64,000 nt of DNA, taken from assembly GCA_946186205.1 (NCBI GenBank), contig CAMHMH010000007.1, positions 62,001-126,000 of the forward strand. Reading direction: 5' to 3'. The notes under the pieces were generated by a model. That model searched no databases and had not been told where the DNA came from. It worked only from the letters and a program-made list of their open reading frames with translations. The stretch's first letter is position 1; each line of letters opens with the position of its first letter. Position numbers and translations under genes: made by a program. This document shows, piece after piece, positions 1 to 64,000 of this stretch. The stretch comes from an uncultured Fretibacterium sp. Lineage in GTDB: Bacteria > Synergistota > Synergistia > Synergistales > Aminobacteriaceae.

Positions 1-2
1 TG

Positions 3-254
3 CCGGAAGAAAACAAGCGGGAATGGCTTGACCTTGTGTGCAGCATTCTCACAACAGCAAGCGCGAATCATGACTCAGTTGTCGATGCAGTACACAATGT
101 AGAGTTCCGCGACTTTGAGGACAACTTGCAGGACTGTTGCGCCGTCAGTGCCGGATGCGATTATATTGTTACGGGAAATGTGAAAGACTATGAGCGCAGC
201 AGCATCAAAGCCGTAACTCCTATTGAATTAGTGCAGATCGTGAAAGGCAGGTAA
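3..254 (+). CDS. PIN-domain protein, C-terminal part (cut by window start)
   Basis: Partial gene: the frame is open from the first bases, so the real start lies outside the window. The visible 83 residues match the C-terminal half of PIN-domain ribonucleases (VapC-like). They show an acidic DFED stretch followed by an alternating 'CDYIVTGN' strand and a 'TPIELV' end, the arrangement around the last conserved aspartates of the fold. PIN proteins are Mg2+-dependent RNases, usually the toxin of a toxin-antitoxin pair. No antitoxin is visible downstream, so one would have to lie upstream. Family call is moderately sure; a toxin role is inference. Confidence 0.7.
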   Translation, partial: PEENKREWLDLVCSILTTASANHDSVVDAVHNVEFRDFEDNLQDCCAVSAGCDYIVTGNVKDYERSSIKAVTPIELVQIVKGR

Positions 255-262
255 TCTCATAA

Positions 263-442
263 ACATTCCCGCTTGACAAAATTATTCACATTTCAGCAGC
301 AGAAGCAGCCGCATCAGCCGCAGCACTCTCACAGTTACCCGGAGCAGACAACGCAGCAAACGCCGCAAGCATGGCAGCTCTCGTTGAGTATGTCGGGTGG
401 GACGTTGCAGAAAATTTTGAACGACAGAGATTCGCAAGGTAG
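263..442 (+). pseudogene. Ala-rich open stretch without a good start, probable gene remnant
   Basis: This stretch between the PIN gene and the convergent manA gene stays open for 59 codons and ends in TAG. It encodes an alanine-rich helix followed by a more protein-like tail (VEYVGWDVAENFE). The only ATG, at about 371, would give a peptide of about 23 residues, and no ribosome-binding site precedes it. I recognise no family. It is best read as the 3' remnant of a decayed gene, or as chance. Confidence 0.2.
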
Positions 443-500
443 AAAATAAAATCACGCTGAAAGGAGAATCGTTATCCCCCCTCAGCGACTCAATACATCA

Positions 501-1430
501 TCATTCAGACGTAGCAAGAATCAACGCATTACCCTCAAACGCATAATCATATTCACAGTCAGACGGCACAAAAATATTGCTTCCCTTCACAAGCTCACAT
601 GCAAAATCACAGCACCTGAAAACGCATTCACCCTCAATGCATATCATGAACCTGAAGCCCTCACCGTTTGTATTTCCCGTGAAAGGAGCGCGAATCTTTT
701 CGGCGTGAAACTTTGAGCAGCTCACAATCACATTACCCCCTCGGCCCGGAGGCGTTATCGTTAAAGGAAATGTATTCGTTACGTCAAGTGCCTTCTTTAT
801 GTGAAGCTCCCTCGGTTTTCCGTCCGCGCCTAACCTCCCGTAATCGTAAACCCTGTACGTTATGTTGCTGTTCTCTTGTATCTCCGCTAACGTTATCCCC
901 GCTCCTATTGCGTGAATCGTCCCCGCTGGTATGAAGAACGTATCACCGTCATTGACATAAACTTTCCGCAGCATTTCCGTCAGTGTCTCGTCGATTATTG
1001 CGCGCTCAAATTCACGCCTCGTTACGTTTCTGTTAAAGCCTAAGTATATATATGCTCCTTCCTCATGGCCGAGTATGTACCAAGCCTCAATTTTTCCCCG
1101 GCTATGTTCGACTCTCCTCGCGTATTCCGTGAACGGGTGAACCTGAATCGAAAGGGGACTCGCCGAATCTATCAGCTTGATCATAATCGGGAATGTGTCT
1201 TCAGGCTTGAAAGTTTTTGAGACGACCGCAGGAAACTTTTTCACGGCCTCAGAAAGAGTCAGCCCGCTCAATTCACCGTCAAGAATGATATTATCCCCGT
1301 CAGGATGTGAGGCAAGCTCCCAGCTCTCAGCAAGCGATTCAGAATCGGGAGTCTTGCCCCATGATGTGATTAAATTTTTGCCGCCCCAGATGTAATTTTT
1401 GTAAACCGGCTTCAGTCTGAACGGCAGCAT
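501..1430 (-). CDS. manA: Mannose-6-phosphate isomerase, class I type
   Basis: Interconverts mannose-6-phosphate and fructose-6-phosphate in the cytoplasm, feeding GDP-mannose and surface sugar synthesis. The 309-residue protein has the short-form type I PMI cupin fold. Zn ligands are visible as Q96 and H98 (SIQVHP), E115 (KIEAWY) and H173 (PAGTIHAIG), followed by the conserved EIQENSN block and YRVYDYGR near 183-199. Length fits the Bacillus-type short enzymes. It starts 1 bp after the alr stop, so the two genes are very likely translationally coupled, although their pathways are unrelated. Confidence 0.93.
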   Translation of the reverse strand: MLPFRLKPVYKNYIWGGKNLITSWGKTPDSESLAESWELASHPDGDNIILDGELSGLTLSEAVKKFPAVVSKTFKPEDTFPIMIKLIDSASPLSIQVHPFTEYARRVEHSRGKIEAWYILGHEEGAYIYLGFNRNVTRREFERAIIDETLTEMLRKVYVNDGDTFFIPAGTIHAIGAGITLAEIQENSNITYRVYDYGRLGADGKPRELHIKKALDVTNTFPLTITPPGRGGNVIVSCSKFHAEKIRAPFTGNTNGEGFRFMICIEGECVFRCCDFACELVKGSNIFVPSDCEYDYAFEGNALILATSE

Positions 1431-1431
1431 T

Positions 1432-2598
1432 TTATACAGTCATTTTCCCTTCATTGATATAGACTCTTGGGACTCTCGCTGAAGGACTGCAAACAATCTC
1501 ATGTATTATCGTCCCGGCATTTTTCGCGGCAATCGGAGCTAATTCACCGTCAAGAATTATTGCGACATCCCCGGCCTTAACGTTAGGGACATCAGTAACA
1601 TCTATCATCATCATGTCCATGCACACGCGACCCAGCACAGGACACGCCGCCCCGTGAATCTTAACGCCGTAATTGTTCGACAGCATCCGGTGCACTCCGT
1701 CAGCATATCCCGCAGGCAATACAGCGATAACCGAGTCGCGCTTAAGTGTGTACGTTCTCCCGTAGCTTATTGTCGTTCCTGCCGGGAGTCTTCTTACTGC
1801 TGTAATTCTGCTCTTCACTGTCATGACCGGCTGAAGTCCTAAGCTGCTTCCCTCGTTGCCTGTTTCTGTTGACGCATAGCCGTAAAGAACGAGTCCGAAC
1901 CTGCCCATGTCCAAATGTGCGTCAGGGTAATCGATGACTCCTACAGAAGCAGCAGAGTGCACGATCTCGAAATCGCGTCCCATCTTGTGAAGATAATCGC
2001 GAGCCTCAAGAAGCCGGGTTAATTGTCCGCGTGTATATTCCGAGTCTCCGTCAGCCGCCGCGAAGTGTGTGAACATTCCTTCAGCATAAAGCCCGGGCAT
2101 GTTGCAGACATCAAAAATTTCACGCGCTGTAGACTCTTTAGCGTTATCATCATCAGGCCAGTAGAAACCCGTCCGGCTCATTCCCGTATCAACTTTGATG
2201 TGAATGCGTATTGATTTGTCGTTTGAGGCCGCGTAATCTGAGAGTGCCTTTGCGTTTTGTGAGTCGCCTACAGCCTGAGTGATTCTGAAATCGGCCATGA
2301 GGGGAGCGAGATCGGGAGTCGTTTGTCCGAGACACAATATCGGGATTGTGATTCCGTTCTTGCGGAGTTCGACTCCTTCCGGGACTGTTGCGACCGCGAG
2401 CCAGTCAGCTCCGCATTCCTGCAATTTTCTGGCGCATTGAGTCATGCCGTGTCCGTATGCGTTTGCTTTGACGACTCCGAGAAATTTTGCTGACGGTGTG
2501 AGATGAGTCCTCAGAATTTTTGCGTTGTTAGCAAGCAAGTCAAGATTTATTTCCGCCCATGTGCGTGAAAATGCGAGTGCCAAATCTGTAATTGCCAT
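1432..2598 (-). CDS. alr: Alanine racemase
   Basis: PLP-dependent interconversion of L- and D-alanine for peptidoglycan. From the ATG at 2598 the protein is 388 residues, the normal size. K44 in VVKANAYGHG is the PLP lysine, and Y279 in ISYGRTYTL is the second catalytic base. The frame is open further upstream to 2685, but those 29 extra residues are unlike the family. An AGGAG ribosome-binding site sits 9 bases before the ATG at 2598, so that start is preferred. First gene of an alr-manA pair. Confidence 0.95.
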   Translation of the reverse strand: MAITDLALAFSRTWAEINLDLLANNAKILRTHLTPSAKFLGVVKANAYGHGMTQCARKLQECGADWLAVATVPEGVELRKNGITIPILCLGQTTPDLAPLMADFRITQAVGDSQNAKALSDYAASNDKSIRIHIKVDTGMSRTGFYWPDDDNAKESTAREIFDVCNMPGLYAEGMFTHFAAADGDSEYTRGQLTRLLEARDYLHKMGRDFEIVHSAASVGVIDYPDAHLDMGRFGLVLYGYASTETGNEGSSLGLQPVMTVKSRITAVRRLPAGTTISYGRTYTLKRDSVIAVLPAGYADGVHRMLSNNYGVKIHGAACPVLGRVCMDMMMIDVTDVPNVKAGDVAIILDGELAPIAAKNAGTIIHEIVCSPSARVPRVYINEGKMTV

Positions 2599-2743
2599 TT
2601 TTATTTTTTCTCCTTGGATTTTATGAGGGATATTATATCTATACTGCAAAATTTGAGTCATGTTTTTCATTTCAGCAAAAATCACACATAAGGATAAGCA
2701 ATAATACTGTTGAATTTAGGGGGGGGGGCATAACATAGAATAA

Positions 2744-4324
2744 TTGATACTTTATGTGTTAAGGGGGGCAATCACAATCGCAAACGAAAATAAATCACGG
2801 GCAGCAGAGAATATAGCAGTCGCTGAAGCCTCGCGGGAAATTATACAGCGTTACGGGGAAGCGGGGCGGGAATTTGTGAAGGCGTATTCAGGCTTTGACG
2901 ATGAAACAGGCCGGAACTTGAAGAGAAGCCTTGAAGGAATCTCAGATTACAAAGTCAATCCCAATAATGAATATACTAATCTTAGATCTCAGTCTGGGTT
3001 CTCGGCTGAAGTTCTCGACACGGCGCGCAAAAATTCAGATGCGATTATTCGCGGCGACTCTTCGAGGGCAGTTAGGACAGATGATTTGACTCGGCATACA
3101 GACTCAAGGTTCGGTGAAATCGGCGGGACTAATGACCAGTTATATGATCAGGCTGTAATCAGAGACGGAAGAATCGCAGAAGCCTCACAGTTTAAGTTTA
3201 TCGGCAGGAATGCGAAAAAGGCACTGGGAAAATTAGCCGAAAAGAGATTCAGGAAGTATCTTGACGCTGACGCAAAAATTACGGTACCTTCAGATTATTT
3301 TGACGGCATAAGGGAAGAGGCGGGGCGGAAAATATCAGAGCTTCAGACTCAGAAAGCCAGAGCATTAACGGGAGGAGACCGGGCAAAGGCAGAAGATCTT
3401 GACGAAAAAATCAGGTGTTACGAGAAAATCCGCAGAAATCTCCGCAAAAGCAGTCTCACGAATGAAGAAGCAATGAACGCGCGTGTGAATCCATTAATGA
3501 CGACAGCAAAAGAGATCGCCGGAGTGAGTCATCAAGCGGGCATTCATGGCGCGAAATTTGGAGCGGGAATCTCCGGGGGAGTCTCTGCCGTCCGCAATAT
3601 ATGCGCAGTGATTTCGGGGGAAAAAGATTTCAGCGATGCCGCAATCGATGTTGTTTACGACACAGGAACAGGGGCGGTGCTCGGTTACGTCTCAAATTTC
3701 GGAGTGAGTGCGCTTACAGGAGTGATGAAAAATTCTGCAAGCGGTCTCATGAGGTCAATAGCAAAAACGAATCTCCCGGCACAAATTGCGACAGGAGTTC
3801 TTGAGGCGGGAAAAACATTGCTTCGTTTTGCGTCAGGAGAGATTGACGGCGTTGAATGCCTTGAGGAATTAGGCGAAAAGGGAGCTGGAATGACAAGCGC
3901 GGCCATGTTCGCGGGATATGGGCAGATGCTGATTCCGATTCCTGTTGTGGGTGCTATTGCGGGGTCAATGATAGGCTATGCGCTTTCGGGTGCGCTGTAC
4001 GGAAAACTGAAGGAGTCTTTGAACGCGGCAAAACTTGCGCATGAGGAGCAACTCAGAGTCGAGCGTGAATGTGAAGAGGCCGTGAAGGAGATTCGTAAAT
4101 TCCGGGCAGAAATGGAGTCGCTGATTTCGGAGTATCTCACGAGTCATATTACGGCGTTTCATTCAGCGTTCGGAGTTATGAATGAGGCTTTAGCGGTCGG
4201 TGATGCTGACGGATTCATATCGGGCGCGAATATGATCACTCAGAAATTGGGTGGCAATGTTCAGTTCAGAAACATGCGGGAATTTGACTCGCTCATGGAC
4301 AGCGATGAAGCGTTTGTATTGTAA
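2744..4324 (+). CDS. Unrecognised protein with glycine-rich hydrophobic core, first gene of a three-gene module
   Basis: I cannot assign a family. The N-terminal two thirds are charged and helical, with short coiled-coil-like stretches around residues 185-225. Residues about 255-420 are rich in Gly/Ala and contain several hydrophobic segments (around AGISGGV, DTGTGAVLGYVS, GYGQMLIPIPVVGAIAGSMIGYALSGALYG), resembling glycine-zipper membrane-inserting proteins. A charged helical C-terminus follows. There is no signal peptide. The start is uncertain: TTG at 2744 and GTG at 2756 are in frame but poorly placed, whereas AAGGGGGG at 2761-2768 is ideally spaced from an in-frame ATC at 2777. It is followed after 16 bp by two genes on the same strand with strong ribosome-binding sites. 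A membrane-active or toxin-like role is only inference. Confidence 0.85.
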   Translation: MILYVLRGAITIANENKSRAAENIAVAEASREIIQRYGEAGREFVKAYSGFDDETGRNLKRSLEGISDYKVNPNNEYTNLRSQSGFSAEVLDTARKNSDAIIRGDSSRAVRTDDLTRHTDSRFGEIGGTNDQLYDQAVIRDGRIAEASQFKFIGRNAKKALGKLAEKRFRKYLDADAKITVPSDYFDGIREEAGRKISELQTQKARALTGGDRAKAEDLDEKIRCYEKIRRNLRKSSLTNEEAMNARVNPLMTTAKEIAGVSHQAGIHGAKFGAGISGGVSAVRNICAVISGEKDFSDAAIDVVYDTGTGAVLGYVSNFGVSALTGVMKNSASGLMRSIAKTNLPAQIATGVLEAGKTLLRFASGEIDGVECLEELGEKGAGMTSAAMFAGYGQMLIPIPVVGAIAGSMIGYALSGALYGKLKESLNAAKLAHEEQLRVERECEEAVKEIRKFRAEMESLISEYLTSHITAFHSAFGVMNEALAVGDADGFISGANMITQKLGGNVQFRNMREFDSLMDSDEAFVL

Positions 4325-4340
4325 TGGGAGGTGAAAATTC

Positions 4341-4733
4341 ATGAATGTATCAGTCTCAAGTGTCAGCGGTCAGAGTTCGGCAAGCTGGGAAACAGTAAGA
4401 GAGATTATCCAGAATCCCGATCAGTTCAGCAGCAGTCATAACATCAACGCGATTATAGAGAGTCTCAGCAAAAATATGAGCTGCTGGGATGATGAGCAGC
4501 GCGGGAAGGAACGCAGGCAGGCTTTGTGGGTCATTGCGATAGTGCTTTTTGTTTACGGCTGGGACAACTCACAGAACAGGCAGAGGGTCATTAACACTAT
4601 GTATGAATGGAAAATTGATCAGGCAATATTCTATGAGCTGAAAGACACAGCAGAAACTTACAGCATGATTTACAGTGAGGATGACAAGCGCAGCATTGAC
4701 AAGAGCATCAACGACTTAATCGAATTGGGATAA
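4341..4733 (+). CDS. Small protein of unknown function, second gene of the module
   Basis: 130 residues, with a GGGAGGTG ribosome-binding site before the ATG. The first 60 residues are polar and rich in Ser/Asn/Gln. One hydrophobic segment (about 64-75, ALWVIAIVLFVYGW) could be a single membrane anchor or a buried helix. The acidic, Tyr-rich C-terminus looks helical. No catalytic motif is visible and I do not recognise a family. It lies between two glycine-rich membrane-active-looking proteins, so an accessory, chaperone or immunity-type role is possible but unproven. Confidence 0.8.
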   Translation: MNVSVSSVSGQSSASWETVREIIQNPDQFSSSHNINAIIESLSKNMSCWDDEQRGKERRQALWVIAIVLFVYGWDNSQNRQRVINTMYEWKIDQAIFYELKDTAETYSMIYSEDDKRSIDKSINDLIELG

Positions 4734-4747
4734 AAGGAGGAATAATT

Positions 4748-5743
4748 ATGCCATTGCCGTTATTAGCGTGGGCGGCTATTGCCCTTGGCGGAGCCGGTGT
4801 AGTCAAGACGATTGACGCGGCTGTAGACAACGACAACGCCAAAGAGATCAACAAAGACGCAGGAAGGATAGTAGACGAGGCAAAAGCTAGGATTAACGCC
4901 AGCAAGGACGCAAGCGGGGAAGCATTGAAGGCAGTCGGAGCAAAAAAAGTATACGTTCTCGACAACGGGATAAAGAGATTTCTTGACCTTTTCACGCAAT
5001 TGAAGAATGTAGACTTCAGGAACACGCCCGGGCTTGAGGAGTTCTCAAAGTTCAGGATAGACGCGCAGGACTTGAGGGGACTCCGTGAGATGAGCAGCCT
5101 TGCCAGATCATTTGCCAGCGGGACAGCAACGGGTACGGTAGCGGGAGCTTTGACGGCTTTCGGTGCTTACAGCGGGGTTATGGCTCTCGGCACTGCCTCA
5201 ACTGGGGCGGCTATTTCGGGCTTGGCGGGAGCGGCGGCGACTAATGCGACTCTTGCGTGGCTCGGAGGCGGGAGTCTCGCGGCGGGCGGTCTGGGCATGG
5301 CCGGGGGAGCAATGGTGCTAGGCGGACTCGTGGCGGCTCCTGCTCTTGCTGTCTTGGGTCTGTTCATGGGTTCGAGCGCGAAAAAGAATCTCAGCAACGC
5401 GCGCAGCAATCTTGCAGAGGCAAAGAAATTCCGCGAGGAGATGAACACGGCTGCGACTCTCTGCAACGGAATCAGGCGCAGGGCGTATATGTTCGAGCGT
5501 CTGTTAATGAGGCTGGATGTATTACTCAACAGCGCAAATAATGGACTTCATTCGGCAATCAACACTTACGGAACTGACTACAGATATTTTTCACAAGACG
5601 CAAAAAAGACTGTCGGAGTCGCTGCATCTCTCGCAAAAGCCGTGAAAACGATTCTCGACACTCCCATATTGACAGAAGACGGCAGACTCACTCCCGAATC
5701 ACTGAGCAAAGCAAACGAAATACGCGCCTCATTACCAGCATAA
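4748..5743 (+). CDS. Glycine/alanine-zipper membrane protein of unknown function, third gene of the module
   Basis: 331 residues, with a textbook AAAGGAGG ribosome-binding site. It opens with a hydrophobic segment (LPLLAWAAIALGGAGVV). A charged region follows, then a long Gly/Ala-rich hydrophobic block at about 120-220 with repeated small-xxx-small spacing, able to form two to four packed membrane helices. The C-terminal 110 residues are helical and basic, without membrane segments. This is a composition seen in pore-forming or membrane-remodelling proteins, but I recognise no named family. It closes the module; a hairpin follows directly after the stop. Confidence 0.85.
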   Translation: MPLPLLAWAAIALGGAGVVKTIDAAVDNDNAKEINKDAGRIVDEAKARINASKDASGEALKAVGAKKVYVLDNGIKRFLDLFTQLKNVDFRNTPGLEEFSKFRIDAQDLRGLREMSSLARSFASGTATGTVAGALTAFGAYSGVMALGTASTGAAISGLAGAAATNATLAWLGGGSLAAGGLGMAGGAMVLGGLVAAPALAVLGLFMGSSAKKNLSNARSNLAEAKKFREEMNTAATLCNGIRRRAYMFERLLMRLDVLLNSANNGLHSAINTYGTDYRYFSQDAKKTVGVAASLAKAVKTILDTPILTEDGRLTPESLSKANEIRASLPA

Positions 5744-5783
5744 AAAAATTTCCCCGCCGGTTTTGCTGACGGGGATTTGTTTC
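5743..5783. terminator. Bidirectional intrinsic terminator
   Basis: The arms TCCCCG (5751-5756) and CGGGGA (5770-5775) form a hairpin. It is flanked by an A-run on the left and a T-rich stretch on the right, so it can serve both the + strand three-gene module and the convergent GH13 gene. Confidence 0.7.
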
Positions 5784-5789
5784 AGCCTT

Positions 5790-7640
5790 CTACATTTCAG
5801 CGAGTGCCCACAAGAATCCGTAAGGCTCAAGAGTGATTGTCCCGTCAGAATTTCCCGTGAACTTTTCGCCCGTAATCATATTGTGATACTCAAACATTCC
5901 CGCGAGATTCTCATTTGTCCTGAATGTCTGAGCCTTGCTGCTGAAGTTGAAGAACGCGAGCATTTTTTCTTTCTTTGTCTTTGCGCCCTCATAGCGTCCG
6001 ATTCCGAGCACCTGATTATTTCCCGTCTCAATCAGCCACGTGTCAGCCTCATTCGCAAAAACTGAATGACTGTCGCGCAAGGTTACAAGCTGACGTACTG
6101 CCCTGAAGATTTTGCCCTGTATTGTGTTCGGGTCATTTCGTTTCTCTGCGTCGTCCCAGTGGAAAGCCCCGCGGTGAACATATCTGCTGTCGGCGGCCTT
6201 GTCAGGGTCTTCGCTCTGGTGATAGCTGTAATCGTTGAGCTGCCCGATTTCGTCCCCGCTGTAAAGCACAGGTATACCGCTCTGTGTCAGCAGGAAAGCA
6301 TGAAGCATTATGTCGAGTTTCACGGCTGAGTCTTTGTCCTCTGATTCGAGTCCGCAAAGTGATGCCGTTGTACCGCACATTCTCGCATCGCCAAGTTCGG
6401 GAGCGTCGTTGTACGTCTCGCCCTTTGAAGGCGACCCGGCAAAATCACCCTTGAAGTAATCATTGAGATATTTCTTGTGCGCAACCTCATCAATTCCGAA
6501 CGAGCGCAGGAAGTCATAATCGAGTCCCCAGCCTATATCATCGTGGCAGCGCAGGTAGTTCAGAAACACATACTGCTTGGGAAGTGAGAACACGCTTTCG
6601 AGCTGGTGCTTCATGAGTCTTGTGTCCTGAGTCGCTACGGTGTGCCATGTGCTTGCCATTGTCGTAACGTTGTAGAGCATGTTGCATTCGGGCTTCTCTA
6701 CAGTGCCGAAATAGGGAACGACTTTTGACGGCTCCATGACAACCTCGCCGAGCAATAACGTACCGGGGCAGACGATTTCAGCGGCCATTCTCATAATGCG
6801 TACGAGTGTGTGAACCTGCGGGAGATTTCTGCAGTTCGTTCCGAGCGTCTTCCAGATATACGGCACTGCGTCAAGGCGAATGATGTCGATACCCTGATTG
6901 CACAGGTAAAGCATGTTCTCTGTCATGTCGTTGAACACAACCGGGTTGCGGTAATTCAAATCCCACTGGTACGGATAAAACGTAGTCATTACGACTTTGC
7001 CGGACTCGTTGTCGTACGTGAAATTTCCGGGGGCTGTTGTCGGAAAAACTTCCGGGAGATTCTGCTCAAACTGCCGGGGGATTTCCCAGTTGTCGAAGAA
7101 GAAATATCTGTCTTGAAACTCTTTCTCGCCTTTCTTAGCCCTCATTGCCCATTCGTGATCCTCGCTCGTGTGGTTCATGACAAAGTCAAGGCATACGCTT
7201 ATTCCGTGAGAGTGGCATTCCCTCGACAGGTCCGCAAGGTCTCCCATTGTACCCAAATCCGGCCTTACCCTGCGGAAATTTGAGACTGCATAGCCTCCGT
7301 CGCTCCTGCCTTTAGGGGTATCAAGAAGCGGCATCAAGTGCAAGTATGTTACTCCGCATTCCTGAATATAATCGAGGTGAGACTTAATGCCCTGAAGAGT
7401 TTTCGCGAAGCACTCGGTGTACATCATCATGCCGAGAATGTCATTGCCTGCATACCAGTCGGGGACTTCCGCGCGTGCCTCGTCAATGTCATGCTTGAGG
7501 TAAGCGGGGCGGTTCTCCCAGCACTTACGGAGCATTGAGCAGAAATAATCGAATGCCTGTTTGTCCTGCCCGTAAAGCTCAAAGTATAACCATTTCAGCT
7601 CGTCATAATGAAACGCGAGCCTGTCCTCAAAATTGTACAT
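5790..7640 (-). CDS. Amylosucrase-like GH13 glycoside hydrolase
   Basis: 616 residues, the size of GH13 subfamily 4 enzymes (amylosucrase, sucrose hydrolase), which split sucrose and either transfer glucose to a glucan or hydrolyse it. The barrel motifs are present in order: DFVMNHTS (152-159), GIDIIRLDAV with the nucleophile D257, LLGEV with the acid/base E299, and CHDDIGW with the stabiliser D368. The N-terminal helical region typical of amylosucrase is also present. There is no signal peptide, so it acts in the cytoplasm. An AGGAGG ribosome-binding site precedes the ATG. It stands alone between two terminators. Substrate (sucrose versus a related disaccharide) cannot be fixed from sequence alone. 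Confidence 0.88.
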   Translation of the reverse strand: MYNFEDRLAFHYDELKWLYFELYGQDKQAFDYFCSMLRKCWENRPAYLKHDIDEARAEVPDWYAGNDILGMMMYTECFAKTLQGIKSHLDYIQECGVTYLHLMPLLDTPKGRSDGGYAVSNFRRVRPDLGTMGDLADLSRECHSHGISVCLDFVMNHTSEDHEWAMRAKKGEKEFQDRYFFFDNWEIPRQFEQNLPEVFPTTAPGNFTYDNESGKVVMTTFYPYQWDLNYRNPVVFNDMTENMLYLCNQGIDIIRLDAVPYIWKTLGTNCRNLPQVHTLVRIMRMAAEIVCPGTLLLGEVVMEPSKVVPYFGTVEKPECNMLYNVTTMASTWHTVATQDTRLMKHQLESVFSLPKQYVFLNYLRCHDDIGWGLDYDFLRSFGIDEVAHKKYLNDYFKGDFAGSPSKGETYNDAPELGDARMCGTTASLCGLESEDKDSAVKLDIMLHAFLLTQSGIPVLYSGDEIGQLNDYSYHQSEDPDKAADSRYVHRGAFHWDDAEKRNDPNTIQGKIFRAVRQLVTLRDSHSVFANEADTWLIETGNNQVLGIGRYEGAKTKKEKMLAFFNFSSKAQTFRTNENLAGMFEYHNMITGEKFTGNSDGTITLEPYGFLWALAEM

Positions 7641-7724
7641 AAAGGTTTGAGCCTCCTTTTGTTTTTGTTGGGAAATAAGTGCGATAAGTATAGCAAAAAA
7701 TTGCGCGTGATGATTCGAGTCTGC

Positions 7725-7765
7725 AAAAAAAAATCCCCCTCACGCTCTCATGAAGGGGAAAAATT
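7725..7765 (-). terminator. Intrinsic terminator of the flagellar operon
   Basis: On the minus strand, the arms CCCCTTCA (complement of 7751-7758) and TGAGGGGG (complement of 7735-7742) form a stable hairpin followed by nine T residues. It lies about 20 bp beyond the flgE stop. Confidence 0.85.
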
Positions 7766-7785
7766 TTCTGCTTGTTATGTTGCTA

Positions 7786-10419
7786 TTATCTCTTCAGGTT
7801 GACGACTTCCTCAAGAATCTGATCACTCACTGTAACGACTCTTGTGTTTGCCTGGAAGCCTCTCTGCGCGATTATGAGGTGAGTGAACTCTTCTGTCAAA
7901 TCGACGTTGGACATTTCGACGTACTGACCCATGATTGTGCCTTTACCGTTTGAGCCTGCCCCGTCAATATTCGCTGTGCCTGAGTTGACGGAAGCCTGGA
8001 ACATAGTATTGCCGACCTTTTCGAGTCCCTGCTCATTCGCGAAAGTTGCGAGTGCCACGCGGTAAAGAGGAATGCTTATGCCGTTTGAGTATGAGCCTGT
8101 AATTGTTCCGTTTGCTGCTACTGAGTAATTCTTCAAGATGCCCATTGTGTAGCCGTCCTGATAAACAGCCTTTGTTGTTGTCTCTGAAGCGAACTGAGTT
8201 ACGCCGAGAAGAGGATTGCCGCTTCCGCCGAAATTGAGAACCACATCGCTGTTGGGCTGTCCGTTCAGGCTGAAAGGAAGAGTGATTGTTACTTCTGCAT
8301 TGTCCGTGCTTCTTGTCGAGCCGTTGCTGAGGAAAGCTATTGAGTTGTTCACGAGTCCTGAGCCGTCAAACTCAATCTCGCCTGTTCTCGGTTCGGGCAT
8401 GACGTTTGACATAATATCGTTGCCGTTATCGTCCTGCTCAACTATGAACGCTTCCCATCTCCAGCGGTTCTCGGTGATTTTCTTGTACGTAACTTCGAGG
8501 GTGTGAGTCTTTCCGTCGTCGTCGTAGATTGTCTGCTTCGTCGCGTGATAGCCTCCCTGTGAAGTTGCGCCGACTGTTGACCATGAGCCGAGCTGATCCG
8601 TTGAAGCCGGTGTGTCGAGAGTCTGAGCTAACATGAAATTGAGCGAGTCAGCTTTTGTGCTTGCGCTGCTTGCTGTACCTGCTGTAATCTGGAAGTTAGG
8701 CCCGGCTCCTGTTGCCTGATCCGTTATGACGCGGAAACCGAGAGGAACATTATCATTTGTTGTTTCGTTCCAGTCCACGCGGTCAAATGAGCCGTCTGCG
8801 TTGAAGTATACGTTTGCTTCAATCTTGTGCATACTCTTTGAGACGAGTGGGTTGGTGCTTCCGGGTATGTAGTCGTAAGCGTAACTGCTTGCTATCTGGT
8901 CTGCTGTTGCTCCCGCCGTGTTGAGTGCTGCGAGATCCGCATTGCTGTAGCCGTGATACCATAAGACCATTTTTGAGACTGTTTTGCCCAAGTCTGAAGG
9001 AGTCTGCGCGGTCATATTGCTTTCTTCAAACTCTGCTATGAAGTTGAACTCCTGCTGTATTCTTTCGTCCCCGCTCGTAAGTGCGACAGTAGGCGCGCCG
9101 GAAATCGTGAAGTTAGCATAGTCCATTTTGCTCTTAACATTGTAGTTAAAAACGGTGCCGTCAATTTTGAGGTGAGTTGCTCTGCTCTGCTCTGCTGTTG
9201 CGTCTGTGTTCTCAAGGTCTGCGCGGAGTCCGTTAAGAGTCGTTGCTATTTCGTTGTTGTCATCGTCAGCAAGAACTACTGAGCGCATCTGCAAAATCCC
9301 GGTGCTGTCATCATAGCTTGCTGTGAAATATTTCGGCGGGACTTGGCCGGGGAATCTGTACACGGGCTTGTAGTATGACTCTATTGTGGCTGGAGTCGGA
9401 GTTGTGGCTGCTGTTGTCTTGTTGATTGTCGCCTGAAGTGCTGTGCCGTTCACCGTAACAAGATTGTTATTCTCATCGAGCCAACCCACAAGGTTTGACG
9501 GAAGATCTGTATTAGGGTCTTCGTTCGTTGTCTCTGTCGCTGTATAGTTTGTTCCGTCATAGCTTATTGTCGGAAGCCTCAGAGTCGGAAGTCCCGTCGT
9601 GCTGTCTATCCCTGTTATGTCAAATTTGATGCCGGTTGTTTCACCGCCGCTTGCCAGTGAGAAATTAAGGTAGTTCACTCCCAGAGTCGAATTGTCCGTT
9701 GCTGTTGCGGGCGTAAGGTTTGCTGTTGCATCAAAGCTCGTTGAGAAGCTCATATCATACTCGACACCGTTCATCGGGACTTTAGCCATTCCCGCGTTCA
9801 GCCCGTCAGCACCTGCTACAGCATTGTACGGAAGATCCGCGAAACCGTAAGCAAGAAAATTCTTCTGCCTGCTGTCAAGATTGCACTGATAATCAACGCG
9901 GGTTGTCTTCTTTGCTTCCATCTTCTGCCCCAAAGGTATATTCACCGTTGAGAGTTCTGCGGCCTGCTGAAATCCCTCAAGTGCTGTCTCCTCCATCTTG
10001 TAGCCCTGAAGTTTATAGCCTGATCCCGACTGAACCATATCACCGTTCCCGTCAAGAGTGCACGCTCCCGAACGGCTGTAAAGCTGCGTGGCCTCATCGC
10101 CCTGTGAGTAGACAAAGAATCCCCTGTCCTGAATCATCATGTCCGACGCATTCCCGGTGTATGAGCCTGAACCCTGAGTGTGTATCGTCTCGATTGCCGC
10201 AACGCTAACGCCTAAACCTACCTGCGCGGGGTTAATTCCTCCCCTGTTGCCGTCCGCGCCTGAAGCGTATTTGCTCGCCTGATACATCAAGTCCGCGAAT
10301 ATCGTATTGTCCTTCTTGAAGCCTGTTGTGTTTGCGTTGGATATGTTGTTGCCCGTCACGTCGAGCATGGTCTGGTGAGCGCGAACACCCGTTACCGCTG
10401 TCATCAATGATCTTAACAT
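7786..10419 (-). CDS. flgE: Flagellar hook protein FlgE, unusually long
   Basis: Builds the hook joining rod and filament. The N-terminus (MLRSLMTAVTGVRAHQ, then GNNISNANTTGFK) is the family's polymerisation helix, and the C-terminus (VEMSNVDLTEEFTHLI, then QRGFQANTRVV) is the partner helix. At 877 residues it is about twice the usual 400 or so. The extra length is a Thr/Asn/Ala-rich central region, presumably enlarged surface-exposed D2-D3 domains. It is the last gene of the operon; flgD lies upstream after about 100 bp. Confidence 0.95.
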   Translation of the reverse strand: MLRSLMTAVTGVRAHQTMLDVTGNNISNANTTGFKKDNTIFADLMYQASKYASGADGNRGGINPAQVGLGVSVAAIETIHTQGSGSYTGNASDMMIQDRGFFVYSQGDEATQLYSRSGACTLDGNGDMVQSGSGYKLQGYKMEETALEGFQQAAELSTVNIPLGQKMEAKKTTRVDYQCNLDSRQKNFLAYGFADLPYNAVAGADGLNAGMAKVPMNGVEYDMSFSTSFDATANLTPATATDNSTLGVNYLNFSLASGGETTGIKFDITGIDSTTGLPTLRLPTISYDGTNYTATETTNEDPNTDLPSNLVGWLDENNNLVTVNGTALQATINKTTAATTPTPATIESYYKPVYRFPGQVPPKYFTASYDDSTGILQMRSVVLADDDNNEIATTLNGLRADLENTDATAEQSRATHLKIDGTVFNYNVKSKMDYANFTISGAPTVALTSGDERIQQEFNFIAEFEESNMTAQTPSDLGKTVSKMVLWYHGYSNADLAALNTAGATADQIASSYAYDYIPGSTNPLVSKSMHKIEANVYFNADGSFDRVDWNETTNDNVPLGFRVITDQATGAGPNFQITAGTASSASTKADSLNFMLAQTLDTPASTDQLGSWSTVGATSQGGYHATKQTIYDDDGKTHTLEVTYKKITENRWRWEAFIVEQDDNGNDIMSNVMPEPRTGEIEFDGSGLVNNSIAFLSNGSTRSTDNAEVTITLPFSLNGQPNSDVVLNFGGSGNPLLGVTQFASETTTKAVYQDGYTMGILKNYSVAANGTITGSYSNGISIPLYRVALATFANEQGLEKVGNTMFQASVNSGTANIDGAGSNGKGTIMGQYVEMSNVDLTEEFTHLIIAQRGFQANTRVVTVSDQILEEVVNLKR

Positions 10420-10523
10420 GTCGTGTGTTTCCCTCCTGATGTGAAATTTTCTGTGAATTATATCCTTGTTTCTATGGGCGTGCGTCCTTCGTGCCGTGTC
10501 TCGTCCATGAGAGCAATTTTATT

Positions 10524-10985
10524 CTAGCTGATTACCGATACGCCTTCAACTTTCTCAAGAGGCACTTCACCTTCTGTTGTGTCTAATATTGTGCCTTCCT
10601 TCGGGTCAAACCATACATGATTCACAACCGCTACTTTCTGAGTCGCTTCTTCTCCGTCGCCTGCCGTGAAAGCTACTGCCTTCCCTATGTACTGTACAGC
10701 ATTGAACTTGTTAGCCTCTGACATGCTTGTGAGTGTCTTGTTCATGTTCTGCATCTGCTCAAGGCTTGAGAATGTAGCCATCTGTGAAATAAATTCCCTG
10801 TCCTCCATAGGATTCAGGGGATCCTGATTCGACAGCTCCGCGACTAACAGCTTCAGGAATGCGTCCTTTCCGAGAGCGTCATTTGTTGCTGTCGTTGCTG
10901 ATGATGTATTACTTGTGCTTGTTGTGCTTGTCGTTGTGTTTATGTTAGCAAGATTTGTGTAGCTGTTTACGTCTGTTACGGGCAT
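10524..10985 (-). CDS. flgD: Flagellar hook assembly (capping) protein FlgD
   Basis: Caps the growing hook and is needed for FlgE polymerisation. At 153 residues it is a short form. The first 35 residues are a Ser/Thr/Asn-rich disordered export signal. The conserved core (DAFLKLLVAELSNQDPLNP, then FISQMATFSSLEQM) is clear at about 40-80. The usual C-terminal FlgD Ig-like/tudor domains are absent or much reduced, as in several Gram-positive short FlgDs. AAAGGAG precedes the ATG. It lies between fliK and flgE, as expected. Confidence 0.93.
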   Translation of the reverse strand: MPVTDVNSYTNLANINTTTSTTSTSNTSSATTATNDALGKDAFLKLLVAELSNQDPLNPMEDREFISQMATFSSLEQMQNMNKTLTSMSEANKFNAVQYIGKAVAFTAGDGEEATQKVAVVNHVWFDPKEGTILDTTEGEVPLEKVEGVSVIS

Positions 10986-11000
10986 ATTATCATCTCTCCT

Positions 11001-13286
11001 TTATGCTATCCAGTATAACAGCCCTTCTTCAAGGTCAGCCCTGAAAATTTCTGTGTCATCGTCATCCTCTGAAGGCGTGAAAGCGTAATTGTCTTTCTGG
11101 TTCTGGCCTCCTGAGTCATGACCCTGCCGGCTGCTGTCCTGCTGAACATCTACCGTAAACTCTGACACCTGAACTCCCTGCTGCAATAAATTATCCCTTA
11201 GCTGTGTGAATTGATCCTGCACTATTTGTCGGATTTGCTCATTTGCTACTTTAACAGACGCTTCAACGCCCGATGACGATGAAACAATCTCAACCGAAAT
11301 CCTTCCGAGCGCAGGAGGGTCAACAATAATATTTGCCTTCCTCACTCCGTCAGCGCGTATGAATCTCACAACATTAACTATGCTGTTCCTTAATGCGTTT
11401 GGCCGGGACTGTGTGCCGTCTGACTCATAATTTCCCGTTCTCAAGCTCAAAGGCTGTGCGCTAACTCTCGCCGGGCTTCTGCGTGTCCTCGTTACGCTGT
11501 CAAAAAACATCTGGAAATCGTTAAGTGCTTCCGTCCTGCGAGTCTCATTCCGTGATGTAGCGCGCTGAGTCGTCCGTGAAGTTCCTGCGTGCTGAGTCGG
11601 TTCTTGCTGTGCTGATACCTTTTTGATGTCATGAAATTCAGAAGGCTGACTCGGTTTTGATTCTGTGAGTTCTTCATGGCCGATTCGGTTTTGAGTCGAC
11701 GGTTCGTTTTTGGCGCGTGAAAAATCAGCTTGCGATTCCGAATCAGTGATTGCGACTCCGTCTGATGATGATGCGTGTGTTATTGTCTGAGACTTTCGCG
11801 GAGCGCGTAACGTTTTGGGATTGTCAGCACCCTCTTTAGGCTCTGAAATTTTGCTGTCATTCGGGGCTGTCTGCGCTGGCTGAAACCCGGCCATGATGAT
11901 ATTCGTCCCGCTGGTTTCGTTCTGGCCTTTGGGATTCTGACTCTCACGGCTGATTTTGGGACTCTCGTTCGCTGGCGGCTGTTTAGTTTTAAGAGTATCG
12001 TTATCACTCTGAACATTTGAGTCCTGAGTCGGCGTTTGATTCTTGGGACGTTCGGTTTCAACTTGCGGATCAAATTCCGTGCTGTCAGATTCACGGCTGA
12101 TATTCTGCGCGTCATTGCGTGAAATTTCCTGTGCTGATTCATCCGTAACGGGTGCTGAGATTTTGCGTTCGGGTTTGCCTGCTGGAGTCCCTGCTGATTT
12201 TCGCGGGCTTTGCTTCGAGTCGTGAACTTTTGCGGGAGTCTCTTTGCGTTCGGCTTGCGTTTCAGCTTCCGGTGCTGCGTTGTGTTCGGCAATGTCAGAT
12301 GTGATTTCAGGCTTTGAAGTTACGCGGGCTGTTTCTTCTGACGGTTCACGGGACTCCGTAACGTTATCGGGCCTGTTGCTTTCGTGCGTAACATGCTGCG
12401 AGCTTTCCGGCTGTTTGATTTCGGGCTTCACGTTTGCTGACTGGGACTCGCTGTCTGTATTCTCTGTGATGTGCCTGCTGTTATCTGTGAGCTTTTGATT
12501 CTTTGTGTCAATTTCGGGTTCAACATGCTGCGAGCTTTCGTGCTGTTTGATTTCGTGCTGTTCGTTTGCTGACTGAGACTCTAAAATTTCGCTGTCTGTA
12601 TTCTGCGTGAATGGCTTGCTGTTATCCGTGAGCTTGTGATTCTGAGTCTCAATTTCTGGCGCAACATTCTGTGTGATTTCTCGCTGTGATGCTTGCGGCT
12701 GTATATTTGCGTCAGGGGCTTTGAGATTATCCGCAGGGTTATGCGGCGCGTTGTTCTCAGTCAAAAACGGTTCAGATATTCCGGGCTTAATCTGTGCTGT
12801 GTCATTCTGAGTTTCAGAGGGCGCAACATCTTCAGGCATTGAGTCATGACGTGCTTCAAATGGAGCGTCAAAATTTGAGTCGTCAGCAACAATACCGTCA
12901 TCAAAATCATTCTGAGCCGAAAAATTTTCATGCCTCTTAACGTTCGTTATTGGATTCCGCTTTACGTCAGCAAAAAGATTCTGCCACGAGGAATTTTTAT
13001 CGGGCAAATTCTGAGGCTCTTCGGGCGTATCGTCTGTGATAAATTCCGTGAGCCTTCCTGAAAATATAGCGTTGTTCGTGTGAATGTGCTGTGAAGTTTC
13101 TGCTGAATGATTCTGAGCTGTGATTTCGTTCTGAGTTGAGGCTGTATTTTCTGTGAGTGAATATTCTGCGATGAGAGCGTCAAAGATTCCCGGAGCTGCC
13201 CCGGTATTTTCCTGCGGTATTATTCCCGGCGTTAAGAGCTGCGTATTGACTTGAGCTTGAAGGAACGAAAATATTTCCGGCGACAT
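11001..13286 (-). CDS. fliK: Flagellar hook-length control protein FliK, with long repetitive N-terminal region
   Basis: Measures hook length and switches the export apparatus from rod/hook to filament substrates. The C-terminal FliK domain (about 635-730) shows the conserved 'PPALGRISVEI' and 'LRDNLLQQGVQVSEFTVDV' blocks. The first 600 residues are low-complexity and rich in Gln, Asn, Ser, Glu and Thr, as expected of an unfolded ruler. It includes a duplicated stretch of about 45 residues at 207-297. At 761 residues it is longer than the typical 400-500, which fits with the enlarged hook protein. Follows the MotE-like gene in the operon. Confidence 0.92.
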   Translation of the reverse strand: MSPEIFSFLQAQVNTQLLTPGIIPQENTGAAPGIFDALIAEYSLTENTASTQNEITAQNHSAETSQHIHTNNAIFSGRLTEFITDDTPEEPQNLPDKNSSWQNLFADVKRNPITNVKRHENFSAQNDFDDGIVADDSNFDAPFEARHDSMPEDVAPSETQNDTAQIKPGISEPFLTENNAPHNPADNLKAPDANIQPQASQREITQNVAPEIETQNHKLTDNSKPFTQNTDSEILESQSANEQHEIKQHESSQHVEPEIDTKNQKLTDNSRHITENTDSESQSANVKPEIKQPESSQHVTHESNRPDNVTESREPSEETARVTSKPEITSDIAEHNAAPEAETQAERKETPAKVHDSKQSPRKSAGTPAGKPERKISAPVTDESAQEISRNDAQNISRESDSTEFDPQVETERPKNQTPTQDSNVQSDNDTLKTKQPPANESPKISRESQNPKGQNETSGTNIIMAGFQPAQTAPNDSKISEPKEGADNPKTLRAPRKSQTITHASSSDGVAITDSESQADFSRAKNEPSTQNRIGHEELTESKPSQPSEFHDIKKVSAQQEPTQHAGTSRTTQRATSRNETRRTEALNDFQMFFDSVTRTRRSPARVSAQPLSLRTGNYESDGTQSRPNALRNSIVNVVRFIRADGVRKANIIVDPPALGRISVEIVSSSSGVEASVKVANEQIRQIVQDQFTQLRDNLLQQGVQVSEFTVDVQQDSSRQGHDSGGQNQKDNYAFTPSEDDDDTEIFRADLEEGLLYWIA
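12396..12668 (-). repeat. In-frame tandem duplication inside fliK (units of about 44-47 codons)
   Basis: Residues 207-253 and 254-297 of FliK are imperfect copies sharing PEIxTxNxKLTDNS, NTDSE, QSAN and ExSSQ. The DNA is also clearly repetitive here, indicating fairly recent duplication within the ruler region. Confidence 0.8.
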
Positions 13287-13317
13287 AGAGAAAACACACC
13301 TTTCTGTTTGTTGTGAA

Positions 13318-14022
13318 TTACCTTTGCTGAGGACGTGCCATTAACTCAGTAATCCTTGCTGCTTTTGTCGGCTTAATTTTTCCCATAATTGAGGCTCTTG
13401 CGTCATTAGGAAGCCTCATCAGCAACTCGACGGCCATTTGATCTCGCAATTGTTCAACGACTGCGGCGGCGTTTCTTGCTGACATGTCCTGATAAGTGCG
13501 GGCTACCTGGTTCATTAATTCCTGCTCTTGCTCTGTAGGGCCGTTTGTTGATGCGCCTGCTGCCTGAGTAGTTTCCTGTGCTCTGAGTCTTCTCTGTCTT
13601 CTTGAAACGTCGCGTGATAATTCGACGAGTGCGAGTTCTCTGCGTTCGTAGACTTCCATTCTTGCAACGTCTCTGCTTTCGAGTGAGCGTTCGAGAGCGT
13701 CAAGCCTTCTCTGCCATTGCTCAAGCTCAACGGCTCTTCTTTGCTCAGAAGTCAGCGCGTAAAACTCCGGCACCTGAAAAAATTCTGCGAGCTTAGGCCC
13801 GAAATAAGGCACGCGGGGTATAGTCTCCCAGAAAAGCGGACGGCCGTCCCAGATTCCGCTCAGGTGCATTCCGACGGCTGTACCGAGTCCAAGCAGCAAC
13901 ATCCACAAAAAGAACGTGAACTTGCCAATGCCTTTCTTCTTTTTCTTTTTGCGTACTGCTGGAGCGGGTGTATTTTCTGCGGGTGCTTCTGTCTGAGGAG
14001 CAGCGGGTCTTTCTTCTGCCAT
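13318..14022 (-). CDS. MotE-like membrane protein of the flagellar operon
   Basis: 234 residues. A Pro/Ala-rich N-terminus ends in a lysine run, then one membrane segment follows (about 35-52, FTFFLWMLLLGLGTAVGM). Next comes a long charged coiled coil (about 100-150) and a C-terminal helical domain (MELLMRLPNDARASIMGKI-type motif) similar to the MgtE N-terminal domain. This layout is that of MotE/YlxF-type proteins encoded between fliJ and fliK, which help stator assembly or stability. The single membrane helix places the bulk of the protein outside the cytoplasm. The start lies 1 bp after the upstream gene's stop and has a GGGAGG site. Confidence 0.75.
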   Translation of the reverse strand: MAEERPAAPQTEAPAENTPAPAVRKKKKKKGIGKFTFFLWMLLLGLGTAVGMHLSGIWDGRPLFWETIPRVPYFGPKLAEFFQVPEFYALTSEQRRAVELEQWQRRLDALERSLESRDVARMEVYERRELALVELSRDVSRRQRRLRAQETTQAAGASTNGPTEQEQELMNQVARTYQDMSARNAAAVVEQLRDQMAVELLMRLPNDARASIMGKIKPTKAARITELMARPQQR

Positions 14023-14023
14023 A

Positions 14024-14593
14024 TTAGCCGGCCTCCCTTAATCGGCGGTATATTGCCATGATATTTTTGACGTAACGTTTTGAGACTTCCGGGATATTTC
14101 CTGAGTCGACTCTTGCCGGGCCTGCGTTGTAAGCCGCGAGTGCTTTCTCAATGTCGCCTCTGTATTTGTCCGTAAGGTCTGAAATGTATCTTGTGCCTCC
14201 GTCAATATTCTGCGCGGGGTCAAAAGGATCATCGACTCCGAGCATCGCTGCTGTACGGGGCATGAGCTGCATTAAACCCTGCGCGCCTTTGTTCGACACA
14301 GCGTCAGTTGTCCAGCCCGACTCAACCTGAATCATCGCGCGTATTAATTCCTGGTCAACGTTATATTTCTCCGCGCACTCTGTGATTATGTCTTTGAGCT
14401 CGTCATAATTTGTTTTGCCGGAGATATTGCTTTTGCTTCTTGCGACTCTCTTTGCCCGTTCAACGTCATTGAGAACGTCAACGAATCTGCTTTTGAGCGG
14501 CTGAGTCTGCTGGTAAGTGTTTGGCATTAACTGCCTGTTAATCTCGTCGATGCGAGTCAAAACTCTTGTTATGTTCGTCAAGTCAGGCCCCAT
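14024..14593 (-). CDS. Lytic transglycosylase (SLT domain), flagellar operon
   Basis: Cleaves peptidoglycan with formation of 1,6-anhydromuramic acid, probably to let the flagellar rod pass the wall. 189 residues. After about 65 residues of linker comes a goose-lysozyme-type SLT domain with the catalytic Glu in QVESGW, the GAQGLMQLMP motif and the AYNAGP motif. No clear signal peptide is visible, so export could be through the flagellar apparatus, as for FlgJ; this is inference. It lies directly between fliJ and the MotE-like gene. Confidence 0.88.
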   Translation of the reverse strand: MGPDLTNITRVLTRIDEINRQLMPNTYQQTQPLKSRFVDVLNDVERAKRVARSKSNISGKTNYDELKDIITECAEKYNVDQELIRAMIQVESGWTTDAVSNKGAQGLMQLMPRTAAMLGVDDPFDPAQNIDGGTRYISDLTDKYRGDIEKALAAYNAGPARVDSGNIPEVSKRYVKNIMAIYRRLREAG

Positions 14594-14596
14594 GAA

Positions 14597-15046
14597 TCAA
14601 TAATCCCCTTTCCGTGAAAATTGCATTGTCGCAACATCATCAAGTTCATTCTGTTCAATGCCTAGTTGTTCGTGAAAATCTGCTTCCTTGAGCTTGTCGA
14701 TATATGTCTCCATGATTCTTACGTCCTTGTGTCTTTCAACGAGCCTTGCTTCAGTCCCTGCGATTCGAGTCCTTACTTCCGCGAGTGAGTCCTGCCCGCG
14801 CAAAATGTCCGTGTTGATTGCATCGATGAACTGACGCTGAAACCATAAATCTGTCGCTGAGACTGCCTGACCTCCTGCCCTGCTGAAGTCTGAGATTGCC
14901 TGCTTCTTTTCGCCTTCAAGCTGTGAGATGTGAGCGATTACTTCACGTTCCTCGCTTCTTTCTGCGGCCAAGATTGCCTGTTCATTCTTTCGGCTGTCCT
15001 CGCGGATTTTCAGTATTCGGTTGAAGCGTGCTATTCTCTCGTTCAT
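14597..15046 (-). CDS. fliJ: Flagellar export chaperone FliJ
   Basis: 149 residues, almost entirely charged coiled coil, starting with the typical MNERIARFNRILKIRE pattern. FliJ links the FliI ATPase to FlhA and escorts rod/hook substrates. The assignment rests on size, composition and position. The start codon overlaps the stop of the RelE-type toxin gene (ATGA, 15043-15046), although the normal upstream partner would be fliI, which lies beyond the toxin-antitoxin pair. Confidence 0.85.
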   Translation of the reverse strand: MNERIARFNRILKIREDSRKNEQAILAAERSEEREVIAHISQLEGEKKQAISDFSRAGGQAVSATDLWFQRQFIDAINTDILRGQDSLAEVRTRIAGTEARLVERHKDVRIMETYIDKLKEADFHEQLGIEQNELDDVATMQFSRKGDY

Positions 15047-15360
15047 GGCTGAAACATGGAGTCAATATCTCGCCCGGCATATGCAACACGTATAATGCTG
15101 ACAGTGTGAGAGGCATCATCAACGCAGTACATAATCATGAATTTGTCGGAAGGCATATAGCGTATCTCCTGTCCTTTTCGGTCTTTTCTGCGCACACGGT
15201 ATCTTTTTGGAAGCAGAGTCAGAGATGAAGCAGACGAAAATATTTTGTCCGAAATTTTTTGAGCAGCAGAAGGATTATCCAGTTTGCCAGCAATGTAAGC
15301 ATGTATACTGTTTATATCTTCAATAGCCGGGAACGTTATAACCAGCCTATATTCTGCCAT
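15043..15360 (-). CDS. RelE/ParE-family toxin inside the flagellar operon
   Basis: 105 residues with the RelE/ParE plasmid-stabilisation fold pattern: an N-terminal strand, helix 'AIEDINSIHAYIAGKL' with the NPSAA motif, P-x-RY in the middle and the 'IRYMPSDKFMIMY' to 'VSIIRVAYAGRD' strand pair. Members either cleave mRNA on the ribosome or poison gyrase; the sequence does not decide which. Its start overlaps the antitoxin gene by 14 bp and its stop overlaps the fliJ start by 4 bp. It therefore appears translationally coupled on both sides. Confidence 0.85.
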   Translation of the reverse strand: MAEYRLVITFPAIEDINSIHAYIAGKLDNPSAAQKISDKIFSSASSLTLLPKRYRVRRKDRKGQEIRYMPSDKFMIMYCVDDASHTVSIIRVAYAGRDIDSMFQP

Positions 15361-15655
15361 ATTCAGACTCCATTATCTTCCTAGCTTCCTCAAGCGTATA
15401 TACTCTCCCGGCTTCAAGCGCGTCTGTACCTTCCTGAATTGCAGCGTCTATTTCATTTTCTGTCATGCTGTCAAGACATAAAGGCTTGCTCACAGGTACA
15501 TTCAGCTCAACGGGGAAAGCCCTCCGCAAAATTATCTGCCTCGTGAACAAATCTACGGCCATTGAGTACGACATTCCTATTTTACTGAGTATTTCCTCTG
15601 CCCTGCGCTTGATTTCAGGCTCAACTTCTACATATGACATTTCCGCTGTACTCAT
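15347..15655 (-). CDS. RelB/DinJ-family antitoxin inside the flagellar operon
   Basis: 102 residues with the RelB/DinJ ribbon-helix-helix N-terminus (VEVEPEIKRRAEEILSKIGMS, then AVDLFTRQII) and an acidic, flexible C-terminus typical of the toxin-wrapping part. AAAGGAG lies within the end of fliI, about 8 bases before the ATG, and the gene starts 3 bp after the fliI stop. RelB-type antitoxins normally repress their own promoter, but no separate promoter or operator is obvious here, so expression probably follows the flagellar operon. Confidence 0.85.
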   Translation of the reverse strand: MSTAEMSYVEVEPEIKRRAEEILSKIGMSYSMAVDLFTRQIILRRAFPVELNVPVSKPLCLDSMTENEIDAAIQEGTDALEAGRVYTLEEARKIMESEYGRI

Positions 15656-15658
15656 TCT

Positions 15659-17011
15659 CTATTCTCCTTTCTGCTGCTGGTTAGGATACGGCGCAAGCTC
15701 CAGTAATCTTTTGTCGGTCTCCTCAAAGCTCGTAGGGTCTTCAACTCTCTGTGACAAGAAGCCTCTCACGTTCTCCATATTCGCCAATGCCCAGTCAACC
15801 CGCATGTTGCTTCCGGATTTATACGCTCCAATGTTGATTAGGTCTTCTGACTCTGCATACGTCGCAAGAAGATCGCGCACTCTTCCGGCGGCATTCAGAT
15901 GTTCACGAGAGACTAAAGCCGGCATGACTCGACTCACACTGTCAAGAACACTCACAGCGGGGTAAAAATTTCTCGCGGCAATCTTCCTCGACAAAACTAT
16001 ATGGCCGTCAAGAATACCCCTCACTGTGTCAGCAACAGGCTCGTTCATGTCATCACCATCAACAAGCACAGTGTATATACCCGTAATGCTTCCTGTCTCA
16101 CCTGCCCCGGCACGCTCAAGCAATCTCGGCAGCATCTCAAACACTGAAGGCGTGTACCCTCTTGTTGCAGGAGGCTCACCGATTGCGAGACCGATTTCAC
16201 GCTGTGCACGTGCTACCCTTGTTACCGTGTCCATCATCAAGAGAACATCTTTGCCCTGATCCCGGAAGTATTCTGCTATTGCCGTTGCTGTCATGGCCGA
16301 CTTGAGTCGAATCAACGCGGGCTGATCTGAAGTCGCAATCACAAGCACTGAACGCTTGAGTCCTTCAGGCCCTAAATCACGCTCGATAAACTCTCTAACC
16401 TCACGGCCTCGCTCGCCGACAAGCGAAATCACATTAACGTCCGCAGTCGTGTAACGCGCCATCATTCCGAGCAATGTGCTTTTCCCAACGCCTGAACCCG
16501 CAAAGATTCCTATTCGCTGTCCCTTGCCGAGCGTCAGCATTCCGTCAACGACTCTCACTCCCACGCTTAAAGGAGTGTCGACCATCTTTCGCCGCAAAGG
16601 GTGAGGAGGAGTCGCGTACAACGGGTAAAAGTCGCTCGCTGCTATCGGCCCTTTGTCATCAATCGGATTCCCTAAGCCGTCAAGAACACGCCCCAATAAC
16701 GCATCACCTACAGGGACTTCAAGCGGTCTATTCGTCGACACAACATCACAGCCCGGCCCGACTTCCTGCAACGCTCCCAAAGGCATAAGAAGCACTCTGT
16801 CGCCGCGAAAGCCAACGACCTCAGCGTCAAGTTCGTGTGAGCCGTCCCGAAATTGTATGTGGCACAAATCACCGACTCTTACGTCTGGCCCCTGCGACTC
16901 AGCAACGAGTCCCACAACCTGAACAATTCGCCCGTTGATTTTGACTAACGGCTTCTGCAACAAGTCAACCGCAAAGAGCTGGAACAAATCAATATCATCA
17001 ACATCATTCAT
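15659..17011 (-). CDS. fliI: Flagellum-specific export ATPase FliI
   Basis: Hexameric ATPase that energises flagellar type III export, related to F1 beta. 450 residues with the Walker A GSGVGKST at 172-179, Walker B 'VLLMMDTVTRVARAQREIGLA', and the FliI-specific 'GEPPATRGYTPSVF' loop. Its ATG overlaps the fliH stop by 4 bp. Unusually, the next two genes are a toxin-antitoxin pair rather than fliJ. Confidence 0.97.
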   Translation of the reverse strand: MNDVDDIDLFQLFAVDLLQKPLVKINGRIVQVVGLVAESQGPDVRVGDLCHIQFRDGSHELDAEVVGFRGDRVLLMPLGALQEVGPGCDVVSTNRPLEVPVGDALLGRVLDGLGNPIDDKGPIAASDFYPLYATPPHPLRRKMVDTPLSVGVRVVDGMLTLGKGQRIGIFAGSGVGKSTLLGMMARYTTADVNVISLVGERGREVREFIERDLGPEGLKRSVLVIATSDQPALIRLKSAMTATAIAEYFRDQGKDVLLMMDTVTRVARAQREIGLAIGEPPATRGYTPSVFEMLPRLLERAGAGETGSITGIYTVLVDGDDMNEPVADTVRGILDGHIVLSRKIAARNFYPAVSVLDSVSRVMPALVSREHLNAAGRVRDLLATYAESEDLINIGAYKSGSNMRVDWALANMENVRGFLSQRVEDPTSFEETDKRLLELAPYPNQQQKGE

Positions 17012-17961
17012 GACTGCTTGCCCTCTTTCGCTGACTGCTGGAATATATCATCAACAACAGACTCAACTTGTCCCATTTGAGTCTTCCATCTCGCATCGTA
17101 GACTCCGAGTCCTGTCTCAACTATGCAGCTTCCGTTCTCGATATTCGGATCTGATTTGAGCTCCAGTTTTTTGACACCGCGAAGAGCTTCATGAAATTTT
17201 GAGTCGAGACTGCCTTCGAGTCTCTTCATGTCGTCGGGTGATACGTAGATCAAAATTTGATTCTTGTCGCTGAGACGTGAAAGCAATTCAGCAAGAACAG
17301 AGTCTATTGTGTCGGGATTCAATTCAACCTGCCTGTAAAGCATTCGCCTTAACATTTCCGTCCAAACGCGAACAAGCCGGGGCTGATTCAGTTTCACGAG
17401 GTCTGCAAAATTTCCCTCTAACTTTTTTCCGAGTGTCTCAATCAATCCTGCAAGCTCTGAAAATTTTTCGGAATATTCCTTCTCAACTTCCGCCCGTGCT
17501 TTCTTGAGTCCTTCCTCATAGCCCGTTATTTGTCCCTCGCTGATTGCCTGCGCGCGTGCTTTCTCTGCGATTCGGTCAGCGTTGTTCTTTGCTTCGGACT
17601 CTAATTGCTTTCTTCGTCTCTCATAGTCTGAACGTATGCCGCCGATTTCCGACTCTAACTTTGCTTTTGCCTCTGACAGTTCAGCGTTTGCTACTTCTGC
17701 ATTGCTCAAGCTGTTTGTGAGTGCCTTAACCTGTGCTGAAAGCTCTTCTATTTCGCGGGCATTAGGAGCGGGAGTCTTCACCTGCACTTTAGGGGGTTCG
17801 GGCTTTTGTGATGACTGAGGCTTGTCGGGCTTCTGTGATTTCGGGGACTCTGGTTTTGTGCCGGACTGCTTGATTTCGGTCTCAAGGATTCCTATCTTCA
17901 CAGCTTGCGGCAAAAGTCGAACTGTCCGCAATACTTTCTGATGTACAAGGCCGTTAGACAA
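17008..17961 (-). CDS. fliH: Flagellar assembly protein FliH
   Basis: Regulates FliI and docks it at the C ring. 317 residues. A basic N-terminus is followed by a Pro/Lys/Ser-rich linker (about 30-70), a long coiled coil (70-180), and a C-terminal domain (about 190-290) similar to the F-ATPase delta/V-ATPase E type. The linker makes it longer than the enterobacterial form (about 235). Overlaps fliG by 8 bp and fliI by 4 bp. Confidence 0.9.
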   Translation of the reverse strand: MSNGLVHQKVLRTVRLLPQAVKIGILETEIKQSGTKPESPKSQKPDKPQSSQKPEPPKVQVKTPAPNAREIEELSAQVKALTNSLSNAEVANAELSEAKAKLESEIGGIRSDYERRRKQLESEAKNNADRIAEKARAQAISEGQITGYEEGLKKARAEVEKEYSEKFSELAGLIETLGKKLEGNFADLVKLNQPRLVRVWTEMLRRMLYRQVELNPDTIDSVLAELLSRLSDKNQILIYVSPDDMKRLEGSLDSKFHEALRGVKKLELKSDPNIENGSCIVETGLGVYDARWKTQMGQVESVVDDIFQQSAKEGKQS

Positions 17962-18988
17962 TCATGTCATCCCCTCCGCCGGATGCTATTACGATTTCGC
18001 CCTGTTCTTCAAGTCCGCGAATGATATTCACAACCTTCTGCTGAGCTTCTTCAACGTCCTTCACACGTACAGGCCCCATGAAGTCCATATCCTCTTGCAA
18101 CATTTCGGCGGCGCGCTTCGACATGTTCTTGAGATACTTTGTCTTGAGGTCTTCAGTTGCACCCTTGAGAGCGAGACTCAGTTCTTTCATGTCAACTTCA
18201 CGCAAGACACGCTGCAATGATCTATCATCGAGTCGCATTGAGTCTTCAAACACGAATAACCGCTTCTTGATTTCCTCTGCAAGTTCGGGGTCGTTCTCCT
18301 CTAAGTACTCCATTATGTTGCGCTCGGTCGCCCGGTCTGTGCTGTTCACAATCGCAACAACCGCATCAATTCCGCCCGCTACGGTGAAGTCCTGACCCAT
18401 TACGGTGCTCAGCTTGCGTTCCAACACTCTCTCAACCTCCCGCAAAACTTCCGGCGTTATCCTGTCCATGTTCGCAATACGTTTCGTTACGTCAGCCTGC
18501 AATACAGGGTTAAGGCCGCTGAGAATCATTGCCGCCTGCGTAGGCTCTAAGTATGAGAGTATTAATGCTATCGTCTGCGGGTGTTCGTTCTGAATGAAGC
18601 CAAGTATCTGGCCTGCGTCTGTGTGTCTCATGAAATCGAAAGGCTTGACCTGCAAACTTGCCGTGATTCTCGCAAGCAGACTCTGCGCTCTCTCCGGGCC
18701 GAGTGCCTTCTCCAATACATCGCGCGCATATTCGACTCCTCCTCTTGCCATGAACTCACGAGCCATTAATATCTCTTGCGCTTCCTTCAGCACTGTGAGT
18801 TTCACATCAGGCGTTACTTTTCTGAGATTTGCTATTTCAAGCGTGATCAGTTCTATCGTAGAGTCATCAAGTTTCTTGTAGACTTCAGGGGCTATATCAC
18901 TCCCAAGAGACACCATCAAGACCGCTATTTTCTCACGGCCTGTGAGTCCTTTGTTGCCTGCATCGGCTTTGTCATTTTTCGGGGGCAT
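17954..18988 (-). CDS. fliG: Flagellar motor switch protein FliG
   Basis: C-ring protein that contacts the MS ring and the stators. 344 residues with all three armadillo-like domains: the N-terminal part (LTGREKIAVLMVSLGSD), the EHPQTIA motif in the middle domain (about 130), and the charged torque helix (ENDPELAEEIKKRLFVFED, then DDRSLQRVLREVD). A strong GAGGAG site lies before the ATG, downstream of a terminator-like hairpin separating it from fliF. Confidence 0.97.
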   Translation of the reverse strand: MPPKNDKADAGNKGLTGREKIAVLMVSLGSDIAPEVYKKLDDSTIELITLEIANLRKVTPDVKLTVLKEAQEILMAREFMARGGVEYARDVLEKALGPERAQSLLARITASLQVKPFDFMRHTDAGQILGFIQNEHPQTIALILSYLEPTQAAMILSGLNPVLQADVTKRIANMDRITPEVLREVERVLERKLSTVMGQDFTVAGGIDAVVAIVNSTDRATERNIMEYLEENDPELAEEIKKRLFVFEDSMRLDDRSLQRVLREVDMKELSLALKGATEDLKTKYLKNMSKRAAEMLQEDMDFMGPVRVKDVEEAQQKVVNIIRGLEEQGEIVIASGGGDDMIV

Positions 18989-19004
18989 CGTCTCATCTCC
19001 TCAG

Positions 19005-19036
19005 AAAAAAATTACTCCCCGCAGAATTTCAGGGAG
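19005..19036 (-). terminator. Terminator-like hairpin between fliF and fliG (possible attenuator)
   Basis: On the minus strand, CTCCCTG (complement of 19030-19036) pairs with GCGGGGAG (complement of 19015-19021) as a 7-bp stem containing one G-U pair, with a loop of about 8 bases. It is followed by TAA and a run of seven T. It sits inside the operon, just upstream of the fliG ribosome-binding site. Confidence 0.6.
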
Positions 19037-19051
19037 CAGATTATTTCACCG

Positions 19052-20629
19052 CTAACTGTCCATTGACAGCCATTCATTGACCAGAGTCGCAATCTCGTCG
19101 GGATGACTCTTCGCGTAGGCTTTGAGCTGTTCTTCAAGCACCGCCATTTCACCCTGAAACGCAAGAAGATCCGGTGAAGTAAGCATCTCCTGAATCGTAG
19201 GCACTTTCTTTCCTTCCGCTTCAATCTCCTCAATCGCAAGACGCGCGCGCTTCATCTTCACCCACGCATAGAGTGAGCCAAGCACAATGAGCAATACTAT
19301 TCCCGCAGCTACAGAACCGTAAATCAATTTCCACATACGCTCCTGCCGAAGCTCTTCAGCCATCGAGTCAGCAAATGCCGTTGAGAATCTCATAGCGCGA
19401 ACCACAAGGCTGTCTCCCCGCTCCTTGCTGAAACCTATCGACGAGGCTATTACTTCCTGCAATGCTTCGAGTCTTTCGTCGTTAATCTCGTTGTACTTGT
19501 CATCAATCAGGACTGAGGCCGATAACCTTCTCACACCGCCGGGGGTTACTATCTGATCTCCTTTTCGCGTCGTGATCTCGTAATTTGTCGTCGAGTCGCT
19601 CTTGTTGTACTCGCTTTGTACCTGCGTTGAGTTTATAGCATAGCCGGGGATGTTCGTTGTTGTTCCGGGGTTGCCGTTTACGGGGTTGCCCTGACCTGTG
19701 TAGCTTTCCTCCTGACGCTGATTGCTTCGGGGGACTCCTGTTCCTGTTTCGGGGTTCGGCGAATATTCCACAAATGAACTTGTCCGCTTGTCAAAGTCAA
19801 GATCTATTCTCACTCTCACAACCGCAGTGCCGGGGCCGTATACCTGCTCAAGCATAATGCGCACTTTGTTTTCTAGTTCGCGCTCGTGCTGGCGTTCTAG
19901 TTCTCGCTGTACAGATGTTACGGAGTTCGTGCCGTCAGGGTTGTACATTATCATGCTGTCCGAAACCATGTCCGACAATATTCGCCCGTTAGTATCAACA
20001 ACAGTTACCGCGTCAGGCTCTAATCCGTCAACAGAATGCGCCACAAGATGAATTATCGATTTCACCTGAGTCGGGCCGATCGTCGCGCCTTGTCTCAGCC
20101 TCAGCAATACCGACGCTGTTGAGGGCTTCTGCTGTTCGAGGAAGAGTCTTTGTTCGGGAATAACTACGCTGACTCTTGCGTTCTCTACCTGCTGCATCTG
20201 TGAAATAGTACGCGCTAATTCTCCCTCTATCGCACGTGTGTATGCTATTCTCTGCTGGAACTCACTCATTCCCATTGCGGAGTCGTCGAAAATCTCAAAT
20301 CCCGTTGTGCCTCCTTTGGGCAGTCCCATCTGTGCAAGTGTCAAGCGAGTCTCATAAACTGCTCCGCCCGGCATTAATATTGCGTTCGCGTTCGGGTCAA
20401 GACGGTATGGAATATTATTCTCCTTCAGGTAATCGACTATTGCCGCCTGGTCTGACACCTCAAGCCCGGCATATAACGGCTCATAGCTTGTGCTGCCGGT
20501 CATGAAGATTAACGCTCCGAGTCCTCCGAGTACGAGAAATATTGCAAGGAATATTGACGCTCTCTGCCAGAGTTTAAGCCCAGCCCAAAATGTGAGGAAT
20601 GAAGCGAACCAGTGTCTTAAACTATCCAT
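19052..20629 (-). CDS. fliF: Flagellar MS-ring protein FliF
   Basis: Forms the membrane ring on which the rod and C ring assemble. 525 residues. The first membrane helix lies at about 24-44, followed by the ring-building motifs (PYRLDPNANAILMPGG, then ARVSVVIPE and VHLVAHSVDGLEPDAVTVVD). A Pro/Asn/Gly-rich loop lies around 280-330, the second membrane helix at about 435-460, and the C-terminal tail binds FliG. Follows fliE after 7 bp. Confidence 0.97.
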   Translation of the reverse strand: MDSLRHWFASFLTFWAGLKLWQRASIFLAIFLVLGGLGALIFMTGSTSYEPLYAGLEVSDQAAIVDYLKENNIPYRLDPNANAILMPGGAVYETRLTLAQMGLPKGGTTGFEIFDDSAMGMSEFQQRIAYTRAIEGELARTISQMQQVENARVSVVIPEQRLFLEQQKPSTASVLLRLRQGATIGPTQVKSIIHLVAHSVDGLEPDAVTVVDTNGRILSDMVSDSMIMYNPDGTNSVTSVQRELERQHERELENKVRIMLEQVYGPGTAVVRVRIDLDFDKRTSSFVEYSPNPETGTGVPRSNQRQEESYTGQGNPVNGNPGTTTNIPGYAINSTQVQSEYNKSDSTTNYEITTRKGDQIVTPGGVRRLSASVLIDDKYNEINDERLEALQEVIASSIGFSKERGDSLVVRAMRFSTAFADSMAEELRQERMWKLIYGSVAAGIVLLIVLGSLYAWVKMKRARLAIEEIEAEGKKVPTIQEMLTSPDLLAFQGEMAVLEEQLKAYAKSHPDEIATLVNEWLSMDS

Positions 20630-20636
20630 TTTCTAT

Positions 20637-20972
20637 TTAGCCGGTGATTCGTGAAAGTGCCTGATATGCGTCAAGGAACTTGTTGCGAATCTCCATCACT
20701 AACCGCAAGGCCGTATCTGCCCTCGACGACGCAAGCACTACTTCTGATATGTCTTCCGTGTCGCCTATCGCTAAATTTCGTATCTTGGTTTCTGCTTCAA
20801 GCTGGAGAGAGTTTACTTTCTTTATAGAGTCTGAAAGCATATCTTCAAATGACACTTGCGGAGTTTCTTTCTTTTCTCGGCTGTCCGTATATGTACTGTA
20901 AACACTTCTTGCGGCTCTTTGTGTTCCGTTTTGTCCGTAAACTTGTGAAAAATCTATTAACAGACGCTCCAT
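20637..20972 (-). CDS. fliE: Flagellar hook-basal body complex protein FliE
   Basis: Junction protein between MS ring and rod. 111 residues, with the conserved C-terminal half: VNSLQLEAETKIRNLAIG, then DISEVVLASSRADTALRLVMEIRNK and LDAYQALSRI. It is the first gene of this operon. The usual upstream neighbours flgB and flgC are absent; instead an intergenic stretch of about 720 bp lies upstream. Confidence 0.95.
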   Translation of the reverse strand: MERLLIDFSQVYGQNGTQRAARSVYSTYTDSREKKETPQVSFEDMLSDSIKKVNSLQLEAETKIRNLAIGDTEDISEVVLASSRADTALRLVMEIRNKFLDAYQALSRITG

Positions 20973-21286
20973 TTATATATAAGCCTCCCGGTCAGATAAT
21001 TTATTTTTTTCGCTCCGTCGATATGCTTCATTTTGTTGTGATTTATTGTGCGGGAAGTCCGTCTGCCGTCATCCTGACATAACACACGGCCATAAATCTT
21101 TTCGCCCCTTATTATTTATCTTACTAATTTTACACCCACAAAGCATTTATTTTTACCGCTCATGAAATTTTAGACTGATAAACTTTTACGCCTGTCAAAT
21201 TCACCGGGCGCAAAGCATTCGTATTATACCTTGAGTTTCATAATGCTGTGTCAGTATCTTAGACATGTGAAAGAAATTTGTGAATA
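20973..21286. other. Intergenic region between the divergent flagellar and envelope operons
   Basis: No gene is visible in this AT-rich stretch. It must hold the fliE promoter. A weak minus-strand candidate is TTGACA (complement of 21195-21200) followed after about 18 bp by TCTAAA. No convincing sigma-28 or sigma-54 element was found by eye. Confidence 0.3.
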
Positions 21287-21576
21287 GCTCCTGAGTCACT
21301 TGGTACTGATTCGACGATTCATTTTTCAGACACTAAAAACGTACCTTCAAGCCTAAAATGTTTTTGCCGATTCGCTCCTGAGTCACACGGGACTGATTCG
21401 GCGATTCATTTTTGGTATGCTCAAAACGTACCTGCAAGCCCAAAATATTTTTGCCGATTCACTCATGACTCACACGGAAGGGATTCGGCGATTCATTTTC
21501 CGTACGCTAAAAACGTACCTTCAAGCCCAAAATCTTTTTGTCGATTCACTCATGAGGCACACGGAAGGGAATCAGC
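21287..21576. repeat. Tandem 87-bp repeat, three full copies and a partial fourth
   Basis: Units start at 21287, 21374, 21461 and 21548, an exact 87-bp period. Each contains a CTCxTGAxTCAC block, GATTCGxCGATTCATTTT, AAACGTACCT and CAAGCC-AAAAT. Because 87 is a multiple of three, copies 2-4 are open in one frame as a 29-residue repeat (LKTYLQAQN...), but copy 1 has a stop and there is no ribosome-binding site. A non-coding role is therefore more likely. Confidence 0.9.
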
Positions 21577-21693
21577 AATTAAAATCCGCAAGCACAAATT
21601 TTTTCATGCCATTATAATTATTGCATCGCATTTTATTCAGGCACAAACAGTTTTGTATGCTGTGTCAAAATTTGAAAGGAGAGATTTTTTCAC

Positions 21694-23292
21694 ATGAAGC
21701 AATCTGCCTTCCCTCTGCTTTTGCTCTTCGCGCTAATAATTTCAGTAGGCACTTCAAACGCTGTTGAGATTCCGCAAAAATATTCGGCGCAGATCTCAGC
21801 GGTTGACTTCTACCCATCGGGCGCAAAATTCACATTCGCTGTCGAACCCCAAGGGACTAACGGAAATTTTACGGCCATAATACCCGGCGCATTCAGGGCG
21901 GACTCGATAAGGCTCGCAAATCCTGAGAGTGTTTACGGAGATATTTACGTCGCGACTTATCCCCGGACAAAATGGATACCGCCGCAAATTGAGCCGCTCT
22001 GGCTTCAGATAAAATCGCAGGAACAAACCGTAAATGACCTCAACGCGAGGAAGCAATCACTTGAACAGACTCTGAACTTTCTGAAAAACGCAAATCCCAA
22101 AAAGGCAACTCCCGGTGAGCTTCTCAACTTCATAAAGGAAGCGCAAAATGTCAGGCTTGAAACTGAGAATGAGCTTTCACGAATCAAAGCAACTCTTTCA
22201 GATGAGCAAGAAAAACTGAGGCTCTTAAACGCTGAACTGAACAGCAAGACTCCAGGCAGCGCAAACAGCTTTATCGTTGTTACGGGGCAGGCAGGAGGGA
22301 CAGTATATCTTGAGGCGTTCACGGAGTCAGCTTCATGGCGGCCGCGCTACACTCTCAACCTTACGACGCTCAACAGCTCCGTAGAAGTCAAAATGTACAT
22401 AAGGGCATCGCAGAAAACGGGACTCGATTACACCGGAAATATGACGCTTCACACAAAGAACCCTGACGAAAGAATAACGACTCCCGAAATTACCCCGCTC
22501 AGAGTCGGCATAAAACCAAAAGAAGAAGTTGTAGCGAAAATGTCAGGCATGAGTCTTTCACGTACAAACAAGCAGTTCAGATCCGCAAGAATGGCAATGA
22601 ATGAAGCAGCTATGTACATGGCCGATGAAGACGCAATGATGGAGGAAGACGAAGCACCTGCTGCGCCGAAAGCCCCGGCAGTGCGTGAGACGTTAGCGGA
22701 CAGGACACTTGATATTGACGGAACACTTGCGGGCGACGGAACAGAACGGGACTTTGAAGTGATAATGAGTGATTTGTACCTCGACAGCAAGATAGAAATC
22801 ACGTTGATTCCCGAACAGAGAAATGACGCATGGATTATCGCGAGCATGGACGAGAAGAATCAGCATTTGATTCCTGGCGAGGCGGAACTGAGAGTCGACA
22901 ATCATTCGTCAGGGAAGATATATCTTGAGGAGTTCGGAAAAGGACAGAGGCGAATCCCCTTCGGCTATGCGAATCAGATCACGGCCAAGAAGGAAGCACT
23001 CATAGAGAAGACTGGAGTCTCATGGTTCAGCGGAGTATTCACAAGCGGGTACAAGCTCGAAATCACGAACGGAATGAAGGAAGACCAGACTATTATTGTG
23101 AAAGACCGTCTGCCAGTTCCTACCGATGAGAAAATCAAACTTGAAGTGAAACGGATTGAGCCAAAAGAGAAATCACGCGACAAAGAGAACCGACTCACGT
23201 GGGAGATCACAGTGCCTGCGGGAGCAACAGTGCCGATAATTGTCGACTACACACTGAGCTACCCGTCAGGCGAGGAGCTGCAATATAAATAA
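21694..23292 (+). CDS. DUF4139 / MuiA-family secreted protein
   Basis: 532 residues. A signal peptide (about 1-23, LLLLFALIISVGTSNA) is followed by the DUF4140-type beta N-domain, a coiled coil at about 105-185, and the DUF4139 beta-rich C-terminal region with the diagnostic 'GGTVYLEAFTESASWRPRYTL'-like block and 'TLHTKNPD'. A Met/Glu-rich acidic linker lies near 300-325. The family includes mucoidy inhibitor A; its biochemical role is unknown. AAAGGAG precedes the ATG. First gene of a long envelope operon; the next gene begins on its last base. Confidence 0.88.
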   Translation: MKQSAFPLLLLFALIISVGTSNAVEIPQKYSAQISAVDFYPSGAKFTFAVEPQGTNGNFTAIIPGAFRADSIRLANPESVYGDIYVATYPRTKWIPPQIEPLWLQIKSQEQTVNDLNARKQSLEQTLNFLKNANPKKATPGELLNFIKEAQNVRLETENELSRIKATLSDEQEKLRLLNAELNSKTPGSANSFIVVTGQAGGTVYLEAFTESASWRPRYTLNLTTLNSSVEVKMYIRASQKTGLDYTGNMTLHTKNPDERITTPEITPLRVGIKPKEEVVAKMSGMSLSRTNKQFRSARMAMNEAAMYMADEDAMMEEDEAPAAPKAPAVRETLADRTLDIDGTLAGDGTERDFEVIMSDLYLDSKIEITLIPEQRNDAWIIASMDEKNQHLIPGEAELRVDNHSSGKIYLEEFGKGQRRIPFGYANQITAKKEALIEKTGVSWFSGVFTSGYKLEITNGMKEDQTIIVKDRLPVPTDEKIKLEVKRIEPKEKSRDKENRLTWEITVPAGATVPIIVDYTLSYPSGEELQYK

Positions 23293-24440
23293 TGGGACAG
23301 AATAACTTTCTCAAGTGGATAACGATACCGCCCGTTGTCGCGATATTCACCATAATGATGGCGCGCGCGATGGGAGTCGGAAGCATTGTAGGAGAAGTAG
23401 ACATAGCGATATGGGGGTTAGTGTGGCTTCTCTTTATCGTTATGAGCATTCTTTACGGACTGTTTATAGTACACGGCTTCAACATCGGCTTAATATCCCT
23501 TCAGGCACTTGCTCAGGGAGTATTGCTCTGCCCTATGTCGATAACGTACGGTGCGAGGATGTTCCAGTGGCTCGGAGTGATAATAGCTGTTTGCGGAGGA
23601 GCAGCCCTTCTTGTTGCGTATCATCAGGAGGAGAACGAGCGCAATAAAGTTATCCCTGTTGAAGTTGAGAACGACGTGAAGAGAATCCCGGCTAATTTTG
23701 CAATAACTGATGACACCGGGGCGATATTGAATCTCACTGAAGACATGCTAGAAATTTTAGGGATAAACCGTATGTCATCTGTTGGGAAAAATATATCTGA
23801 GTGGTTCAGCCCTGTGTCAAAGACAGCGGAGATCAACGGAAAAATCTGGGACATTGAGCGCAAGAGCATCGATGACGGAAAACGATTCTATTTTGAGCTC
23901 AGGCCTAAAGGACTCCCGGTAACAAATGAAGAGAGCCAGAATGAATCCTCCGGGCCGGCTGAGTTCATAGACCCTGACACACAGCTTCACACGTACCGTT
24001 ACGGGATGGCGAGAATCTCTGATGAGCTTTACAGGGCCGGGAGATATAACCATCCTTTGAGCGCGTGCATGATACGCATAGTATTTCCGCAGTTATTGCC
24101 GGATGATGACATGGACAAATACGTTCGTCCTTTCCGTGCGTACTGCGCGAGGGTCATGAAGGACACAAGGCAGTCTGACACCGTGATACAGGCCGGGGAG
24201 TCTCAGATAATGGCGGTGTTCTCTGAATGCCCGTATCAGATGATTGAAAGCATAGTAGAGCGTCTGACATCAATCGTGAATGCGTTGTGCCCGACGTTTG
24301 AAGAATTTCTGCATGTTACAGTGCTGAATGTATTTGAGACATTCGAGGGAGGCACTAACCTTCCTACAGCGCAGGAGCTTGTAGACAAACTTACACAGCA
24401 GATGACCCGCAAATATTCTGCTACAGCATTATCGCAATGA
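23292..24440 (+). CDS. Membrane protein with PAS-like and degenerate GGDEF-like domains
   Basis: 382 residues. Four hydrophobic segments lie in the first 110 residues, then a PAS-like region (about 135-210, AITDDTGAILNLTEDMLEILG). The C-terminal domain (about 225-375) starts like a diguanylate cyclase (DPDTQLHTYRYGMARISDEL). In place of GGDEF it has 'AGESQIMAVF', so cyclic-di-GMP synthesis is unlikely. It may act as a sensor or nucleotide-binding scaffold. Its stop overlaps the next gene (ATGA), placing it in the lipid A/LPS operon. Confidence 0.65.
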   Translation: MGQNNFLKWITIPPVVAIFTIMMARAMGVGSIVGEVDIAIWGLVWLLFIVMSILYGLFIVHGFNIGLISLQALAQGVLLCPMSITYGARMFQWLGVIIAVCGGAALLVAYHQEENERNKVIPVEVENDVKRIPANFAITDDTGAILNLTEDMLEILGINRMSSVGKNISEWFSPVSKTAEINGKIWDIERKSIDDGKRFYFELRPKGLPVTNEESQNESSGPAEFIDPDTQLHTYRYGMARISDELYRAGRYNHPLSACMIRIVFPQLLPDDDMDKYVRPFRAYCARVMKDTRQSDTVIQAGESQIMAVFSECPYQMIESIVERLTSIVNALCPTFEEFLHVTVLNVFETFEGGTNLPTAQELVDKLTQQMTRKYSATALSQ

Positions 24441-25540
24441 GAAGAAGTTTACTGAATAAATTAATACTTGGCGCATGTGCCGGGCCTTTCATGTTCGGGA
24501 TATTAATTTTTGTGCTGATATTCGTTGCGGGAGATTTATTGTTTCAGGCTGCAAAGCTGATCATTGAGCAGGGAGTCTCATTCAGTGTTGTGACTCGTCT
24601 TTTCTTTTACCGACTCCCGGAAGTAATTGTTATGACGATTCCGATGTCCTCGCTTCTATCATCACTCTTGGGAATGTCGACGCTTAACGGAGGCAGCGAG
24701 CTTATAGCGTTAAAGTCGTTGGGGATTCCTTTCACGAGAATCTTGCGGCCTATATTCTTTGCGTCAATTATGATTTCGCTGATAGGTTTCGGACTGAATG
24801 AGACCGTTGTTCCGTTCGGTGCAATTGCGGCTGATAGACTCATGAAATTTGAGATCATGAAGCATCAGGCATCAGTTGTACAAGAGAAAGTGTTCCTTCG
24901 CGACGAGGAGAACGGGAAATTGAAGCGTGTGCTTTATATCGATGAGCTTGACCCGGAGAAGGGACTAATCAGCGGAATAATGATGCATGAATTTGATGAT
25001 GAGGGGAGACTCTCTCATACGTTGAACGCACGTCGCGGGACTTGGCGTGACTCTCAATGGTGGGTTGAGGACGGAAGAATGTATGACGTTGACCGTGAAG
25101 GAGAGATACGGCTTCTGATTCGTTTTGAGCGTCAGAGACTCGCAATCAGGATTTCCCCGGAGCAATTGCAGAACAGCACACGGAGACCGGCGGATATGAG
25201 CGCGCATGAATTATGGAGCTACATAAAGCAGATGGATGAAAGCAGCTCTCAGCTCTCGCAGTTGTGGGTAATGTTCCATCTGAAAGTCGCAGTCCCTTGG
25301 GCTTGTCTGATAATGGCGGTGTTAGGAGCGTCATTCGGTGCTGCAAGGCGGGGGCGTTCAGGTGGCGGCGTTGGTTTCGGAATAAGCGTAGTGATTGTCT
25401 TTGCGTACTATGTTGTTATGTCATTGTGCCGTGCATTTGGTGAGGCTGGCGCGCTTCCTCCGTTCATTGCGGGGTGGGGTCCTAACCTCGTGTTTCTCGT
25501 TGCAGCTCTGTACTTTGCGCGGAGGGTCGATACTGTTTGA
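24437..25540 (+). CDS. lptF/lptG: LptF/LptG-family LPS export permease
   Basis: Inner-membrane component of the LptB2FG complex that extracts lipopolysaccharide. 367 residues with the family's split layout: three membrane helices in the first 120 residues (including the ETVVPFGAIAAD turn), a periplasmic beta-jellyroll (about 130-260, GLISGIMMHEFDDEGRL), and three C-terminal helices. LptF and LptG cannot be told apart here. Only one copy is in the window. Directly coupled to lpxI (TTGA overlap). Confidence 0.9.
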   Translation: MRRSLLNKLILGACAGPFMFGILIFVLIFVAGDLLFQAAKLIIEQGVSFSVVTRLFFYRLPEVIVMTIPMSSLLSSLLGMSTLNGGSELIALKSLGIPFTRILRPIFFASIMISLIGFGLNETVVPFGAIAADRLMKFEIMKHQASVVQEKVFLRDEENGKLKRVLYIDELDPEKGLISGIMMHEFDDEGRLSHTLNARRGTWRDSQWWVEDGRMYDVDREGEIRLLIRFERQRLAIRISPEQLQNSTRRPADMSAHELWSYIKQMDESSSQLSQLWVMFHLKVAVPWACLIMAVLGASFGAARRGRSGGGVGFGISVVIVFAYYVVMSLCRAFGEAGALPPFIAGWGPNLVFLVAALYFARRVDTV

Positions 25541-26352
25541 GCATAGCACTTATAGCCGGAAGAGGAGTCCTGCCTGTCGAGATTGCCCGGAGACTTTCGG
25601 CCATTCAGAAGCCGGGATTGATTCTGACTCTCGGCGGTGAAATCGAATCGCTCAGGCCGTTTTCAGGTAAGCTCATAGAGATGAGGACTCCCAATCTTGG
25701 CCGGGCTGTCCGTGAAATGAAGTCTTACGGAGCAGACAAAGTAATCATGGCCGGGACAGTCGCAAAAAAATTCATATACTGCCTTCCGTTACTGTTTGAT
25801 TCTCTGAGCCGTTCTGTTCTTCGCAGGAGTCTTCATGATGATCATTCATTGCTTGGTGAGATTGTGAAGTCCTGCGAGGAAGCCGGAATATCTGTTATCC
25901 CTTACTGGCAGATACTCCCGGAGTTTATAGCATTACCCGGAAGATTATCATCACGCTCACCGTCAGCAAAAGAAATTTCCGACATCAATTATGCACGCGA
26001 CATACTGAGAGTCATACTGCCTTGTTCATTCGGTCAGGGCGTATGCGTTGCTGATGGATCTGTTGTTGCTGTCGAGGCGATGGAGGGAACAGACAAAATG
26101 ATTCAGAGGGCTGGCGAAATCTCCGGGCGCGGCGTTGTCGTGAAGATGATGAAAGAGAACCAAGACATGAGGTATGACTTGCCTACAGTCGGAACGGTTA
26201 CGCTTGGGACTATGCACATGGCCGGGCTTACGTGCCTTGCTGTTGAAGCGAGTAAGACATTAATACTTGAGCCGGATAAATTTTTTGCGCTCGCAGATAA
26301 ATATAACATTGCTGTTTGGGGAATAGACAATGCAGAAGAAATTTCATGTTGA
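25537..26352 (+). CDS. lpxI: UDP-2,3-diacylglucosamine pyrophosphatase LpxI
   Basis: Converts UDP-2,3-diacyl-GlcN to lipid X, the step before LpxB, by a mechanism unrelated to LpxH. 271 residues of the DUF1009/LpxI family: IALIAGRGVLPVEIAR at the start, the 'GADKVIMAGTVAK' block at about 66-78, and the C-terminal 'GRGVVVKMMKENQDMRYDLPTVG' plus 'THMAGLTCLAVEA'-type region. The start is TTG overlapping the upstream stop, with GGAGGG about 10 bases before it. It supports a diderm host with LPS. Confidence 0.93.
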   Translation: MSIALIAGRGVLPVEIARRLSAIQKPGLILTLGGEIESLRPFSGKLIEMRTPNLGRAVREMKSYGADKVIMAGTVAKKFIYCLPLLFDSLSRSVLRRSLHDDHSLLGEIVKSCEEAGISVIPYWQILPEFIALPGRLSSRSPSAKEISDINYARDILRVILPCSFGQGVCVADGSVVAVEAMEGTDKMIQRAGEISGRGVVVKMMKENQDMRYDLPTVGTVTLGTMHMAGLTCLAVEASKTLILEPDKFFALADKYNIAVWGIDNAEEISC

Positions 26353-27967
26353 TGATGATGACTCAAAACTGAAGGAAGCACTCGAATATATACATGAACA
26401 GCTTGAAGGATTGAATCTGAAACCGAGAGACTCAATACGCGCTGAGTTAATGTGCGAGGAGTCATTAGTGAGCCTAATGAATCACGCAAATTTTTCCGGG
26501 CTGTCATATTTCAGTGTGAACGTCAGAAAATTTTTCGGCGATTTGATTATTGATTTGTGGGTTCCTGGCGAAGAGTTTGAATTTTCCGGGGCAGTTGAGC
26601 TTTCACCGCTTAAGGATAACGATGCCCTTCAAGAGTCTTACGAGTCAATTCAGCGTCTTGTGCTTCATTCGTTCACGCAGTACATAAGGTACAGGCACTC
26701 AGGGAAAATCAACACTGTAAGGATCAAGGCAGTACGCTCTAACTATTCGGGGATATTCAAGACACTTGCGGCGTTATTTCTTGCTGTTGTTTCGGGATTG
26801 CTTCTGAGAACTTTTGCTCCTGAGTCCGTATCTTTGTTCCTCAACGATAATATTCTCGTGCCAATACGCTCGGTGTTCCTTAACGGCCTTAAGATGTGCG
26901 CTGTACCGATAGTGTTCTTCTCTGTCGTGTCATGTATTGCGGACATTGGCGGGCTTTCGGGAATCAAACAGGCGGGCGGAAAGCTCATCAAGTATTTCAT
27001 TATCGCCAACATTCTTGGACTCGCTGTTGGTTTGTGCATAATGTATATATTCAGGCCGGGCGAGGGCGTGAACATGTCGGCAGCATCATATGAGACTGTG
27101 AAGACTCAGCCGCTTTCATTAGCCGGGAATCTCGTTCACATTGTCGCGGGGAATATCGTCAGGCCGTTCCTTGAAGGGGACATGCTTCAGATAATGGCGA
27201 TTGCGTTCTTTGTGGGACTGGCAATATCACTCACGGGCGCGAAAATGACACGCAAATTTTCCGGCGAGCTTAACATGATATTCATGAAGATAACAGAAAT
27301 TTTCTTGTACATGGTTTATCTTGTAGTGTTCTGTTCGGTTGCCTCGATGATAATCACGACAGGAGCGGGGACTCTCTTTTCAGCTGCGGGAGTAATCTTC
27401 ACGCTGACCGGCGGCCATGTAATAATCTTTGTGCTTCACTGTTTGGCCGTGAAATTCTGCGCGAAACTGAATCCCTTCACGATGATACGCAAATCTGTTC
27501 CCTTGCTCGCAACATCATTCAGCACTTGCTCAAGCATAGCGGCAATTCCTGACGCGCTGAAATGTTCTGCTGATATGGGAATACCGTCATCGCTGTATTC
27601 TTTCTCAGTCCCTTTAGGATTGTCATTAGGCAAAGCAGCAACACCGGTTTATTATTGTGTGATGGTTTTTTCGGCGGCAAATCTTTACGGCGTTAATATT
27701 GCTCCGTCATTAATCGTCTCGCTTTCCGTAACAATTCTCCTCCTGTCAATCACAACTCCTGCGATGCCCGGCTCAGGGATAATATCTCTGTCAGTTCTTT
27801 TGACGCAGGCCGGATGCCCCCTTGAGTTTATCGGATTGGCTGTGAGTATTGAGATGATTACAGACTTTACCGCGACGATGACAGTATCATTCGGAAATTT
27901 AGCCTGCACACTTCTTGCTGCGGCCGATGAGAATATTCTTGACCGCGAGAAATTCAACCGTCCGTAA
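26330..27967 (+). CDS. SLC1-like membrane protein with GHKL-like cytoplasmic N-domain (paralog 1)
   Basis: 545 residues. Residues 1-90 form a soluble domain resembling a degenerate GHKL/anti-sigma-kinase ATPase fold: an AELMCEESLVSLM helix in the N-box position and DLWVPGEEFEF in the G1 position. A linker helix (95-140) leads to an SLC1 (dicarboxylate/glutamate:cation symporter) membrane domain from about 145. The serine motif survives as TCSSIAAIPD. The NMDGT loop is replaced by LGKAAT (about 433) and the C-terminal substrate site lacks the usual Arg and Asp (TDFTATMTVSFGN). It may be a sensor or altered transporter. Overlaps lpxI by 23 bp. Confidence 0.75.
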   Translation: MQKKFHVDDDDSKLKEALEYIHEQLEGLNLKPRDSIRAELMCEESLVSLMNHANFSGLSYFSVNVRKFFGDLIIDLWVPGEEFEFSGAVELSPLKDNDALQESYESIQRLVLHSFTQYIRYRHSGKINTVRIKAVRSNYSGIFKTLAALFLAVVSGLLLRTFAPESVSLFLNDNILVPIRSVFLNGLKMCAVPIVFFSVVSCIADIGGLSGIKQAGGKLIKYFIIANILGLAVGLCIMYIFRPGEGVNMSAASYETVKTQPLSLAGNLVHIVAGNIVRPFLEGDMLQIMAIAFFVGLAISLTGAKMTRKFSGELNMIFMKITEIFLYMVYLVVFCSVASMIITTGAGTLFSAAGVIFTLTGGHVIIFVLHCLAVKFCAKLNPFTMIRKSVPLLATSFSTCSSIAAIPDALKCSADMGIPSSLYSFSVPLGLSLGKAATPVYYCVMVFSAANLYGVNIAPSLIVSLSVTILLLSITTPAMPGSGIISLSVLLTQAGCPLEFIGLAVSIEMITDFTATMTVSFGNLACTLLAAADENILDREKFNRP

Positions 27968-27993
27968 AAGTTTTCACAGAAAGAGGCTCTAAC

Positions 27994-29316
27994 ATGCAGG
28001 AAAAATTTACGGTGAATGACTCAGACAACGGGGAAGCCTTAGCAAGCGCGCTCGGATTCATTCGTGAGCAGCTCGGAGCAATGAACCTCAAACCGAAAGA
28101 GTCATCACACGCCGAACTTATGTGCGAGGAAGCATTGACTCTCTTAATGAGTCACGCGGATTTCTCCGGGCGGCCATACTTCAGAGTCAGTGTCAGAAAA
28201 ATTTTTGGCGATGTGATCATTGACCTTCGAGTCCCCGGCCATGAGTTTGAATTATTCGGAGCTGTGCAAAACATTAACGGCGTTATTACTCGCTGCAGTG
28301 TCGGGACGCCAATGAAGTCTTTTGCGCCTGAGTCTGTCTGCATGTCGGTCAACGATAATATTCTTGTCCCGGTTCGCACGATGTTCCTGAACGGCTTGAA
28401 GATGTGCGCTGTTCCTGTCGTATTCTTCTCGATTGTCTCATGTATTGCTGACATGGGCGGCATTGCCGGGATAAAACGGACTGGCGGGAAGCTCTTCAAG
28501 TATTTTGTGATGTGCCAGGTGTTAGCGTTGCTTGCTGCTTTCGGCTTCATGTATATGTTCACTCCGGGCGGGAGCGTTAATGCTGAAGCTGTAACTAATA
28601 CATTGCAGGCTTCTTCCTCTCTCAATCTGATATTCACGAAGATCACAGAGTTTTTCATGAAGATAGTTACACTCGTCATATTTTGTTCGGCGGCCTCAAT
28701 GATAATCACAACAGGAACAAGCACAATACTTTCAGTCATCGGCATCGTGTGGAAACTACTTGCGGTTCACGCGATTGTGTTTGCGGCTTTGTGCCTCGCT
28801 GTGAAATTCTCGGCGGGTCTCAGTCCTTTAACACTGCTTAGGAAATCTCTTCCGATGTTCACGACAGCATTCAGTACTTGCTCAAACATTGCCGCGATTC
28901 CTGACACAATGAAGTGCGCGGACTCTGTTGGGATTCCTTCCTCGCTTTATTCGTTCTCGATTCCTGTAGGAACATCGCTGAACAAGTCAGTAACATCATT
29001 GTATTACTCGGTGATGGTTCTTTCGGCAGCTCACATTTACGGCATCAATATAACTCCGTCGGCAATGCTTCAGCTTATGGCATCGATAGTGCTTCTTTCA
29101 TTGACGACTCCAGCCCTGCCCGGCTCGGGGGTAATCTCTCTTTCAGTTCTTCTTGTGCAGGCAGGATGTCCCGTTGAGTTTGTCGGAATTGGAGTGAGCA
29201 TTGAGATGATGACGGATTTTGCTGAGACAATGAACGGCTGCTTCGCGAACATGGTATGCACTCTCTTTGCGGCAGAGCGTGAGAATCTTCTTGACCGTGA
29301 AAAGTTCAACGCATGA
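27994..29316 (+). CDS. SLC1-like membrane protein with GHKL-like N-domain, internally deleted (paralog 2)
   Basis: 440 residues and in frame throughout, but two blocks present in the flanking paralogs are missing. One is a block of about 60 residues covering the linker and first membrane helix (after LFGAVQ). The other is about 45 residues around the next transmembrane segment (after LQASSS). The N-domain (AELMCEEALTLLM, LRVPGHEFEL) and the C-terminal hairpin and helix regions remain. The NMDGT position reads LNKSVT. The deletions would disrupt a normal SLC1 fold, so it is either decaying or acts without transport. Starts 26 bp after paralog 1. Confidence 0.7.
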   Translation: MQEKFTVNDSDNGEALASALGFIREQLGAMNLKPKESSHAELMCEEALTLLMSHADFSGRPYFRVSVRKIFGDVIIDLRVPGHEFELFGAVQNINGVITRCSVGTPMKSFAPESVCMSVNDNILVPVRTMFLNGLKMCAVPVVFFSIVSCIADMGGIAGIKRTGGKLFKYFVMCQVLALLAAFGFMYMFTPGGSVNAEAVTNTLQASSSLNLIFTKITEFFMKIVTLVIFCSAASMIITTGTSTILSVIGIVWKLLAVHAIVFAALCLAVKFSAGLSPLTLLRKSLPMFTTAFSTCSNIAAIPDTMKCADSVGIPSSLYSFSIPVGTSLNKSVTSLYYSVMVLSAAHIYGINITPSAMLQLMASIVLLSLTTPALPGSGVISLSVLLVQAGCPVEFVGIGVSIEMMTDFAETMNGCFANMVCTLFAAERENLLDREKFNA

Positions 29317-29343
29317 AGAACAACAACATCAGGAGGCTATAAA

Positions 29344-30981
29344 GTGTACAAAAAATTCAAGGCTGACGAAAACAAAGACAATGCCGTGAAAGAAGCCCTG
29401 CAATATATCAGAGACTCTCTCTCAAGCATGAAGCTGAAACAAAAAGACTCAGACCGCGCGGAGCTTATGTGCGAGGAATCATTGACGGCCTTAATGAGTC
29501 GCGCTGATTTTTCCTCACAACAATATTTCGCTGTGAACGTGAGAAAGTCATTCGGCGATGTGATTATCGATCTCAGAGTCCCCGGTGATGAGTTTGATTT
29601 TTACGGCAACGCTAAGACCCCGTACCAGTATGAAGACTACGAGCTTCAAGACGCGCAGGCAGCAGTACAGAGTATACTTCTTCGATCGTTCGGCCGCTTC
29701 TTGAGTTACAAGCATCATCATCAATTCAACACTGTAAGAATAAAGGCTGTGCTCTCGAATTATTCCGAGCTGTACAAAATCTTGACGATACTGTCCCTCG
29801 CAATAGTTTCAGGATTCGTGCTGAGAAACTTTTTCCCGGAGTCTGTATACATGGCCGTCAACGATAACATATTCGCGCCAATACGAACCATATTCATGAA
29901 CGGACTCAAGATGTGCGCGATGCCTGTTGTGATGTTCTCAATTGTTACGTGTATTTCAGAGATGGGCGGCGTGTCAGGGATTCAGAAGTCGGGCGGAAGA
30001 CTCATCAGGTACATTCTTCTGTTTCAGGTAGCAAGCACGGCGATAGCTTTCGGACTCATGCACATACTCAGGCCGGGAACGGGAGCAAACATGATCGCGT
30101 CTTCAGTCGAGACAGCTCCGAGTGAGTCAGTGTCATTGATGGGAATGCTGATGAATTTAGTCCCGTCGAATCTCATACGGCCATTGCTTGAAGGCGACAT
30201 GCTTCAGATTATAGTTATCGCTGTGATTCTGGGAGTCTCTGTCGGCTTGGCGGGCGCGAAAGCTCTGCGGGGGATTTTCGGTGAGCTTACCGCCGTTTTC
30301 ATGAGGGCGACAAGAATCTTCATGCTCATAGTTCCTCTTGCTATATTCTGCTCGGTCGCATCGATGGTAATCACAACGGGGCTTGATACTCTTCTTTCTG
30401 TTCTTGGTATCTTGCTGGCATTCATAGCCTCATATTTCCTGCTGAATGTTTTCTTCTGCCTCGCCGTGAAACTCCGCACAGGGTTAAGCCCTCTCATCAT
30501 GCTGAGAAAATCTATGTCCATGATAGTAACGGCCTTCAGCACATGCTCAAGCATCGCGGTGATTCCCGACGGCATGAAGTGCTGCGACGAGATGGGAATA
30601 TCCCCGAAAATTTACTCGCTGTCGATTCCTCTCTGCACGTCAATAGGCAAGGTTGCTTTCCCCGTAACGTTCACAACAATGACTCTCTCGGCCGCGAATA
30701 TGTACGGCGTAGAGCTTTCAGCGTCAGCGATGATTTCTCTTGCGTTCTCAATAATCGTTCTGACAATCTCAACACCGGGACTACCGGGCGCAGGGATAAT
30801 AGCATTGTCCGCGCTTCTCTCACAGGCCGGGTGTCCTCTCGAATTTATCGGAATAGCAATCAGTCTTGAGGCAATAGATGACTTGTTCAACACCCCGACA
30901 ACTTGCATGGGTAATGTTGCCTGTACGATTATTGCGGCTGATGGTAATAATCTCATCGACAGGGAAAAATTCAGCGCATGA
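29344..30981 (+). CDS. SLC1-like membrane protein with GHKL-like N-domain (paralog 3)
   Basis: 545 residues, starting at GTG with an AGGAGG site. Same layout as paralog 1: N-domain with AELMCEESLTALM and LRVPGDEFDF, helical linker (100-140), then an SLC1-like membrane domain including TCSSIAVIPD. The NMDGT equivalent is IGKVAF and the C-terminal site reads DDLFNTPTTCMGN, again lacking residues that bind dicarboxylate and Na+ in known symporters. The stop overlaps the lpxB start by 4 bp, so the three paralogs are an integral part of the lipid A operon. Confidence 0.75.
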   Translation: MYKKFKADENKDNAVKEALQYIRDSLSSMKLKQKDSDRAELMCEESLTALMSRADFSSQQYFAVNVRKSFGDVIIDLRVPGDEFDFYGNAKTPYQYEDYELQDAQAAVQSILLRSFGRFLSYKHHHQFNTVRIKAVLSNYSELYKILTILSLAIVSGFVLRNFFPESVYMAVNDNIFAPIRTIFMNGLKMCAMPVVMFSIVTCISEMGGVSGIQKSGGRLIRYILLFQVASTAIAFGLMHILRPGTGANMIASSVETAPSESVSLMGMLMNLVPSNLIRPLLEGDMLQIIVIAVILGVSVGLAGAKALRGIFGELTAVFMRATRIFMLIVPLAIFCSVASMVITTGLDTLLSVLGILLAFIASYFLLNVFFCLAVKLRTGLSPLIMLRKSMSMIVTAFSTCSSIAVIPDGMKCCDEMGISPKIYSLSIPLCTSIGKVAFPVTFTTMTLSAANMYGVELSASAMISLAFSIIVLTISTPGLPGAGIIALSALLSQAGCPLEFIGIAISLEAIDDLFNTPTTCMGNVACTIIAADGNNLIDREKFSA

Positions 30982-32108
30982 AAATTTTTGTGTCATGCGG
31001 AGAAGTCAGCGGTGATATTTACGCGGGAGGATTCATCCGCGAGGCTCTGAAGGTTTCACCGTCAGCAGAAATTTACGGCATGTTAGGCCCTGAAGGAGTC
31101 AAAGCCGGAGGAGTCGAACGATGGAGCTATGACGAGTTAAAGCTGATGGGACTGCTTGAGATTATCCCGGCCATTCCGAGAATCTTGCGCTTGAAGAGGA
31201 ACATTGCCCGCGAGATCATGAGGACGAATCCCGACTCGGTTGTTATGATCGACAGCCCTGACTTTCATTTGATGCTCGCAAAGTCTCTCAGGCGTTCGGG
31301 GTATTCAGGCAAGATAGTTTATATCAGTCCTCCTACTGTATGGGCGTGGCGTTCAGGAAGAGTCCGCAATCTTAAACGCGATTTTGATTTCTGCCTGCCT
31401 CTGTTCTTGTTTGAGCATGAGTATCTTAAAGCTCACGGCGTTAAATCGTTATGGCAGTCTCATCCTTTAGTCCACGAAATGAAGAGCGTGAAAGTTTCTG
31501 AGTCATTCACGAAGCGTTACGGCAATGAAAGAGTCATAGCGTTAATGCCAGGGAGCCGGCACTACGATATACGCTTTCACCTCGATATACTCATCGGTGC
31601 TGCTGGGATGCTGCGGACAAAAGGATATTGCCCAGTGTTTTCTGTTGCTGAAGGACTGAATACGAATCTTGCTAACGAGGTTCGGACTCGAGTCAGTGAT
31701 TCGGGCTTTGAGTACTGGGACGGAAGCGGGCGCGAGTTAATGCTTGGCTCTCTCGCTGTCGCCGGCGTGTCTGGTACTGTGTCGGTTGAAGCAATGATGC
31801 TCGGAAAATTCATGACAGTCATCTACAACATGAGGCCGATAAACTATGCCATTCTGAAACGTCTCGTGCGAGTCAAAAACATCTCAATCCCCAACATGCT
31901 GACCGACAGAATCATTTACCCCGAACTGCTTTGCGGTGATGCGACACCTGAGAGGATTGCACGTGAGCTTGAGAATTATCTTGACGATGAAACTTTGAGG
32001 CATGAGATTGACTCTGAGCTTCAGAAAGCGCGGGCATCAATGGGAGATTCAAACGCCGCGAAGTTTTGGGCTGAGTCGGTTTTGAGTCGCAAGAGTCTTA
32101 ATGTGTAA
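30978..32108 (+). CDS. lpxB: Lipid-A-disaccharide synthase LpxB
   Basis: Joins UDP-2,3-diacyl-GlcN and lipid X to make the lipid A disaccharide at the inner membrane (GT19). 376 residues with the family start FVSCGEVSGDIYAGG, the 'SPPTVWAWRSGRV' block at about 118-130, 'MPGSRHYDI' near 192, and 'SGTVSVEAMMLGK' near 262. Coupled by ATGA overlap to the third SLC1-like gene; lpxI lies five kilobases upstream in the same operon. Confidence 0.96.
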   Translation: MKIFVSCGEVSGDIYAGGFIREALKVSPSAEIYGMLGPEGVKAGGVERWSYDELKLMGLLEIIPAIPRILRLKRNIAREIMRTNPDSVVMIDSPDFHLMLAKSLRRSGYSGKIVYISPPTVWAWRSGRVRNLKRDFDFCLPLFLFEHEYLKAHGVKSLWQSHPLVHEMKSVKVSESFTKRYGNERVIALMPGSRHYDIRFHLDILIGAAGMLRTKGYCPVFSVAEGLNTNLANEVRTRVSDSGFEYWDGSGRELMLGSLAVAGVSGTVSVEAMMLGKFMTVIYNMRPINYAILKRLVRVKNISIPNMLTDRIIYPELLCGDATPERIARELENYLDDETLRHEIDSELQKARASMGDSNAAKFWAESVLSRKSLNV

Positions 32109-32147
32109 TTAACTCGTAACATTTTTCCCGGCGTTAGTGTTATTATG

Positions 32148-32178
32148 CCTCCGTTCCAAAAATTTTATAGGGCGGAGG
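32148..32178 (+). promoter_or_regulatory. Hairpin covering the ribosome-binding site of the Ni/Co transporter operon
   Basis: CCTCCG (32148-32153) can pair with CGGAGG (32173-32178), which is the ribosome-binding site of the gene starting at 32187. It could control translation. It is also followed by TTTTATTT and could act as a weak terminator for lpxB. Confidence 0.45.
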
Positions 32179-32186
32179 TTTTATTT

Positions 32187-32969
32187 ATGCCTAAACATTT
32201 ATTCATTCTTGTGCTTGCTGTCGTTCTTATGGCAGTACCGGCATTTTCACACGAGCTGACAATCAAAGCTCACAATACGGCCATGAAGGAAGGCGAGTCA
32301 TTCCCCGCAACAGTCCAATCATCTCACAAGTTCATTGTCCCGGAAGAAGTCGAAATCCTTGAACGAGTCAAAGCAGGAATCATTGAGGACGGAAAATTTG
32401 TACCTTCCGAGCTCAAAGCGAACGAGAAAGATTTATGCATCGATTTCACCGTAACACCCAAAGATTTATCGCAGTCAGTGATTCTTGTTGCCACGAAAGA
32501 CGGCGAGTCATGGTGCGTAACAAACGAGGGCGGGAAATCAGGAGCGCGAAAAGATCTCGAGGCTCAGGGACTCAAAGTCATATCCGCGAACAAATACGAC
32601 AAGTACGCAAAGGCCATCTTCAACACGTCGCATGATGACAAAAATTTTGCGTTCGTCGCCGGACATCCTCTTGAGATTATCCCAGTAACGAATCCTTTTG
32701 ACGTTAAGCCGGGGGACTTCATGACGGTGAAAATCTTGCTCAACGGTCAGCCTTACACCGGGCCGGTATGGGCGACATATGACGGATTTGTTACGGAGTA
32801 CGAGAACACATACGCTTATTACACTGAAGCCGAGAACGGAGAAGCTCACGTGAAAATCACTGCTCCGGGATGGTGGGGAATAAGAGCGGCTCAAGAAGGA
32901 CTCCCGGGAGTCGAGGGTGATTATGACAGTCTCAACTTGCGAGCGTTCCTCCTGTTTGAAGTGAAATGA
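32187..32969 (+). CDS. nikK: Periplasmic DUF4198/NikK-type component of a Ni/Co transporter
   Basis: 260 residues from the ATG at 32187, which has GGAGG eight bases upstream. The frame is open a little further upstream, but without a site. A signal peptide (about 1-22, LFILVLAVVLMAVPAFS) is followed by a His at the mature N-terminus (HELTIKAHN), a known feature of metal-binding NikK proteins. The rest is beta-rich DUF4198 with a late 'PGWWGIRAAQ' motif. Found with ECF-type nickel transporters. First gene of a five-gene operon; overlaps the next by 4 bp. Confidence 0.8.
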   Translation: MPKHLFILVLAVVLMAVPAFSHELTIKAHNTAMKEGESFPATVQSSHKFIVPEEVEILERVKAGIIEDGKFVPSELKANEKDLCIDFTVTPKDLSQSVILVATKDGESWCVTNEGGKSGARKDLEAQGLKVISANKYDKYAKAIFNTSHDDKNFAFVAGHPLEIIPVTNPFDVKPGDFMTVKILLNGQPYTGPVWATYDGFVTEYENTYAYYTEAENGEAHVKITAPGWWGIRAAQEGLPGVEGDYDSLNLRAFLLFEVK

Positions 32970-33436
32970 AGGGAAAAATTTTCGTCAGGCTGGCTTTCAC
33001 CGCTGGCCTGATTCTTTTTGCGTCTGATGAAATTTCAGCGCATGGGACTGGCTACCGTCATTCACAGTTTGAAGCAGTTGCGTTAGAGTTCATGTATTCA
33101 ACCGGGGAAGCTATGAGCTATCGTGAAGCAAAAGTGTTTTCCCCCAATGATGAGAAATTTGCGTACCAGTCAGGCAGAACAGATGAGAAAGGGAGATATT
33201 CATTTGTGCCGGACTCGCCGGGAGTTTGGCGCGTTGTCGTACGTGATGAGGAAGGACACCAATGCACAGCGGATATAGTGATAAGTGATACAGCGGGCAG
33301 CAGTCAGGGGGAAAGGGTCAGCAACAATCAAGAGTCGACAATCCCAAACAGAACGGAGATATTCATACGGTCATTGCTCGGAGTGAGTCTCATCTTCAAC
33401 ATTGCGCTAGTCATCAGGAGGAAACATGCACATTAG
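32966..33436 (+). CDS. nikL: NikL-type small component of a Ni/Co ECF transporter
   Basis: 156 residues. It has a signal-like N-terminus, then an N-proximal HGTGYRH with two His that could bind metal. A carboxypeptidase-regulatory-like beta domain (about 40-105, GRTDEKGRYSFVPDSPGVWRV) is followed by a C-terminal membrane helix (about 133-150) ending in basic residues. This is the NikL layout seen next to NikM. Overlaps both neighbours. The assignment rests on architecture and context. Confidence 0.75.
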   Translation: MKGKIFVRLAFTAGLILFASDEISAHGTGYRHSQFEAVALEFMYSTGEAMSYREAKVFSPNDEKFAYQSGRTDEKGRYSFVPDSPGVWRVVVRDEEGHQCTADIVISDTAGSSQGERVSNNQESTIPNRTEIFIRSLLGVSLIFNIALVIRRKHAH

Positions 33437-34016
33437 CGAGGGAATATTATCGGGCGGAGTCTTGGCTGTTGGCTGGGCAGGAACAATCGCGGGAGTCTCT
33501 TACGGACTCAGGAAGACGAACACGGACAAAATCATTCAGACCGCGTTAATATCGTCAGCATTCTTCCTCGCGTCCCTCGTGAATATACGCACAGGCCCTT
33601 CATCAACTCACCTGACACTCCTTGCACCGATGGGACTCATTCTCGGCCATGCTGTATTTCCGGCTGTGTTCACGGCGTTATTGCTTCAGGCGTTATTGTT
33701 CGGTTTCGGGGGGCTTCTTGTTCTCGGCGTTAATGCGTTCGTGATGGGATTCGCGTCCCTCGCAACATATCTCGTTTTCGGGCGGATGATTCGTAAAGGC
33801 TCATGGGTCATCACAATGTCATTCATGGCCGGAGCGTTTGCTGTCGTGATTGCTGCTGTCATTGCGGGAATGCTCCTGATGATGACGGACTCGAATTTTG
33901 CAGGAGCGGTAAAGGTATTATTCATTGCTCATGCTCCCGTTGCGGTTATTGAGGGTTGTGTAACATCGTTCCTTGTGATGTGGCTGAAGAGAGCCGCGCC
34001 AGAATTTTTGTCATGA
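33426..34016 (+). CDS. nikM: Ni/Co ECF transporter substrate-binding membrane protein (CbiM/NikM)
   Basis: 196 residues with the invariant N-terminus MHISEG, whose free amino group and H2 coordinate the metal in CbiM/NikM, and a second ligand region TGPSSTHLTLLAP around residue 60-72. Six hydrophobic segments. The choice between nickel and cobalt cannot be made from these residues. The NikK and NikL partners favour nickel, while cobU/cobS at 46.5-47.6 kb make cobalt plausible as well. ATGA overlap with the next gene. Confidence 0.9.
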   Translation: MHISEGILSGGVLAVGWAGTIAGVSYGLRKTNTDKIIQTALISSAFFLASLVNIRTGPSSTHLTLLAPMGLILGHAVFPAVFTALLLQALLFGFGGLLVLGVNAFVMGFASLATYLVFGRMIRKGSWVITMSFMAGAFAVVIAAVIAGMLLMMTDSNFAGAVKVLFIAHAPVAVIEGCVTSFLVMWLKRAAPEFLS

Positions 34017-34726
34017 CACGCGATATTTATTCCCTCGAAACTCCCCGCGAAAATCTTTCACAGTCAGCAGAACGAAACCCCGCAGCTGTCCTCATATCCT
34101 CATTGCTTTATGCACTCGCCGTAACCCTAAGCACTAATATATATTCACTCCTCATTGCCTCAATACTGCCCGCAAGATTCATAACCCGCGTGAAACTTTC
34201 TGCACTCGCAAAACTGAATCTCATCAACGCCCTAATGATTCTGACTCTGACTCTCACATGGCCGGATCTTTATGCCGGATTCATAATGGGAGTGATAATT
34301 TCCCTGCGCGTGAACATGATCTGCATTGCCTTTTCTGCGATGGTATATCCTCTTGGGACTTCAGGAATATACGAGGCACTTTGCGTTATGAGAGTCCCGG
34401 AAAAACTGCGCGTGATGATAATCCTGACACTGAGGGGGATAAATATTCTGCGTGAGCGTTACGAGTCTGCAATAATTTCCGTGAGGCTCAGAGCACCGGA
34501 CATACGCGGCTTGATGAGGCTGAAAATTTTTGCGGCCATGATGGGAATGATACTGCTACAGAGTCATGAGCGTTCCGACAACATGATGAAGGCTGTGAAA
34601 TGCCGGGGAGGTTTTGCGGGCTTCATTCAGTCTGAGACTCGCGGGGTCAGTTTTGGTGACGTGGTTTACATTCTGACATTTGTGGTTTACATTTCGATTA
34701 TCGCGGTGATGAATTATTATGCTTGA
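34013..34726 (+). CDS. nikQ: ECF transporter T component (CbiQ/NikQ)
   Basis: 237 residues from the ATG overlapping the nikM stop; an earlier in-frame ATG lies inside nikM and is less likely. Several membrane helices are followed by the two coupling-helix motifs of EcfT-type proteins, 'SVRLRAPDIRG' and 'KAVKCRGGFAG' (the Arg-containing A-R-G pattern), which dock on the ATPase. Confidence 0.88.
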   Translation: MTRDIYSLETPRENLSQSAERNPAAVLISSLLYALAVTLSTNIYSLLIASILPARFITRVKLSALAKLNLINALMILTLTLTWPDLYAGFIMGVIISLRVNMICIAFSAMVYPLGTSGIYEALCVMRVPEKLRVMIILTLRGINILRERYESAIISVRLRAPDIRGLMRLKIFAAMMGMILLQSHERSDNMMKAVKCRGGFAGFIQSETRGVSFGDVVYILTFVVYISIIAVMNYYA

Positions 34727-35423
34727 AGTTGAGAGTCTCTGCTACAAATACCCGGACGGCCATGAAGCACTGAGAGGAGTCAATCTGCGTGTGAATGAGG
34801 GTGAAAAAATTGCTCTTGTCGGCGCGAACGGTTCAGGGAAATCCACGCTCTTATTGCACATTGCCGGAGCTTTTGACGTTCAAGAAGGGCGGATAACTTT
34901 CAGGGGGCGTGAAGGTGCTGACGTTCTTCGGAGTCATGTGGGTCTCACGTTTCAGAATGCTGATGACGAATTGCTGATGCCCTCAGTGATTGAGGATGTC
35001 TCATTCAGTCTCATAGCTTCAGGAATGAGCGCACACTCAGCGCACGAACAAGCGCAGAATATTCTTGCCTCATTGGGTATCTCACACCTTGCCTCGCGTC
35101 CTCCTCATAAACTTTCAGGAGGCGAGAAGAGACTCGTAACCTTTGCGGGAGTCCTTGCGTCAAATCCTGAAGTCCTTGCGCTTGACGAACCTACAGCGGG
35201 CCTTGACCCCAAAGCAAGACGGAGGGTCATAAATTTTCTTCGTGAGACTGACAAAGCGGTAATTCTTGCTACACATGACCTTGATATGGCTATTGATGTT
35301 TGTGAACGCGCCGTGATTCTTCGTGAGGGTGAAATATATGCTGAAGGACTCCTGCCTGAACTTTTCACGGACAAGAATATACTTGAGGCCTGCGGATTAG
35401 AATTACCCCTGCGATGCCAGTAA
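34719..35423 (+). CDS. nikO: ECF transporter ATPase (CbiO/NikO)
   Basis: 234-residue ABC ATPase energising the transporter. Walker A GANGSGKST at 35-43, Q-loop near LTFQNADDEL, signature LSGGEKR at 132-138, Walker B VLALDEPTAGLD at about 152-163 and the switch His in LATHDLD. It ends the operon; only one ATPase gene is present, as usual for Ni/Co-dedicated systems. Confidence 0.93.
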   Translation: MLEVESLCYKYPDGHEALRGVNLRVNEGEKIALVGANGSGKSTLLLHIAGAFDVQEGRITFRGREGADVLRSHVGLTFQNADDELLMPSVIEDVSFSLIASGMSAHSAHEQAQNILASLGISHLASRPPHKLSGGEKRLVTFAGVLASNPEVLALDEPTAGLDPKARRRVINFLRETDKAVILATHDLDMAIDVCERAVILREGEIYAEGLLPELFTDKNILEACGLELPLRCQ

Positions 35424-35502
35424 CTAACATTAATAATTGTTATATAATGGAAAAAATATACAAAGCAGCAGTGTGATACGATTTGAAGGAGACCGAATAA
35501 CA

Positions 35503-36393
35503 ATGTCAATGTTCAGAAGAGCAGAAAGAAGAAAAGCAAAACTCAGGCTGGCGATAACAGGCCCGGCAGGTTCGGGAAAGACTTACGGAGCATTGCTAAT
35601 AGCGTTCGGAATCGGCGGTAAGATTGCGTTGCTTGACACTGAAAACGGGAGCGGTGATTTGTATTCGTCGCTTGGTGAATATGATGTGTGCTCACTCTCA
35701 GCACCTTTCACGATTCAGAAATATATCGATGCGATAAGGGACGCGGAAAATTCCGGCTATGACACTCTCATCATCGACAGCATATCAGCAGAATGGGCGG
35801 GGACAGGAGGACTTCTCAGTCTTCACACTCAGCTGACCTCATCGAACCGGACGAACTCATTCGCGGCATGGGGGCAGATTACTCCCAAGCACAACGCATT
35901 CATTGACGCTATGACAGGCTCAAGGCTTCACATCATCGCTACAATCCGTTCAAAGACAGAGTACGCGCAAATCCAGAACGAGCGCGGAAAAACTGAGGTA
36001 AGGAAGATGGGATTCGGACTCGTTCAGCGCGACGGAATAGACTACGAGTTCACGACAGTATTTGATTTGAGCATGGAGCATACAGTGAGTGTGAGCAAGG
36101 ACAGAACATCAATATTTGACGGGCAAGTTTTCACGATAACAGAAGACACCGGGCGGGTGTTAAAAGAATGGCTTGATACTGGCATAGACGCTCCGCTCGT
36201 CGACAACACGCCGGCTTCAGCAGCAGACAAACGGAGGCTTTACGACGCATACATGAAACTTTTTGACGATGACCCTCAGAACGCGGCCGCAAGAGCGCAG
36301 GAAACAATGACAGCGATAACGGGGGGCAAAGGCTCAAAAGACTGGACTGTTGACGACATCAGAAAACTTGAGGCGGATTTGGCATCACGCTGA
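35503..36393 (+). CDS. Phage-type RecA-like AAA ATPase (AAA_24 family)
   Basis: 296 residues from the ATG at 35503, which follows GAAGGAG. Walker A GPAGSGKTY is near the N-terminus (about residue 22), an acidic ALLDTENG follows, then a Walker B-like strand TLIIDSISAEW and a sensor region with IATIRSKTEY. This is the pattern of Sak4-like/AAA_24 proteins, which in phages act with single-strand annealing or recombination genes. No other phage gene lies nearby. A TATAAT at 35443-35448 suggests its own promoter. Possible prophage relic or domesticated gene. Confidence 0.75.
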   Translation: MSMFRRAERRKAKLRLAITGPAGSGKTYGALLIAFGIGGKIALLDTENGSGDLYSSLGEYDVCSLSAPFTIQKYIDAIRDAENSGYDTLIIDSISAEWAGTGGLLSLHTQLTSSNRTNSFAAWGQITPKHNAFIDAMTGSRLHIIATIRSKTEYAQIQNERGKTEVRKMGFGLVQRDGIDYEFTTVFDLSMEHTVSVSKDRTSIFDGQVFTITEDTGRVLKEWLDTGIDAPLVDNTPASAADKRRLYDAYMKLFDDDPQNAAARAQETMTAITGGKGSKDWTVDDIRKLEADLASR

Positions 36394-36504
36394 TTTGTCC
36401 CGGCGGTTTCATTTTGGGCGGGCTGAAAATAAAATCCTGATTCGTTTTTGGTAATTGCAGTAGAATATTCACATCCAATTTTCACACAGGAGGAATGATT
36501 CATC

Positions 36505-37353
36505 ATGCACAAAATTTTTGCGGTAATATCTTTGCTCGCGGTCATGGCCTCATTCGCTTATGCTGAACCCGTAAAGCATGGGCAGTGCTGGACAGTCTCA
36601 GAACTAACCGAACTCGACAAGGAGAATGTAGCAGGCGGAAAAGGGACTCTTCACGGCGACTTTGCTTTTATCCGGGACAATGCAAGAGACGAGGACGCAA
36701 TCAAGGAGATCGGCTTCATGACGTTAAAGCACGGAGCGTTTATCGGGCTTCACTCTCACGCTGACAATGAAGACGCATACCTCATAATCTCAGGCACCGG
36801 GATATTCACGGACGGCAGCGGCAACGCATATGTAGTAGGCCCCGGCGACATGACGATAGCACGCCCGGGACAGTCGCACGGACTCGCTAACCTTAATTCG
36901 GACGAGTTAGTCTTCCTCGACATCATAGCCAAAAACGGAGCAGCAGACCTTGAAGCCCTCAAAGCGAATCCGACTCCTCAGTATTTCCCGCTCACAAAAC
37001 TTTTTGACAAGAACGTTGAACACGCTGGCGGAACAGGTGAAGGAACATTGTACGGAAAATTTGCATTCAGGCGCGAGCAGGCAACACAGGATCAGGCCAT
37101 AAAGGAAATCGGGTTAATGACTCTCAAGCCCGGCGACTCAATCGGACTCCATAAGCACGAAGCCAACGAGGACACGTACATTATTCTTTCAGGCACAGGG
37201 ACTTTCACGGACTCAAACGGTGATGAGTATATCGTCGGCCCTCAGTCGGTAACGATTGCTGTTGCGGGAGAATCACACGCGCTTAAGAACACGGGCAAAG
37301 AAGATCTGGTGTTCATTGATTTGATTGCGCAGAATCACGCATTGAAGAAGTAA
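36505..37353 (+). CDS. Exported bicupin protein
   Basis: 282 residues. A signal peptide (about 1-20, ending AYA) is followed by two similar cupin domains. The first has HSHADNED plus the distal His in GQSHGL, the second HKHEANED plus GESHAL. Both keep the metal-binding HxH...E...H set, so each probably binds a divalent metal. The two halves are strongly alike, indicating duplication. Reaction unknown. AGGAGG lies upstream and a strong terminator directly downstream. Confidence 0.82.
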   Translation: MHKIFAVISLLAVMASFAYAEPVKHGQCWTVSELTELDKENVAGGKGTLHGDFAFIRDNARDEDAIKEIGFMTLKHGAFIGLHSHADNEDAYLIISGTGIFTDGSGNAYVVGPGDMTIARPGQSHGLANLNSDELVFLDIIAKNGAADLEALKANPTPQYFPLTKLFDKNVEHAGGTGEGTLYGKFAFRREQATQDQAIKEIGLMTLKPGDSIGLHKHEANEDTYIILSGTGTFTDSNGDEYIVGPQSVTIAVAGESHALKNTGKEDLVFIDLIAQNHALKK

Positions 37354-37370
37354 CTTGCGGGAAAAATTTT

Positions 37371-37405
37371 TGCGGACTCTCTTGCTGAAGGGGAGTCCGT
37401 TTTTT
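37371..37405 (+). terminator. Intrinsic terminator after the bicupin gene
   Basis: Perfect 7-bp stem CGGACTC (37373-37379) / GAGTCCG (37393-37399) followed by six T. Confidence 0.88.
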
Positions 37406-37409
37406 GTTG

Positions 37410-39005
37410 CTAAAAATTTGCGAGGATTATATCAGCACTTGTTGACCATTCGCGGACTGGAGAGTCTAAAACTTCACGCATTCCCGAATCTTTGCGGCGT
37501 GAAACCGCGACGACCTTACGCCCTGAGTGCCACAACTCACGCAAAGACTCATCATTGATGAACCATCTTTCACGATTCGAGTCATGTTCCGCTCCGAACT
37601 CAAGCTCGTTGAGATCTTCAGCGGTTATTGTCCTGCGCTTTGTGTAGAAGCTCATTCCCTGCATCAAGTCCCTGTAAACGACAACATAATCAGCATCACC
37701 CGGGATAATCATGGCCGAGTCTCTGTGAGACAACAATTTCCCCTCAACGTTAAACGCTCCCGAAGCCGCGAACATTGCGCCAAGCCCCGCGATAACCAAG
37801 AGTGCCGGAATGTTTCTGACTCGCCCCGACAGAAGCGACAGTGCCCAGAACACGACGAGCATAACTGACAAGCAAAGAGCCGGTAAAGCCATCGCGTGAA
37901 AGTCCGGGTCATTCTTCACGGAAGGGAGTATGAAGCCTGTAACAGCTACCGGGATTAATATTGCTGACGTGATAATGATGAACCGCCGCAAGTTTCTGCC
38001 TTCAAGAACTGACATTGACGCGCCGGAAAGAATCATCAGCGGAGGGAAGCACGGCAAAATATATGTGATGAGCTTTGAGCCTGAAGCCGAGAAAAACAAA
38101 AACGGAATCGCCGCCCAAAGTCCCAAGAATAAACCCGCGCTTTTGTCGATGAGTCTGCATTTTCCGAACGCCGCCCCGAATGCGTCCCACAAGATTCCCG
38201 TCCACGGAATGAAGCCCGCGATGATGATGGGAATGAAGAACCAGAACGGCTCATAGCGTGCGTGAATTGTCGTTGTATATCTCAAGAAGTGCTCGCGTAT
38301 GAAGAAGAACTGAAAGTAATCCGGGTTTCTTCTGCAAACTTCAACGAAATACGGCGCAACGATGAGGAAGAATAAAATAATTGCTGACGGTGAGAAGAGA
38401 GTCAAAATTTTTTTGTGCTGCCTCGTTATGATGAGATGAAGAAACGCAATCCCGCCCGGCAAAACGACACCGATTAATCCCTTTGTGAGTACTGACAGAG
38501 CCATGAAGGAATAAAACGCGAGGAGTGATAGTTTCCTGCCTGTTACGCTCCAAAAGTAATAGCTTGCCATTGAGGCCGTGAAGAAAAATGTCAGAGTCAT
38601 ATCCGTGAGATTGATACGTGAAGTCCCGTACCACAAGACAGACGATGCCAGCATTAACCCGGCGAGTGAAGCGGCATAATTTGACCGTGTAATCTTCCGC
38701 GCAAGAACGAACGCAAGAACGCAGCACCCTAACCCGGCCATGACAGGAAAGAATCTCCCGGCAAATTCATTCTCCCCGAAAATCATGAACGCTCCCGCCG
38801 TAAGCCAGTAATGCAGCGGGGGCTTCTCGAAATACAGAACGTAATTCAGCCTCGGTGTGATAAAGTCGGAAGTCTCGATCATCTCGCGGGGTATCTCTGC
38901 GTATCTTCCCTCGTCAGGGTCAATGAAGCCGTAATCACCAAGCCCCCAGAAATACACGAGCACAGCCAGAATTGCACCGGCAATAAGAATCGCGCGCCTA
39001 TTCAT
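37410..39005 (-). CDS. arnT: ArnT-like undecaprenyl phosphate-Ara4N:lipid A transferase (GT39 fold)
   Basis: Transfers 4-amino-4-deoxy-L-arabinose from the undecaprenyl carrier to lipid A on the periplasmic face, lowering negative charge and giving polymyxin resistance. About 531 residues from the ATG at 39005, which overlaps the previous stop. It has many membrane helices, and the first periplasmic loop carries the catalytic DPDEGRYAEIPREM (about 28-41) and EKPPLHYW. The C-terminal soluble domain is short. Last gene of the arn operon. Confidence 0.88.
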   Translation of the reverse strand: MNRRAILIAGAILAVLVYFWGLGDYGFIDPDEGRYAEIPREMIETSDFITPRLNYVLYFEKPPLHYWLTAGAFMIFGENEFAGRFFPVMAGLGCCVLAFVLARKITRSNYAASLAGLMLASSVLWYGTSRINLTDMTLTFFFTASMASYYFWSVTGRKLSLLAFYSFMALSVLTKGLIGVVLPGGIAFLHLIITRQHKKILTLFSPSAIILFFLIVAPYFVEVCRRNPDYFQFFFIREHFLRYTTTIHARYEPFWFFIPIIIAGFIPWTGILWDAFGAAFGKCRLIDKSAGLFLGLWAAIPFLFFSASGSKLITYILPCFPPLMILSGASMSVLEGRNLRRFIIITSAILIPVAVTGFILPSVKNDPDFHAMALPALCLSVMLVVFWALSLLSGRVRNIPALLVIAGLGAMFAASGAFNVEGKLLSHRDSAMIIPGDADYVVVYRDLMQGMSFYTKRRTITAEDLNELEFGAEHDSNRERWFINDESLRELWHSGRKVVAVSRRKDSGMREVLDSPVREWSTSADIILANF

Positions 39006-40005
39006 GATACGCTTCAAGAGTCATTCTCACAGCATCGCGGAGACTCACTTGAGGATTCCAGCCGAGGGACTTTATTTTGTCGATTGAAGGTATGCGGTTC
39101 ATTGTGTCGTCGTAGCTGTCTGAGTAATAATTTTCAGGCGATATTGTTACGAGCTTTGCTTTTTCGGCGCGTTCTCTGAAGTTGGGAAAATTTTTCATCT
39201 CGTCAATGATAATTTCTGCAAGCTCGCGGATTGAGTAATTGTTGTTGGGATTCCCTATGTTGAAGATTTTTGAGTCGGCCTGCCCTTTGTGATTTTTCAG
39301 GATGAGCATTAATGCGTCTGTTCCGTCACCTATCCATGTGAAGCTCCTTCTCTGTGAGCCTCCTCCGACAAGTTTTATTTCCCCTCTGTGAAGTATGTCG
39401 TAAATGAACTGAGTGATTGAACGAGCGCGGTGCTGCTTTGCGTCCTCCATTGTATCGAGTCCCGGCCCGATCCAGTTGAACGGCCTGAAAAGAGTGTACT
39501 GCAATCCCTTTTCGACATTGTACGCCGTAATGACTCGGTCAAGCATTTGTTTTGAGCAGCTGTAAATCCATCTCATTTTACCCACAGGCCCGGTAACAAG
39601 AGGACTCTCATCTTCAAGAAGTGTATTCTCATTAGCGAGTCCGTAAACTTCTGATGTTGAAGGGAATATTACGCGCTTCTTGTACTTCAGGCACATTCGG
39701 ACGACTTTAAGATTCTGCTCGAAGTCAAGCTCAAACGTCCACAAAGGTTTTGTCAGATAATATGACGGCATAGCGACTCCCGCAAAAGGAAGTACAACAT
39801 CACAAGCCGCTACCTGTTCGCGTATATAGTCAGTCTCGTGGAATATATCGCCCGTGAAACATGTGAAGCGTTTGTTGCCGTTGAATTTCTCAAGCCTCGA
39901 TGTGTTGATGTCGAACGCGCTTATTTCGTAGTCTGAAGTCTCTAAAACTTTCTGCACAAGATGACTCCCAATGAAGCCCCCTGCGCCAAGCAAAAATATT
40001 TTCAC
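38998..40005 (-). CDS. arnA: UDP-glucuronic acid decarboxylase (ArnA dehydrogenase domain as a separate protein)
   Basis: Oxidises and decarboxylates UDP-glucuronate to UDP-Ara4-keto-pentose. 335 residues: Rossmann GAGGFIGSH at 7-15, the YxxxK pair as Y148 and K152 (YSCSK), and the conserved 'RPFNWIGPG' and 'RRSFTWIGDG' blocks of ArnA. In E. coli this domain is the C-terminal half of a 660-residue ArnA; here it stands alone, with the formyltransferase half encoded separately at 42.1-42.9 kb. Confidence 0.93.
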   Translation of the reverse strand: MKIFLLGAGGFIGSHLVQKVLETSDYEISAFDINTSRLEKFNGNKRFTCFTGDIFHETDYIREQVAACDVVLPFAGVAMPSYYLTKPLWTFELDFEQNLKVVRMCLKYKKRVIFPSTSEVYGLANENTLLEDESPLVTGPVGKMRWIYSCSKQMLDRVITAYNVEKGLQYTLFRPFNWIGPGLDTMEDAKQHRARSITQFIYDILHRGEIKLVGGGSQRRSFTWIGDGTDALMLILKNHKGQADSKIFNIGNPNNNYSIRELAEIIIDEMKNFPNFRERAEKAKLVTISPENYYSDSYDDTMNRIPSIDKIKSLGWNPQVSLRDAVRMTLEAYHE

Positions 40006-40011
40006 CTAATC

Positions 40012-41148
40012 TTATCTCCATGCAAAATTTTTGATTACACCGCATACCCTCAGAACATCTTCATCAGTCATAAGCGGGAAAATCGGAAGCGATACAGCCT
40101 GAGCATAATACCTTTCAGCCTGCGGGAAATCTCCTGACTTATAGCCGTAAGCCTTCCTGTAATACGGCTGAAGAGGCACCGGCCTGTAATGAACCTGAAG
40201 CCTTATGTCATTGTCGCGAAGGTACGCAAAAAATTCTCCGTGCAGCTCTTCTTTCACACGCGCTATGAACAAGTGCCACGCATGGCCGGGTTTGTTCGGA
40301 GGAAGCACAAGACCTTCAACGCCCGACAGCTGAGACAAATACATCTCCGCAATCTCGCGCCGCCTCGTAACAAATTCATCAAGCCTTCTCATCTGACTCA
40401 ATCCTAAAGCGCAGTGTACTTCCGAGAGTCTGTAGTTGTACCCAAGCTCCTGCATCTCTGAATGCCACGGGCCGTCAGCCTCGTCAACAAATTCTGAGGG
40501 GTTGCGGGTCGTTCCGTGATTCCTGAACATGAATAACCTTCTTGCGTACTCGTCATTGTTCGTTAGGACTGCTCCGCCTTCAGCCGTCGTTATGTGCTTT
40601 ACGGGGTGAAAGCTCAGTGTCGTCATGTCCGCGTCAAATCCGATCTTGTGACTCGCCCGGTCTCCTCCCCATGCGTGACTCGCGTCCTCAATCAGCACAG
40701 CGTTGTATTTGTCCGCAAGTTTCCTGAACGGCTCAATGTCGAAAGGATAACCCGCAAAGCTCACAGGGATTATTGCTTTCACCCTCCCGCCGTGAGACTC
40801 TATTGTCCGTTCGGCCTCGCCGGGATTCATGCAGAAGGTTTCATCTATGTCCGCGAATATCGGAGTCGCTCCCGTGTATATCACGCTGTTTGATGTCGCT
40901 ACAAATGTCAGTGCTGTTGTTGCTGCGAAATCTCCCGCGCCCATTCCTGAAGCGTGCATTGCCCCGTGAAGCGCAGCAGTTCCGCTCGAAAATGTTACGG
41001 CGTGCTTCACTCCGGCATATTCGGCTAATGATTTCTCGAACGCTTCAACAGTCGGCCCCATCGTGAGCCAGTCTCCGCGCAAAACTTTCACAACCTCTTC
41101 AATGTCATCATCATTTATCCATTGGCGGCCGTATGATAACGTCTTCAA
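40012..41148 (-). CDS. arnB: UDP-4-amino-4-deoxy-L-arabinose aminotransferase
   Basis: PLP-dependent DegT/DnrJ-type aminotransferase making UDP-Ara4N. 378 residues. K184 in FHPVKHITTAEGG binds PLP, preceded by VLIEDASHAWGG with the ring-contacting Asp. The N-terminal SSGTAALHGAM phosphate cup is also present. Length and context fit ArnB well. It lies 6 bp upstream of the decarboxylase gene. Confidence 0.93.
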   Translation of the reverse strand: MKTLSYGRQWINDDDIEEVVKVLRGDWLTMGPTVEAFEKSLAEYAGVKHAVTFSSGTAALHGAMHASGMGAGDFAATTALTFVATSNSVIYTGATPIFADIDETFCMNPGEAERTIESHGGRVKAIIPVSFAGYPFDIEPFRKLADKYNAVLIEDASHAWGGDRASHKIGFDADMTTLSFHPVKHITTAEGGAVLTNNDEYARRLFMFRNHGTTRNPSEFVDEADGPWHSEMQELGYNYRLSEVHCALGLSQMRRLDEFVTRRREIAEMYLSQLSGVEGLVLPPNKPGHAWHLFIARVKEELHGEFFAYLRDNDIRLQVHYRPVPLQPYYRKAYGYKSGDFPQAERYYAQAVSLPIFPLMTDEDVLRVCGVIKNFAWR

Positions 41149-41161
41149 CTATTTATCCTCC

Positions 41162-42088
41162 TTATAACTGTGTGGCTACTTTTCCTGCTCTGCCTTCTAT
41201 TTCTGACATTTCGATTCTGCATTTCGGGAATTTGCGTACCCTGCTTGCGACTTCCTTCAGCGTGAGAAATTCCGCGCCCATGTCTTTGCACTTCTTGAGG
41301 AAATCCGAGAATGTCCAGTGCATCATTCCGCCTTCCATTTCTGTATGTATCGTGTGAACGTTGAGTCCGTTCTGAAGTTTCTTTGCGTAATACGTGCTGA
41401 CGTTTTCAGGACTCACTGTTCCGAGAATCTCATCAAGAGTCGGAAGCGTTGACGGTATTTGAGGAGTGCTGAAAGTTATATCTCCCATCTCAGGAATGAA
41501 GGGTGAATATCCCCGCGAGTCAGAGCAGTATTTGAGCTTCAGTTTATCCTGAACGCTGAGACTCTCCGGCGTAACCTGCCACCCTGGCGCAGCGCATGAT
41601 TCCGGCCTGAACCCCGCGAACCCCTCAAACTGTGAGAATGCCCGCTCAAGTTCAGCGCGTATTTGTTCCTTTGAGAGGCTCGGCAAATTGTCCTGCCAGT
41701 AAACATGATCCCACGAATGAATCCCGCAGTCGTGTCCCTCGTCAGCAGTCCTCCGAATCAAATCAGGGTTCGAGGAAGCAATCATAGGAGCAGGAAGAAG
41801 AGTACCGTATAACAATGTCTTCAAGCCGTACGCGCTCGGAGCTTTTGTGCGGAACATTTTCTTGATGAAGCCTTTGCGGAAGACTCTGCGAATCGCTTTG
41901 CCCGAATTGTCTGGCCCCATCGAAAAGAATACGGAGGCTTTCACGTCATTAGCTTTCAGAATGTCCAGCAGTCTCGGAAGCCCTTCAAGGTAGCCCCTCA
42001 GAGTGTCAATATCAATCTTAACCGCAAGAAATATTTTCCCGGCAAATGCTATGTTGAGTCCTGCTTTGCGTCTGTGCGAGTCTTTCAT
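41162..42088 (-). CDS. arnD: 4-deoxy-4-formamido-L-arabinose-phosphoundecaprenol deformylase
   Basis: Polysaccharide-deacetylase-fold enzyme that removes the formyl group from the lipid-linked sugar. 308 residues with the ArnD start (LAVKIDIDTLRG), the metal motif HSWDHVYWQDN at about 122-132, and a late 'HTIHTEMEGG' block. Begins directly after the formyltransferase gene. Confidence 0.93.
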   Translation of the reverse strand: MKDSHRRKAGLNIAFAGKIFLAVKIDIDTLRGYLEGLPRLLDILKANDVKASVFFSMGPDNSGKAIRRVFRKGFIKKMFRTKAPSAYGLKTLLYGTLLPAPMIASSNPDLIRRTADEGHDCGIHSWDHVYWQDNLPSLSKEQIRAELERAFSQFEGFAGFRPESCAAPGWQVTPESLSVQDKLKLKYCSDSRGYSPFIPEMGDITFSTPQIPSTLPTLDEILGTVSPENVSTYYAKKLQNGLNVHTIHTEMEGGMMHWTFSDFLKKCKDMGAEFLTLKEVASRVRKFPKCRIEMSEIEGRAGKVATQL

Positions 42089-42904
42089 CTATATTATTTC
42101 CCATTCAAGAATCTCTATGAGGCCGTCCCCTGTCTTGACGATAACGGCAGGTACGTTGTCAGAATTTCCGTCAGTTAAGCGCGTCTTCCACACCATAATT
42201 TTTTTGTCGTCATGAAAAGTAAATGCTCCCGGAAAAGGTTTAGCGACAGCACGAACAAGGTTATGAATCTCACGCGCTGATTTCGTCCAGTCTATTACGC
42301 CGTCAGCAGGAGTCCTCCGTCCGAACTTCGTAGCCTGCGACTCATCCTGCGGAGTCCCTTCAGCATTCCCGGTCAATATATCGTCAAGGCATCTTTCGAG
42401 GAGTCGCCCGGCTGCCGGAATAATTTTCGTGAAGACATCATGCGCTGTTTCGTCCGGCAGAATGTCAACAGCTTCCTGCCCTACGATATTTCCCGCGTCC
42501 GCTCTTGCTGTCATGTGGTGAAGAGTTACGCCCGCTTTTGTCTCACCGTTGAGGACTGCCCAATTCACACAGGCACGCCCGCGATATTTCGGCAATAATG
42601 ATCCGTGCATGTTGAAAGCTCCGAGGGGCGCAAGGTCTAAAATTTTCATGTCAATCATTGAGCGGTAATAGAACGAGAATATTACATCGGGCTTTGCGTC
42701 TCTCACAACTTCTTCTGAAGGCTCATCAGTCCTTACTGGTATGTTATGAGATCTAGCAAGTTCATATACTGAGCTGAACCAATGAGTCTCGTTCGGGTCA
42801 TCTTCATGCGTGTATACAAGATTTATTTTCACTCCACGTTTAAGCAGCACAGACAAGCATTCATAGCCCACCGAGCTGTAAGCAAATACTACTGCACAAG
42901 ACAT
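42089..42904 (-). CDS. arnA: UDP-Ara4N formyltransferase (ArnA N-domain as a separate protein)
   Basis: Formylates UDP-Ara4N with 10-formyl-tetrahydrofolate. 271 residues. The catalytic triad of the formyltransferase fold is visible: N98 and H100 in NMHGSLLP, and D136 in RADAGNIV. The C-terminal OB-like domain follows (about 200-271). Located one base after arnC, as a stand-alone gene instead of being fused to the decarboxylase. Confidence 0.93.
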   Translation of the reverse strand: MSCAVVFAYSSVGYECLSVLLKRGVKINLVYTHEDDPNETHWFSSVYELARSHNIPVRTDEPSEEVVRDAKPDVIFSFYYRSMIDMKILDLAPLGAFNMHGSLLPKYRGRACVNWAVLNGETKAGVTLHHMTARADAGNIVGQEAVDILPDETAHDVFTKIIPAAGRLLERCLDDILTGNAEGTPQDESQATKFGRRTPADGVIDWTKSAREIHNLVRAVAKPFPGAFTFHDDKKIMVWKTRLTDGNSDNVPAVIVKTGDGLIEILEWEII

Positions 42905-43798
42905 CTATTTATCCCCTTCATATATTTTCCGTATTACGTAGCGCGGCCTCTTGCGGACTTCCTGATATATTCTGCCGGTATACTCGCCTGTTATCCCCGT
43001 GCTTGTTACTATGATTCCAGCCAGCAAAAAATTCACAGCATGTCCGACTCCGAAAGCCGCGAGAATGACTCCTGCTCCGAATATCATCATGCCCAATATC
43101 GTTATCATCTGCAATGGAAAAAGTGAGAATGCCGTCATCAAATCAAACTGTAAACGAATGAGTCTGAACAAACTGTATTTTGACTCGCCTCGTGTCCTCG
43201 CCTCGTGTGAGACTTCTATCTCAACAGGATTAACCGCGAACTTCTGCGCGAGTGCCGGAATAAATGTAGAGACTTCCCCGCATTCGTTGATGATGTCGAT
43301 TATCCCACGGCTATAGCCTCGCAGCATGCAGCCGTAATCGTGAAGACTGAATCCCGTTACCTTGTTCATGATTCTGTTGATGAGCTTGGACGCATAACGC
43401 CGGAAGATTGAGTCCTTCCTCTTCTTGCGTATCGTTCCTACTACATCATGGCCGGAGTCTAAAAGCTCTGTTATTCTTGGTATCTCTTCGGGCGGGTTCT
43501 GAAGATCTGCGTCAAGGGTTATGATTTGATTCCCGCGTGATGATTTGAAGCCCGCTATTATAGCCGTGTGCTGTCCGAAATTCCCGTTGAAGTCGATCAC
43601 TCGCAGTTTAGGATTCCTCTTTCGCTCCTGCAGCATTATGGGCAGTGATGAGTCTTTGCTTCCGTCATTGATGGCTATTATCTCGTAAGGGCGGTTAAGA
43701 TTTTCCATGACGCTGAACAAACGCCGGAATAGTTCGGGTAAATTTTCCTCTTCATTATATACGGGGATAACAATAGAAATCATATTATCATTCAACAT
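42905..43798 (-). CDS. arnC: Undecaprenyl-phosphate 4-deoxy-4-formamido-L-arabinose transferase
   Basis: GT2 glycosyltransferase placing formyl-Ara4N on undecaprenyl phosphate. It has a clear GT2 domain (SIVIPVYNEEENLPEL, NDGSKDSS, LDADLQNPPEEI), a QXXRW-related region, and two C-terminal membrane helices (about 225-275). The frame is open up to 43930. However, a good minus-strand promoter lies at 43831-43860, so the ATG at 43798 (297 residues) or at 43783 is preferred. First gene of the arn operon. Confidence 0.9.
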   Translation of the reverse strand: MLNDNMISIVIPVYNEEENLPELFRRLFSVMENLNRPYEIIAINDGSKDSSLPIMLQERKRNPKLRVIDFNGNFGQHTAIIAGFKSSRGNQIITLDADLQNPPEEIPRITELLDSGHDVVGTIRKKRKDSIFRRYASKLINRIMNKVTGFSLHDYGCMLRGYSRGIIDIINECGEVSTFIPALAQKFAVNPVEIEVSHEARTRGESKYSLFRLIRLQFDLMTAFSLFPLQMITILGMMIFGAGVILAAFGVGHAVNFLLAGIIVTSTGITGEYTGRIYQEVRKRPRYVIRKIYEGDK

Positions 43799-43830
43799 TA
43801 ACGGCCTGACTTTCAGGATATATTGCGGGT

Positions 43831-43860
43831 ATTCTACAACATTACGACAATTGCGGTCAA
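43831..43860 (-). promoter_or_regulatory. Candidate sigma-70 promoter of the arn operon
   Basis: On the minus strand, TTGACC (complement of 43855-43860) and TAGAAT (complement of 43831-43836) are separated by 18 bp, just upstream of the arnC start. No PmrA-type direct repeat is obvious. Confidence 0.5.
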
Positions 43861-43923
43861 CGAATGCCGATGAGTCGCAAAAAGTTTTGAGCATTATAAT
43901 CTTTTCACAAAGGAGGCTGAACA

Positions 43924-44380
43924 ATGGCAAGAAAAAATTTTGACATTACCCCCGAACAGATAAAAGAGTTTCAAGAAGCTACGTTAATGGATGATGACTT
44001 CATGAGGGAATTTTTCAGGGACAACATACTCGCGACTCAAACGGTGTTGCGTATCATCATGGACAAGCCCGGACTCGAAGTCAAAAGCGTGAGCGTTCAG
44101 CATAATCTGCCGGGACTCGATGAATTTCACGGCGTGCGTTTTGATGTTTACGCTGTCGATTATGACGGGACTCAGTACGACATAGAGTTTCAGAATGACG
44201 CGGACGGCGCAGACCCTCACAGGGCAGATTTCAACTGCGCTATGATGACAATGCGAACGCTTGAGAAGGACGAGAATTTTTCCGTTCTTGAAAAGCGTGA
44301 AAGAGTCGTTATCTTCATCACAAAAACTGACGTGCTTAAAGGCAAAGAACCCATATACAGAATCAAGCGCGTAATACCAA
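43924..44380 (+). pseudogene. Rpn/PD-(D/E)XK nuclease-family gene, 3' truncated
   Basis: The 5' part is intact: AAAGGAGG, ATG, then the family pattern (DDDFMREFF, VLRIIMDKP, and the nuclease core FDVYAVDYDGTQYDIEFQN with its acidic and EFQ residues). The similarity stops after 'IYRIKRVI' at about residue 150. The frame then runs antisense into another broken gene and ends at 44439. Full-length relatives are roughly twice as long, lacking here the C-terminal half. These proteins promote RecA-independent recombination and are often found as decaying copies. Confidence 0.75.
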
Positions 44381-45730
44381 TACGCTCGCCCGTAAAGTTT
44401 GACGTTATCAGCTTCATCCATACTGGCCCAGAAAATTGACTCCGTGTTAAGCGTTACTGATTCTCCAGCGGCTGTGGAAGTTTGCCAACTGCCTGAGTTG
44501 TAGTTTGGCCAAGCAACAGCGATCTCCCATTCAGCATAACGCCTGCCACTCCGATTAAACGGCTTCGGTATGATCTCGTAATCCTGCACCGTCTATGCCA
44601 TATCCCTTGTGTGGCTTACCGAGTTCTCATAGGCATAAGTTACGCTTGTGCCGGCTGTAACTCCAGATACAACGCTGGCTCCTTCAGTGCCGACTTCTGT
44701 AGAAATTGAAGTCTCTACCGAATTTGTATTGCTGACAGCGCGTGAAAGAATTCAGATAATAATCCTTGTGAGTGTCGAACGAGTGAAGGCTGATTACCTG
44801 ATAGTGAGAATTTGTGTTGCGCTTCACAGAGTATCCCCTGCAGGCATCTAATGTGTTGCTATCCTTGAGGCCGAGCCTGTTAATTAGTTCCTGAGCAAAA
44901 GAATAATCGTTATCCTTTGTGTATTTGTTATAGAAGTCAACGAAGCTCATCGAAATATCATCATCGTAATCCGTCGTCATGCCCTGCGCAATGCTCAGAA
45001 GCTCATTCTCCAATGCCGCTTCATGTATGAGCTTGTCCACAGCCCCGGAAATTGACGCTCCCATCTCCTTAGCCCTGGCATCAAGTCCCTCTGCCCAGTC
45101 AAACAGCTTCTGAACCCGCAGCTCGCAAAGCTCATTGCAGAGTTCTTCCGCGCTGACCTTTACAGCCGGGGCAGTATTGACAGCTGCAACGCTTGAATCG
45201 GCACTTTCAAATCCGTCATATTCTGTGTTATCCCGTGAAATTAAGCTGCTGAAGTAATCCCGGTTTCCGTCGCATGTCGCTACATAGGTGAATATGTGCT
45301 TGTTGCCGCCGGGAAGCTCAAAATTTTTATATGGCGCGCCCTCTTCAGGTTCAGCCAGTGATAGATTCAGAAGTTCATTCATGGTTTGGACATCAGCCGA
45401 GTCAGGGTAAACTAACACGATTGCGACTCAGTGCTGGTATGCAACAGCAAGACCGCCGAGAAAAGCTAACCCCTGCCCTATATTGTTTACGTCAAAGGAG
45501 GAATCCGCGATATTGCCGAGGAACAGAAAATCTCTTGATGTGAGGCTCTCAAGGGTATAGAAGAGTGCTTCAGGGTCATCAAAAGAAGCTGTTTCGGTTA
45601 TGCGCTCTCTGACATAGGGAGTCAAGTCGCTGCTGGCATAACGCGGGGTAGTAATATACCCGACAAGCACACAGCGTGATGATGAAGCCTGCGGTGTTTG
45701 CTGTGTTATATCAGTCCCAAATATTTGCAC
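44380..45730 (-). pseudogene. Large broken gene of unknown function (two internal stops, one frameshift, both ends lost)
   Basis: A single coding sequence can be followed on the minus strand. From 45730 it runs to an in-frame TGA at 45428-45430, and continues in the same frame (VAIVLVYPDSADVQ...) to about 44730. There a one-base shift moves it to another frame (VSNTNSVETSIS...). An in-frame TAG follows near 44592, after which the frame continues (QDYEIIPKPFNRSGRRYAEWEI, AVAWPNYN) up to the junction with the nuclease fragment. The 5' end overlaps the HAD gene's stop. I recognise no family; the C-terminal part looks beta-rich and secreted-protein-like. Confidence 0.7.
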
Positions 45731-46476
45731 GCCTTCAAGATTCCGCCGTCGTCAATGTCTTCACACACATAATTTGCCGCCTCTCTCGCCTCGTCCGAAC
45801 ATACACCGACAGCGACTCCGATTCCCGCGTTCCTCAGCATGTCCGCGTCATTCGGCCCGTCCCCGAACGTAATCACGTCAGAAATTTTTGCGCCGAGCTT
45901 CTGTATCATCATTTCGATTCCGCGCCATTTGGTTGACTCTGAGAATCTTACCTCCGTGAAGCCGTGCATTATTTCGAGCCTCAAGCCCTCAGGTGCAGAA
46001 AAGAATATCCCGTGCGACTCGTCTAGCATTCTGTGAGGCCGCATTATGTAGCACATTGTTACGCGCTCAAGCTCACGCATTGGCCTTATGCAGTCATACC
46101 CGGCCTGATCGTTGAAGTATTCACGGAATGAGTCGAAATCGTTATCAGCGTACAAATATTTATCGCCCGCAGCCGCCGTTATGTCCGGGAATCTTGAAGC
46201 GACATCACGGAATGAGTCTATATATTCGCCGGGAAAATACGCCGTGTGAATCTTTCTGCCGTCAACAAAAATCTCTGAGCCTCCAGCGCATACAAGATAA
46301 TCAATCCCGAACGCTTTCGCCGCTGTCATTGTGAGGAAGCCCGCCCGCCCCGTAGCAATCGCAGGTACATGGCCGGATTCACGCAGGAGATTTATTGCCG
46401 TCAAAGTTTCGGGGGGGATATGAGGTTTGTTCTTGTGGCTGATTAGCGTGTTGTCGATGTCGAAAAATATATACAT
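45706..46476 (-). CDS. Cof-type HAD-superfamily hydrolase
   Basis: 256-residue phosphatase of the HAD class IIB (Cof) group. Motif I FFDIDNTLI at the N-terminus, motif II ATGRAG near 42, and motif IV FGDGPNDADMLRNAGIGVAV near 213-232. Likely dephosphorylates sugar phosphates or cofactors; substrate unknown. It lies 3 bp after the cobU-like gene and may share its transcript. Confidence 0.9.
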   Translation of the reverse strand: MYIFFDIDNTLISHKNKPHIPPETLTAINLLRESGHVPAIATGRAGFLTMTAAKAFGIDYLVCAGGSEIFVDGRKIHTAYFPGEYIDSFRDVASRFPDITAAAGDKYLYADNDFDSFREYFNDQAGYDCIRPMRELERVTMCYIMRPHRMLDESHGIFFSAPEGLRLEIMHGFTEVRFSESTKWRGIEMMIQKLGAKISDVITFGDGPNDADMLRNAGIGVAVGVCSDEAREAANYVCEDIDDGGILKACKYLGLI

Positions 46477-46479
46477 GAT

Positions 46480-46857
46480 TCAACCCTTCAGCCTTAACGC
46501 AAGCCCGGCAAAAACTCGGTCAACAATTTCTGACTCACCCGCAAGATATTGATACAGTCTCCCGGTCTCATCGCGCCATTTTCGTTTGAATGAGTCAACC
46601 GGTACAACGCCCCCGCAAATCTCATCGCCGGTAATCACGCATTTACGCAAAATATTTATCCTGTCAGCAAAAAATTCTGTCGGATTAATTCCCCGCGTTA
46701 AGAGAAATTTTGCCCCCTCGTGAATGTTCGTTATGAGTCCTTCTGAAAAATTGTAAACCATATTTTGAGCAAGGTCGTTTACATTTCGAAATGTCCCGTA
46801 AAGTTTCAGCGCGTAATCCCTTTTCCCCATGAAACGCCCGCCGATTATCAAGTGCAA
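46480..46857 (-). CDS. Divergent CobU-like cobinamide kinase/guanylyltransferase
   Basis: About 125 residues from a TTG at 46857, preceded by GGGGTG; the open frame extends further into cobS but that part is unlike the family. P-loop IIGGRFMGK at residues 4-12 replaces the usual GGARSGKS, and the C-terminus (GVVPVDSFKRKWRDETGRL... AGLALRLKG) matches CobU. It is about 50 residues shorter than normal and lacks a clear guanylylation His motif. It may be reduced in function. Position right after cobS supports a cobalamin role. Confidence 0.65.
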   Translation of the reverse strand: MHLIIGGRFMGKRDYALKLYGTFRNVNDLAQNMVYNFSEGLITNIHEGAKFLLTRGINPTEFFADRINILRKCVITGDEICGGVVPVDSFKRKWRDETGRLYQYLAGESEIVDRVFAGLALRLKG

Positions 46858-47585
46858 AGTATCACCCCGAAAAGCATAATTATTTCTGAGGACTCTACGA
46901 ACGCTCCGAGCAAGTCGCCCGTTATGCCCCCGAAAATTTTTACGCATATTATCACGTGGAGCATTACGCACAAAATCATCATGGCCGGAATAATCTTCAT
47001 GCTTAAAACTGAAAGCAGCAGGAACATCATCAGTAGCAAAATATTGTCGCGCCTGTTACGTGATGAGCCTAAACTTACAGCGAGGCCGCCTGATTTCGCG
47101 AATGGAAGATTGTTGAGAAGCAATGCCATTCCCAGACGTGAATATATAGGTACAGGGATTAGGGATAAGGGATTAGGGGTTAGGGATAAGAGTTCGGAGA
47201 ATAATAACGTTTTGGCCATCAAGATTATCACGCATGACATTACAGCAAAAGATCCCGCGTGAGTGTCGGATAAAATTTTGAGCCGAGTCTCTCTGTCCCG
47301 GTGCGAGAATACAGCGTCGCATGTGTCCATTAAGCCGTCAAGGTGCAGCCCTCCCGTTAGTGCGAGAGTCAGAATCATCATCATGAACCCGCGCAGGATT
47401 GGCGAGAGTCCCGGCCATGATAAGACCTCCCACAGCACAGCCCATAACAGACCGAATATCACGCCCACAGCAGGAAGCATTACGCAGAAATAACGCAGGT
47501 TAGCAGGAGTCCACGAGGGAATCGGAGCAGGTATTATAGATATGAAGGATAACACTATGAGGAATGAGCGCAGAATATTCATCAC
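46848..47585 (-). CDS. cobS: Adenosylcobinamide-GDP ribazoletransferase CobS
   Basis: Joins adenosylcobinamide-GDP and alpha-ribazole to form cobalamin at the membrane. 245 residues, multi-helix, with the signature GGLHLDGLMDTCDAVFSHRD at about 78-97 and 'ILSDTHAGSFAV' near 104-115. A Leu/Pro/Ser insertion (SLTPNPLSLIPVP, about 131-143) is encoded by a degenerate TTAGGG-like repeat. The ATG overlaps the stop of the upstream helicase gene by 4 bp, an odd coupling. Confidence 0.9.
   Translation of the reverse strand: MMNILRSFLIVLSFISIIPAPIPSWTPANLRYFCVMLPAVGVIFGLLWAVLWEVLSWPGLSPILRGFMMMILTLALTGGLHLDGLMDTCDAVFSHRDRETRLKILSDTHAGSFAVMSCVIILMAKTLLFSELLSLTPNPLSLIPVPIYSRLGMALLLNNLPFAKSGGLAVSLGSSRNRRDNILLLMMFLLLSVLSMKIIPAMMILCVMLHVIICVKIFGGITGDLLGAFVESSEIIMLFGVILCT
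47150..47195. repeat. GGGATTA/TTAGGG-like short repeat inside cobS
   Basis: On the + strand, five degenerate copies of a 7-base unit (ggGATTAGGGATAAGGGATTAGG...) run in tandem. They encode the extra SLTPNPLSLIPV loop of CobS. Confidence 0.75.
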
Positions 47586-50044
47586 TCGCCGTAAAATTCT
47601 CCGCGTGTTATCGTCGTGCTGAAACCTCCAATTATTTCCGGGGATTCTGTTCCGAGTCCCGTGTAGCTCAGGCTTGAGTCTTCATAGCGTTTGAAGTCAA
47701 ATATTGCCTCGTTGATTTTTGCTTCGTTGAAGAGTCCAAGCGCGTATATCCTCTCAAATTCTGGTATCGTTATCCCGGTTACTTCCTTGAAAGCGTCAGG
47801 ATTAACTTCACTCACAATATCAAGCACCGTCTTTTCTCTCTCGTCAGTCAGGTACATGAATATAGGAATCCTCGTAAGAAATTTCATCAGCTTCTCGCGA
47901 ATCTCCTGTATCTCTTTGCGGCGTTTCTTTTCTTCCTCACTTATTGCGGGCTTGTCGGACTCGTCGCCGTTCTTCTTCATGCGGTTGATTTTGTCCGTAC
48001 TCGTTATTATGTTCTCTATGTCCTGCTTTATCTTTCGGAATGCCGTTATCTTTCTGACTGCCTCTAATGCCCGTTCATCTTTCAGCAATCGTGATAATGT
48101 CTCTGTGTTAAGGTTCACGAGAAGAGGAGACTTCCATTTGCGCGCAAGCATTACCCCCGTAACATGTGAGTACGCGAAATCTATCACCGCCCTTGCGTCA
48201 ATCTCTGTCATTCCCGCCCCGTCAAACGCAAGCACAGGAAGAAATCTCATGAACTCCCCGGCTTTGTCTTCAGGGTCTGCGTCTGCAATATTCAGCCTGC
48301 ATGAGTAATCCGCAATCTGTTTCAGCGCACGCTCAAGCGCAAAATCAAAAACGTAGCACTCTTCCTTCAGCACAACTTCTTCACCGTCATCATCAATTTC
48401 ACTCCACGGAGATTGTACCCTGAATGCCGCCTGAAAATATGTCTCAGGACTCTTCAGGTTACGCAGCATGAATATCCCCGTCCACGGCCTCACTGTTACA
48501 CCCGCAAGCAATTTCCCGCATGTCAGTGTGATTGTCCGGGTCTCTTTCGGGCTGTCGGTCATCGTATTTCTCACAGGGTCAAGAGCCTCCGCGCCGTTCC
48601 CGCATGAATCACCCGCGCAAAGTATCACACTGTAATCCCGGAAGAATGACTCATCCTCAAGCAAATTTTTCATAGCGCAGCATGACGCGACATCAGGAAG
48701 AAACCATACAGTATGTCGCAGAATCTTCACGAGCCTTGAGTCAGAAAACGGCAAACGCATTCTGTCTTCTCCGAGCTTCAATGACTCCTTTTGAGTCGGC
48801 AAATATGATCCGTGAATCAGACTCAGCCATTTGCGCACGTGATCTTCATGAATGAATCCGTTATCATCAGCCCGGAAAAATTCGCTCAAATCGAACTCGC
48901 TGAACTCGCCCCCCTCCGCTATGTTCCGAATCTCTTCGGGTATCTTGTACGTCATCATTACGATTCGCGGCATGGATTTATACGGATTGTTTTTCCCCGG
49001 CCATGTCATTTTTGCTCGCTGTTCGTCCGAATATGTCCAGCTGAAAATTTGATCCTCGCCAAATTCCCCGGAGTTCAAAGCACGGAACGGAGTCCCCGAC
49101 ATGTACAGCTTATATTTCGCGTCAATCGGCAGAATCTCATCGCCCGCCGTTATTCCTCCCTCGGAAATCTCTTCAGGGTCTGCGGACTCTTCCTCGCTCC
49201 TGAAAAGCTCCTGCGCATTCTCACGCCACGCACCGAAATGATACTCGTCAAATATCGCGATGTCCCATTGAGTCCGATGGATAAATTCATTTTTCGCCTT
49301 TATCCCCCCGGCCTTGTTCGTGCCAAGCAAATCCTGAAATGACCCGAACACTACAACAGGCTTCCCCTTGTCCGCAAAATTATATTCATCATCAATACGC
49401 CATCCATGACTCGCCGCCGTGTGATTCGATATGAACCGCCAGCCCTCAAAGTCAACATGAGTCAAAATATCCTCGCTCCATGCGTCCTCTGCTGCGGGCT
49501 TGAACGTTACGACAAGAATTTTCTTGAGCTTCATACGTTTGCAGAGCTGATACGCCGCGAAAGTTTTTCCGAATCTCATTTTGGCGTTCCACAAAAAGCG
49601 CGGAGGATTCGACTCGTCAGCAAAATATTCACTCGTAGCTTCAACCGCCGCTGACTGTTCCGGCCTCATGCGAAAATTTTTGTCCCTCGCGTTAATCGTT
49701 GACTCTCGATTCCTCACAGCCTCTACAGCTCTTCTTGCGTCATCGGGCGAACACCTGAACCATTCGCGTGCGCCGGGCATACGCTGGAACTTTGCGCCGT
49801 CAAGCACTCTGTGAACGTCATGATCCGTGAATGATGTCCCGTCATTGCGTGTTGCAGGGAGTGTGAAGAGGATTTTTGCGCGGAGTCCGGCTGTCGTGGT
49901 CTGTGCGCGGACTCGTTTGTCTGGGTCGCCTGTAGTGTAGCCGATCTTCACATAGCCGTCATGACCCGGCACTTTCGGGAGCGAGTATGCGTAAATTTTC
50001 GGCTGTGATTCGGGCGGAATGGGGAAAAGATTTTCTGCGCTCAT
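47582..50044 (-). CDS. GIY-YIG (T5orf172-type) nuclease fused to SF2 helicase, restriction-like
   Basis: 820 residues. N-terminal GIY-YIG/T5orf172 domain: IYAYSLP (17-23) and YVKIGYT (31-37), R44-R46, and E94 in REWF. The SF2 helicase follows: NAKMRFGKT as Walker A (153-161), DEYH as Walker B/DEAD box (266-269), MSGTPFRAL as motif III, and late motifs around FQAAFRVQSPW. A charged helical C-terminus (about 680-780) is present. Encoded directly after two DNA methyltransferase genes, it is the likely restriction subunit. The helicase would translocate and the GIY-YIG domain would cut. Overlaps the methyltransferase gene by 4 bp. Confidence 0.82.
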   Translation of the reverse strand: MSAENLFPIPPESQPKIYAYSLPKVPGHDGYVKIGYTTGDPDKRVRAQTTTAGLRAKILFTLPATRNDGTSFTDHDVHRVLDGAKFQRMPGAREWFRCSPDDARRAVEAVRNRESTINARDKNFRMRPEQSAAVEATSEYFADESNPPRFLWNAKMRFGKTFAAYQLCKRMKLKKILVVTFKPAAEDAWSEDILTHVDFEGWRFISNHTAASHGWRIDDEYNFADKGKPVVVFGSFQDLLGTNKAGGIKAKNEFIHRTQWDIAIFDEYHFGAWRENAQELFRSEEESADPEEISEGGITAGDEILPIDAKYKLYMSGTPFRALNSGEFGEDQIFSWTYSDEQRAKMTWPGKNNPYKSMPRIVMMTYKIPEEIRNIAEGGEFSEFDLSEFFRADDNGFIHEDHVRKWLSLIHGSYLPTQKESLKLGEDRMRLPFSDSRLVKILRHTVWFLPDVASCCAMKNLLEDESFFRDYSVILCAGDSCGNGAEALDPVRNTMTDSPKETRTITLTCGKLLAGVTVRPWTGIFMLRNLKSPETYFQAAFRVQSPWSEIDDDGEEVVLKEECYVFDFALERALKQIADYSCRLNIADADPEDKAGEFMRFLPVLAFDGAGMTEIDARAVIDFAYSHVTGVMLARKWKSPLLVNLNTETLSRLLKDERALEAVRKITAFRKIKQDIENIITSTDKINRMKKNGDESDKPAISEEEKKRRKEIQEIREKLMKFLTRIPIFMYLTDEREKTVLDIVSEVNPDAFKEVTGITIPEFERIYALGLFNEAKINEAIFDFKRYEDSSLSYTGLGTESPEIIGGFSTTITRGEFYGE

Positions 50045-51567
50045 GAGTTAGAGTCCTCCTTGAGATTCATGGGACGTATCATTGAGTCGATAAACGCGAT
50101 TTCGGAGTCGGTGAGGCCGTATTTGGCGTAAAGGTCTGAGTCTGTCCATTGGCGCGAGAAGTCCTGCATCGGCACGAGTGAATATACTTTGCTTGTTGCG
50201 TCTTGCGTATTCTTTCTGAGCATGACAAGGAAACGGAAAAATTTTGTTGCTATGTATGAGATTACATTTTGCGCGGTCTCTTTGTCATCATATGCCCCGA
50301 TAACAAGATATGTCTCTGAACAAATGCTCCCCGGCCCACCTATGAAAGGTTTGTTGAGTATCTGATGAGGAAATGAATCGCCCGCTCCGTATGCTCTTGA
50401 TATGAACACTTTGTATTTGTCGATAATATTTGTCCTGTGATAAATGTTGAATCGTCTGACATAGCCCACTGATTTATTGCCGTAAAGTTTCAAGTCTCCG
50501 TAAAGCTGTAAATTTTTGTCGCCCTTTATGTATGTTCTTAGGCCGAAAGGTTTTAGAGTGCTTACGAGTCCCGCAAAAGATTCCTCATTGAATGCCTGTA
50601 CTTTTTGCAGGATTGATATTGCCTCGTTGTGTCTTATGAACATATGCGAATCTTTATCGACAAGCGGACGAATCATTGAGGAAGTATTTTTCCCGCTGTG
50701 GTTAATGATTTCGCAGTCTCCCTCGTTGTCTCTGTCCCACAAGAAATAACATACCCCGCCTTTAATCTGCACACCGCTGAAACAATCATTAGCGTTAGGG
50801 TAATCATGAAGGACTCGTATACGCCTGTCGCTTAACATTTCTTCCCTGAAATCGTCTAGCCCTTTGCCGCCCGCATACCATCTCGCCGGGATAACCATCA
50901 CGATATATTTCGGGTCTAACTTTTTGGCCTGCTCAACGAATAATTGATACAGAGGCTTTGCGCTCGCACCGAATCCGCCGTCGCTCATCTGGTACGGAGG
51001 ATTTGAGATTACCACGTCAAACTTCATGCCTAAAATTTCCTCCGGGCTTTTCGTGTGAATGAACTCATATGCTAATGTCTCCTCTTCCTTCTGTTTTGCC
51101 CCGCAGTAAATGCACTTCCCCTTTTTGTCGTAAACATGGCCGGAGTCCCTGAAATGTATTCTCCCTTCGAGAGGCAAAAATTTTTCGTTTCGCGTGAAAT
51201 TGCAGACGCAGTACGGCAGCTGAACATTCATAGAGCAGTAAACAGTACGGCGCGTAATCTTTGCTGTGAGTTCAGTAACGGAGATTCCGAACACTTGATG
51301 ATTCATGATGTGATTGATACGTTCCTGAAGGTCCGGGATTTTGTCAGCGAGTCCGATATTGAGTCGCTTGACGATTTCCCGGAGGAAGACTCCAGACTTG
51401 CAGGCGGGATCTAAGAACCTTGCGAAGGGATTGCGGAATAAATTTTGCGGGAGAAGGTCAAGCATATCATTTGCGGTTTTAGGGGGCGTGAAAATTTCAT
51501 CCTCTGAGAGATTCGCGAGGCATAAAAGAATGTCGGGCTTCTCATTCGTCTTAAAGGGGTAATTCAT
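50041..51567 (-). CDS. N6-adenine DNA methyltransferase with target recognition domain (Eco57I-like)
   Basis: 508 residues from the ATG at 51567; AGGAGG lies 12 bases upstream. SAM motif I FLDPACKSGVFL (51-62) and catalytic motif IV NPPY (189-192) are both present. A CIYC pair (152-155) interrupts the core. The second half (about 270-500) looks like a target-recognition region. Motif order is that of gamma-class N6 methyltransferases of type IIG/ISP systems, with the nuclease/helicase encoded separately. Sits between the small methyltransferase-like gene and the helicase gene, overlapping both. Confidence 0.85.
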   Translation of the reverse strand: MNYPFKTNEKPDILLCLANLSEDEIFTPPKTANDMLDLLPQNLFRNPFARFLDPACKSGVFLREIVKRLNIGLADKIPDLQERINHIMNHQVFGISVTELTAKITRRTVYCSMNVQLPYCVCNFTRNEKFLPLEGRIHFRDSGHVYDKKGKCIYCGAKQKEEETLAYEFIHTKSPEEILGMKFDVVISNPPYQMSDGGFGASAKPLYQLFVEQAKKLDPKYIVMVIPARWYAGGKGLDDFREEMLSDRRIRVLHDYPNANDCFSGVQIKGGVCYFLWDRDNEGDCEIINHSGKNTSSMIRPLVDKDSHMFIRHNEAISILQKVQAFNEESFAGLVSTLKPFGLRTYIKGDKNLQLYGDLKLYGNKSVGYVRRFNIYHRTNIIDKYKVFISRAYGAGDSFPHQILNKPFIGGPGSICSETYLVIGAYDDKETAQNVISYIATKFFRFLVMLRKNTQDATSKVYSLVPMQDFSRQWTDSDLYAKYGLTDSEIAFIDSMIRPMNLKEDSNS

Positions 51568-52066
51568 ACTGTCCGTCAACCTCCTCACTTAGCTTGAAAT
51601 CTTTTACCCTGCGGATAATGAAGCTGTCATCATGAGTCCATTCCGTGAAAATTATCTCGCCGGGATTGAGCGTATCACCTTGAACGATATTAGCCGTAAC
51701 GATCTCGCGTGCTCTTGTGCGCAGTGCTCCGTCAAAATTCCTGCGTTTGTCCCACAAGTCATAGAGTCGAGTCCGGCAGGCTGTAACGTTGTCGGGAAGT
51801 ATGTCGATACCGTAGAGGCTAGCGAGTGCGATTAGTGATTTGCGTTCAAAGTCTGAATCATTTTCGAGCGCGTCAAGTTTGCGAGTCAAAATTTCTGCGA
51901 GGAAGTTGCCGTCTCCGCAAGCTGGTTCGAGGAACGTTGAGTCGAATCGCCTGCACTCATCAGCGACAAGATCACACATAGCTTTCACTTCTCTTTCAGC
52001 CGTGAATACTTCACCATGAGCCGAGACCCTTTCGCGTGATTTAACCTGTGTATTGATGTCAATCAT
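51551..52066 (-). CDS. Small methyltransferase-like protein with SAM-binding motif I only
   Basis: 171 residues. N-terminal 'GEVFTAEREVKAMCDLV' and motif I FLEPACGDGNFLAEIL (about 45-60) are typical of N6-adenine methylases. The protein ends before any NPPY motif. It could be an accessory subunit of the next gene's enzyme or a truncated methylase; as it is in frame, with a smooth C-terminus overlapping the next gene, the former is favoured. First gene of the locus; a 67-bp spacer separates it from the divergent CDF gene. Confidence 0.8.
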   Translation of the reverse strand: MIDINTQVKSRERVSAHGEVFTAEREVKAMCDLVADECRRFDSTFLEPACGDGNFLAEILTRKLDALENDSDFERKSLIALASLYGIDILPDNVTACRTRLYDLWDKRRNFDGALRTRAREIVTANIVQGDTLNPGEIIFTEWTHDDSFIIRRVKDFKLSEEVDGQYELPL

Positions 52067-52133
52067 CTCCGGGGGAATTATTGCGACAATGATATACTCT
52101 CAGCCGTAACTTTCACAAGGGGGATTTAACGAC

Positions 52134-53243
52134 ATGGAACAAAGAGAGAAACAAATAATCCGGGTCAGCATTGTCGGAATCATTGCGAATGTATTTCTTG
52201 CGGGATTCAAATTTGCTGTGGGATTCTTTGCGCGTTCAGTTGCAATTATGGCGGACGCTCTGAACAATGCCAGCGATGTATTGTCGTCAGTCGTAACGAT
52301 AATAGGCACGAAACTGGCGGGAAGGCCTGCGGACAAAGCGCACCCGTTCGGACATGGCCGGGTAGAGTACATTACGGCTGCTGTGATTTCGGGAATCATA
52401 CTTTACGCGGGAATAACTGCGCTCATTGAGTCGGTCTCACGAATCATTAATCCTGTTGAGCCTGAACACAGTGCTGTGAGTCTCGGTGTTGTTGCTGCTG
52501 GCGTAATCGTGAAAATAGTATTGGGGCGTTACGTTAAGAGTCAGGGTGAAAAATTGTCATCCGACTCGCTGAAAAATTCGGGTGCTGACGCTCTCATGGA
52601 CTCGGCTGTGTCATCGACGACTCTGATCGGCGCACTTGCGTTTATGTTCGCGGGGTTGAATCTTGAAGCGTGGCTCGGAGTGTTCATCTCATTCATGATA
52701 ATCAAGGCTGCTGTTGATATGTTCATGGAGACGACAAGCAAAATTTTGGGCGAGCGTGAAGACAGCGAATTAACGAGAGCGATCAAGGAGACAATCTGCG
52801 AGACTGAAGGCGTTTACGGAGCGTATGATTTAGTCCTGACGAATTACGGCCCTGACAAGCTGATAGGCTCAGTACATATTGAGGTGCCAGACACATGGAC
52901 GGCGGGGAAAATTGACGAGGCAAGCCGGGAGATAATGCACAGAGTCGCAATGAAGAATCATATCGCGCTTGCGGCAATAGGTGTATATTCGCACAACACT
53001 ACGGACAAGAGAGCCTCAGAGATTCGCGAGAACGTTACGAGGGCGGCCATGTCGCAGAAATATGTGTTGCAGGTTCACGGGTTCTATTTCAGCGCGGATG
53101 AGAAGACAATACGGTTTGACGTTGTTGCGGATTTCGCAGCTCCAAGCACGGAGGATATACACAAGAAAGTTACTGACGCTGTGAGGAAGCTGTACCCGGA
53201 ATATGAATTAACGGTGCAGATTGATTCGGACTTTTCGGACTAG
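52134..53243 (+). CDS. Cation diffusion facilitator (CDF) metal efflux protein
   Basis: 369-residue CDF transporter exporting Zn2+, Fe2+, Mn2+ or similar by proton antiport. Membrane metal site: D41 and D45/D49 in MADALNNASDV, H70 and H74 in HPFGHGR, and a second pair in ADALMDSAVSS (about 147-155). A cytoplasmic ferredoxin-like domain with 'GSVHIEVPDTWT' follows. The C-terminal 70 residues form an extra domain after the normal end, longer than FieF (about 300). A GGGGGAT site precedes the ATG. Confidence 0.92.
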   Translation: MEQREKQIIRVSIVGIIANVFLAGFKFAVGFFARSVAIMADALNNASDVLSSVVTIIGTKLAGRPADKAHPFGHGRVEYITAAVISGIILYAGITALIESVSRIINPVEPEHSAVSLGVVAAGVIVKIVLGRYVKSQGEKLSSDSLKNSGADALMDSAVSSTTLIGALAFMFAGLNLEAWLGVFISFMIIKAAVDMFMETTSKILGEREDSELTRAIKETICETEGVYGAYDLVLTNYGPDKLIGSVHIEVPDTWTAGKIDEASREIMHRVAMKNHIALAAIGVYSHNTTDKRASEIRENVTRAAMSQKYVLQVHGFYFSADEKTIRFDVVADFAAPSTEDIHKKVTDAVRKLYPEYELTVQIDSDFSD

Positions 53244-53259
53244 GGGAGGAGGAATAATT

Positions 53260-54141
53260 TTGCATTACACTGAGCCTTTGTACAGGAGTCCTTACTGGCC
53301 TACGCTGCCGTTGCTGGAAATCACACAGGGCTGTACGCACAACAAGTGCAAATTCTGCAACATGTACCGTGATGTTCAGTTCCGAATGTCCCCGCTTGAA
53401 TGGGTTGAAGAAGACCTGAAAGAGATTGCCGAAAGATGGCCGAAAGCACAAACGCTTCAGATATTGAGCGCGAATCCCCTCGCTTTGACGTATGACCGAC
53501 TCGCGCCGAGAATTGAGCTTATCCGCAAATATCTTCCCGGCCTGAAGGTGATGTATGCGCAGACTAGAGTCTCAGACATCAGGAACAAGACAGTAAACGA
53601 ACTCGCAAGCCTCCGCGAAATGGGACTGAGTGAAATATCATTAGGCACTGAAAGCGGCGATGACTGGACACTCTCACGAATCAACAAAGGCTATACTTCC
53701 TCCGACATTCTGGAGCAATGCGCGAAACTTGACGAGGCCGGAATAAAATACTGGATGTCGTTCCTTAACGGCGTTGCGGGGAAATCGCACAGCATTCAGC
53801 ACGCGGTGAACTCGGCGAAAATTTACAGCATGTGCCATCCCAAAGTTATCGGGACGGGGGGACTCGTTTTGTTTGACGGTACAGAGCTTAAAGAGGAAGC
53901 AGAGCGCGGAGAATTTGACCCATGCACCGAGCTTGAATTGATGACTGAGCTTAAGACTTTTATCGAGAACTTGACGATTGACTTTGAGAGATTCATAACA
54001 CATCATACTGTATCAGCTAATCTCAACTGCCGTAACTTTCAAGCAAGCAAGCACGAAATACTAGAGGAGCTTCAATACGCGATCGACAATACAGACCTTG
54101 ACGAGTTAGCGCGAATCAGAGCCGCAAAGAAAAGATTGTAG
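53260..54141 (+). CDS. Radical SAM protein with CX4CX2C cluster motif
   Basis: 293 residues from a TTG at 53260, following GGAGGAGG; the open frame further upstream overlaps the CDF gene and lacks a site. The Fe-S cluster cysteines are C25, C30 and C33 in QGCTHNKCKFCNMY. This spacing, one residue longer than the common CX3CX2C, is seen in a family of uncharacterised anaerobe radical SAM proteins. A Gly-rich/ESG segment (LGTESGDD) binds SAM. Substrate unknown. Follows the CDF gene after 16 bp. Confidence 0.85.
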   Translation: MHYTEPLYRSPYWPTLPLLEITQGCTHNKCKFCNMYRDVQFRMSPLEWVEEDLKEIAERWPKAQTLQILSANPLALTYDRLAPRIELIRKYLPGLKVMYAQTRVSDIRNKTVNELASLREMGLSEISLGTESGDDWTLSRINKGYTSSDILEQCAKLDEAGIKYWMSFLNGVAGKSHSIQHAVNSAKIYSMCHPKVIGTGGLVLFDGTELKEEAERGEFDPCTELELMTELKTFIENLTIDFERFITHHTVSANLNCRNFQASKHEILEELQYAIDNTDLDELARIRAAKKRL

Positions 54142-54149
54142 CAACAAAA

Positions 54150-54187
54150 ATTTTTCCCGGTCTCAAACCAAAGGGCCGGGATTTTTC
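54150..54187 (+). terminator. Intrinsic terminator after the radical SAM gene
   Basis: Stem TCCCGG (54155-54160) / CCGGGA (54176-54181) followed by TTTTTCTTT. Confidence 0.8.
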
Positions 54188-54237
54188 TTTATGCTAATAT
54201 ACTTCGCATTACTTTATCCACAAAGGAATGATTTTTC

Positions 54238-54507
54238 ATGAAGGCCGTAATGACCGTAACAGCTCAGGACAGAGTCGGAATTATCGCGGGCGTTTGCTCA
54301 TTGCTTGCTGAGATGGGCGTGAATATTCTTGACCTGAGTCAGACAGTAATGCAGGGAATCTTCACGATGACTCTTCTTGTCGACACATCAACATCATCAC
54401 ATACATTTGACGAAATCCGGACGGCGTTAATGACTCGCGGCGAAAAAGAGTCGCTCAACATTCACATACAGCGCGCGGATATTTTCGAGGCTATGCACAG
54501 GGTGTAA
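54238..54507 (+). CDS. Stand-alone ACT-domain protein (UPF0237)
   Basis: 89 residues forming one ACT domain ([40 protein letters not shown]), presumably an amino-acid-responsive regulator. In many genomes this gene is paired with a UPF0210 gene, as here with a 2-bp gap; the pair's biochemical role is unknown. AAAGGAA precedes the ATG. Confidence 0.92.
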
Positions 54508-54509
54508 AC

Positions 54510-55868
54510 ATGCTGAATATTTCTGACATAATGCAGACGGTCAACATGATCGATCATCAGCATTTGGACATACGGACAATAACGCTCGGAATATCTTTAT
54601 ACGACTGCGCAAGCTCTGACGTTCACAAATGCGCCCGTAAGATTCGCGACAAGATTTGCAGGAAGGCCGAAAATCTCGTGAAGGTCGGCTGTGAAATTGA
54701 GAATGAGTACGGTATTCCCATCGTCAACAAAAGAATCTCCGTAACACCAATCGCCGAAATTGCCGCGTCATGTGAGAGTGATGATTATTCTGTGATCGGC
54801 CATGCGCTTAATGATGCCGCGTCAGAATGCGGAGTGAATTTCATCGGGGGATTCTCTGCGTTAGTTCACAAGGGCTTCACTGAGTCCGACAAAAGATTAA
54901 TCGCCTCAATCCCTCGCACGCTTGCTGAAACGGAGCTTGTCTGTTCGTCCGTAAACGTCGCGACAACGAAAGCCGGAATCAACATGGACGCAGTTGCGAT
55001 GATGGGACGAGTCATAAAGGAGACGGCAAATCTTACGGCAGACAAAAACGGACTCGGATGCGCGAAGCTCGTAGTATTTGCGAACGCTGTGGAAGATAAT
55101 CCCTTCATGGCCGGAGCGTTTCACGGAGCTGGCGAGCCTGAATGCGTGATTAATGTCGGAGTGTCAGGGCCGGGGGTTGTGTGGCGCGCGCTGAAAGACG
55201 TAAAGGGCGAAAGTTTTGACGTTGTAGCAGAGACAGTGAAGCGTACAGCATTCCGCATAACTCGAATGGGTCAGGTTGTGGCTAATGCAGCGTCTGAAAG
55301 ATTAGGGATTCCGTTCGGGATTGTTGACTTGTCATTGGCACCGACTCCCGCGAAGGGCGACTCAGTTGCGAGGATTCTTGAGGAGATGGGACTCAAAGTC
55401 TGCGGGACTCACGGAACAACGGCGGCACTTGCTTTGCTGAATGACGCAGTGAAGAAAGGCGGCGTGATGGCATCGGGTCATGTCGGAGGACTCTCAGGAG
55501 CATTTATCCCGGTTAGTGAGGACGAAGGAATGATTCACGCTGTGAAGTCCGGGGCATTGAGCATAGAGAAACTAGAGGCTATGACGTGCGTATGCTCCGT
55601 AGGTCTCGACATGATAGCGGTACCGGGGGACACGAGCGCGGAGACGATAGCGGCGATAATTGCGGACGAGTCAGCGATCGGAGTCATCAACAACAAGACT
55701 ACAGCCGTGAGAGTGATACCTGCTCCGGGGAAAAGTGTCGGTGATTCTGTTGAGTTCGGCGGGCTGTTGGGCAATGCTCCCGTAATGCGCGTGAATAATG
55801 CGGGAAGTGATGAGTTTGTCGCAAGGGGAGGAAGAATCCCGGCTCCGATTCACAGCTTGAGGAATTAG
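54510..55868 (+). CDS. PFL-family protein, UPF0210 (DUF711)
   Basis: 452 residues of the UPF0210/DUF711 family, a glycyl-radical-like fold without known activity: '[14 protein letters not shown]' near the N-terminus, '[12 protein letters not shown]' near 115, '[13 protein letters not shown]' near 270, and a Gly-rich end '[13 protein letters not shown]...[17 protein letters not shown]'. Full length. Coupled to the ACT-domain gene; terminator follows. Confidence 0.93.
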
Positions 55869-55887
55869 AATCGAGCTGTAAAATTTG

Positions 55888-55924
55888 CGTCGCTCCTTTA
55901 GGTTTTGGGGAGCGATTTTTTTTG
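55888..55924 (+). terminator. Intrinsic terminator after the UPF0210 gene
   Basis: Stem TCGCTCC (55890-55896) / GGAGCGA (55909-55915) followed by eight T. Confidence 0.88.
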
Positions 55925-55929
55925 CATTG

Positions 55930-56130
55930 TTATTCTGTAATGTCTGTGTGATTTACGGCGTATTCTAAAATCATTCCTATGAGTTCATTTCTTGAGCGGT
56001 TGCTTCTGACTGATAACTCTTCAAGCGCATTAGCTGTTTCATTTCTTATACGTACAGAAAAAATTTTATAGCCGTCCTCGCCTTTCAGGTTTGATTTCTT
56101 TGGGATTTTGATAGTAGCTTCCTTCAACAT
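55930..56130 (-). CDS. Small ribbon-helix-helix protein
   Basis: 66 residues. After a basic N-terminus comes an RHH pattern: strand FSVRIRNE, then helices TANALEELSVRS and SRNELIGMILEYAV with the conserved N(R)SRNEL turn. Such proteins are DNA-binding repressors or antitoxins. An AGAGGTG site precedes the ATG. No toxin gene is adjacent. Its divergent neighbour has a palindrome in its promoter that it might bind (inference). Confidence 0.8.
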   Translation of the reverse strand: MLKEATIKIPKKSNLKGEDGYKIFSVRIRNETANALEELSVRSNRSRNELIGMILEYAVNHTDITE

Positions 56131-56199
56131 TTTTCACCTCTGAATTATTTTAGTGGGTGAACATGGTGAATAATATGTTAATTAAGATATTGTTATCAA

Positions 56200-56246
56200 T
56201 ATAATATATTTTAAGTTCAAGTTTATGTTATAATTTTTAACATAAA
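56200..56246 (+). promoter_or_regulatory. AT-rich promoter region with a 9-bp palindrome
   Basis: Two TATAAT boxes (56200-56205 and 56229-56234) lie in very AT-rich DNA. The second is covered by an inverted repeat, TTTATGTTA (56222-56230) / TAACATAAA (56238-56246), with a 7-bp spacer. It looks like an operator, but the -35 elements are not clear. Confidence 0.45.
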
Positions 56247-56276
56247 TTCATGAATGAAAGTAGGAGGCAAATAGAC

Positions 56277-56594
56277 ATGAGGAATAAATCCCTGCTCATC
56301 GCAATATTAATGTTGGCTGTAGGCTTGATAGTAACACCTGCAATTGACTTCTTTGAACCTGCCGTTGCTGTTGCAGCCAAGAAGAAAACGGCCAAGAAAA
56401 AAACATCGAAACGCAAAAGCACAAAGCAGAAAAGTACAAAGCAAAAATCAAGCAGTAAGAAAAACGGCACTTTATACAAGTGTGCAAGATGCGGAGGCTT
56501 GTGGGTGAAAGGAATAAACGCTGACTTGGATTTTCTGAAGTCACTACAAAACTGCCCGTATGGTGGTATGCACGACTGGCGAAGACTAAACTGA
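56277..56594 (+). CDS. Exported Lys-rich protein with zinc-ribbon-like C-terminus
   Basis: 105 residues from the ATG at 56277, with TAGGAGG upstream. A hydrophobic signal or anchor (about 4-22) precedes a low-complexity Lys/Thr/Ser tract (about 36-66). The tail holds CARCGG and a later NCPYGGMHDW, which could form a C2-C/H metal site. No family recognised. The flanking DNA is notably AT-rich compared with the rest of the window. Confidence 0.7.
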   Translation: MRNKSLLIAILMLAVGLIVTPAIDFFEPAVAVAAKKKTAKKKTSKRKSTKQKSTKQKSSSKKNGTLYKCARCGGLWVKGINADLDFLKSLQNCPYGGMHDWRRLN

Positions 56595-56658
56595 AGCAAA
56601 ATACGAATCATCACCGAAAATTCCGGGGCTGTCTGAAATATGGCGGCCTCGTTTTATT

Positions 56659-57072
56659 TTATATCCGTGAAATAATGTCGCTGAGTTTTACGCACTTCAA
56701 ATTTTCCTCGAACGACTCTTGAATCTCATCAAGATATAATCCGAGCGCATGATGAATATTTTTCCCGACCGGGCATTTCGGATTCGGATTCGGATGGAAG
56801 CGGAACAATTTTCCCTTCACGCTTTCAACAGCCGTATAGACATCATATAGCGTAATATTTTCGGGCGGCCTCGAAAGTTTCATGCCGCTTACGCCCCGCG
56901 AGACATCAACAAGCCCGGCAGCTTTGAGCCGTGATATTATCTGCCTGATGATTACGGGGTTAGTGTTTACGCTTGACGCAATGAACTCGCTTGTTACGTT
57001 TTGTGAGTCCTGAAAGTAATCTATGCACGTGAGAATATGAACAGCAACGGCGAATCTTCCTGAGATCTGCAA
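56659..57072 (-). CDS. Rrf2-family transcriptional regulator
   Basis: 137 residues, TTG start after GAGGGGAT. N-terminal winged helix (ISGRFAVAVHILTCI, then SEFIASSVNTNPVIIRQIISRLKAAGLVDVSRG). Only a single Cys (PKCPVGKNIH) is in the region where Fe-S Rrf2 proteins have three, so it probably does not bind an Fe-S cluster. It resembles the YwnA-type members, which sit beside NAD(P)-binding proteins; such a gene lies at 58005. Confidence 0.88.
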   Translation of the reverse strand: MQISGRFAVAVHILTCIDYFQDSQNVTSEFIASSVNTNPVIIRQIISRLKAAGLVDVSRGVSGMKLSRPPENITLYDVYTAVESVKGKLFRFHPNPNPKCPVGKNIHHALGLYLDEIQESFEENLKCVKLSDIISRI

Positions 57073-57146
57073 AATTTATCCCCTCAACAAAAAAAGACTT
57101 CCGGCCATTATAACCGAAAGCCCTTGTGATTTGCTGTTTTTTGTGA

Positions 57147-57998
57147 TTACTCGCTGAACAATGCGCCCGCGCTCATCTCAAGATATGCTTCTCCGTTGTA
57201 ATCCGGGAATGCTTTTTTGACCGCTGAAATAAATTCTGCCCTGTTCTTTGATGTCTTTGCAGTCTCAAGCACTTTCTCAAGATACGCTATTTTCTCGTCA
57301 ACGGCTGTCTTTCCTTCCGGCGCGTTATGGCTCGTGAGAATGAGCGAGTATCCTTTGTCCTTGTAGCCTTTAAGCTCTGATATTTCGGCCTCAATGTAGG
57401 GAATTGCCGGGAGAATGTTATGAGTCTTTGAACCCATCATATGACGGTACACTGCGTTAATCGCAGGAACATATACCCCGTAGCCCTCGCCGTCAGACTC
57501 GTGGAGAATCACGAAATCCATTCCCGCAAGTTTCAGCGTGTCGCCCTCTTTGATGATTTCAGCTTTGACGGGCAGATCTTCCGCAACTTTGTCGCCCGCT
57601 GCCTGAATGAAGCTCTGAGTCAGACCCCAGACGCTTCCGCCTTCAGCCCAGCTTTTGAGGGCGGTATCTGTCGCGTAAATCTTCACATCGCCGTAAGACT
57701 TATAGCCGTTGGGATGATACGAGAACAGCGCGCCCGCTACAGGTTTTCCCAATGACGCAATATATTCCGCAAACGCTTTGACGTTCTCACGGTACGCAGT
57801 CGACTCTATCAGCACGAGTCCTTCAGGTGATTCGACAATGTAGCAGTAATCGTTCATGTTGTCGCCCGTTCCGTAAGCATGAAGTTTCACTCCGCCGTCA
57901 AAATTTGTTACGCTCATGTTACCGACGCTGACTCCCGCCGCAAACGCTGAACCCGAAAGCACCGCAACCGCAATTAATGCCGCAAAAATTTTCCTCAT
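57147..57998 (-). CDS. Exported MBL-fold-like protein lacking the metal motif
   Basis: About 283 residues. A signal peptide (about 1-20, ending SAFA) is followed by a metallo-beta-lactamase-like fold (DYCYIVESPEGLVLIESTA, then LFSYHPNGYKSYGD where HxHxDH is expected, and later LTSHNAP). Most metal ligands are missing, so hydrolase activity is doubtful. The gene begins 3 bp after the NAD(P)-binding protein gene and belongs to its operon. Two adjacent ATGs are possible starts (58001 or 57998). Confidence 0.75.
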   Translation of the reverse strand: MRKIFAALIAVAVLSGSAFAAGVSVGNMSVTNFDGGVKLHAYGTGDNMNDYCYIVESPEGLVLIESTAYRENVKAFAEYIASLGKPVAGALFSYHPNGYKSYGDVKIYATDTALKSWAEGGSVWGLTQSFIQAAGDKVAEDLPVKAEIIKEGDTLKLAGMDFVILHESDGEGYGVYVPAINAVYRHMMGSKTHNILPAIPYIEAEISELKGYKDKGYSLILTSHNAPEGKTAVDEKIAYLEKVLETAKTSKNRAEFISAVKKAFPDYNGEAYLEMSAGALFSE

Positions 57999-58004
57999 CA
58001 TTCA

Positions 58005-58634
58005 TTACTCCTTCACAACTGAAATTCTCTGCCTGATATGTTTTCCGCTGACAGCCTCATCAATCATAGCGATGGCGTAATCCGCATAGCTTATGACACT
58101 TTCGCCCTTTGCGTTGAACGTAAGCTCCTCGCCCGCAAGAATGTATTTCCCGGTCCGTTCTCCTTCCGCCTGAAAATCTGACGCGGGACTAACGTACGTC
58201 CACTTCACATCATCGCGCCTGCGTAACTCACTCAATGCTTTAGCCGCTGCTGTTGAGACCGGCATATATGCTTCGGGGAAGCCTTCTGTCTGAAAATACT
58301 GCTTTGTGTGTTCCTTGTTGACGTAGAGACTTCCTGCCCCGCCGATAATCAGCAGCCTTGTCTCACTCCCTGAAAGAGCGTCGCACAAAACCTTCTGAGT
58401 GTCGCTGTAAAGGTGAAGCGTTGAAGGCTCCCAAGCTCCGAAAGCGTCAATGACAACATCAAAGCCCTTGAGATCTTCAGCTGTTATGTCAAGAATGTCT
58501 CTCTTGATCGTGTGAGGGGCATTAGTCTTGTTTTCACCGCGCACTACAGCCGTAACATCAAGCCCGCGCTTTAATGCCTCGTCAACAATAAGCCGTCCTG
58601 CTTTGCCGTTCGCGCATACTACTGCAACTTTCAT
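58005..58634 (-). CDS. NAD(P)H-binding epimerase/reductase-like protein (YwnB type)
   Basis: 209 residues from the ATG at 58634; AGGAGG lies about 10 bases upstream, and a TTG at 58640 is an alternative. Rossmann start KVAVVCANGKAGRLIVDEAL with the GxxGxxG-like turn, then VVIDAFGAW and 'SPASDF...GERTGKY' of the NmrA/YwnB-like group. Often encoded next to Rrf2-type regulators and linked to redox or electrophile stress. The promoter carries two identical-spacing inverted repeats. Confidence 0.85.
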   Translation of the reverse strand: MKVAVVCANGKAGRLIVDEALKRGLDVTAVVRGENKTNAPHTIKRDILDITAEDLKGFDVVIDAFGAWEPSTLHLYSDTQKVLCDALSGSETRLLIIGGAGSLYVNKEHTKQYFQTEGFPEAYMPVSTAAAKALSELRRRDDVKWTYVSPASDFQAEGERTGKYILAGEELTFNAKGESVISYADYAIAMIDEAVSGKHIRQRISVVKE

Positions 58635-58649
58635 CCGCAAAATTCCTCC

Positions 58650-58710
58650 TGTAAATGTGATTGTTACACATCAAATTTTACAGCGTCATGATGTAATGTC
58701 AACTGTTACA
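58650..58710 (-). promoter_or_regulatory. Twin operator: two TGTAA-N9-TTACA inverted repeats
   Basis: Inverted repeats at 58650-58668 and 58692-58710 have the same arms and the same 9-bp spacer. They are 42 bp apart start to start, about four helical turns. They lie directly upstream of the NAD(P)-binding protein gene; the second overlaps the stop of the YfcE-like gene. Confidence 0.7.
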
Positions 58711-59214
58711 TGAAAATCTCAGCTCGTCAAAAATTTCTCCGTCTAAAGTCTTCCATTGCATTCCCCATTCTTGAAGCGTAATGTAGCCTCGTTTGCTTCC
58801 GTCGCGGGGAAATGAGACCGAGCCGGGATTAGCGTAAATCATTCCCCCGTTGAATTTTGTCCACATAGGAACGTGCGTATGACCCTGAAGAAGTATGTCG
58901 GCTTTCGGAGGATTGCTCATGCCGTATTTATGTCCGTGAGTCGCAAAGATCACCTTGCCTCCGACAAACAGCAGGCAGTAATATGCCATTATAGGAAAGT
59001 CGAGCATCTCCTGGTCTGACTCGTGGTCGCAATTCCCCCGGACGCAAAGAACAGAGTCGCTTATCACGTTGAGAATGTCAGCAACTTTTTGATTCCCGTC
59101 AATCAGATCACCAAGCAGCAAAATCCTTTCAGCCCTTTCACGTTTGAATGCCTCAATCAATTTCACGCAGCAAGTTTCATAGCCGTGTATGTCTGACGCA
59201 ACAATCATCTTCAT
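58699..59214 (-). CDS. YfcE/MJ0936-family metallophosphodiesterase
   Basis: 171 residues with all metal ligands of the calcineurin-like fold: D8 and H10 (SDIHG), D36 (LGDLIDG), N61 (RGNCDHE), H93/H95 (THGHKYG) and H112/H114 (QGHTHVP). Two-metal phosphodiesterase on unknown physiological substrates. GGAGGG precedes the ATG. A TATAAT/ATTATA-rich spacer separates it from the divergent symporter gene. Confidence 0.93.
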   Translation of the reverse strand: MKMIVASDIHGYETCCVKLIEAFKRERAERILLLGDLIDGNQKVADILNVISDSVLCVRGNCDHESDQEMLDFPIMAYYCLLFVGGKVIFATHGHKYGMSNPPKADILLQGHTHVPMWTKFNGGMIYANPGSVSFPRDGSKRGYITLQEWGMQWKTLDGEIFDELRFSCNS

Positions 59215-59252
59215 GTGAAGCCCTCCATCCGTAAATTTTTGTGTGAGTATAG

Positions 59253-59258
59253 TATAAT
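59253..59258 (+). promoter_or_regulatory. Candidate -10 box for the AGCS symporter gene
   Basis: A perfect TATAAT 39 bp before the start codon at 59298. No good -35 element is seen at 17 bp, so the call rests on the -10 alone. Confidence 0.3.
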
Positions 59259-59297
59259 GCGTAGAAAATTTTAACGATTTAGGAGTGTGCTAAATAC

Positions 59298-60950
59298 ATG
59301 AGCAGCATAATGGATACCATCATGTATTACAACGGGATCGTCAACAGCTTCGTCTGGGGCGCGCCCGTTTTAATATTGCTCGTTGGAACTGGCGTTTACT
59401 TGACGCTGTTACTCGGTATGCCTCAGTTCAGATACTTCTTTGACGCAATGTCTGAAGTGTTCAGCTTCCGCAAGAAATCGGACGAGGACAACAGCAAAGC
59501 AATCTCATCATTCGCGGCAATGGCTACAGCAATGGCTGCAACAGTCGGTACAGGTAACGTAGCAGGAGTCGCGACGGCTCTTCACTTGGGCGGACCCGGC
59601 GCGTTAGTGTGGATGTTAATCTCTGCGGTGTTCGGTATGTGTACGAAATTTGCTGAAGTTACGCTTGCTGTGCATTACAGGCAGAAGGACGCACACGGAG
59701 ACTGGCGCGGAGGCACGATGTACATTCTCGAAAAGGGAACAAGCGAGGCACTCGGACAGGGCTGGGGCTTTGTCGGGAAAATTCTTGCGCTGCTCTTTGC
59801 GCTGTTTGCGTTCCTTGCGTCATTCGGAATCGGTGCGGCGACTCAGGCTAACTCAGCGGCGGAAGCTATGTCTATGGGCTGGGGAATCGATCATCTTTAC
59901 AGCGGCATTGTCATGGCCGTACTTGTTGCGCTCGTCATTATCGGCGGACTTCAGAGCCTCTCAAAAGTTACGACTCTCATTGTTCCGTTCATGGCGATTT
60001 TCTACATCGGCGGAGCTGCTTACGTCTTAATCATGAACGCTTCAATGATTCCTGAGACTGTATCACGCGCTGTGCATCTGGCCTTCAACAACCCGTTAGA
60101 GACATTGCCCGGAGCTTTGGCAGGCTGGGGAGTGAAAGAGGCAGTGCAGAGAGGTATAGCACGCGGAGTATTTAGCAATGAGGCTGGTATGGGTTCCGCC
60201 CCTATGGTTCACGCAACGGCTAATGTTGAGCATCCTGTCCAGCAGGGCTTCTACGGTATATTCGAGGTCTTCATGGACACGATAGTCATCTGCACAATGA
60301 CGGCGCTTGTCGTAATGGTTACGGGAACTCTCACGAACTCGCCGGATCTCACTGGCGCACAGCTCACGCTTCAGGCTTTCGAGAATGCACTCGGCGTGTC
60401 AGGAAAATACGTTCTCTCGGTGGGACTTCTGCTCTTTGCTTTCACGACAATTTTGGGCTGGTACTGGTACGCAGAAACGGCGGTAACTTATCTTTTCGGA
60501 ATCTGGTGCAAGCCAATCATGAAAGTGTTGTGGATTGTGATGATTCTTATCGGTGCTGCTGGCGGTCAGTTCATGGGCGCGGAAGGCAACCAGTTCTTGA
60601 ATAACATCTGGGACATCTCCGACACTCTCAACGGATTAATGGCACTCCCGAACTTGATCGGACTCCTGATTTTGTCCGTAACACTCAAGCGCATAGTGAG
60701 CGATTATGACGAGAAATACGGAACACCGAGCGACAGATTGCTGACATCACCGCAGAAAATCTTTGTGGCGAAAATTCAGTATATCGTCGTGGGACTTATC
60801 GCGGTTGCAATGGGTATGACGGCGTTCTTTGCGTACCGTTCACTTTTTGCGGGTCTTGCGATCGTTCTCGGATTGCTTACGGCTTACAGGAGGCAGACTC
60901 TTCTTGGCTTCCTTGCTGTGATACTTGGTGTTGCGGCGGCGGCCATGTAA
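59298..60950 (+). CDS. Alanine/glycine:cation symporter (AGCS family)
   Basis: Imports alanine or glycine with Na+ or H+. 550 residues with the family signature 'ATAMAATVGTGNVAGVATALHLGGPGA' region (about 73-100), 'WRGGTMYILEKG', 'GVFSNEAGMGSAPMVHA' (about 295-311) and about eleven membrane helices. The C-terminus is some 60 residues longer than usual, adding two or three hydrophobic segments. GGAG lies upstream. Single-gene unit ended by a terminator. Confidence 0.95.
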   Translation: MSSIMDTIMYYNGIVNSFVWGAPVLILLVGTGVYLTLLLGMPQFRYFFDAMSEVFSFRKKSDEDNSKAISSFAAMATAMAATVGTGNVAGVATALHLGGPGALVWMLISAVFGMCTKFAEVTLAVHYRQKDAHGDWRGGTMYILEKGTSEALGQGWGFVGKILALLFALFAFLASFGIGAATQANSAAEAMSMGWGIDHLYSGIVMAVLVALVIIGGLQSLSKVTTLIVPFMAIFYIGGAAYVLIMNASMIPETVSRAVHLAFNNPLETLPGALAGWGVKEAVQRGIARGVFSNEAGMGSAPMVHATANVEHPVQQGFYGIFEVFMDTIVICTMTALVVMVTGTLTNSPDLTGAQLTLQAFENALGVSGKYVLSVGLLLFAFTTILGWYWYAETAVTYLFGIWCKPIMKVLWIVMILIGAAGGQFMGAEGNQFLNNIWDISDTLNGLMALPNLIGLLILSVTLKRIVSDYDEKYGTPSDRLLTSPQKIFVAKIQYIVVGLIAVAMGMTAFFAYRSLFAGLAIVLGLLTAYRRQTLLGFLAVILGVAAAAM

Positions 60951-60965
60951 ACGAGAAAGAATTTC

Positions 60966-60997
60966 AGCCCTCCTCATTAACGGGGAGGGTATTTTTA
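60966..60997 (+). terminator. Intrinsic terminator after the AGCS gene
   Basis: Stem CCCTCC (60968-60973) / GGAGGG (60984-60989) followed by TATTTTTAT. Confidence 0.8.
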
Positions 60998-61009
60998 TAG
61001 GGGGCAATA

Positions 61010-61558
61010 ATGGACGACGAGACAAAAATAATTCCGGCTGATGATGAAAAGTCTGTAGATATTTGCATGGACATTGCGAGGCTGGAATATGAGTATTCAT
61101 TCAGGCGTGCGGAAAAATACGACAACAAGATTTATGTGCTGCTGACTGTTTGCGGGTTTATTCTGGTAATGCTTACGGGGGCGGTCGGGAATATCGGCGA
61201 GATTGATATATTATCCCCGTTCAAAAGCGGCTGGATTGCGGCGTATGATGTTCTTCTTGCGCTGTGCGTAATTGGCGTTATTGTAGTGTTGATGAGGCTG
61301 ATTTACGGTATGAGAGGGCTGAACTTGAAGAGGCATGATTCCGGGAAACTAATCAAGCTCGGAATGCTATCTCAGTCTAAGAGAGCTATAGCTATATTCA
61401 CAATCACGCAGTACGAGAACGCAAAAGAGTATAATAACGCTCAAATAGGCAGGAGATATAAATCTCTGGACAGAACCGTGAAGATTTTGCGAATGGTGGT
61501 TATATTGCTGGTAGCGATTACTATTGTAAGCAGATTCGCAGTGAAGGCAGGACTATGA
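61010..61558 (+). CDS. Small membrane protein, possibly SLATT/Pycsar-effector-like
   Basis: 182 residues, with GGGGG before the ATG. An acidic N-terminus and an amphipathic helix (ARLEYEYSFRRAEKYDNK) lead into two membrane helices (about 44-62 and 78-100). A cytoplasmic helical loop of about 55 residues and a third membrane helix (158-176) follow. This layout resembles the 2TM effector domains (SLATT, Pycsar TM) of nucleotide-signalling defence systems, but no synthase or sensor gene is nearby. Family assignment is tentative. Confidence 0.75.
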   Translation: MDDETKIIPADDEKSVDICMDIARLEYEYSFRRAEKYDNKIYVLLTVCGFILVMLTGAVGNIGEIDILSPFKSGWIAAYDVLLALCVIGVIVVLMRLIYGMRGLNLKRHDSGKLIKLGMLSQSKRAIAIFTITQYENAKEYNNAQIGRRYKSLDRTVKILRMVVILLVAITIVSRFAVKAGL

Positions 61559-61574
61559 AAGGAGCTTAAAATCA

Positions 61575-61802
61575 ATGGACGTTAAAACGGAACATAAACG
61601 TATGACCGATGATGAGCTGTGGGCATTTGTTCAGGAATGGTCGAAGAACCCGCGCCCGATAGACTTGGCAGAAGTGGGAATCTACAAGCAGTCTTCGCCC
61701 GATGGATTAGAGACATTATATGACGGCGACCCTGACCCGTTCGGACTGGACAAACCCGGCGGCGGTATCTTCAAGCGCATACTCAGATTCATAGTCAGAT
61801 AA
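61575..61802 (+). CDS. Small acidic protein encoded with the membrane protein
   Basis: 75 residues, AAAGGAG before the ATG, 16 bp after the membrane-protein gene. A helical start (MTDDELWAFVQEW) precedes a Pro/Gly/Asp-rich middle (DGDPDPFGLDKPGGG) and a short basic amphipathic tail. No family recognised; no membrane helix. Co-expression with the upstream gene is likely, as one terminator follows both. Confidence 0.7.
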   Translation: MDVKTEHKRMTDDELWAFVQEWSKNPRPIDLAEVGIYKQSSPDGLETLYDGDPDPFGLDKPGGGIFKRILRFIVR

Positions 61803-61817
61803 CCAGCATAAAACAAT

Positions 61818-61850
61818 ACCCCCCGGAGTTTTCCCGGAGGGTTTTTCTTT
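61818..61850 (+). terminator. Intrinsic terminator after the small membrane-protein pair
   Basis: Stem ACCCCCCGG / CCGGAGGGT with one mismatch (61818-61842), followed by TTTTCTTT. A near-identical hairpin follows the intact prepilin gene at about 62633. Confidence 0.8.
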
Positions 61851-61884
61851 ATAGGCTTATGAGCTGATGTTTCTTTGCGTTTTG

Positions 61885-62463
61885 TTACTTCACCTGCATG
61901 AAGACCCATTGCGCTCTGTCGCTCGTGAAGTCTTTGTTGTCTTTGCCGTTCGACAATGTGCCGTAAGGATATGTGCCGGGCAGTGCTGCTCTCAAAAGAT
62001 TTGTGGACTTTGCTCGCCCCTTCAGCTTTCGTTTTATCTTGTTGTCCAAGTCCTTGTTGGCGTAAACCACAAACCACGCGCTTTGTTCTTTGTTGTCAGT
62101 GTTCCCATTTGAGTCCAGCTGCGAGCTTGTTACAAGGGAATAATACGTATCAAGCTCCTAATGTGATGAGTTCGATATATACCGCTTTATGCAGCTCCAA
62201 TAATCTTTGTCGTCGTTGCTCCTGTACTTGTTCCATTTTATTGCGCCTACATTGATATTCGGTATCTGGTCAAAACTGTCAGCATGCCACGCAAGAACAG
62301 CCGTCTTCAGATTCCGTAAATTTGCTATGATGTTGCTTGCCTTCGCCGATGTTATTGCTTCGTCAGCGGCGATCATAATCATGGCCGAAAGCACTCCTAT
62401 AACTACCATCACTATCAGCAGCTCAAGAAGTGTAAATCCTCAGTGCTTTGTTCTACGTCTCAT
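61885..62463 (-). pseudogene. Prepilin-like gene with two in-frame stops
   Basis: 192 codons on the minus strand that read as one type IV prepilin/pseudopilin, broken by TGA at 62440-62442 and TAG at 62158-62160. The class III signal GFTLLELLIVMVVIG follows directly after the TGA, which replaces the residue just before the cleavage glycine. After the TAG the same frame continues (ELDTYYSLVTSS...) to a TAA at 61885. It shares KASNIxxNLRNLKTA and KLKGRAKS with the intact gene at 62708-63256, so it is a recent paralog. Likely inactive unless the stops are read through. Confidence 0.8.
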
Positions 62464-62632
62464 TATGTTTCAGTCCTTCCTCATAACAGAAAATTGTTAC
62501 GGTAAACATAAAACAGCCTAATATTTTTCAGGCAGAATCTTTCACGTATTCATTTATTCTTGGATTTGCTTATTATCGCACAGAAATACTTTTATGCAAA
62601 GTTTTAACGCATTGAGCCGGGTACAAAAATAT

Positions 62633-62655
62633 ACCCCCCGGAATTTCCCGGAGGG
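62633..62655 (-). terminator. Intrinsic terminator of the intact prepilin gene
   Basis: On the minus strand, GCCCTCCGGG pairs with the CCGGGGGGT arm and is followed by ATATTTTTG. It lies about 50 bp beyond the stop. Confidence 0.65.
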
Positions 62656-62707
62656 CATTGTTGGTGTCGTGTTTCGTTCGTGTCCTGACTGGCAGGAGCT
62701 TCACGCT

Positions 62708-63256
62708 CTAGCGGACGAAGTAGTAGACCTTATTGGCATCACTGCCCTCAGCATCGTACGGGGTTGAAGTACTAGCTGTTGATTTCAGAAGTCCCACAGA
62801 TTTAGCACGTCCTTTGAGTTTCTGCTCAATTTGCGTTACTTCCGAAGCAGTGCCGGTGATTGTGTATTCAAGGAACCAACTTCCCTTAGTGGCAGCAGTA
62901 CTGCCTTCAACTATGAGTTTATAATTGTCCGCATCCTGAACATTAGATGTTGCCTGACTAGCATCACTAGTCTCAGCTTCCGTGTTGTTCATGTACTTCC
63001 AGACGTTGTTTATGCTTGGTGTTGTTGTATGTTTACCATCTTTATCGACTGCGTCAAGAGCGTCCATGTTATCCGTGTAGTACGCAAGTGCAGCGGTCTT
63101 GAGGTTGCGCAGGTTGCTTACGATGTTGCTTGCCTTCGCCGATGTTACCGCTTCTGTGCTTGAGAGCATCATCATGGCCGAAAGAATCCCAATTACCACG
63201 ATGACGATCAACAGTTCTACGAGTGTGAAGCCTTCACGTTTTGTTGTACGTTTCAT
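62708..63256 (-). CDS. Type IV prepilin / pseudopilin-like protein
   Basis: 182 residues from the ATG at 63256, with AGGAGG upstream; the frame is open further but without a site. The class III signal peptide KREG|FTLVELLIVIVVIGILSAM has the cleavage Gly and the +5 Glu. The mature part is a helix (AVTSAKASNIVSNLRNLKTAALAYY) followed by a Thr/Ser/Ala/Asp-rich beta region. Surface pilus or type II secretion-like pseudopilus subunit; no assembly genes are in the window. Terminator follows. Confidence 0.85.
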   Translation of the reverse strand: MKRTTKREGFTLVELLIVIVVIGILSAMMMLSSTEAVTSAKASNIVSNLRNLKTAALAYYTDNMDALDAVDKDGKHTTTPSINNVWKYMNNTEAETSDASQATSNVQDADNYKLIVEGSTAATKGSWFLEYTITGTASEVTQIEQKLKGRAKSVGLLKSTASTSTPYDAEGSDANKVYYFVR

Positions 63257-63595
63257 GATTATCAAATCCTCCTGTAGTTTTTTGATGAATTTCCTGTACA
63301 CAGGCAATGTTTTTTTCCTTTTATCAATCCTTCTTTCGTACTTCCGTACTTCCTTGATAAAAGACTCTTAAACACCGCGAGATGTATTGTAACACAATCG
63401 AAAATTTTTTCACACATGTCGGTTATTAGGTCGGTCATTTTCTGCGGCACATTGAATCTCTTTCACGCTGATATAATTTCCTCATCCACAAAACGAAAGG
63501 GCGTAATATAGCGCATAACATATTCACAGGGACATACGATAATAATTACGGTCTTGCAGAGTTCGTGAGGCCGTAAAATTTTGACAGGAAGGAAA

Positions 63596-64000
63596 ATGAA
63601 AATGGCAGCAAGAATTTTGAAGGCAGTATTAATTCTCACGGTAATAAGTTTGTTTGCGTCGTCAGCTTTTGGGTCTGAAGCGTCGTATGCGGTCAACAAT
63701 TTTGCATTCAGCGCGGGAAAAATCATAATGTCGAAATCGGCGGGCAATTTCTTTTTCTCACCTTTCAGCATAATTTCGGCTTTCGGCATGGCTTATGCGG
63801 GCGCGTCGGGTGATACTGCCGCGGAGATTGAGTCATCGCTTGGAATCACTCAGGGCATTCATGACTCGCTCGGAGGATTGATGAAGGATCTTAACGGGAA
63901 CGGCTATATTTCGTCAGCAAACAGAGTCTGGCTCAAGAACGGACTCAAACTTCACAGGACTTACTCCGACTTATTGAGACTCGACTACGACAGCAGCGCA
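63596..64000 (+). CDS. Serpin (serine protease inhibitor), N-terminal part, cut by window end
   Basis: The frame is open from an ATG at 63596, preceded by GGAAGG, to the end of the window (135 codons). A signal peptide (about 1-22, LILTVISLFASSAFG) is followed by the serpin N-terminal signature: helix A 'NNFAFSAGKII', 'GNFFFSPFSIISAFGMAYAGASGDTAAEI' with the conserved N/SPxSI and GA motifs, and 'ISSANRVWLKNGLKL'. The reactive loop lies outside the window, so the target protease cannot be judged. Serpins are uncommon in bacteria; gut commensals use them against host or microbial proteases. Confidence 0.88.
   Translation, partial: MKMAARILKAVLILTVISLFASSAFGSEASYAVNNFAFSAGKIIMSKSAGNFFFSPFSIISAFGMAYAGASGDTAAEIESSLGITQGIHDSLGGLMKDLNGNGYISSANRVWLKNGLKLHRTYSDLLRLDYDSSA

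Follow-up and report, generated by a model that had tools for sequence, protein, structure and literature searches.

Between lpxI and lpxB, the window (the whole 64,000-nucleotide stretch of DNA analysed here) carries three consecutive genes, whose products we call P1, P2, and P3 (Table 1). As the initial annotation had proposed, the open reading frames encode SLC1-type membrane proteins, and all three products match Pfam SDF far above the cut-off (E = 2e-54 to 3e-73), with P1 reaching 243 bits and P3 248 bits against a cut-off of 27.9. The overlaps given there are also correct: lpxI and P1 share 23 bp, P3 and lpxB 4 bp. Translational coupling, which had been claimed for the entire set, is supported at these outer junctions but not at the inner ones. 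P1/P2 and P2/P3 are separated by gaps of 26-27 bp with Shine-Dalgarno-like sequences, so strict coupling is limited to the outer junctions. An Rfam scan of positions 20000-36000 gave no match, and scans for promoters and terminators returned scores close to those of shuffled sequences. Viral contigs yielded no relative. The host of P1-P3 is a gut bacterium.

Table 1. Genes and features of the lpxI-lpxB interval (positions in the window).
Feature	Position	Strand	Evidence
lpxI (UDP-2,3-diacylglucosamine diphosphatase), upstream neighbour	25537..26352	+	LpxI_C E 1.5e-43
P1: pseudo-HATPase_c_2 N-domain and SLC1/SDF membrane domain, 545 aa	26330..27967	+	
P1 N-domain, residues 1-137, degenerate RsbW/SpoIIAB-type GHKL fold	26330..26740	+	AF2, PDB matches, hhalign
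N-box region, P1 residues 43-52 EESLVSLMNH; Glu retained, Ser48 in place of Asn	26456..26485	+	
G1-box region, P1 residues 75-84 DLWVPGEEFE; Gly80 retained, Val78 at Asp position	26552..26581	+	
P1 Lys435 codon; position of Met311 of GltPh NMDGT motif	27632..27634	+	alignment to GltTk and ancestral aspartate transporter
P2: shortened paralog, 440 aa, in-frame losses	27994..29316	+	
P3: full-length fusion paralog, 545 aa, GTG start	29344..30981	+	
P3 codon for lysine equivalent to P1 Lys435	30649..30651	+	
lpxB (lipid-A-disaccharide synthase), downstream neighbour	30978..32108	+	LpxB E 4.8e-70

The N-domain of P2 is cut short, with the equivalent of P1 residues ~93-137 missing, and the protein also lacks the first membrane helix (TM1) and P1 residues ~257-308. 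No counterpart of P2 was assigned in the nearest genomes. The missing helices and the lack of an assigned counterpart favour decay, and P2 is probably a decaying copy. The same two observations disfavour a specialised partner subunit.

The N-terminal domain

A GHKL-like domain of about 90 residues had been proposed for the N-terminus, with two conserved blocks at the positions of the N-box and the G1 box. The domain is in fact longer, about 137 residues, and the blocks do sit at these two boxes. Both A-E-L-M-C-E-E and V-P-G-x-E-F were found again across 54 homologs and are thus not due to chance. The GHKL assignment also proved right, and structure prediction, fold search, and profile comparison specify it as the RsbW/SpoIIAB anti-sigma type. 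Using the AF2 model of P1 residues 1-140 (pLDDT 82, pTM 0.75), Foldseek returned UsfX, SpoIIAB, and RsbW as best matches (E = 1e-4 to 1e-3). These anti-sigma factors also ranked first in VIA-align, with Z scores of 13.8 (8ih8), 12.5 (1th8), and 11.6 (6m36) over 101-124 residues, well above the remaining matches. The N-domain is predicted from this model to have a GHKL fold of the SpoIIAB type.

Profile comparison agrees with the fold. In hhalign, the N-domain aligned with the stand-alone RsbW-like proteins of the same genus over 125 columns (Prob 95.3, E = 2.4e-8). Ten of 28 N-domains searched singly matched PF13581 (HATPase_c_2), with a best E of 2e-4 and scores below the Pfam gathering score, and each of the other Pfam families was matched by at most one of the 28. 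A PF13581 search also recovered an lpx-linked copy (E = 5.4e-4, model positions 6-125). P1 itself did not match PF13581, and a search of PDB sequences with the A2 profile gave no match. Taken by fold and by sequence, the N-domain is homologous to RsbW/SpoIIAB-type GHKL domains. This homology surfaced only through profile-profile comparison, other family members, and structure, and was missed when the window proteins were searched one by one by sequence alone. Pfam and NCBIfam assign no family to the N-domain of P1-P3, so that such proteins are likely annotated simply as dicarboxylate symporters.

With the anti-sigma serine kinases RsbW, SpoIIAB, and UsfX (PF13581), the N-domain shares fold, length, order of secondary structure, the N-box Glu, the G1 Gly, and the closing strand motif. 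Unlike these kinases, it is fused to a membrane protein and has lost the Asn, the Asp, and the G2 glycines of the ATP site. The N-box Asn is present in only 2 of 54 fusions and the G1 Asp in none, V, I, or A occupying its position in 52 of the 54; the G2 glycines (GGLG) are absent from the fusions. Glu44, by comparison, is kept in all 54 homologs and Gly80 in 53. Since ATP-site residues are missing from essentially every copy, ATP binding appears unlikely, and the original reading of a kinase-like or ATP-sensing domain is unsupported. We therefore rejected both "kinase" and "ATP sensor" as identities. Both halves of P1 and P3 are under purifying selection, with dN/dS values against orthologs of 0.26 (N-domain) and 0.22 (SDF) for P1 and 0.23 and 0.20, respectively, for P3.

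The SLC1/SDF half

In P1 and P3, the SDF domain is complete and contains both hairpin tips (HP1, S-T-C-S-S; HP2, P-G-x-G). Foldseek assigned this half a GltPh-like fold (best E = 2e-18, TM-score to the target up to 0.88), with an ancestral aspartate transporter, GltTk, and GltPh as the nearest solved structures. The whole fold, the HP1/HP2 tips, and D394 are shared with SLC1/SDF elevators such as GltPh, GltTk, and AncInt (PDB 9bgz/9bh0), from which P1 differs by its extra N-domain and by its Na+/aspartate site. NMD, T314, D394, R397, and N401 are the ligand residues (PMC12668577). P1 has GKAAT in place of NMDGT, with Lys at the position of Met311, and A515, V519, and N523 stand at R397, N401, and D405. 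NMDGT is lost in nearly all Synergistaceae fusions and retained in three Firmicute fusions (L102, L104, and L105). In most lpx-linked copies, Asn stands at D405 and various residues take the places of R397 and N401; D394 is kept in 24 of 26 of these copies. The Lys occurs in 25 of the 26 lpx-linked copies; overall, 43 of the 57 fused SLC1 proteins carry it and none of the 31 unfused ones sampled. Shared ancestry inflates this association, and some of the proteins with the Lys belong to a single clade.

Judged from these residues, the transporter half has lost the canonical Na+/substrate motif. NMDGT is also absent from several unfused SDF proteins and from an SstT-like SDF protein encoded in the same genome, so its loss alone is no proof of sodium independence. 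AncInt is uncoupled despite unaltered binding sites (PMC12668577).

Possible modes of action and related systems

With moderate confidence, we favour a reading in which P1 and P3 are SLC1-fold carriers or sensors governed by a non-catalytic, anti-sigma-like docking domain, and their place between the lpx genes goes back to a single insertion. The cytoplasmic N-terminus of P1 and P3 (and the short one of P2) derives from the anti-sigma kinase fold of RsbW and SpoIIAB and would no longer be catalytic. As to partner, substrate, and direction of control, we infer that this domain has a regulatory, protein-docking role and no enzymatic one, that it controls, or reports, the elevator state of the SLC1 body, and that ligand binding by the body lacks canonical sodium coupling. 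Located where GltPh has Met311, Lys435 may serve as a fixed positive charge. The genus's own STAS/PP2C/RsbW switch is a plausible candidate class of partner. In support of this reading, related domains occur on other transporters of the genus, namely on GlnQ-type ABC ATPases in most of its genomes and on a membrane protein of the STAS/SpoIIE/RsbW array described below. Insertion into the lpx operon would entail co-expression with the lipid A genes and no role in lipid A synthesis.

Alternatively, the N-domain might only aid trimer assembly, stability, or membrane insertion of what would be a plain transporter for amino acids or carboxylates, with an atypical and possibly uncoupled mechanism. 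The complete SDF domain of P1 and P3 and the NMDGT of the three Firmicute fusions are consistent with such a role, as are the genes for Fe-alcohol dehydrogenase, TctA, and citrate lyase that adjoin some fusions. However, a SpoIIAB-type domain, normally dimeric, is mismatched to a trimer. Unfused SLC1 proteins, moreover, need no N-domain for assembly. We regard this explanation as rather unlikely.

In a partner-switching scheme, a small ligand would be sensed by the SLC1 body and a STAS anti-anti-sigma protein bound or let go by the dead anti-sigma domain, so that the nutrient state feeds into sigma-factor or phosphatase signalling. The RsbW/SpoIIAB type to which the N-domain belongs binds STAS proteins. 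Moreover, this genome has a gene array for a STAS protein, two SpoIIE phosphatases, and RsbW, and a further product of the array is a membrane protein bearing a related degenerate domain; in another genus, a HAMP-SpoIIE-HATPase_c_2 gene follows a fusion gene. Against this, no STAS gene was seen beside P1-P3 or in the other fusion neighbourhoods listed, and the known systems need ATP-driven phosphorylation, of which the N-domain should be incapable. On balance, partner switching seems unlikely. The link to STAS proteins consists of ancestry and the two neighbourhood cases.

A broader and still more doubtful version holds that SLC1 "transceptors" of Synergistota and Bacillota lost sodium coupling (through the NMDGT lysine) and ATP binding together and pass ligand occupancy of the transporter fold into STAS-type partner switching via the dead domain. 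On this view, ABC amino-acid importers and a further membrane protein of the genus would each have acquired a domain of this kind in separate events.

SulP/SLC26 transporters bear a C-terminal STAS domain. Like P1-P3, they attach one partner of the anti-sigma/STAS pair to a transporter, but P1-P3 carry the anti-sigma half, at the opposite terminus and on an unrelated transporter family. The SLC5/STAC sensor kinases CbrA and CrbS likewise combine a transporter fold and a GHKL-type domain in one chain (PMC7096432, PMC9100948, PMC13022988), a precedent that lends some support to partner switching; in these "transceptors", the transporter is of the SLC5 family and the histidine kinase is complete. 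P1-P3, in contrast, join SLC1 to a degenerate N-terminal SpoIIAB-type domain. A histidine phosphotransfer domain and an SLC5 fold are absent from them, SDF being the only family found at significant E-values and the fold being GltPh-like. We found no description of an SLC1-anti-sigma fusion in a literature search that covered subscription journals thinly and is weak evidence of absence. If our favoured reading of a docking domain on an SLC1 body is true, the fusions would represent a third bacterial route for wiring a transporter fold to cytosolic signalling, besides STAS-tailed SulP proteins and SLC5-histidine kinases, and one in which the signalling domain has apparently discarded its enzyme activity. 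They would also offer naturally occurring SLC1 proteins whose sodium site has been remodelled, for comparison with the reconstructed uncoupled ancestor.

The lipid A neighbourhood

The initial annotation had seen in P1-P3 a membrane sensor or regulator linked to LPS synthesis. Our survey of the 56 genomes in which a single contig carries lpxI and lpxB does not support this: lpxI directly adjoins lpxB in 41 of them, namely in all 24 resolvable genomes of 14 other genera and in 17 genomes of the same genus, and the insertion is found in 15. Presence of the fusion with lpxI/lpxB is thus neither conserved nor required across the 56 genomes. That P1-P3 tune LpxI/LpxB or report on LPS precursors by means of an ATP-sensing domain and an SLC1 fold is very unlikely. 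In favour of such a role, about 20 genomes hold 1-3 fusion genes in the lpxI-lpxB interval, with overlapping ends and at a position conserved throughout the clade. Besides the direct adjacency in 41 genomes, the lost ATP residues, the single insertion, the many homologs elsewhere, and some lpx-linked copies that look broken, e.g., in G035 and G026, speak against it. A functional tie might nevertheless lie behind the conserved position.

The fusions do not always neighbour lpxI/lpxB, since 28 of 54 homologs, some of them in Firmicutes, have no detected lpxI/lpxB neighbour. This partly matches an outcome, scattered homologs lacking lipid A neighbours, that the initial annotation had named as refuting its reading. 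What the lpx neighbourhood records is probably an insertion that happened once, not a functional link. The lpx-linked copies do group as one conserved clade, which probably reflects a single entry into the pre-existing operon and shows that, within this lineage, they hold a stable, non-random position.

Gene layout between lpxI and lpxB

Three tandem genes, P1 to P3, each encoding an SDF/SLC1 membrane protein with a soluble N-domain, lie between lpxI and lpxB (table). LpxI, LpxB and an LptG-like neighbour are clear by Pfam, and the SDF domain (PF00375) scores far above the cut-off in all three proteins; family searches, including Pfam, assigned no family to their N-termini. As the initial annotation had it, P1 starts 23 bp within lpxI and P3 shares a 4-bp ATGA overlap with lpxB. 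The inner junctions are gaps of 26-27 bp, and Shine-Dalgarno-like sequences precede P2 and P3. P2 has lost the last part of the N-domain with the first membrane helix, as well as the counterpart of P1 residues ~257-308, and is probably a failing or decaying copy, although both losses are in frame. The missing stretches include parts of predicted TM1 and TM4.

A membrane protein encoded upstream of lptG is 69-91% conserved across the genus at the same location, with GGDEF similarity that is sub-threshold only (E 0.21). Directly after lpxB lies an apparent cobalt/nickel uptake cluster, conserved in the genus (DUF4198 and, by eye, CbiM-, CbiQ- and CbiO-like genes).

Coordinates of the features discussed; those without a locus prefix refer to the window
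Feature	Location	Strand	Remark
Membrane protein upstream of lptG	23292-24440
lpxI	25537-26352	+
P1	26330-27967	+	full length
P2	27994-29316	+	shortened
P3	29344-30981	+	full length
lpxB	30978-32108	+
Cobalt/nickel cluster	32145-35423
GlnQ-type ABC ATPase with C-terminal degenerate domain	L172:1994-3100; L069:1360-2481		L172: window's genome (G000:C2)
283-aa membrane protein with C-terminal degenerate HATPase-like domain	L171:6827-7678		window's genome
Fusion and HAMP-SpoIIE-HATPase_c_2 genes	L071:3351-7241		same strand
Iron-containing alcohol dehydrogenase gene beside fusion	L102:4581-7629; L075:7181-10422; L085:3403-6286
Seemingly frameshifted or split lpx-linked fusions	L079:6311-7832; L095:6001-7666

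Fold and ancestry of the N-domain

A profile built from 28 N-domains finds proteins of the same architecture (hereafter fusions) and stand-alone proteins of 133-135 aa adjoining STAS or PP2C genes, which are HATPase_c_2 by Pfam. In the reverse search, HATPase_c_2 matches a fusion sited at lpxI/lpxB (lpx-linked) with E 5.4e-4 over model positions 6-125. Taken singly, 10 of the 28 N-domains match this family, and every other family is matched by at most one. hhalign aligns the N-domains with the stand-alone group over 125 columns (95.3%, E 2.4e-8). The AF2 model of P1 residues 1-140 (pLDDT 82, pTM 0.75) is nearest to UsfX, SpoIIAB and RsbW (Z 13.8-11.6), with histidine kinases clearly below (Z 7-8). 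Because profile, hhalign and structure matches all point the same way, the GHKL fold initially proposed is right, and its subtype can be named as the HATPase_c_2 type of UsfX, SpoIIAB and RsbW.

In the joint alignment of 54 fusions with stand-alone HATPase_c_2 proteins, the N-box Glu (54/54) and G1 Gly (53/54) are kept. Two fusions still have the N-box Asn, no fusion has the G1 Asp, and the lid GGLG is missing. Since GHKL enzymes hold Mg-ATP through these three elements, their loss makes ATP binding by the N-domain improbable.

Ion-site residues and selection

The structures nearest to the transporter half are a reconstructed 'uncoupled' aspartate transporter (9bgz/9bh0), GltTk and GltPh, whose numbering we use. 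P1 and P3 retain the hairpin tips. According to PMC12668577, the NMD motif is the nexus at which the substrate is coordinated along with the three sodium ions. P1 has GKA in its place and carries R397A, N401V and D405N, with D394 retained. Lys occupies the Met311 place in 41 of the 54 fusions, including 25 of the 26 lpx-linked copies, and in two of three additional Firmicute fusions; no unfused SDF protein in a sample of 31 from Firmicutes has it (p = 3e-13, optimistic owing to shared ancestry). Because five fusions have Leu there (an SLD-type motif) and six, three from Firmicutes, retain NM[DH]GT, loss of the sodium motif is a trend inside the fusion family, not its definition. NMDGT is also absent from some unfused SDF proteins, so that sodium independence of the fusions can at most be suggested from sequence.

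Comparison of the window genes with their orthologs gives a dN/dS of about 0.2-0.26 for both halves, and neither is therefore free to drift; the N-domain evolves faster than the SDF half.

Probable single entry into the lpx operon and possible partners

The relatives that the genome scan named are uncultured Fretibacterium and further members of the Synergistaceae, most of them from the digestive tracts of goats and sheep. In 15 of 61 relatives, lpxI and lpxB lie 1.3-4.6 kb apart on a single contig. In a further three (G003, G005, G020), lpxI is followed by a fusion where the contig breaks, and the phylum search added two genomes with lpx-linked fusions (L098, L139). In the tree of 54 fusions, all 26 lpx-linked copies fall into one group (support 98/98), together with one unlinked copy, L096. 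A single insertion into the lpx operon, then duplication, is the simplest account. The lipid A link initially proposed is weak: this lineage keeps the fusion at lpx, but lpxI and lpxB are adjacent without it in 41 genomes. Of these, 17 belong to the same genus, and the other 24 are every resolvable genome from 14 other genera. Most simply, lipid A synthesis does not need the fusion, which the lineage nonetheless retains. Two genomes have lpx-linked fusions that seem frameshifted or split, by decay or assembly error.

Elsewhere, fusions adjoin Fe-alcohol dehydrogenase, TctA/citrate lyase or, by eye, LysR-type genes; the dehydrogenase gene lies beside fusions in both Flavonifractor and Synergistaceae. 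Among Firmicutes, fusions were found in 5 of 291 genomes at class level and in at least 3 of 61 at phylum level; the one Firmicute neighbourhood read contained no lpx genes. Of the five genomes at class level, one also gave a stand-alone RsbW-like match.

We infer that the N-domain would act as a cytosolic docking domain coupled to the elevator motion of the SLC1 body, and may either control the carrier or report ligand binding. CbrA-type transceptors and SulP-STAS carriers are the nearest functional parallels; the fusions are members of neither. The only hints of partners come from three settings. Nearly every genome of the genus encodes an amino-acid ABC ATPase of the GlnQ type whose C-terminus is a related, degenerate HATPase_c_2-like domain. 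The domain of the 283-aa membrane protein matches this version (E 2.9e-5), and its gene neighbours encode STAS, two SpoIIE phosphatases, an EamA transporter, RsbW and a cNMP-binding ATPase. Downstream of one fusion gene, from a different genus of the family, lies a HAMP-SpoIIE-HATPase_c_2 gene.
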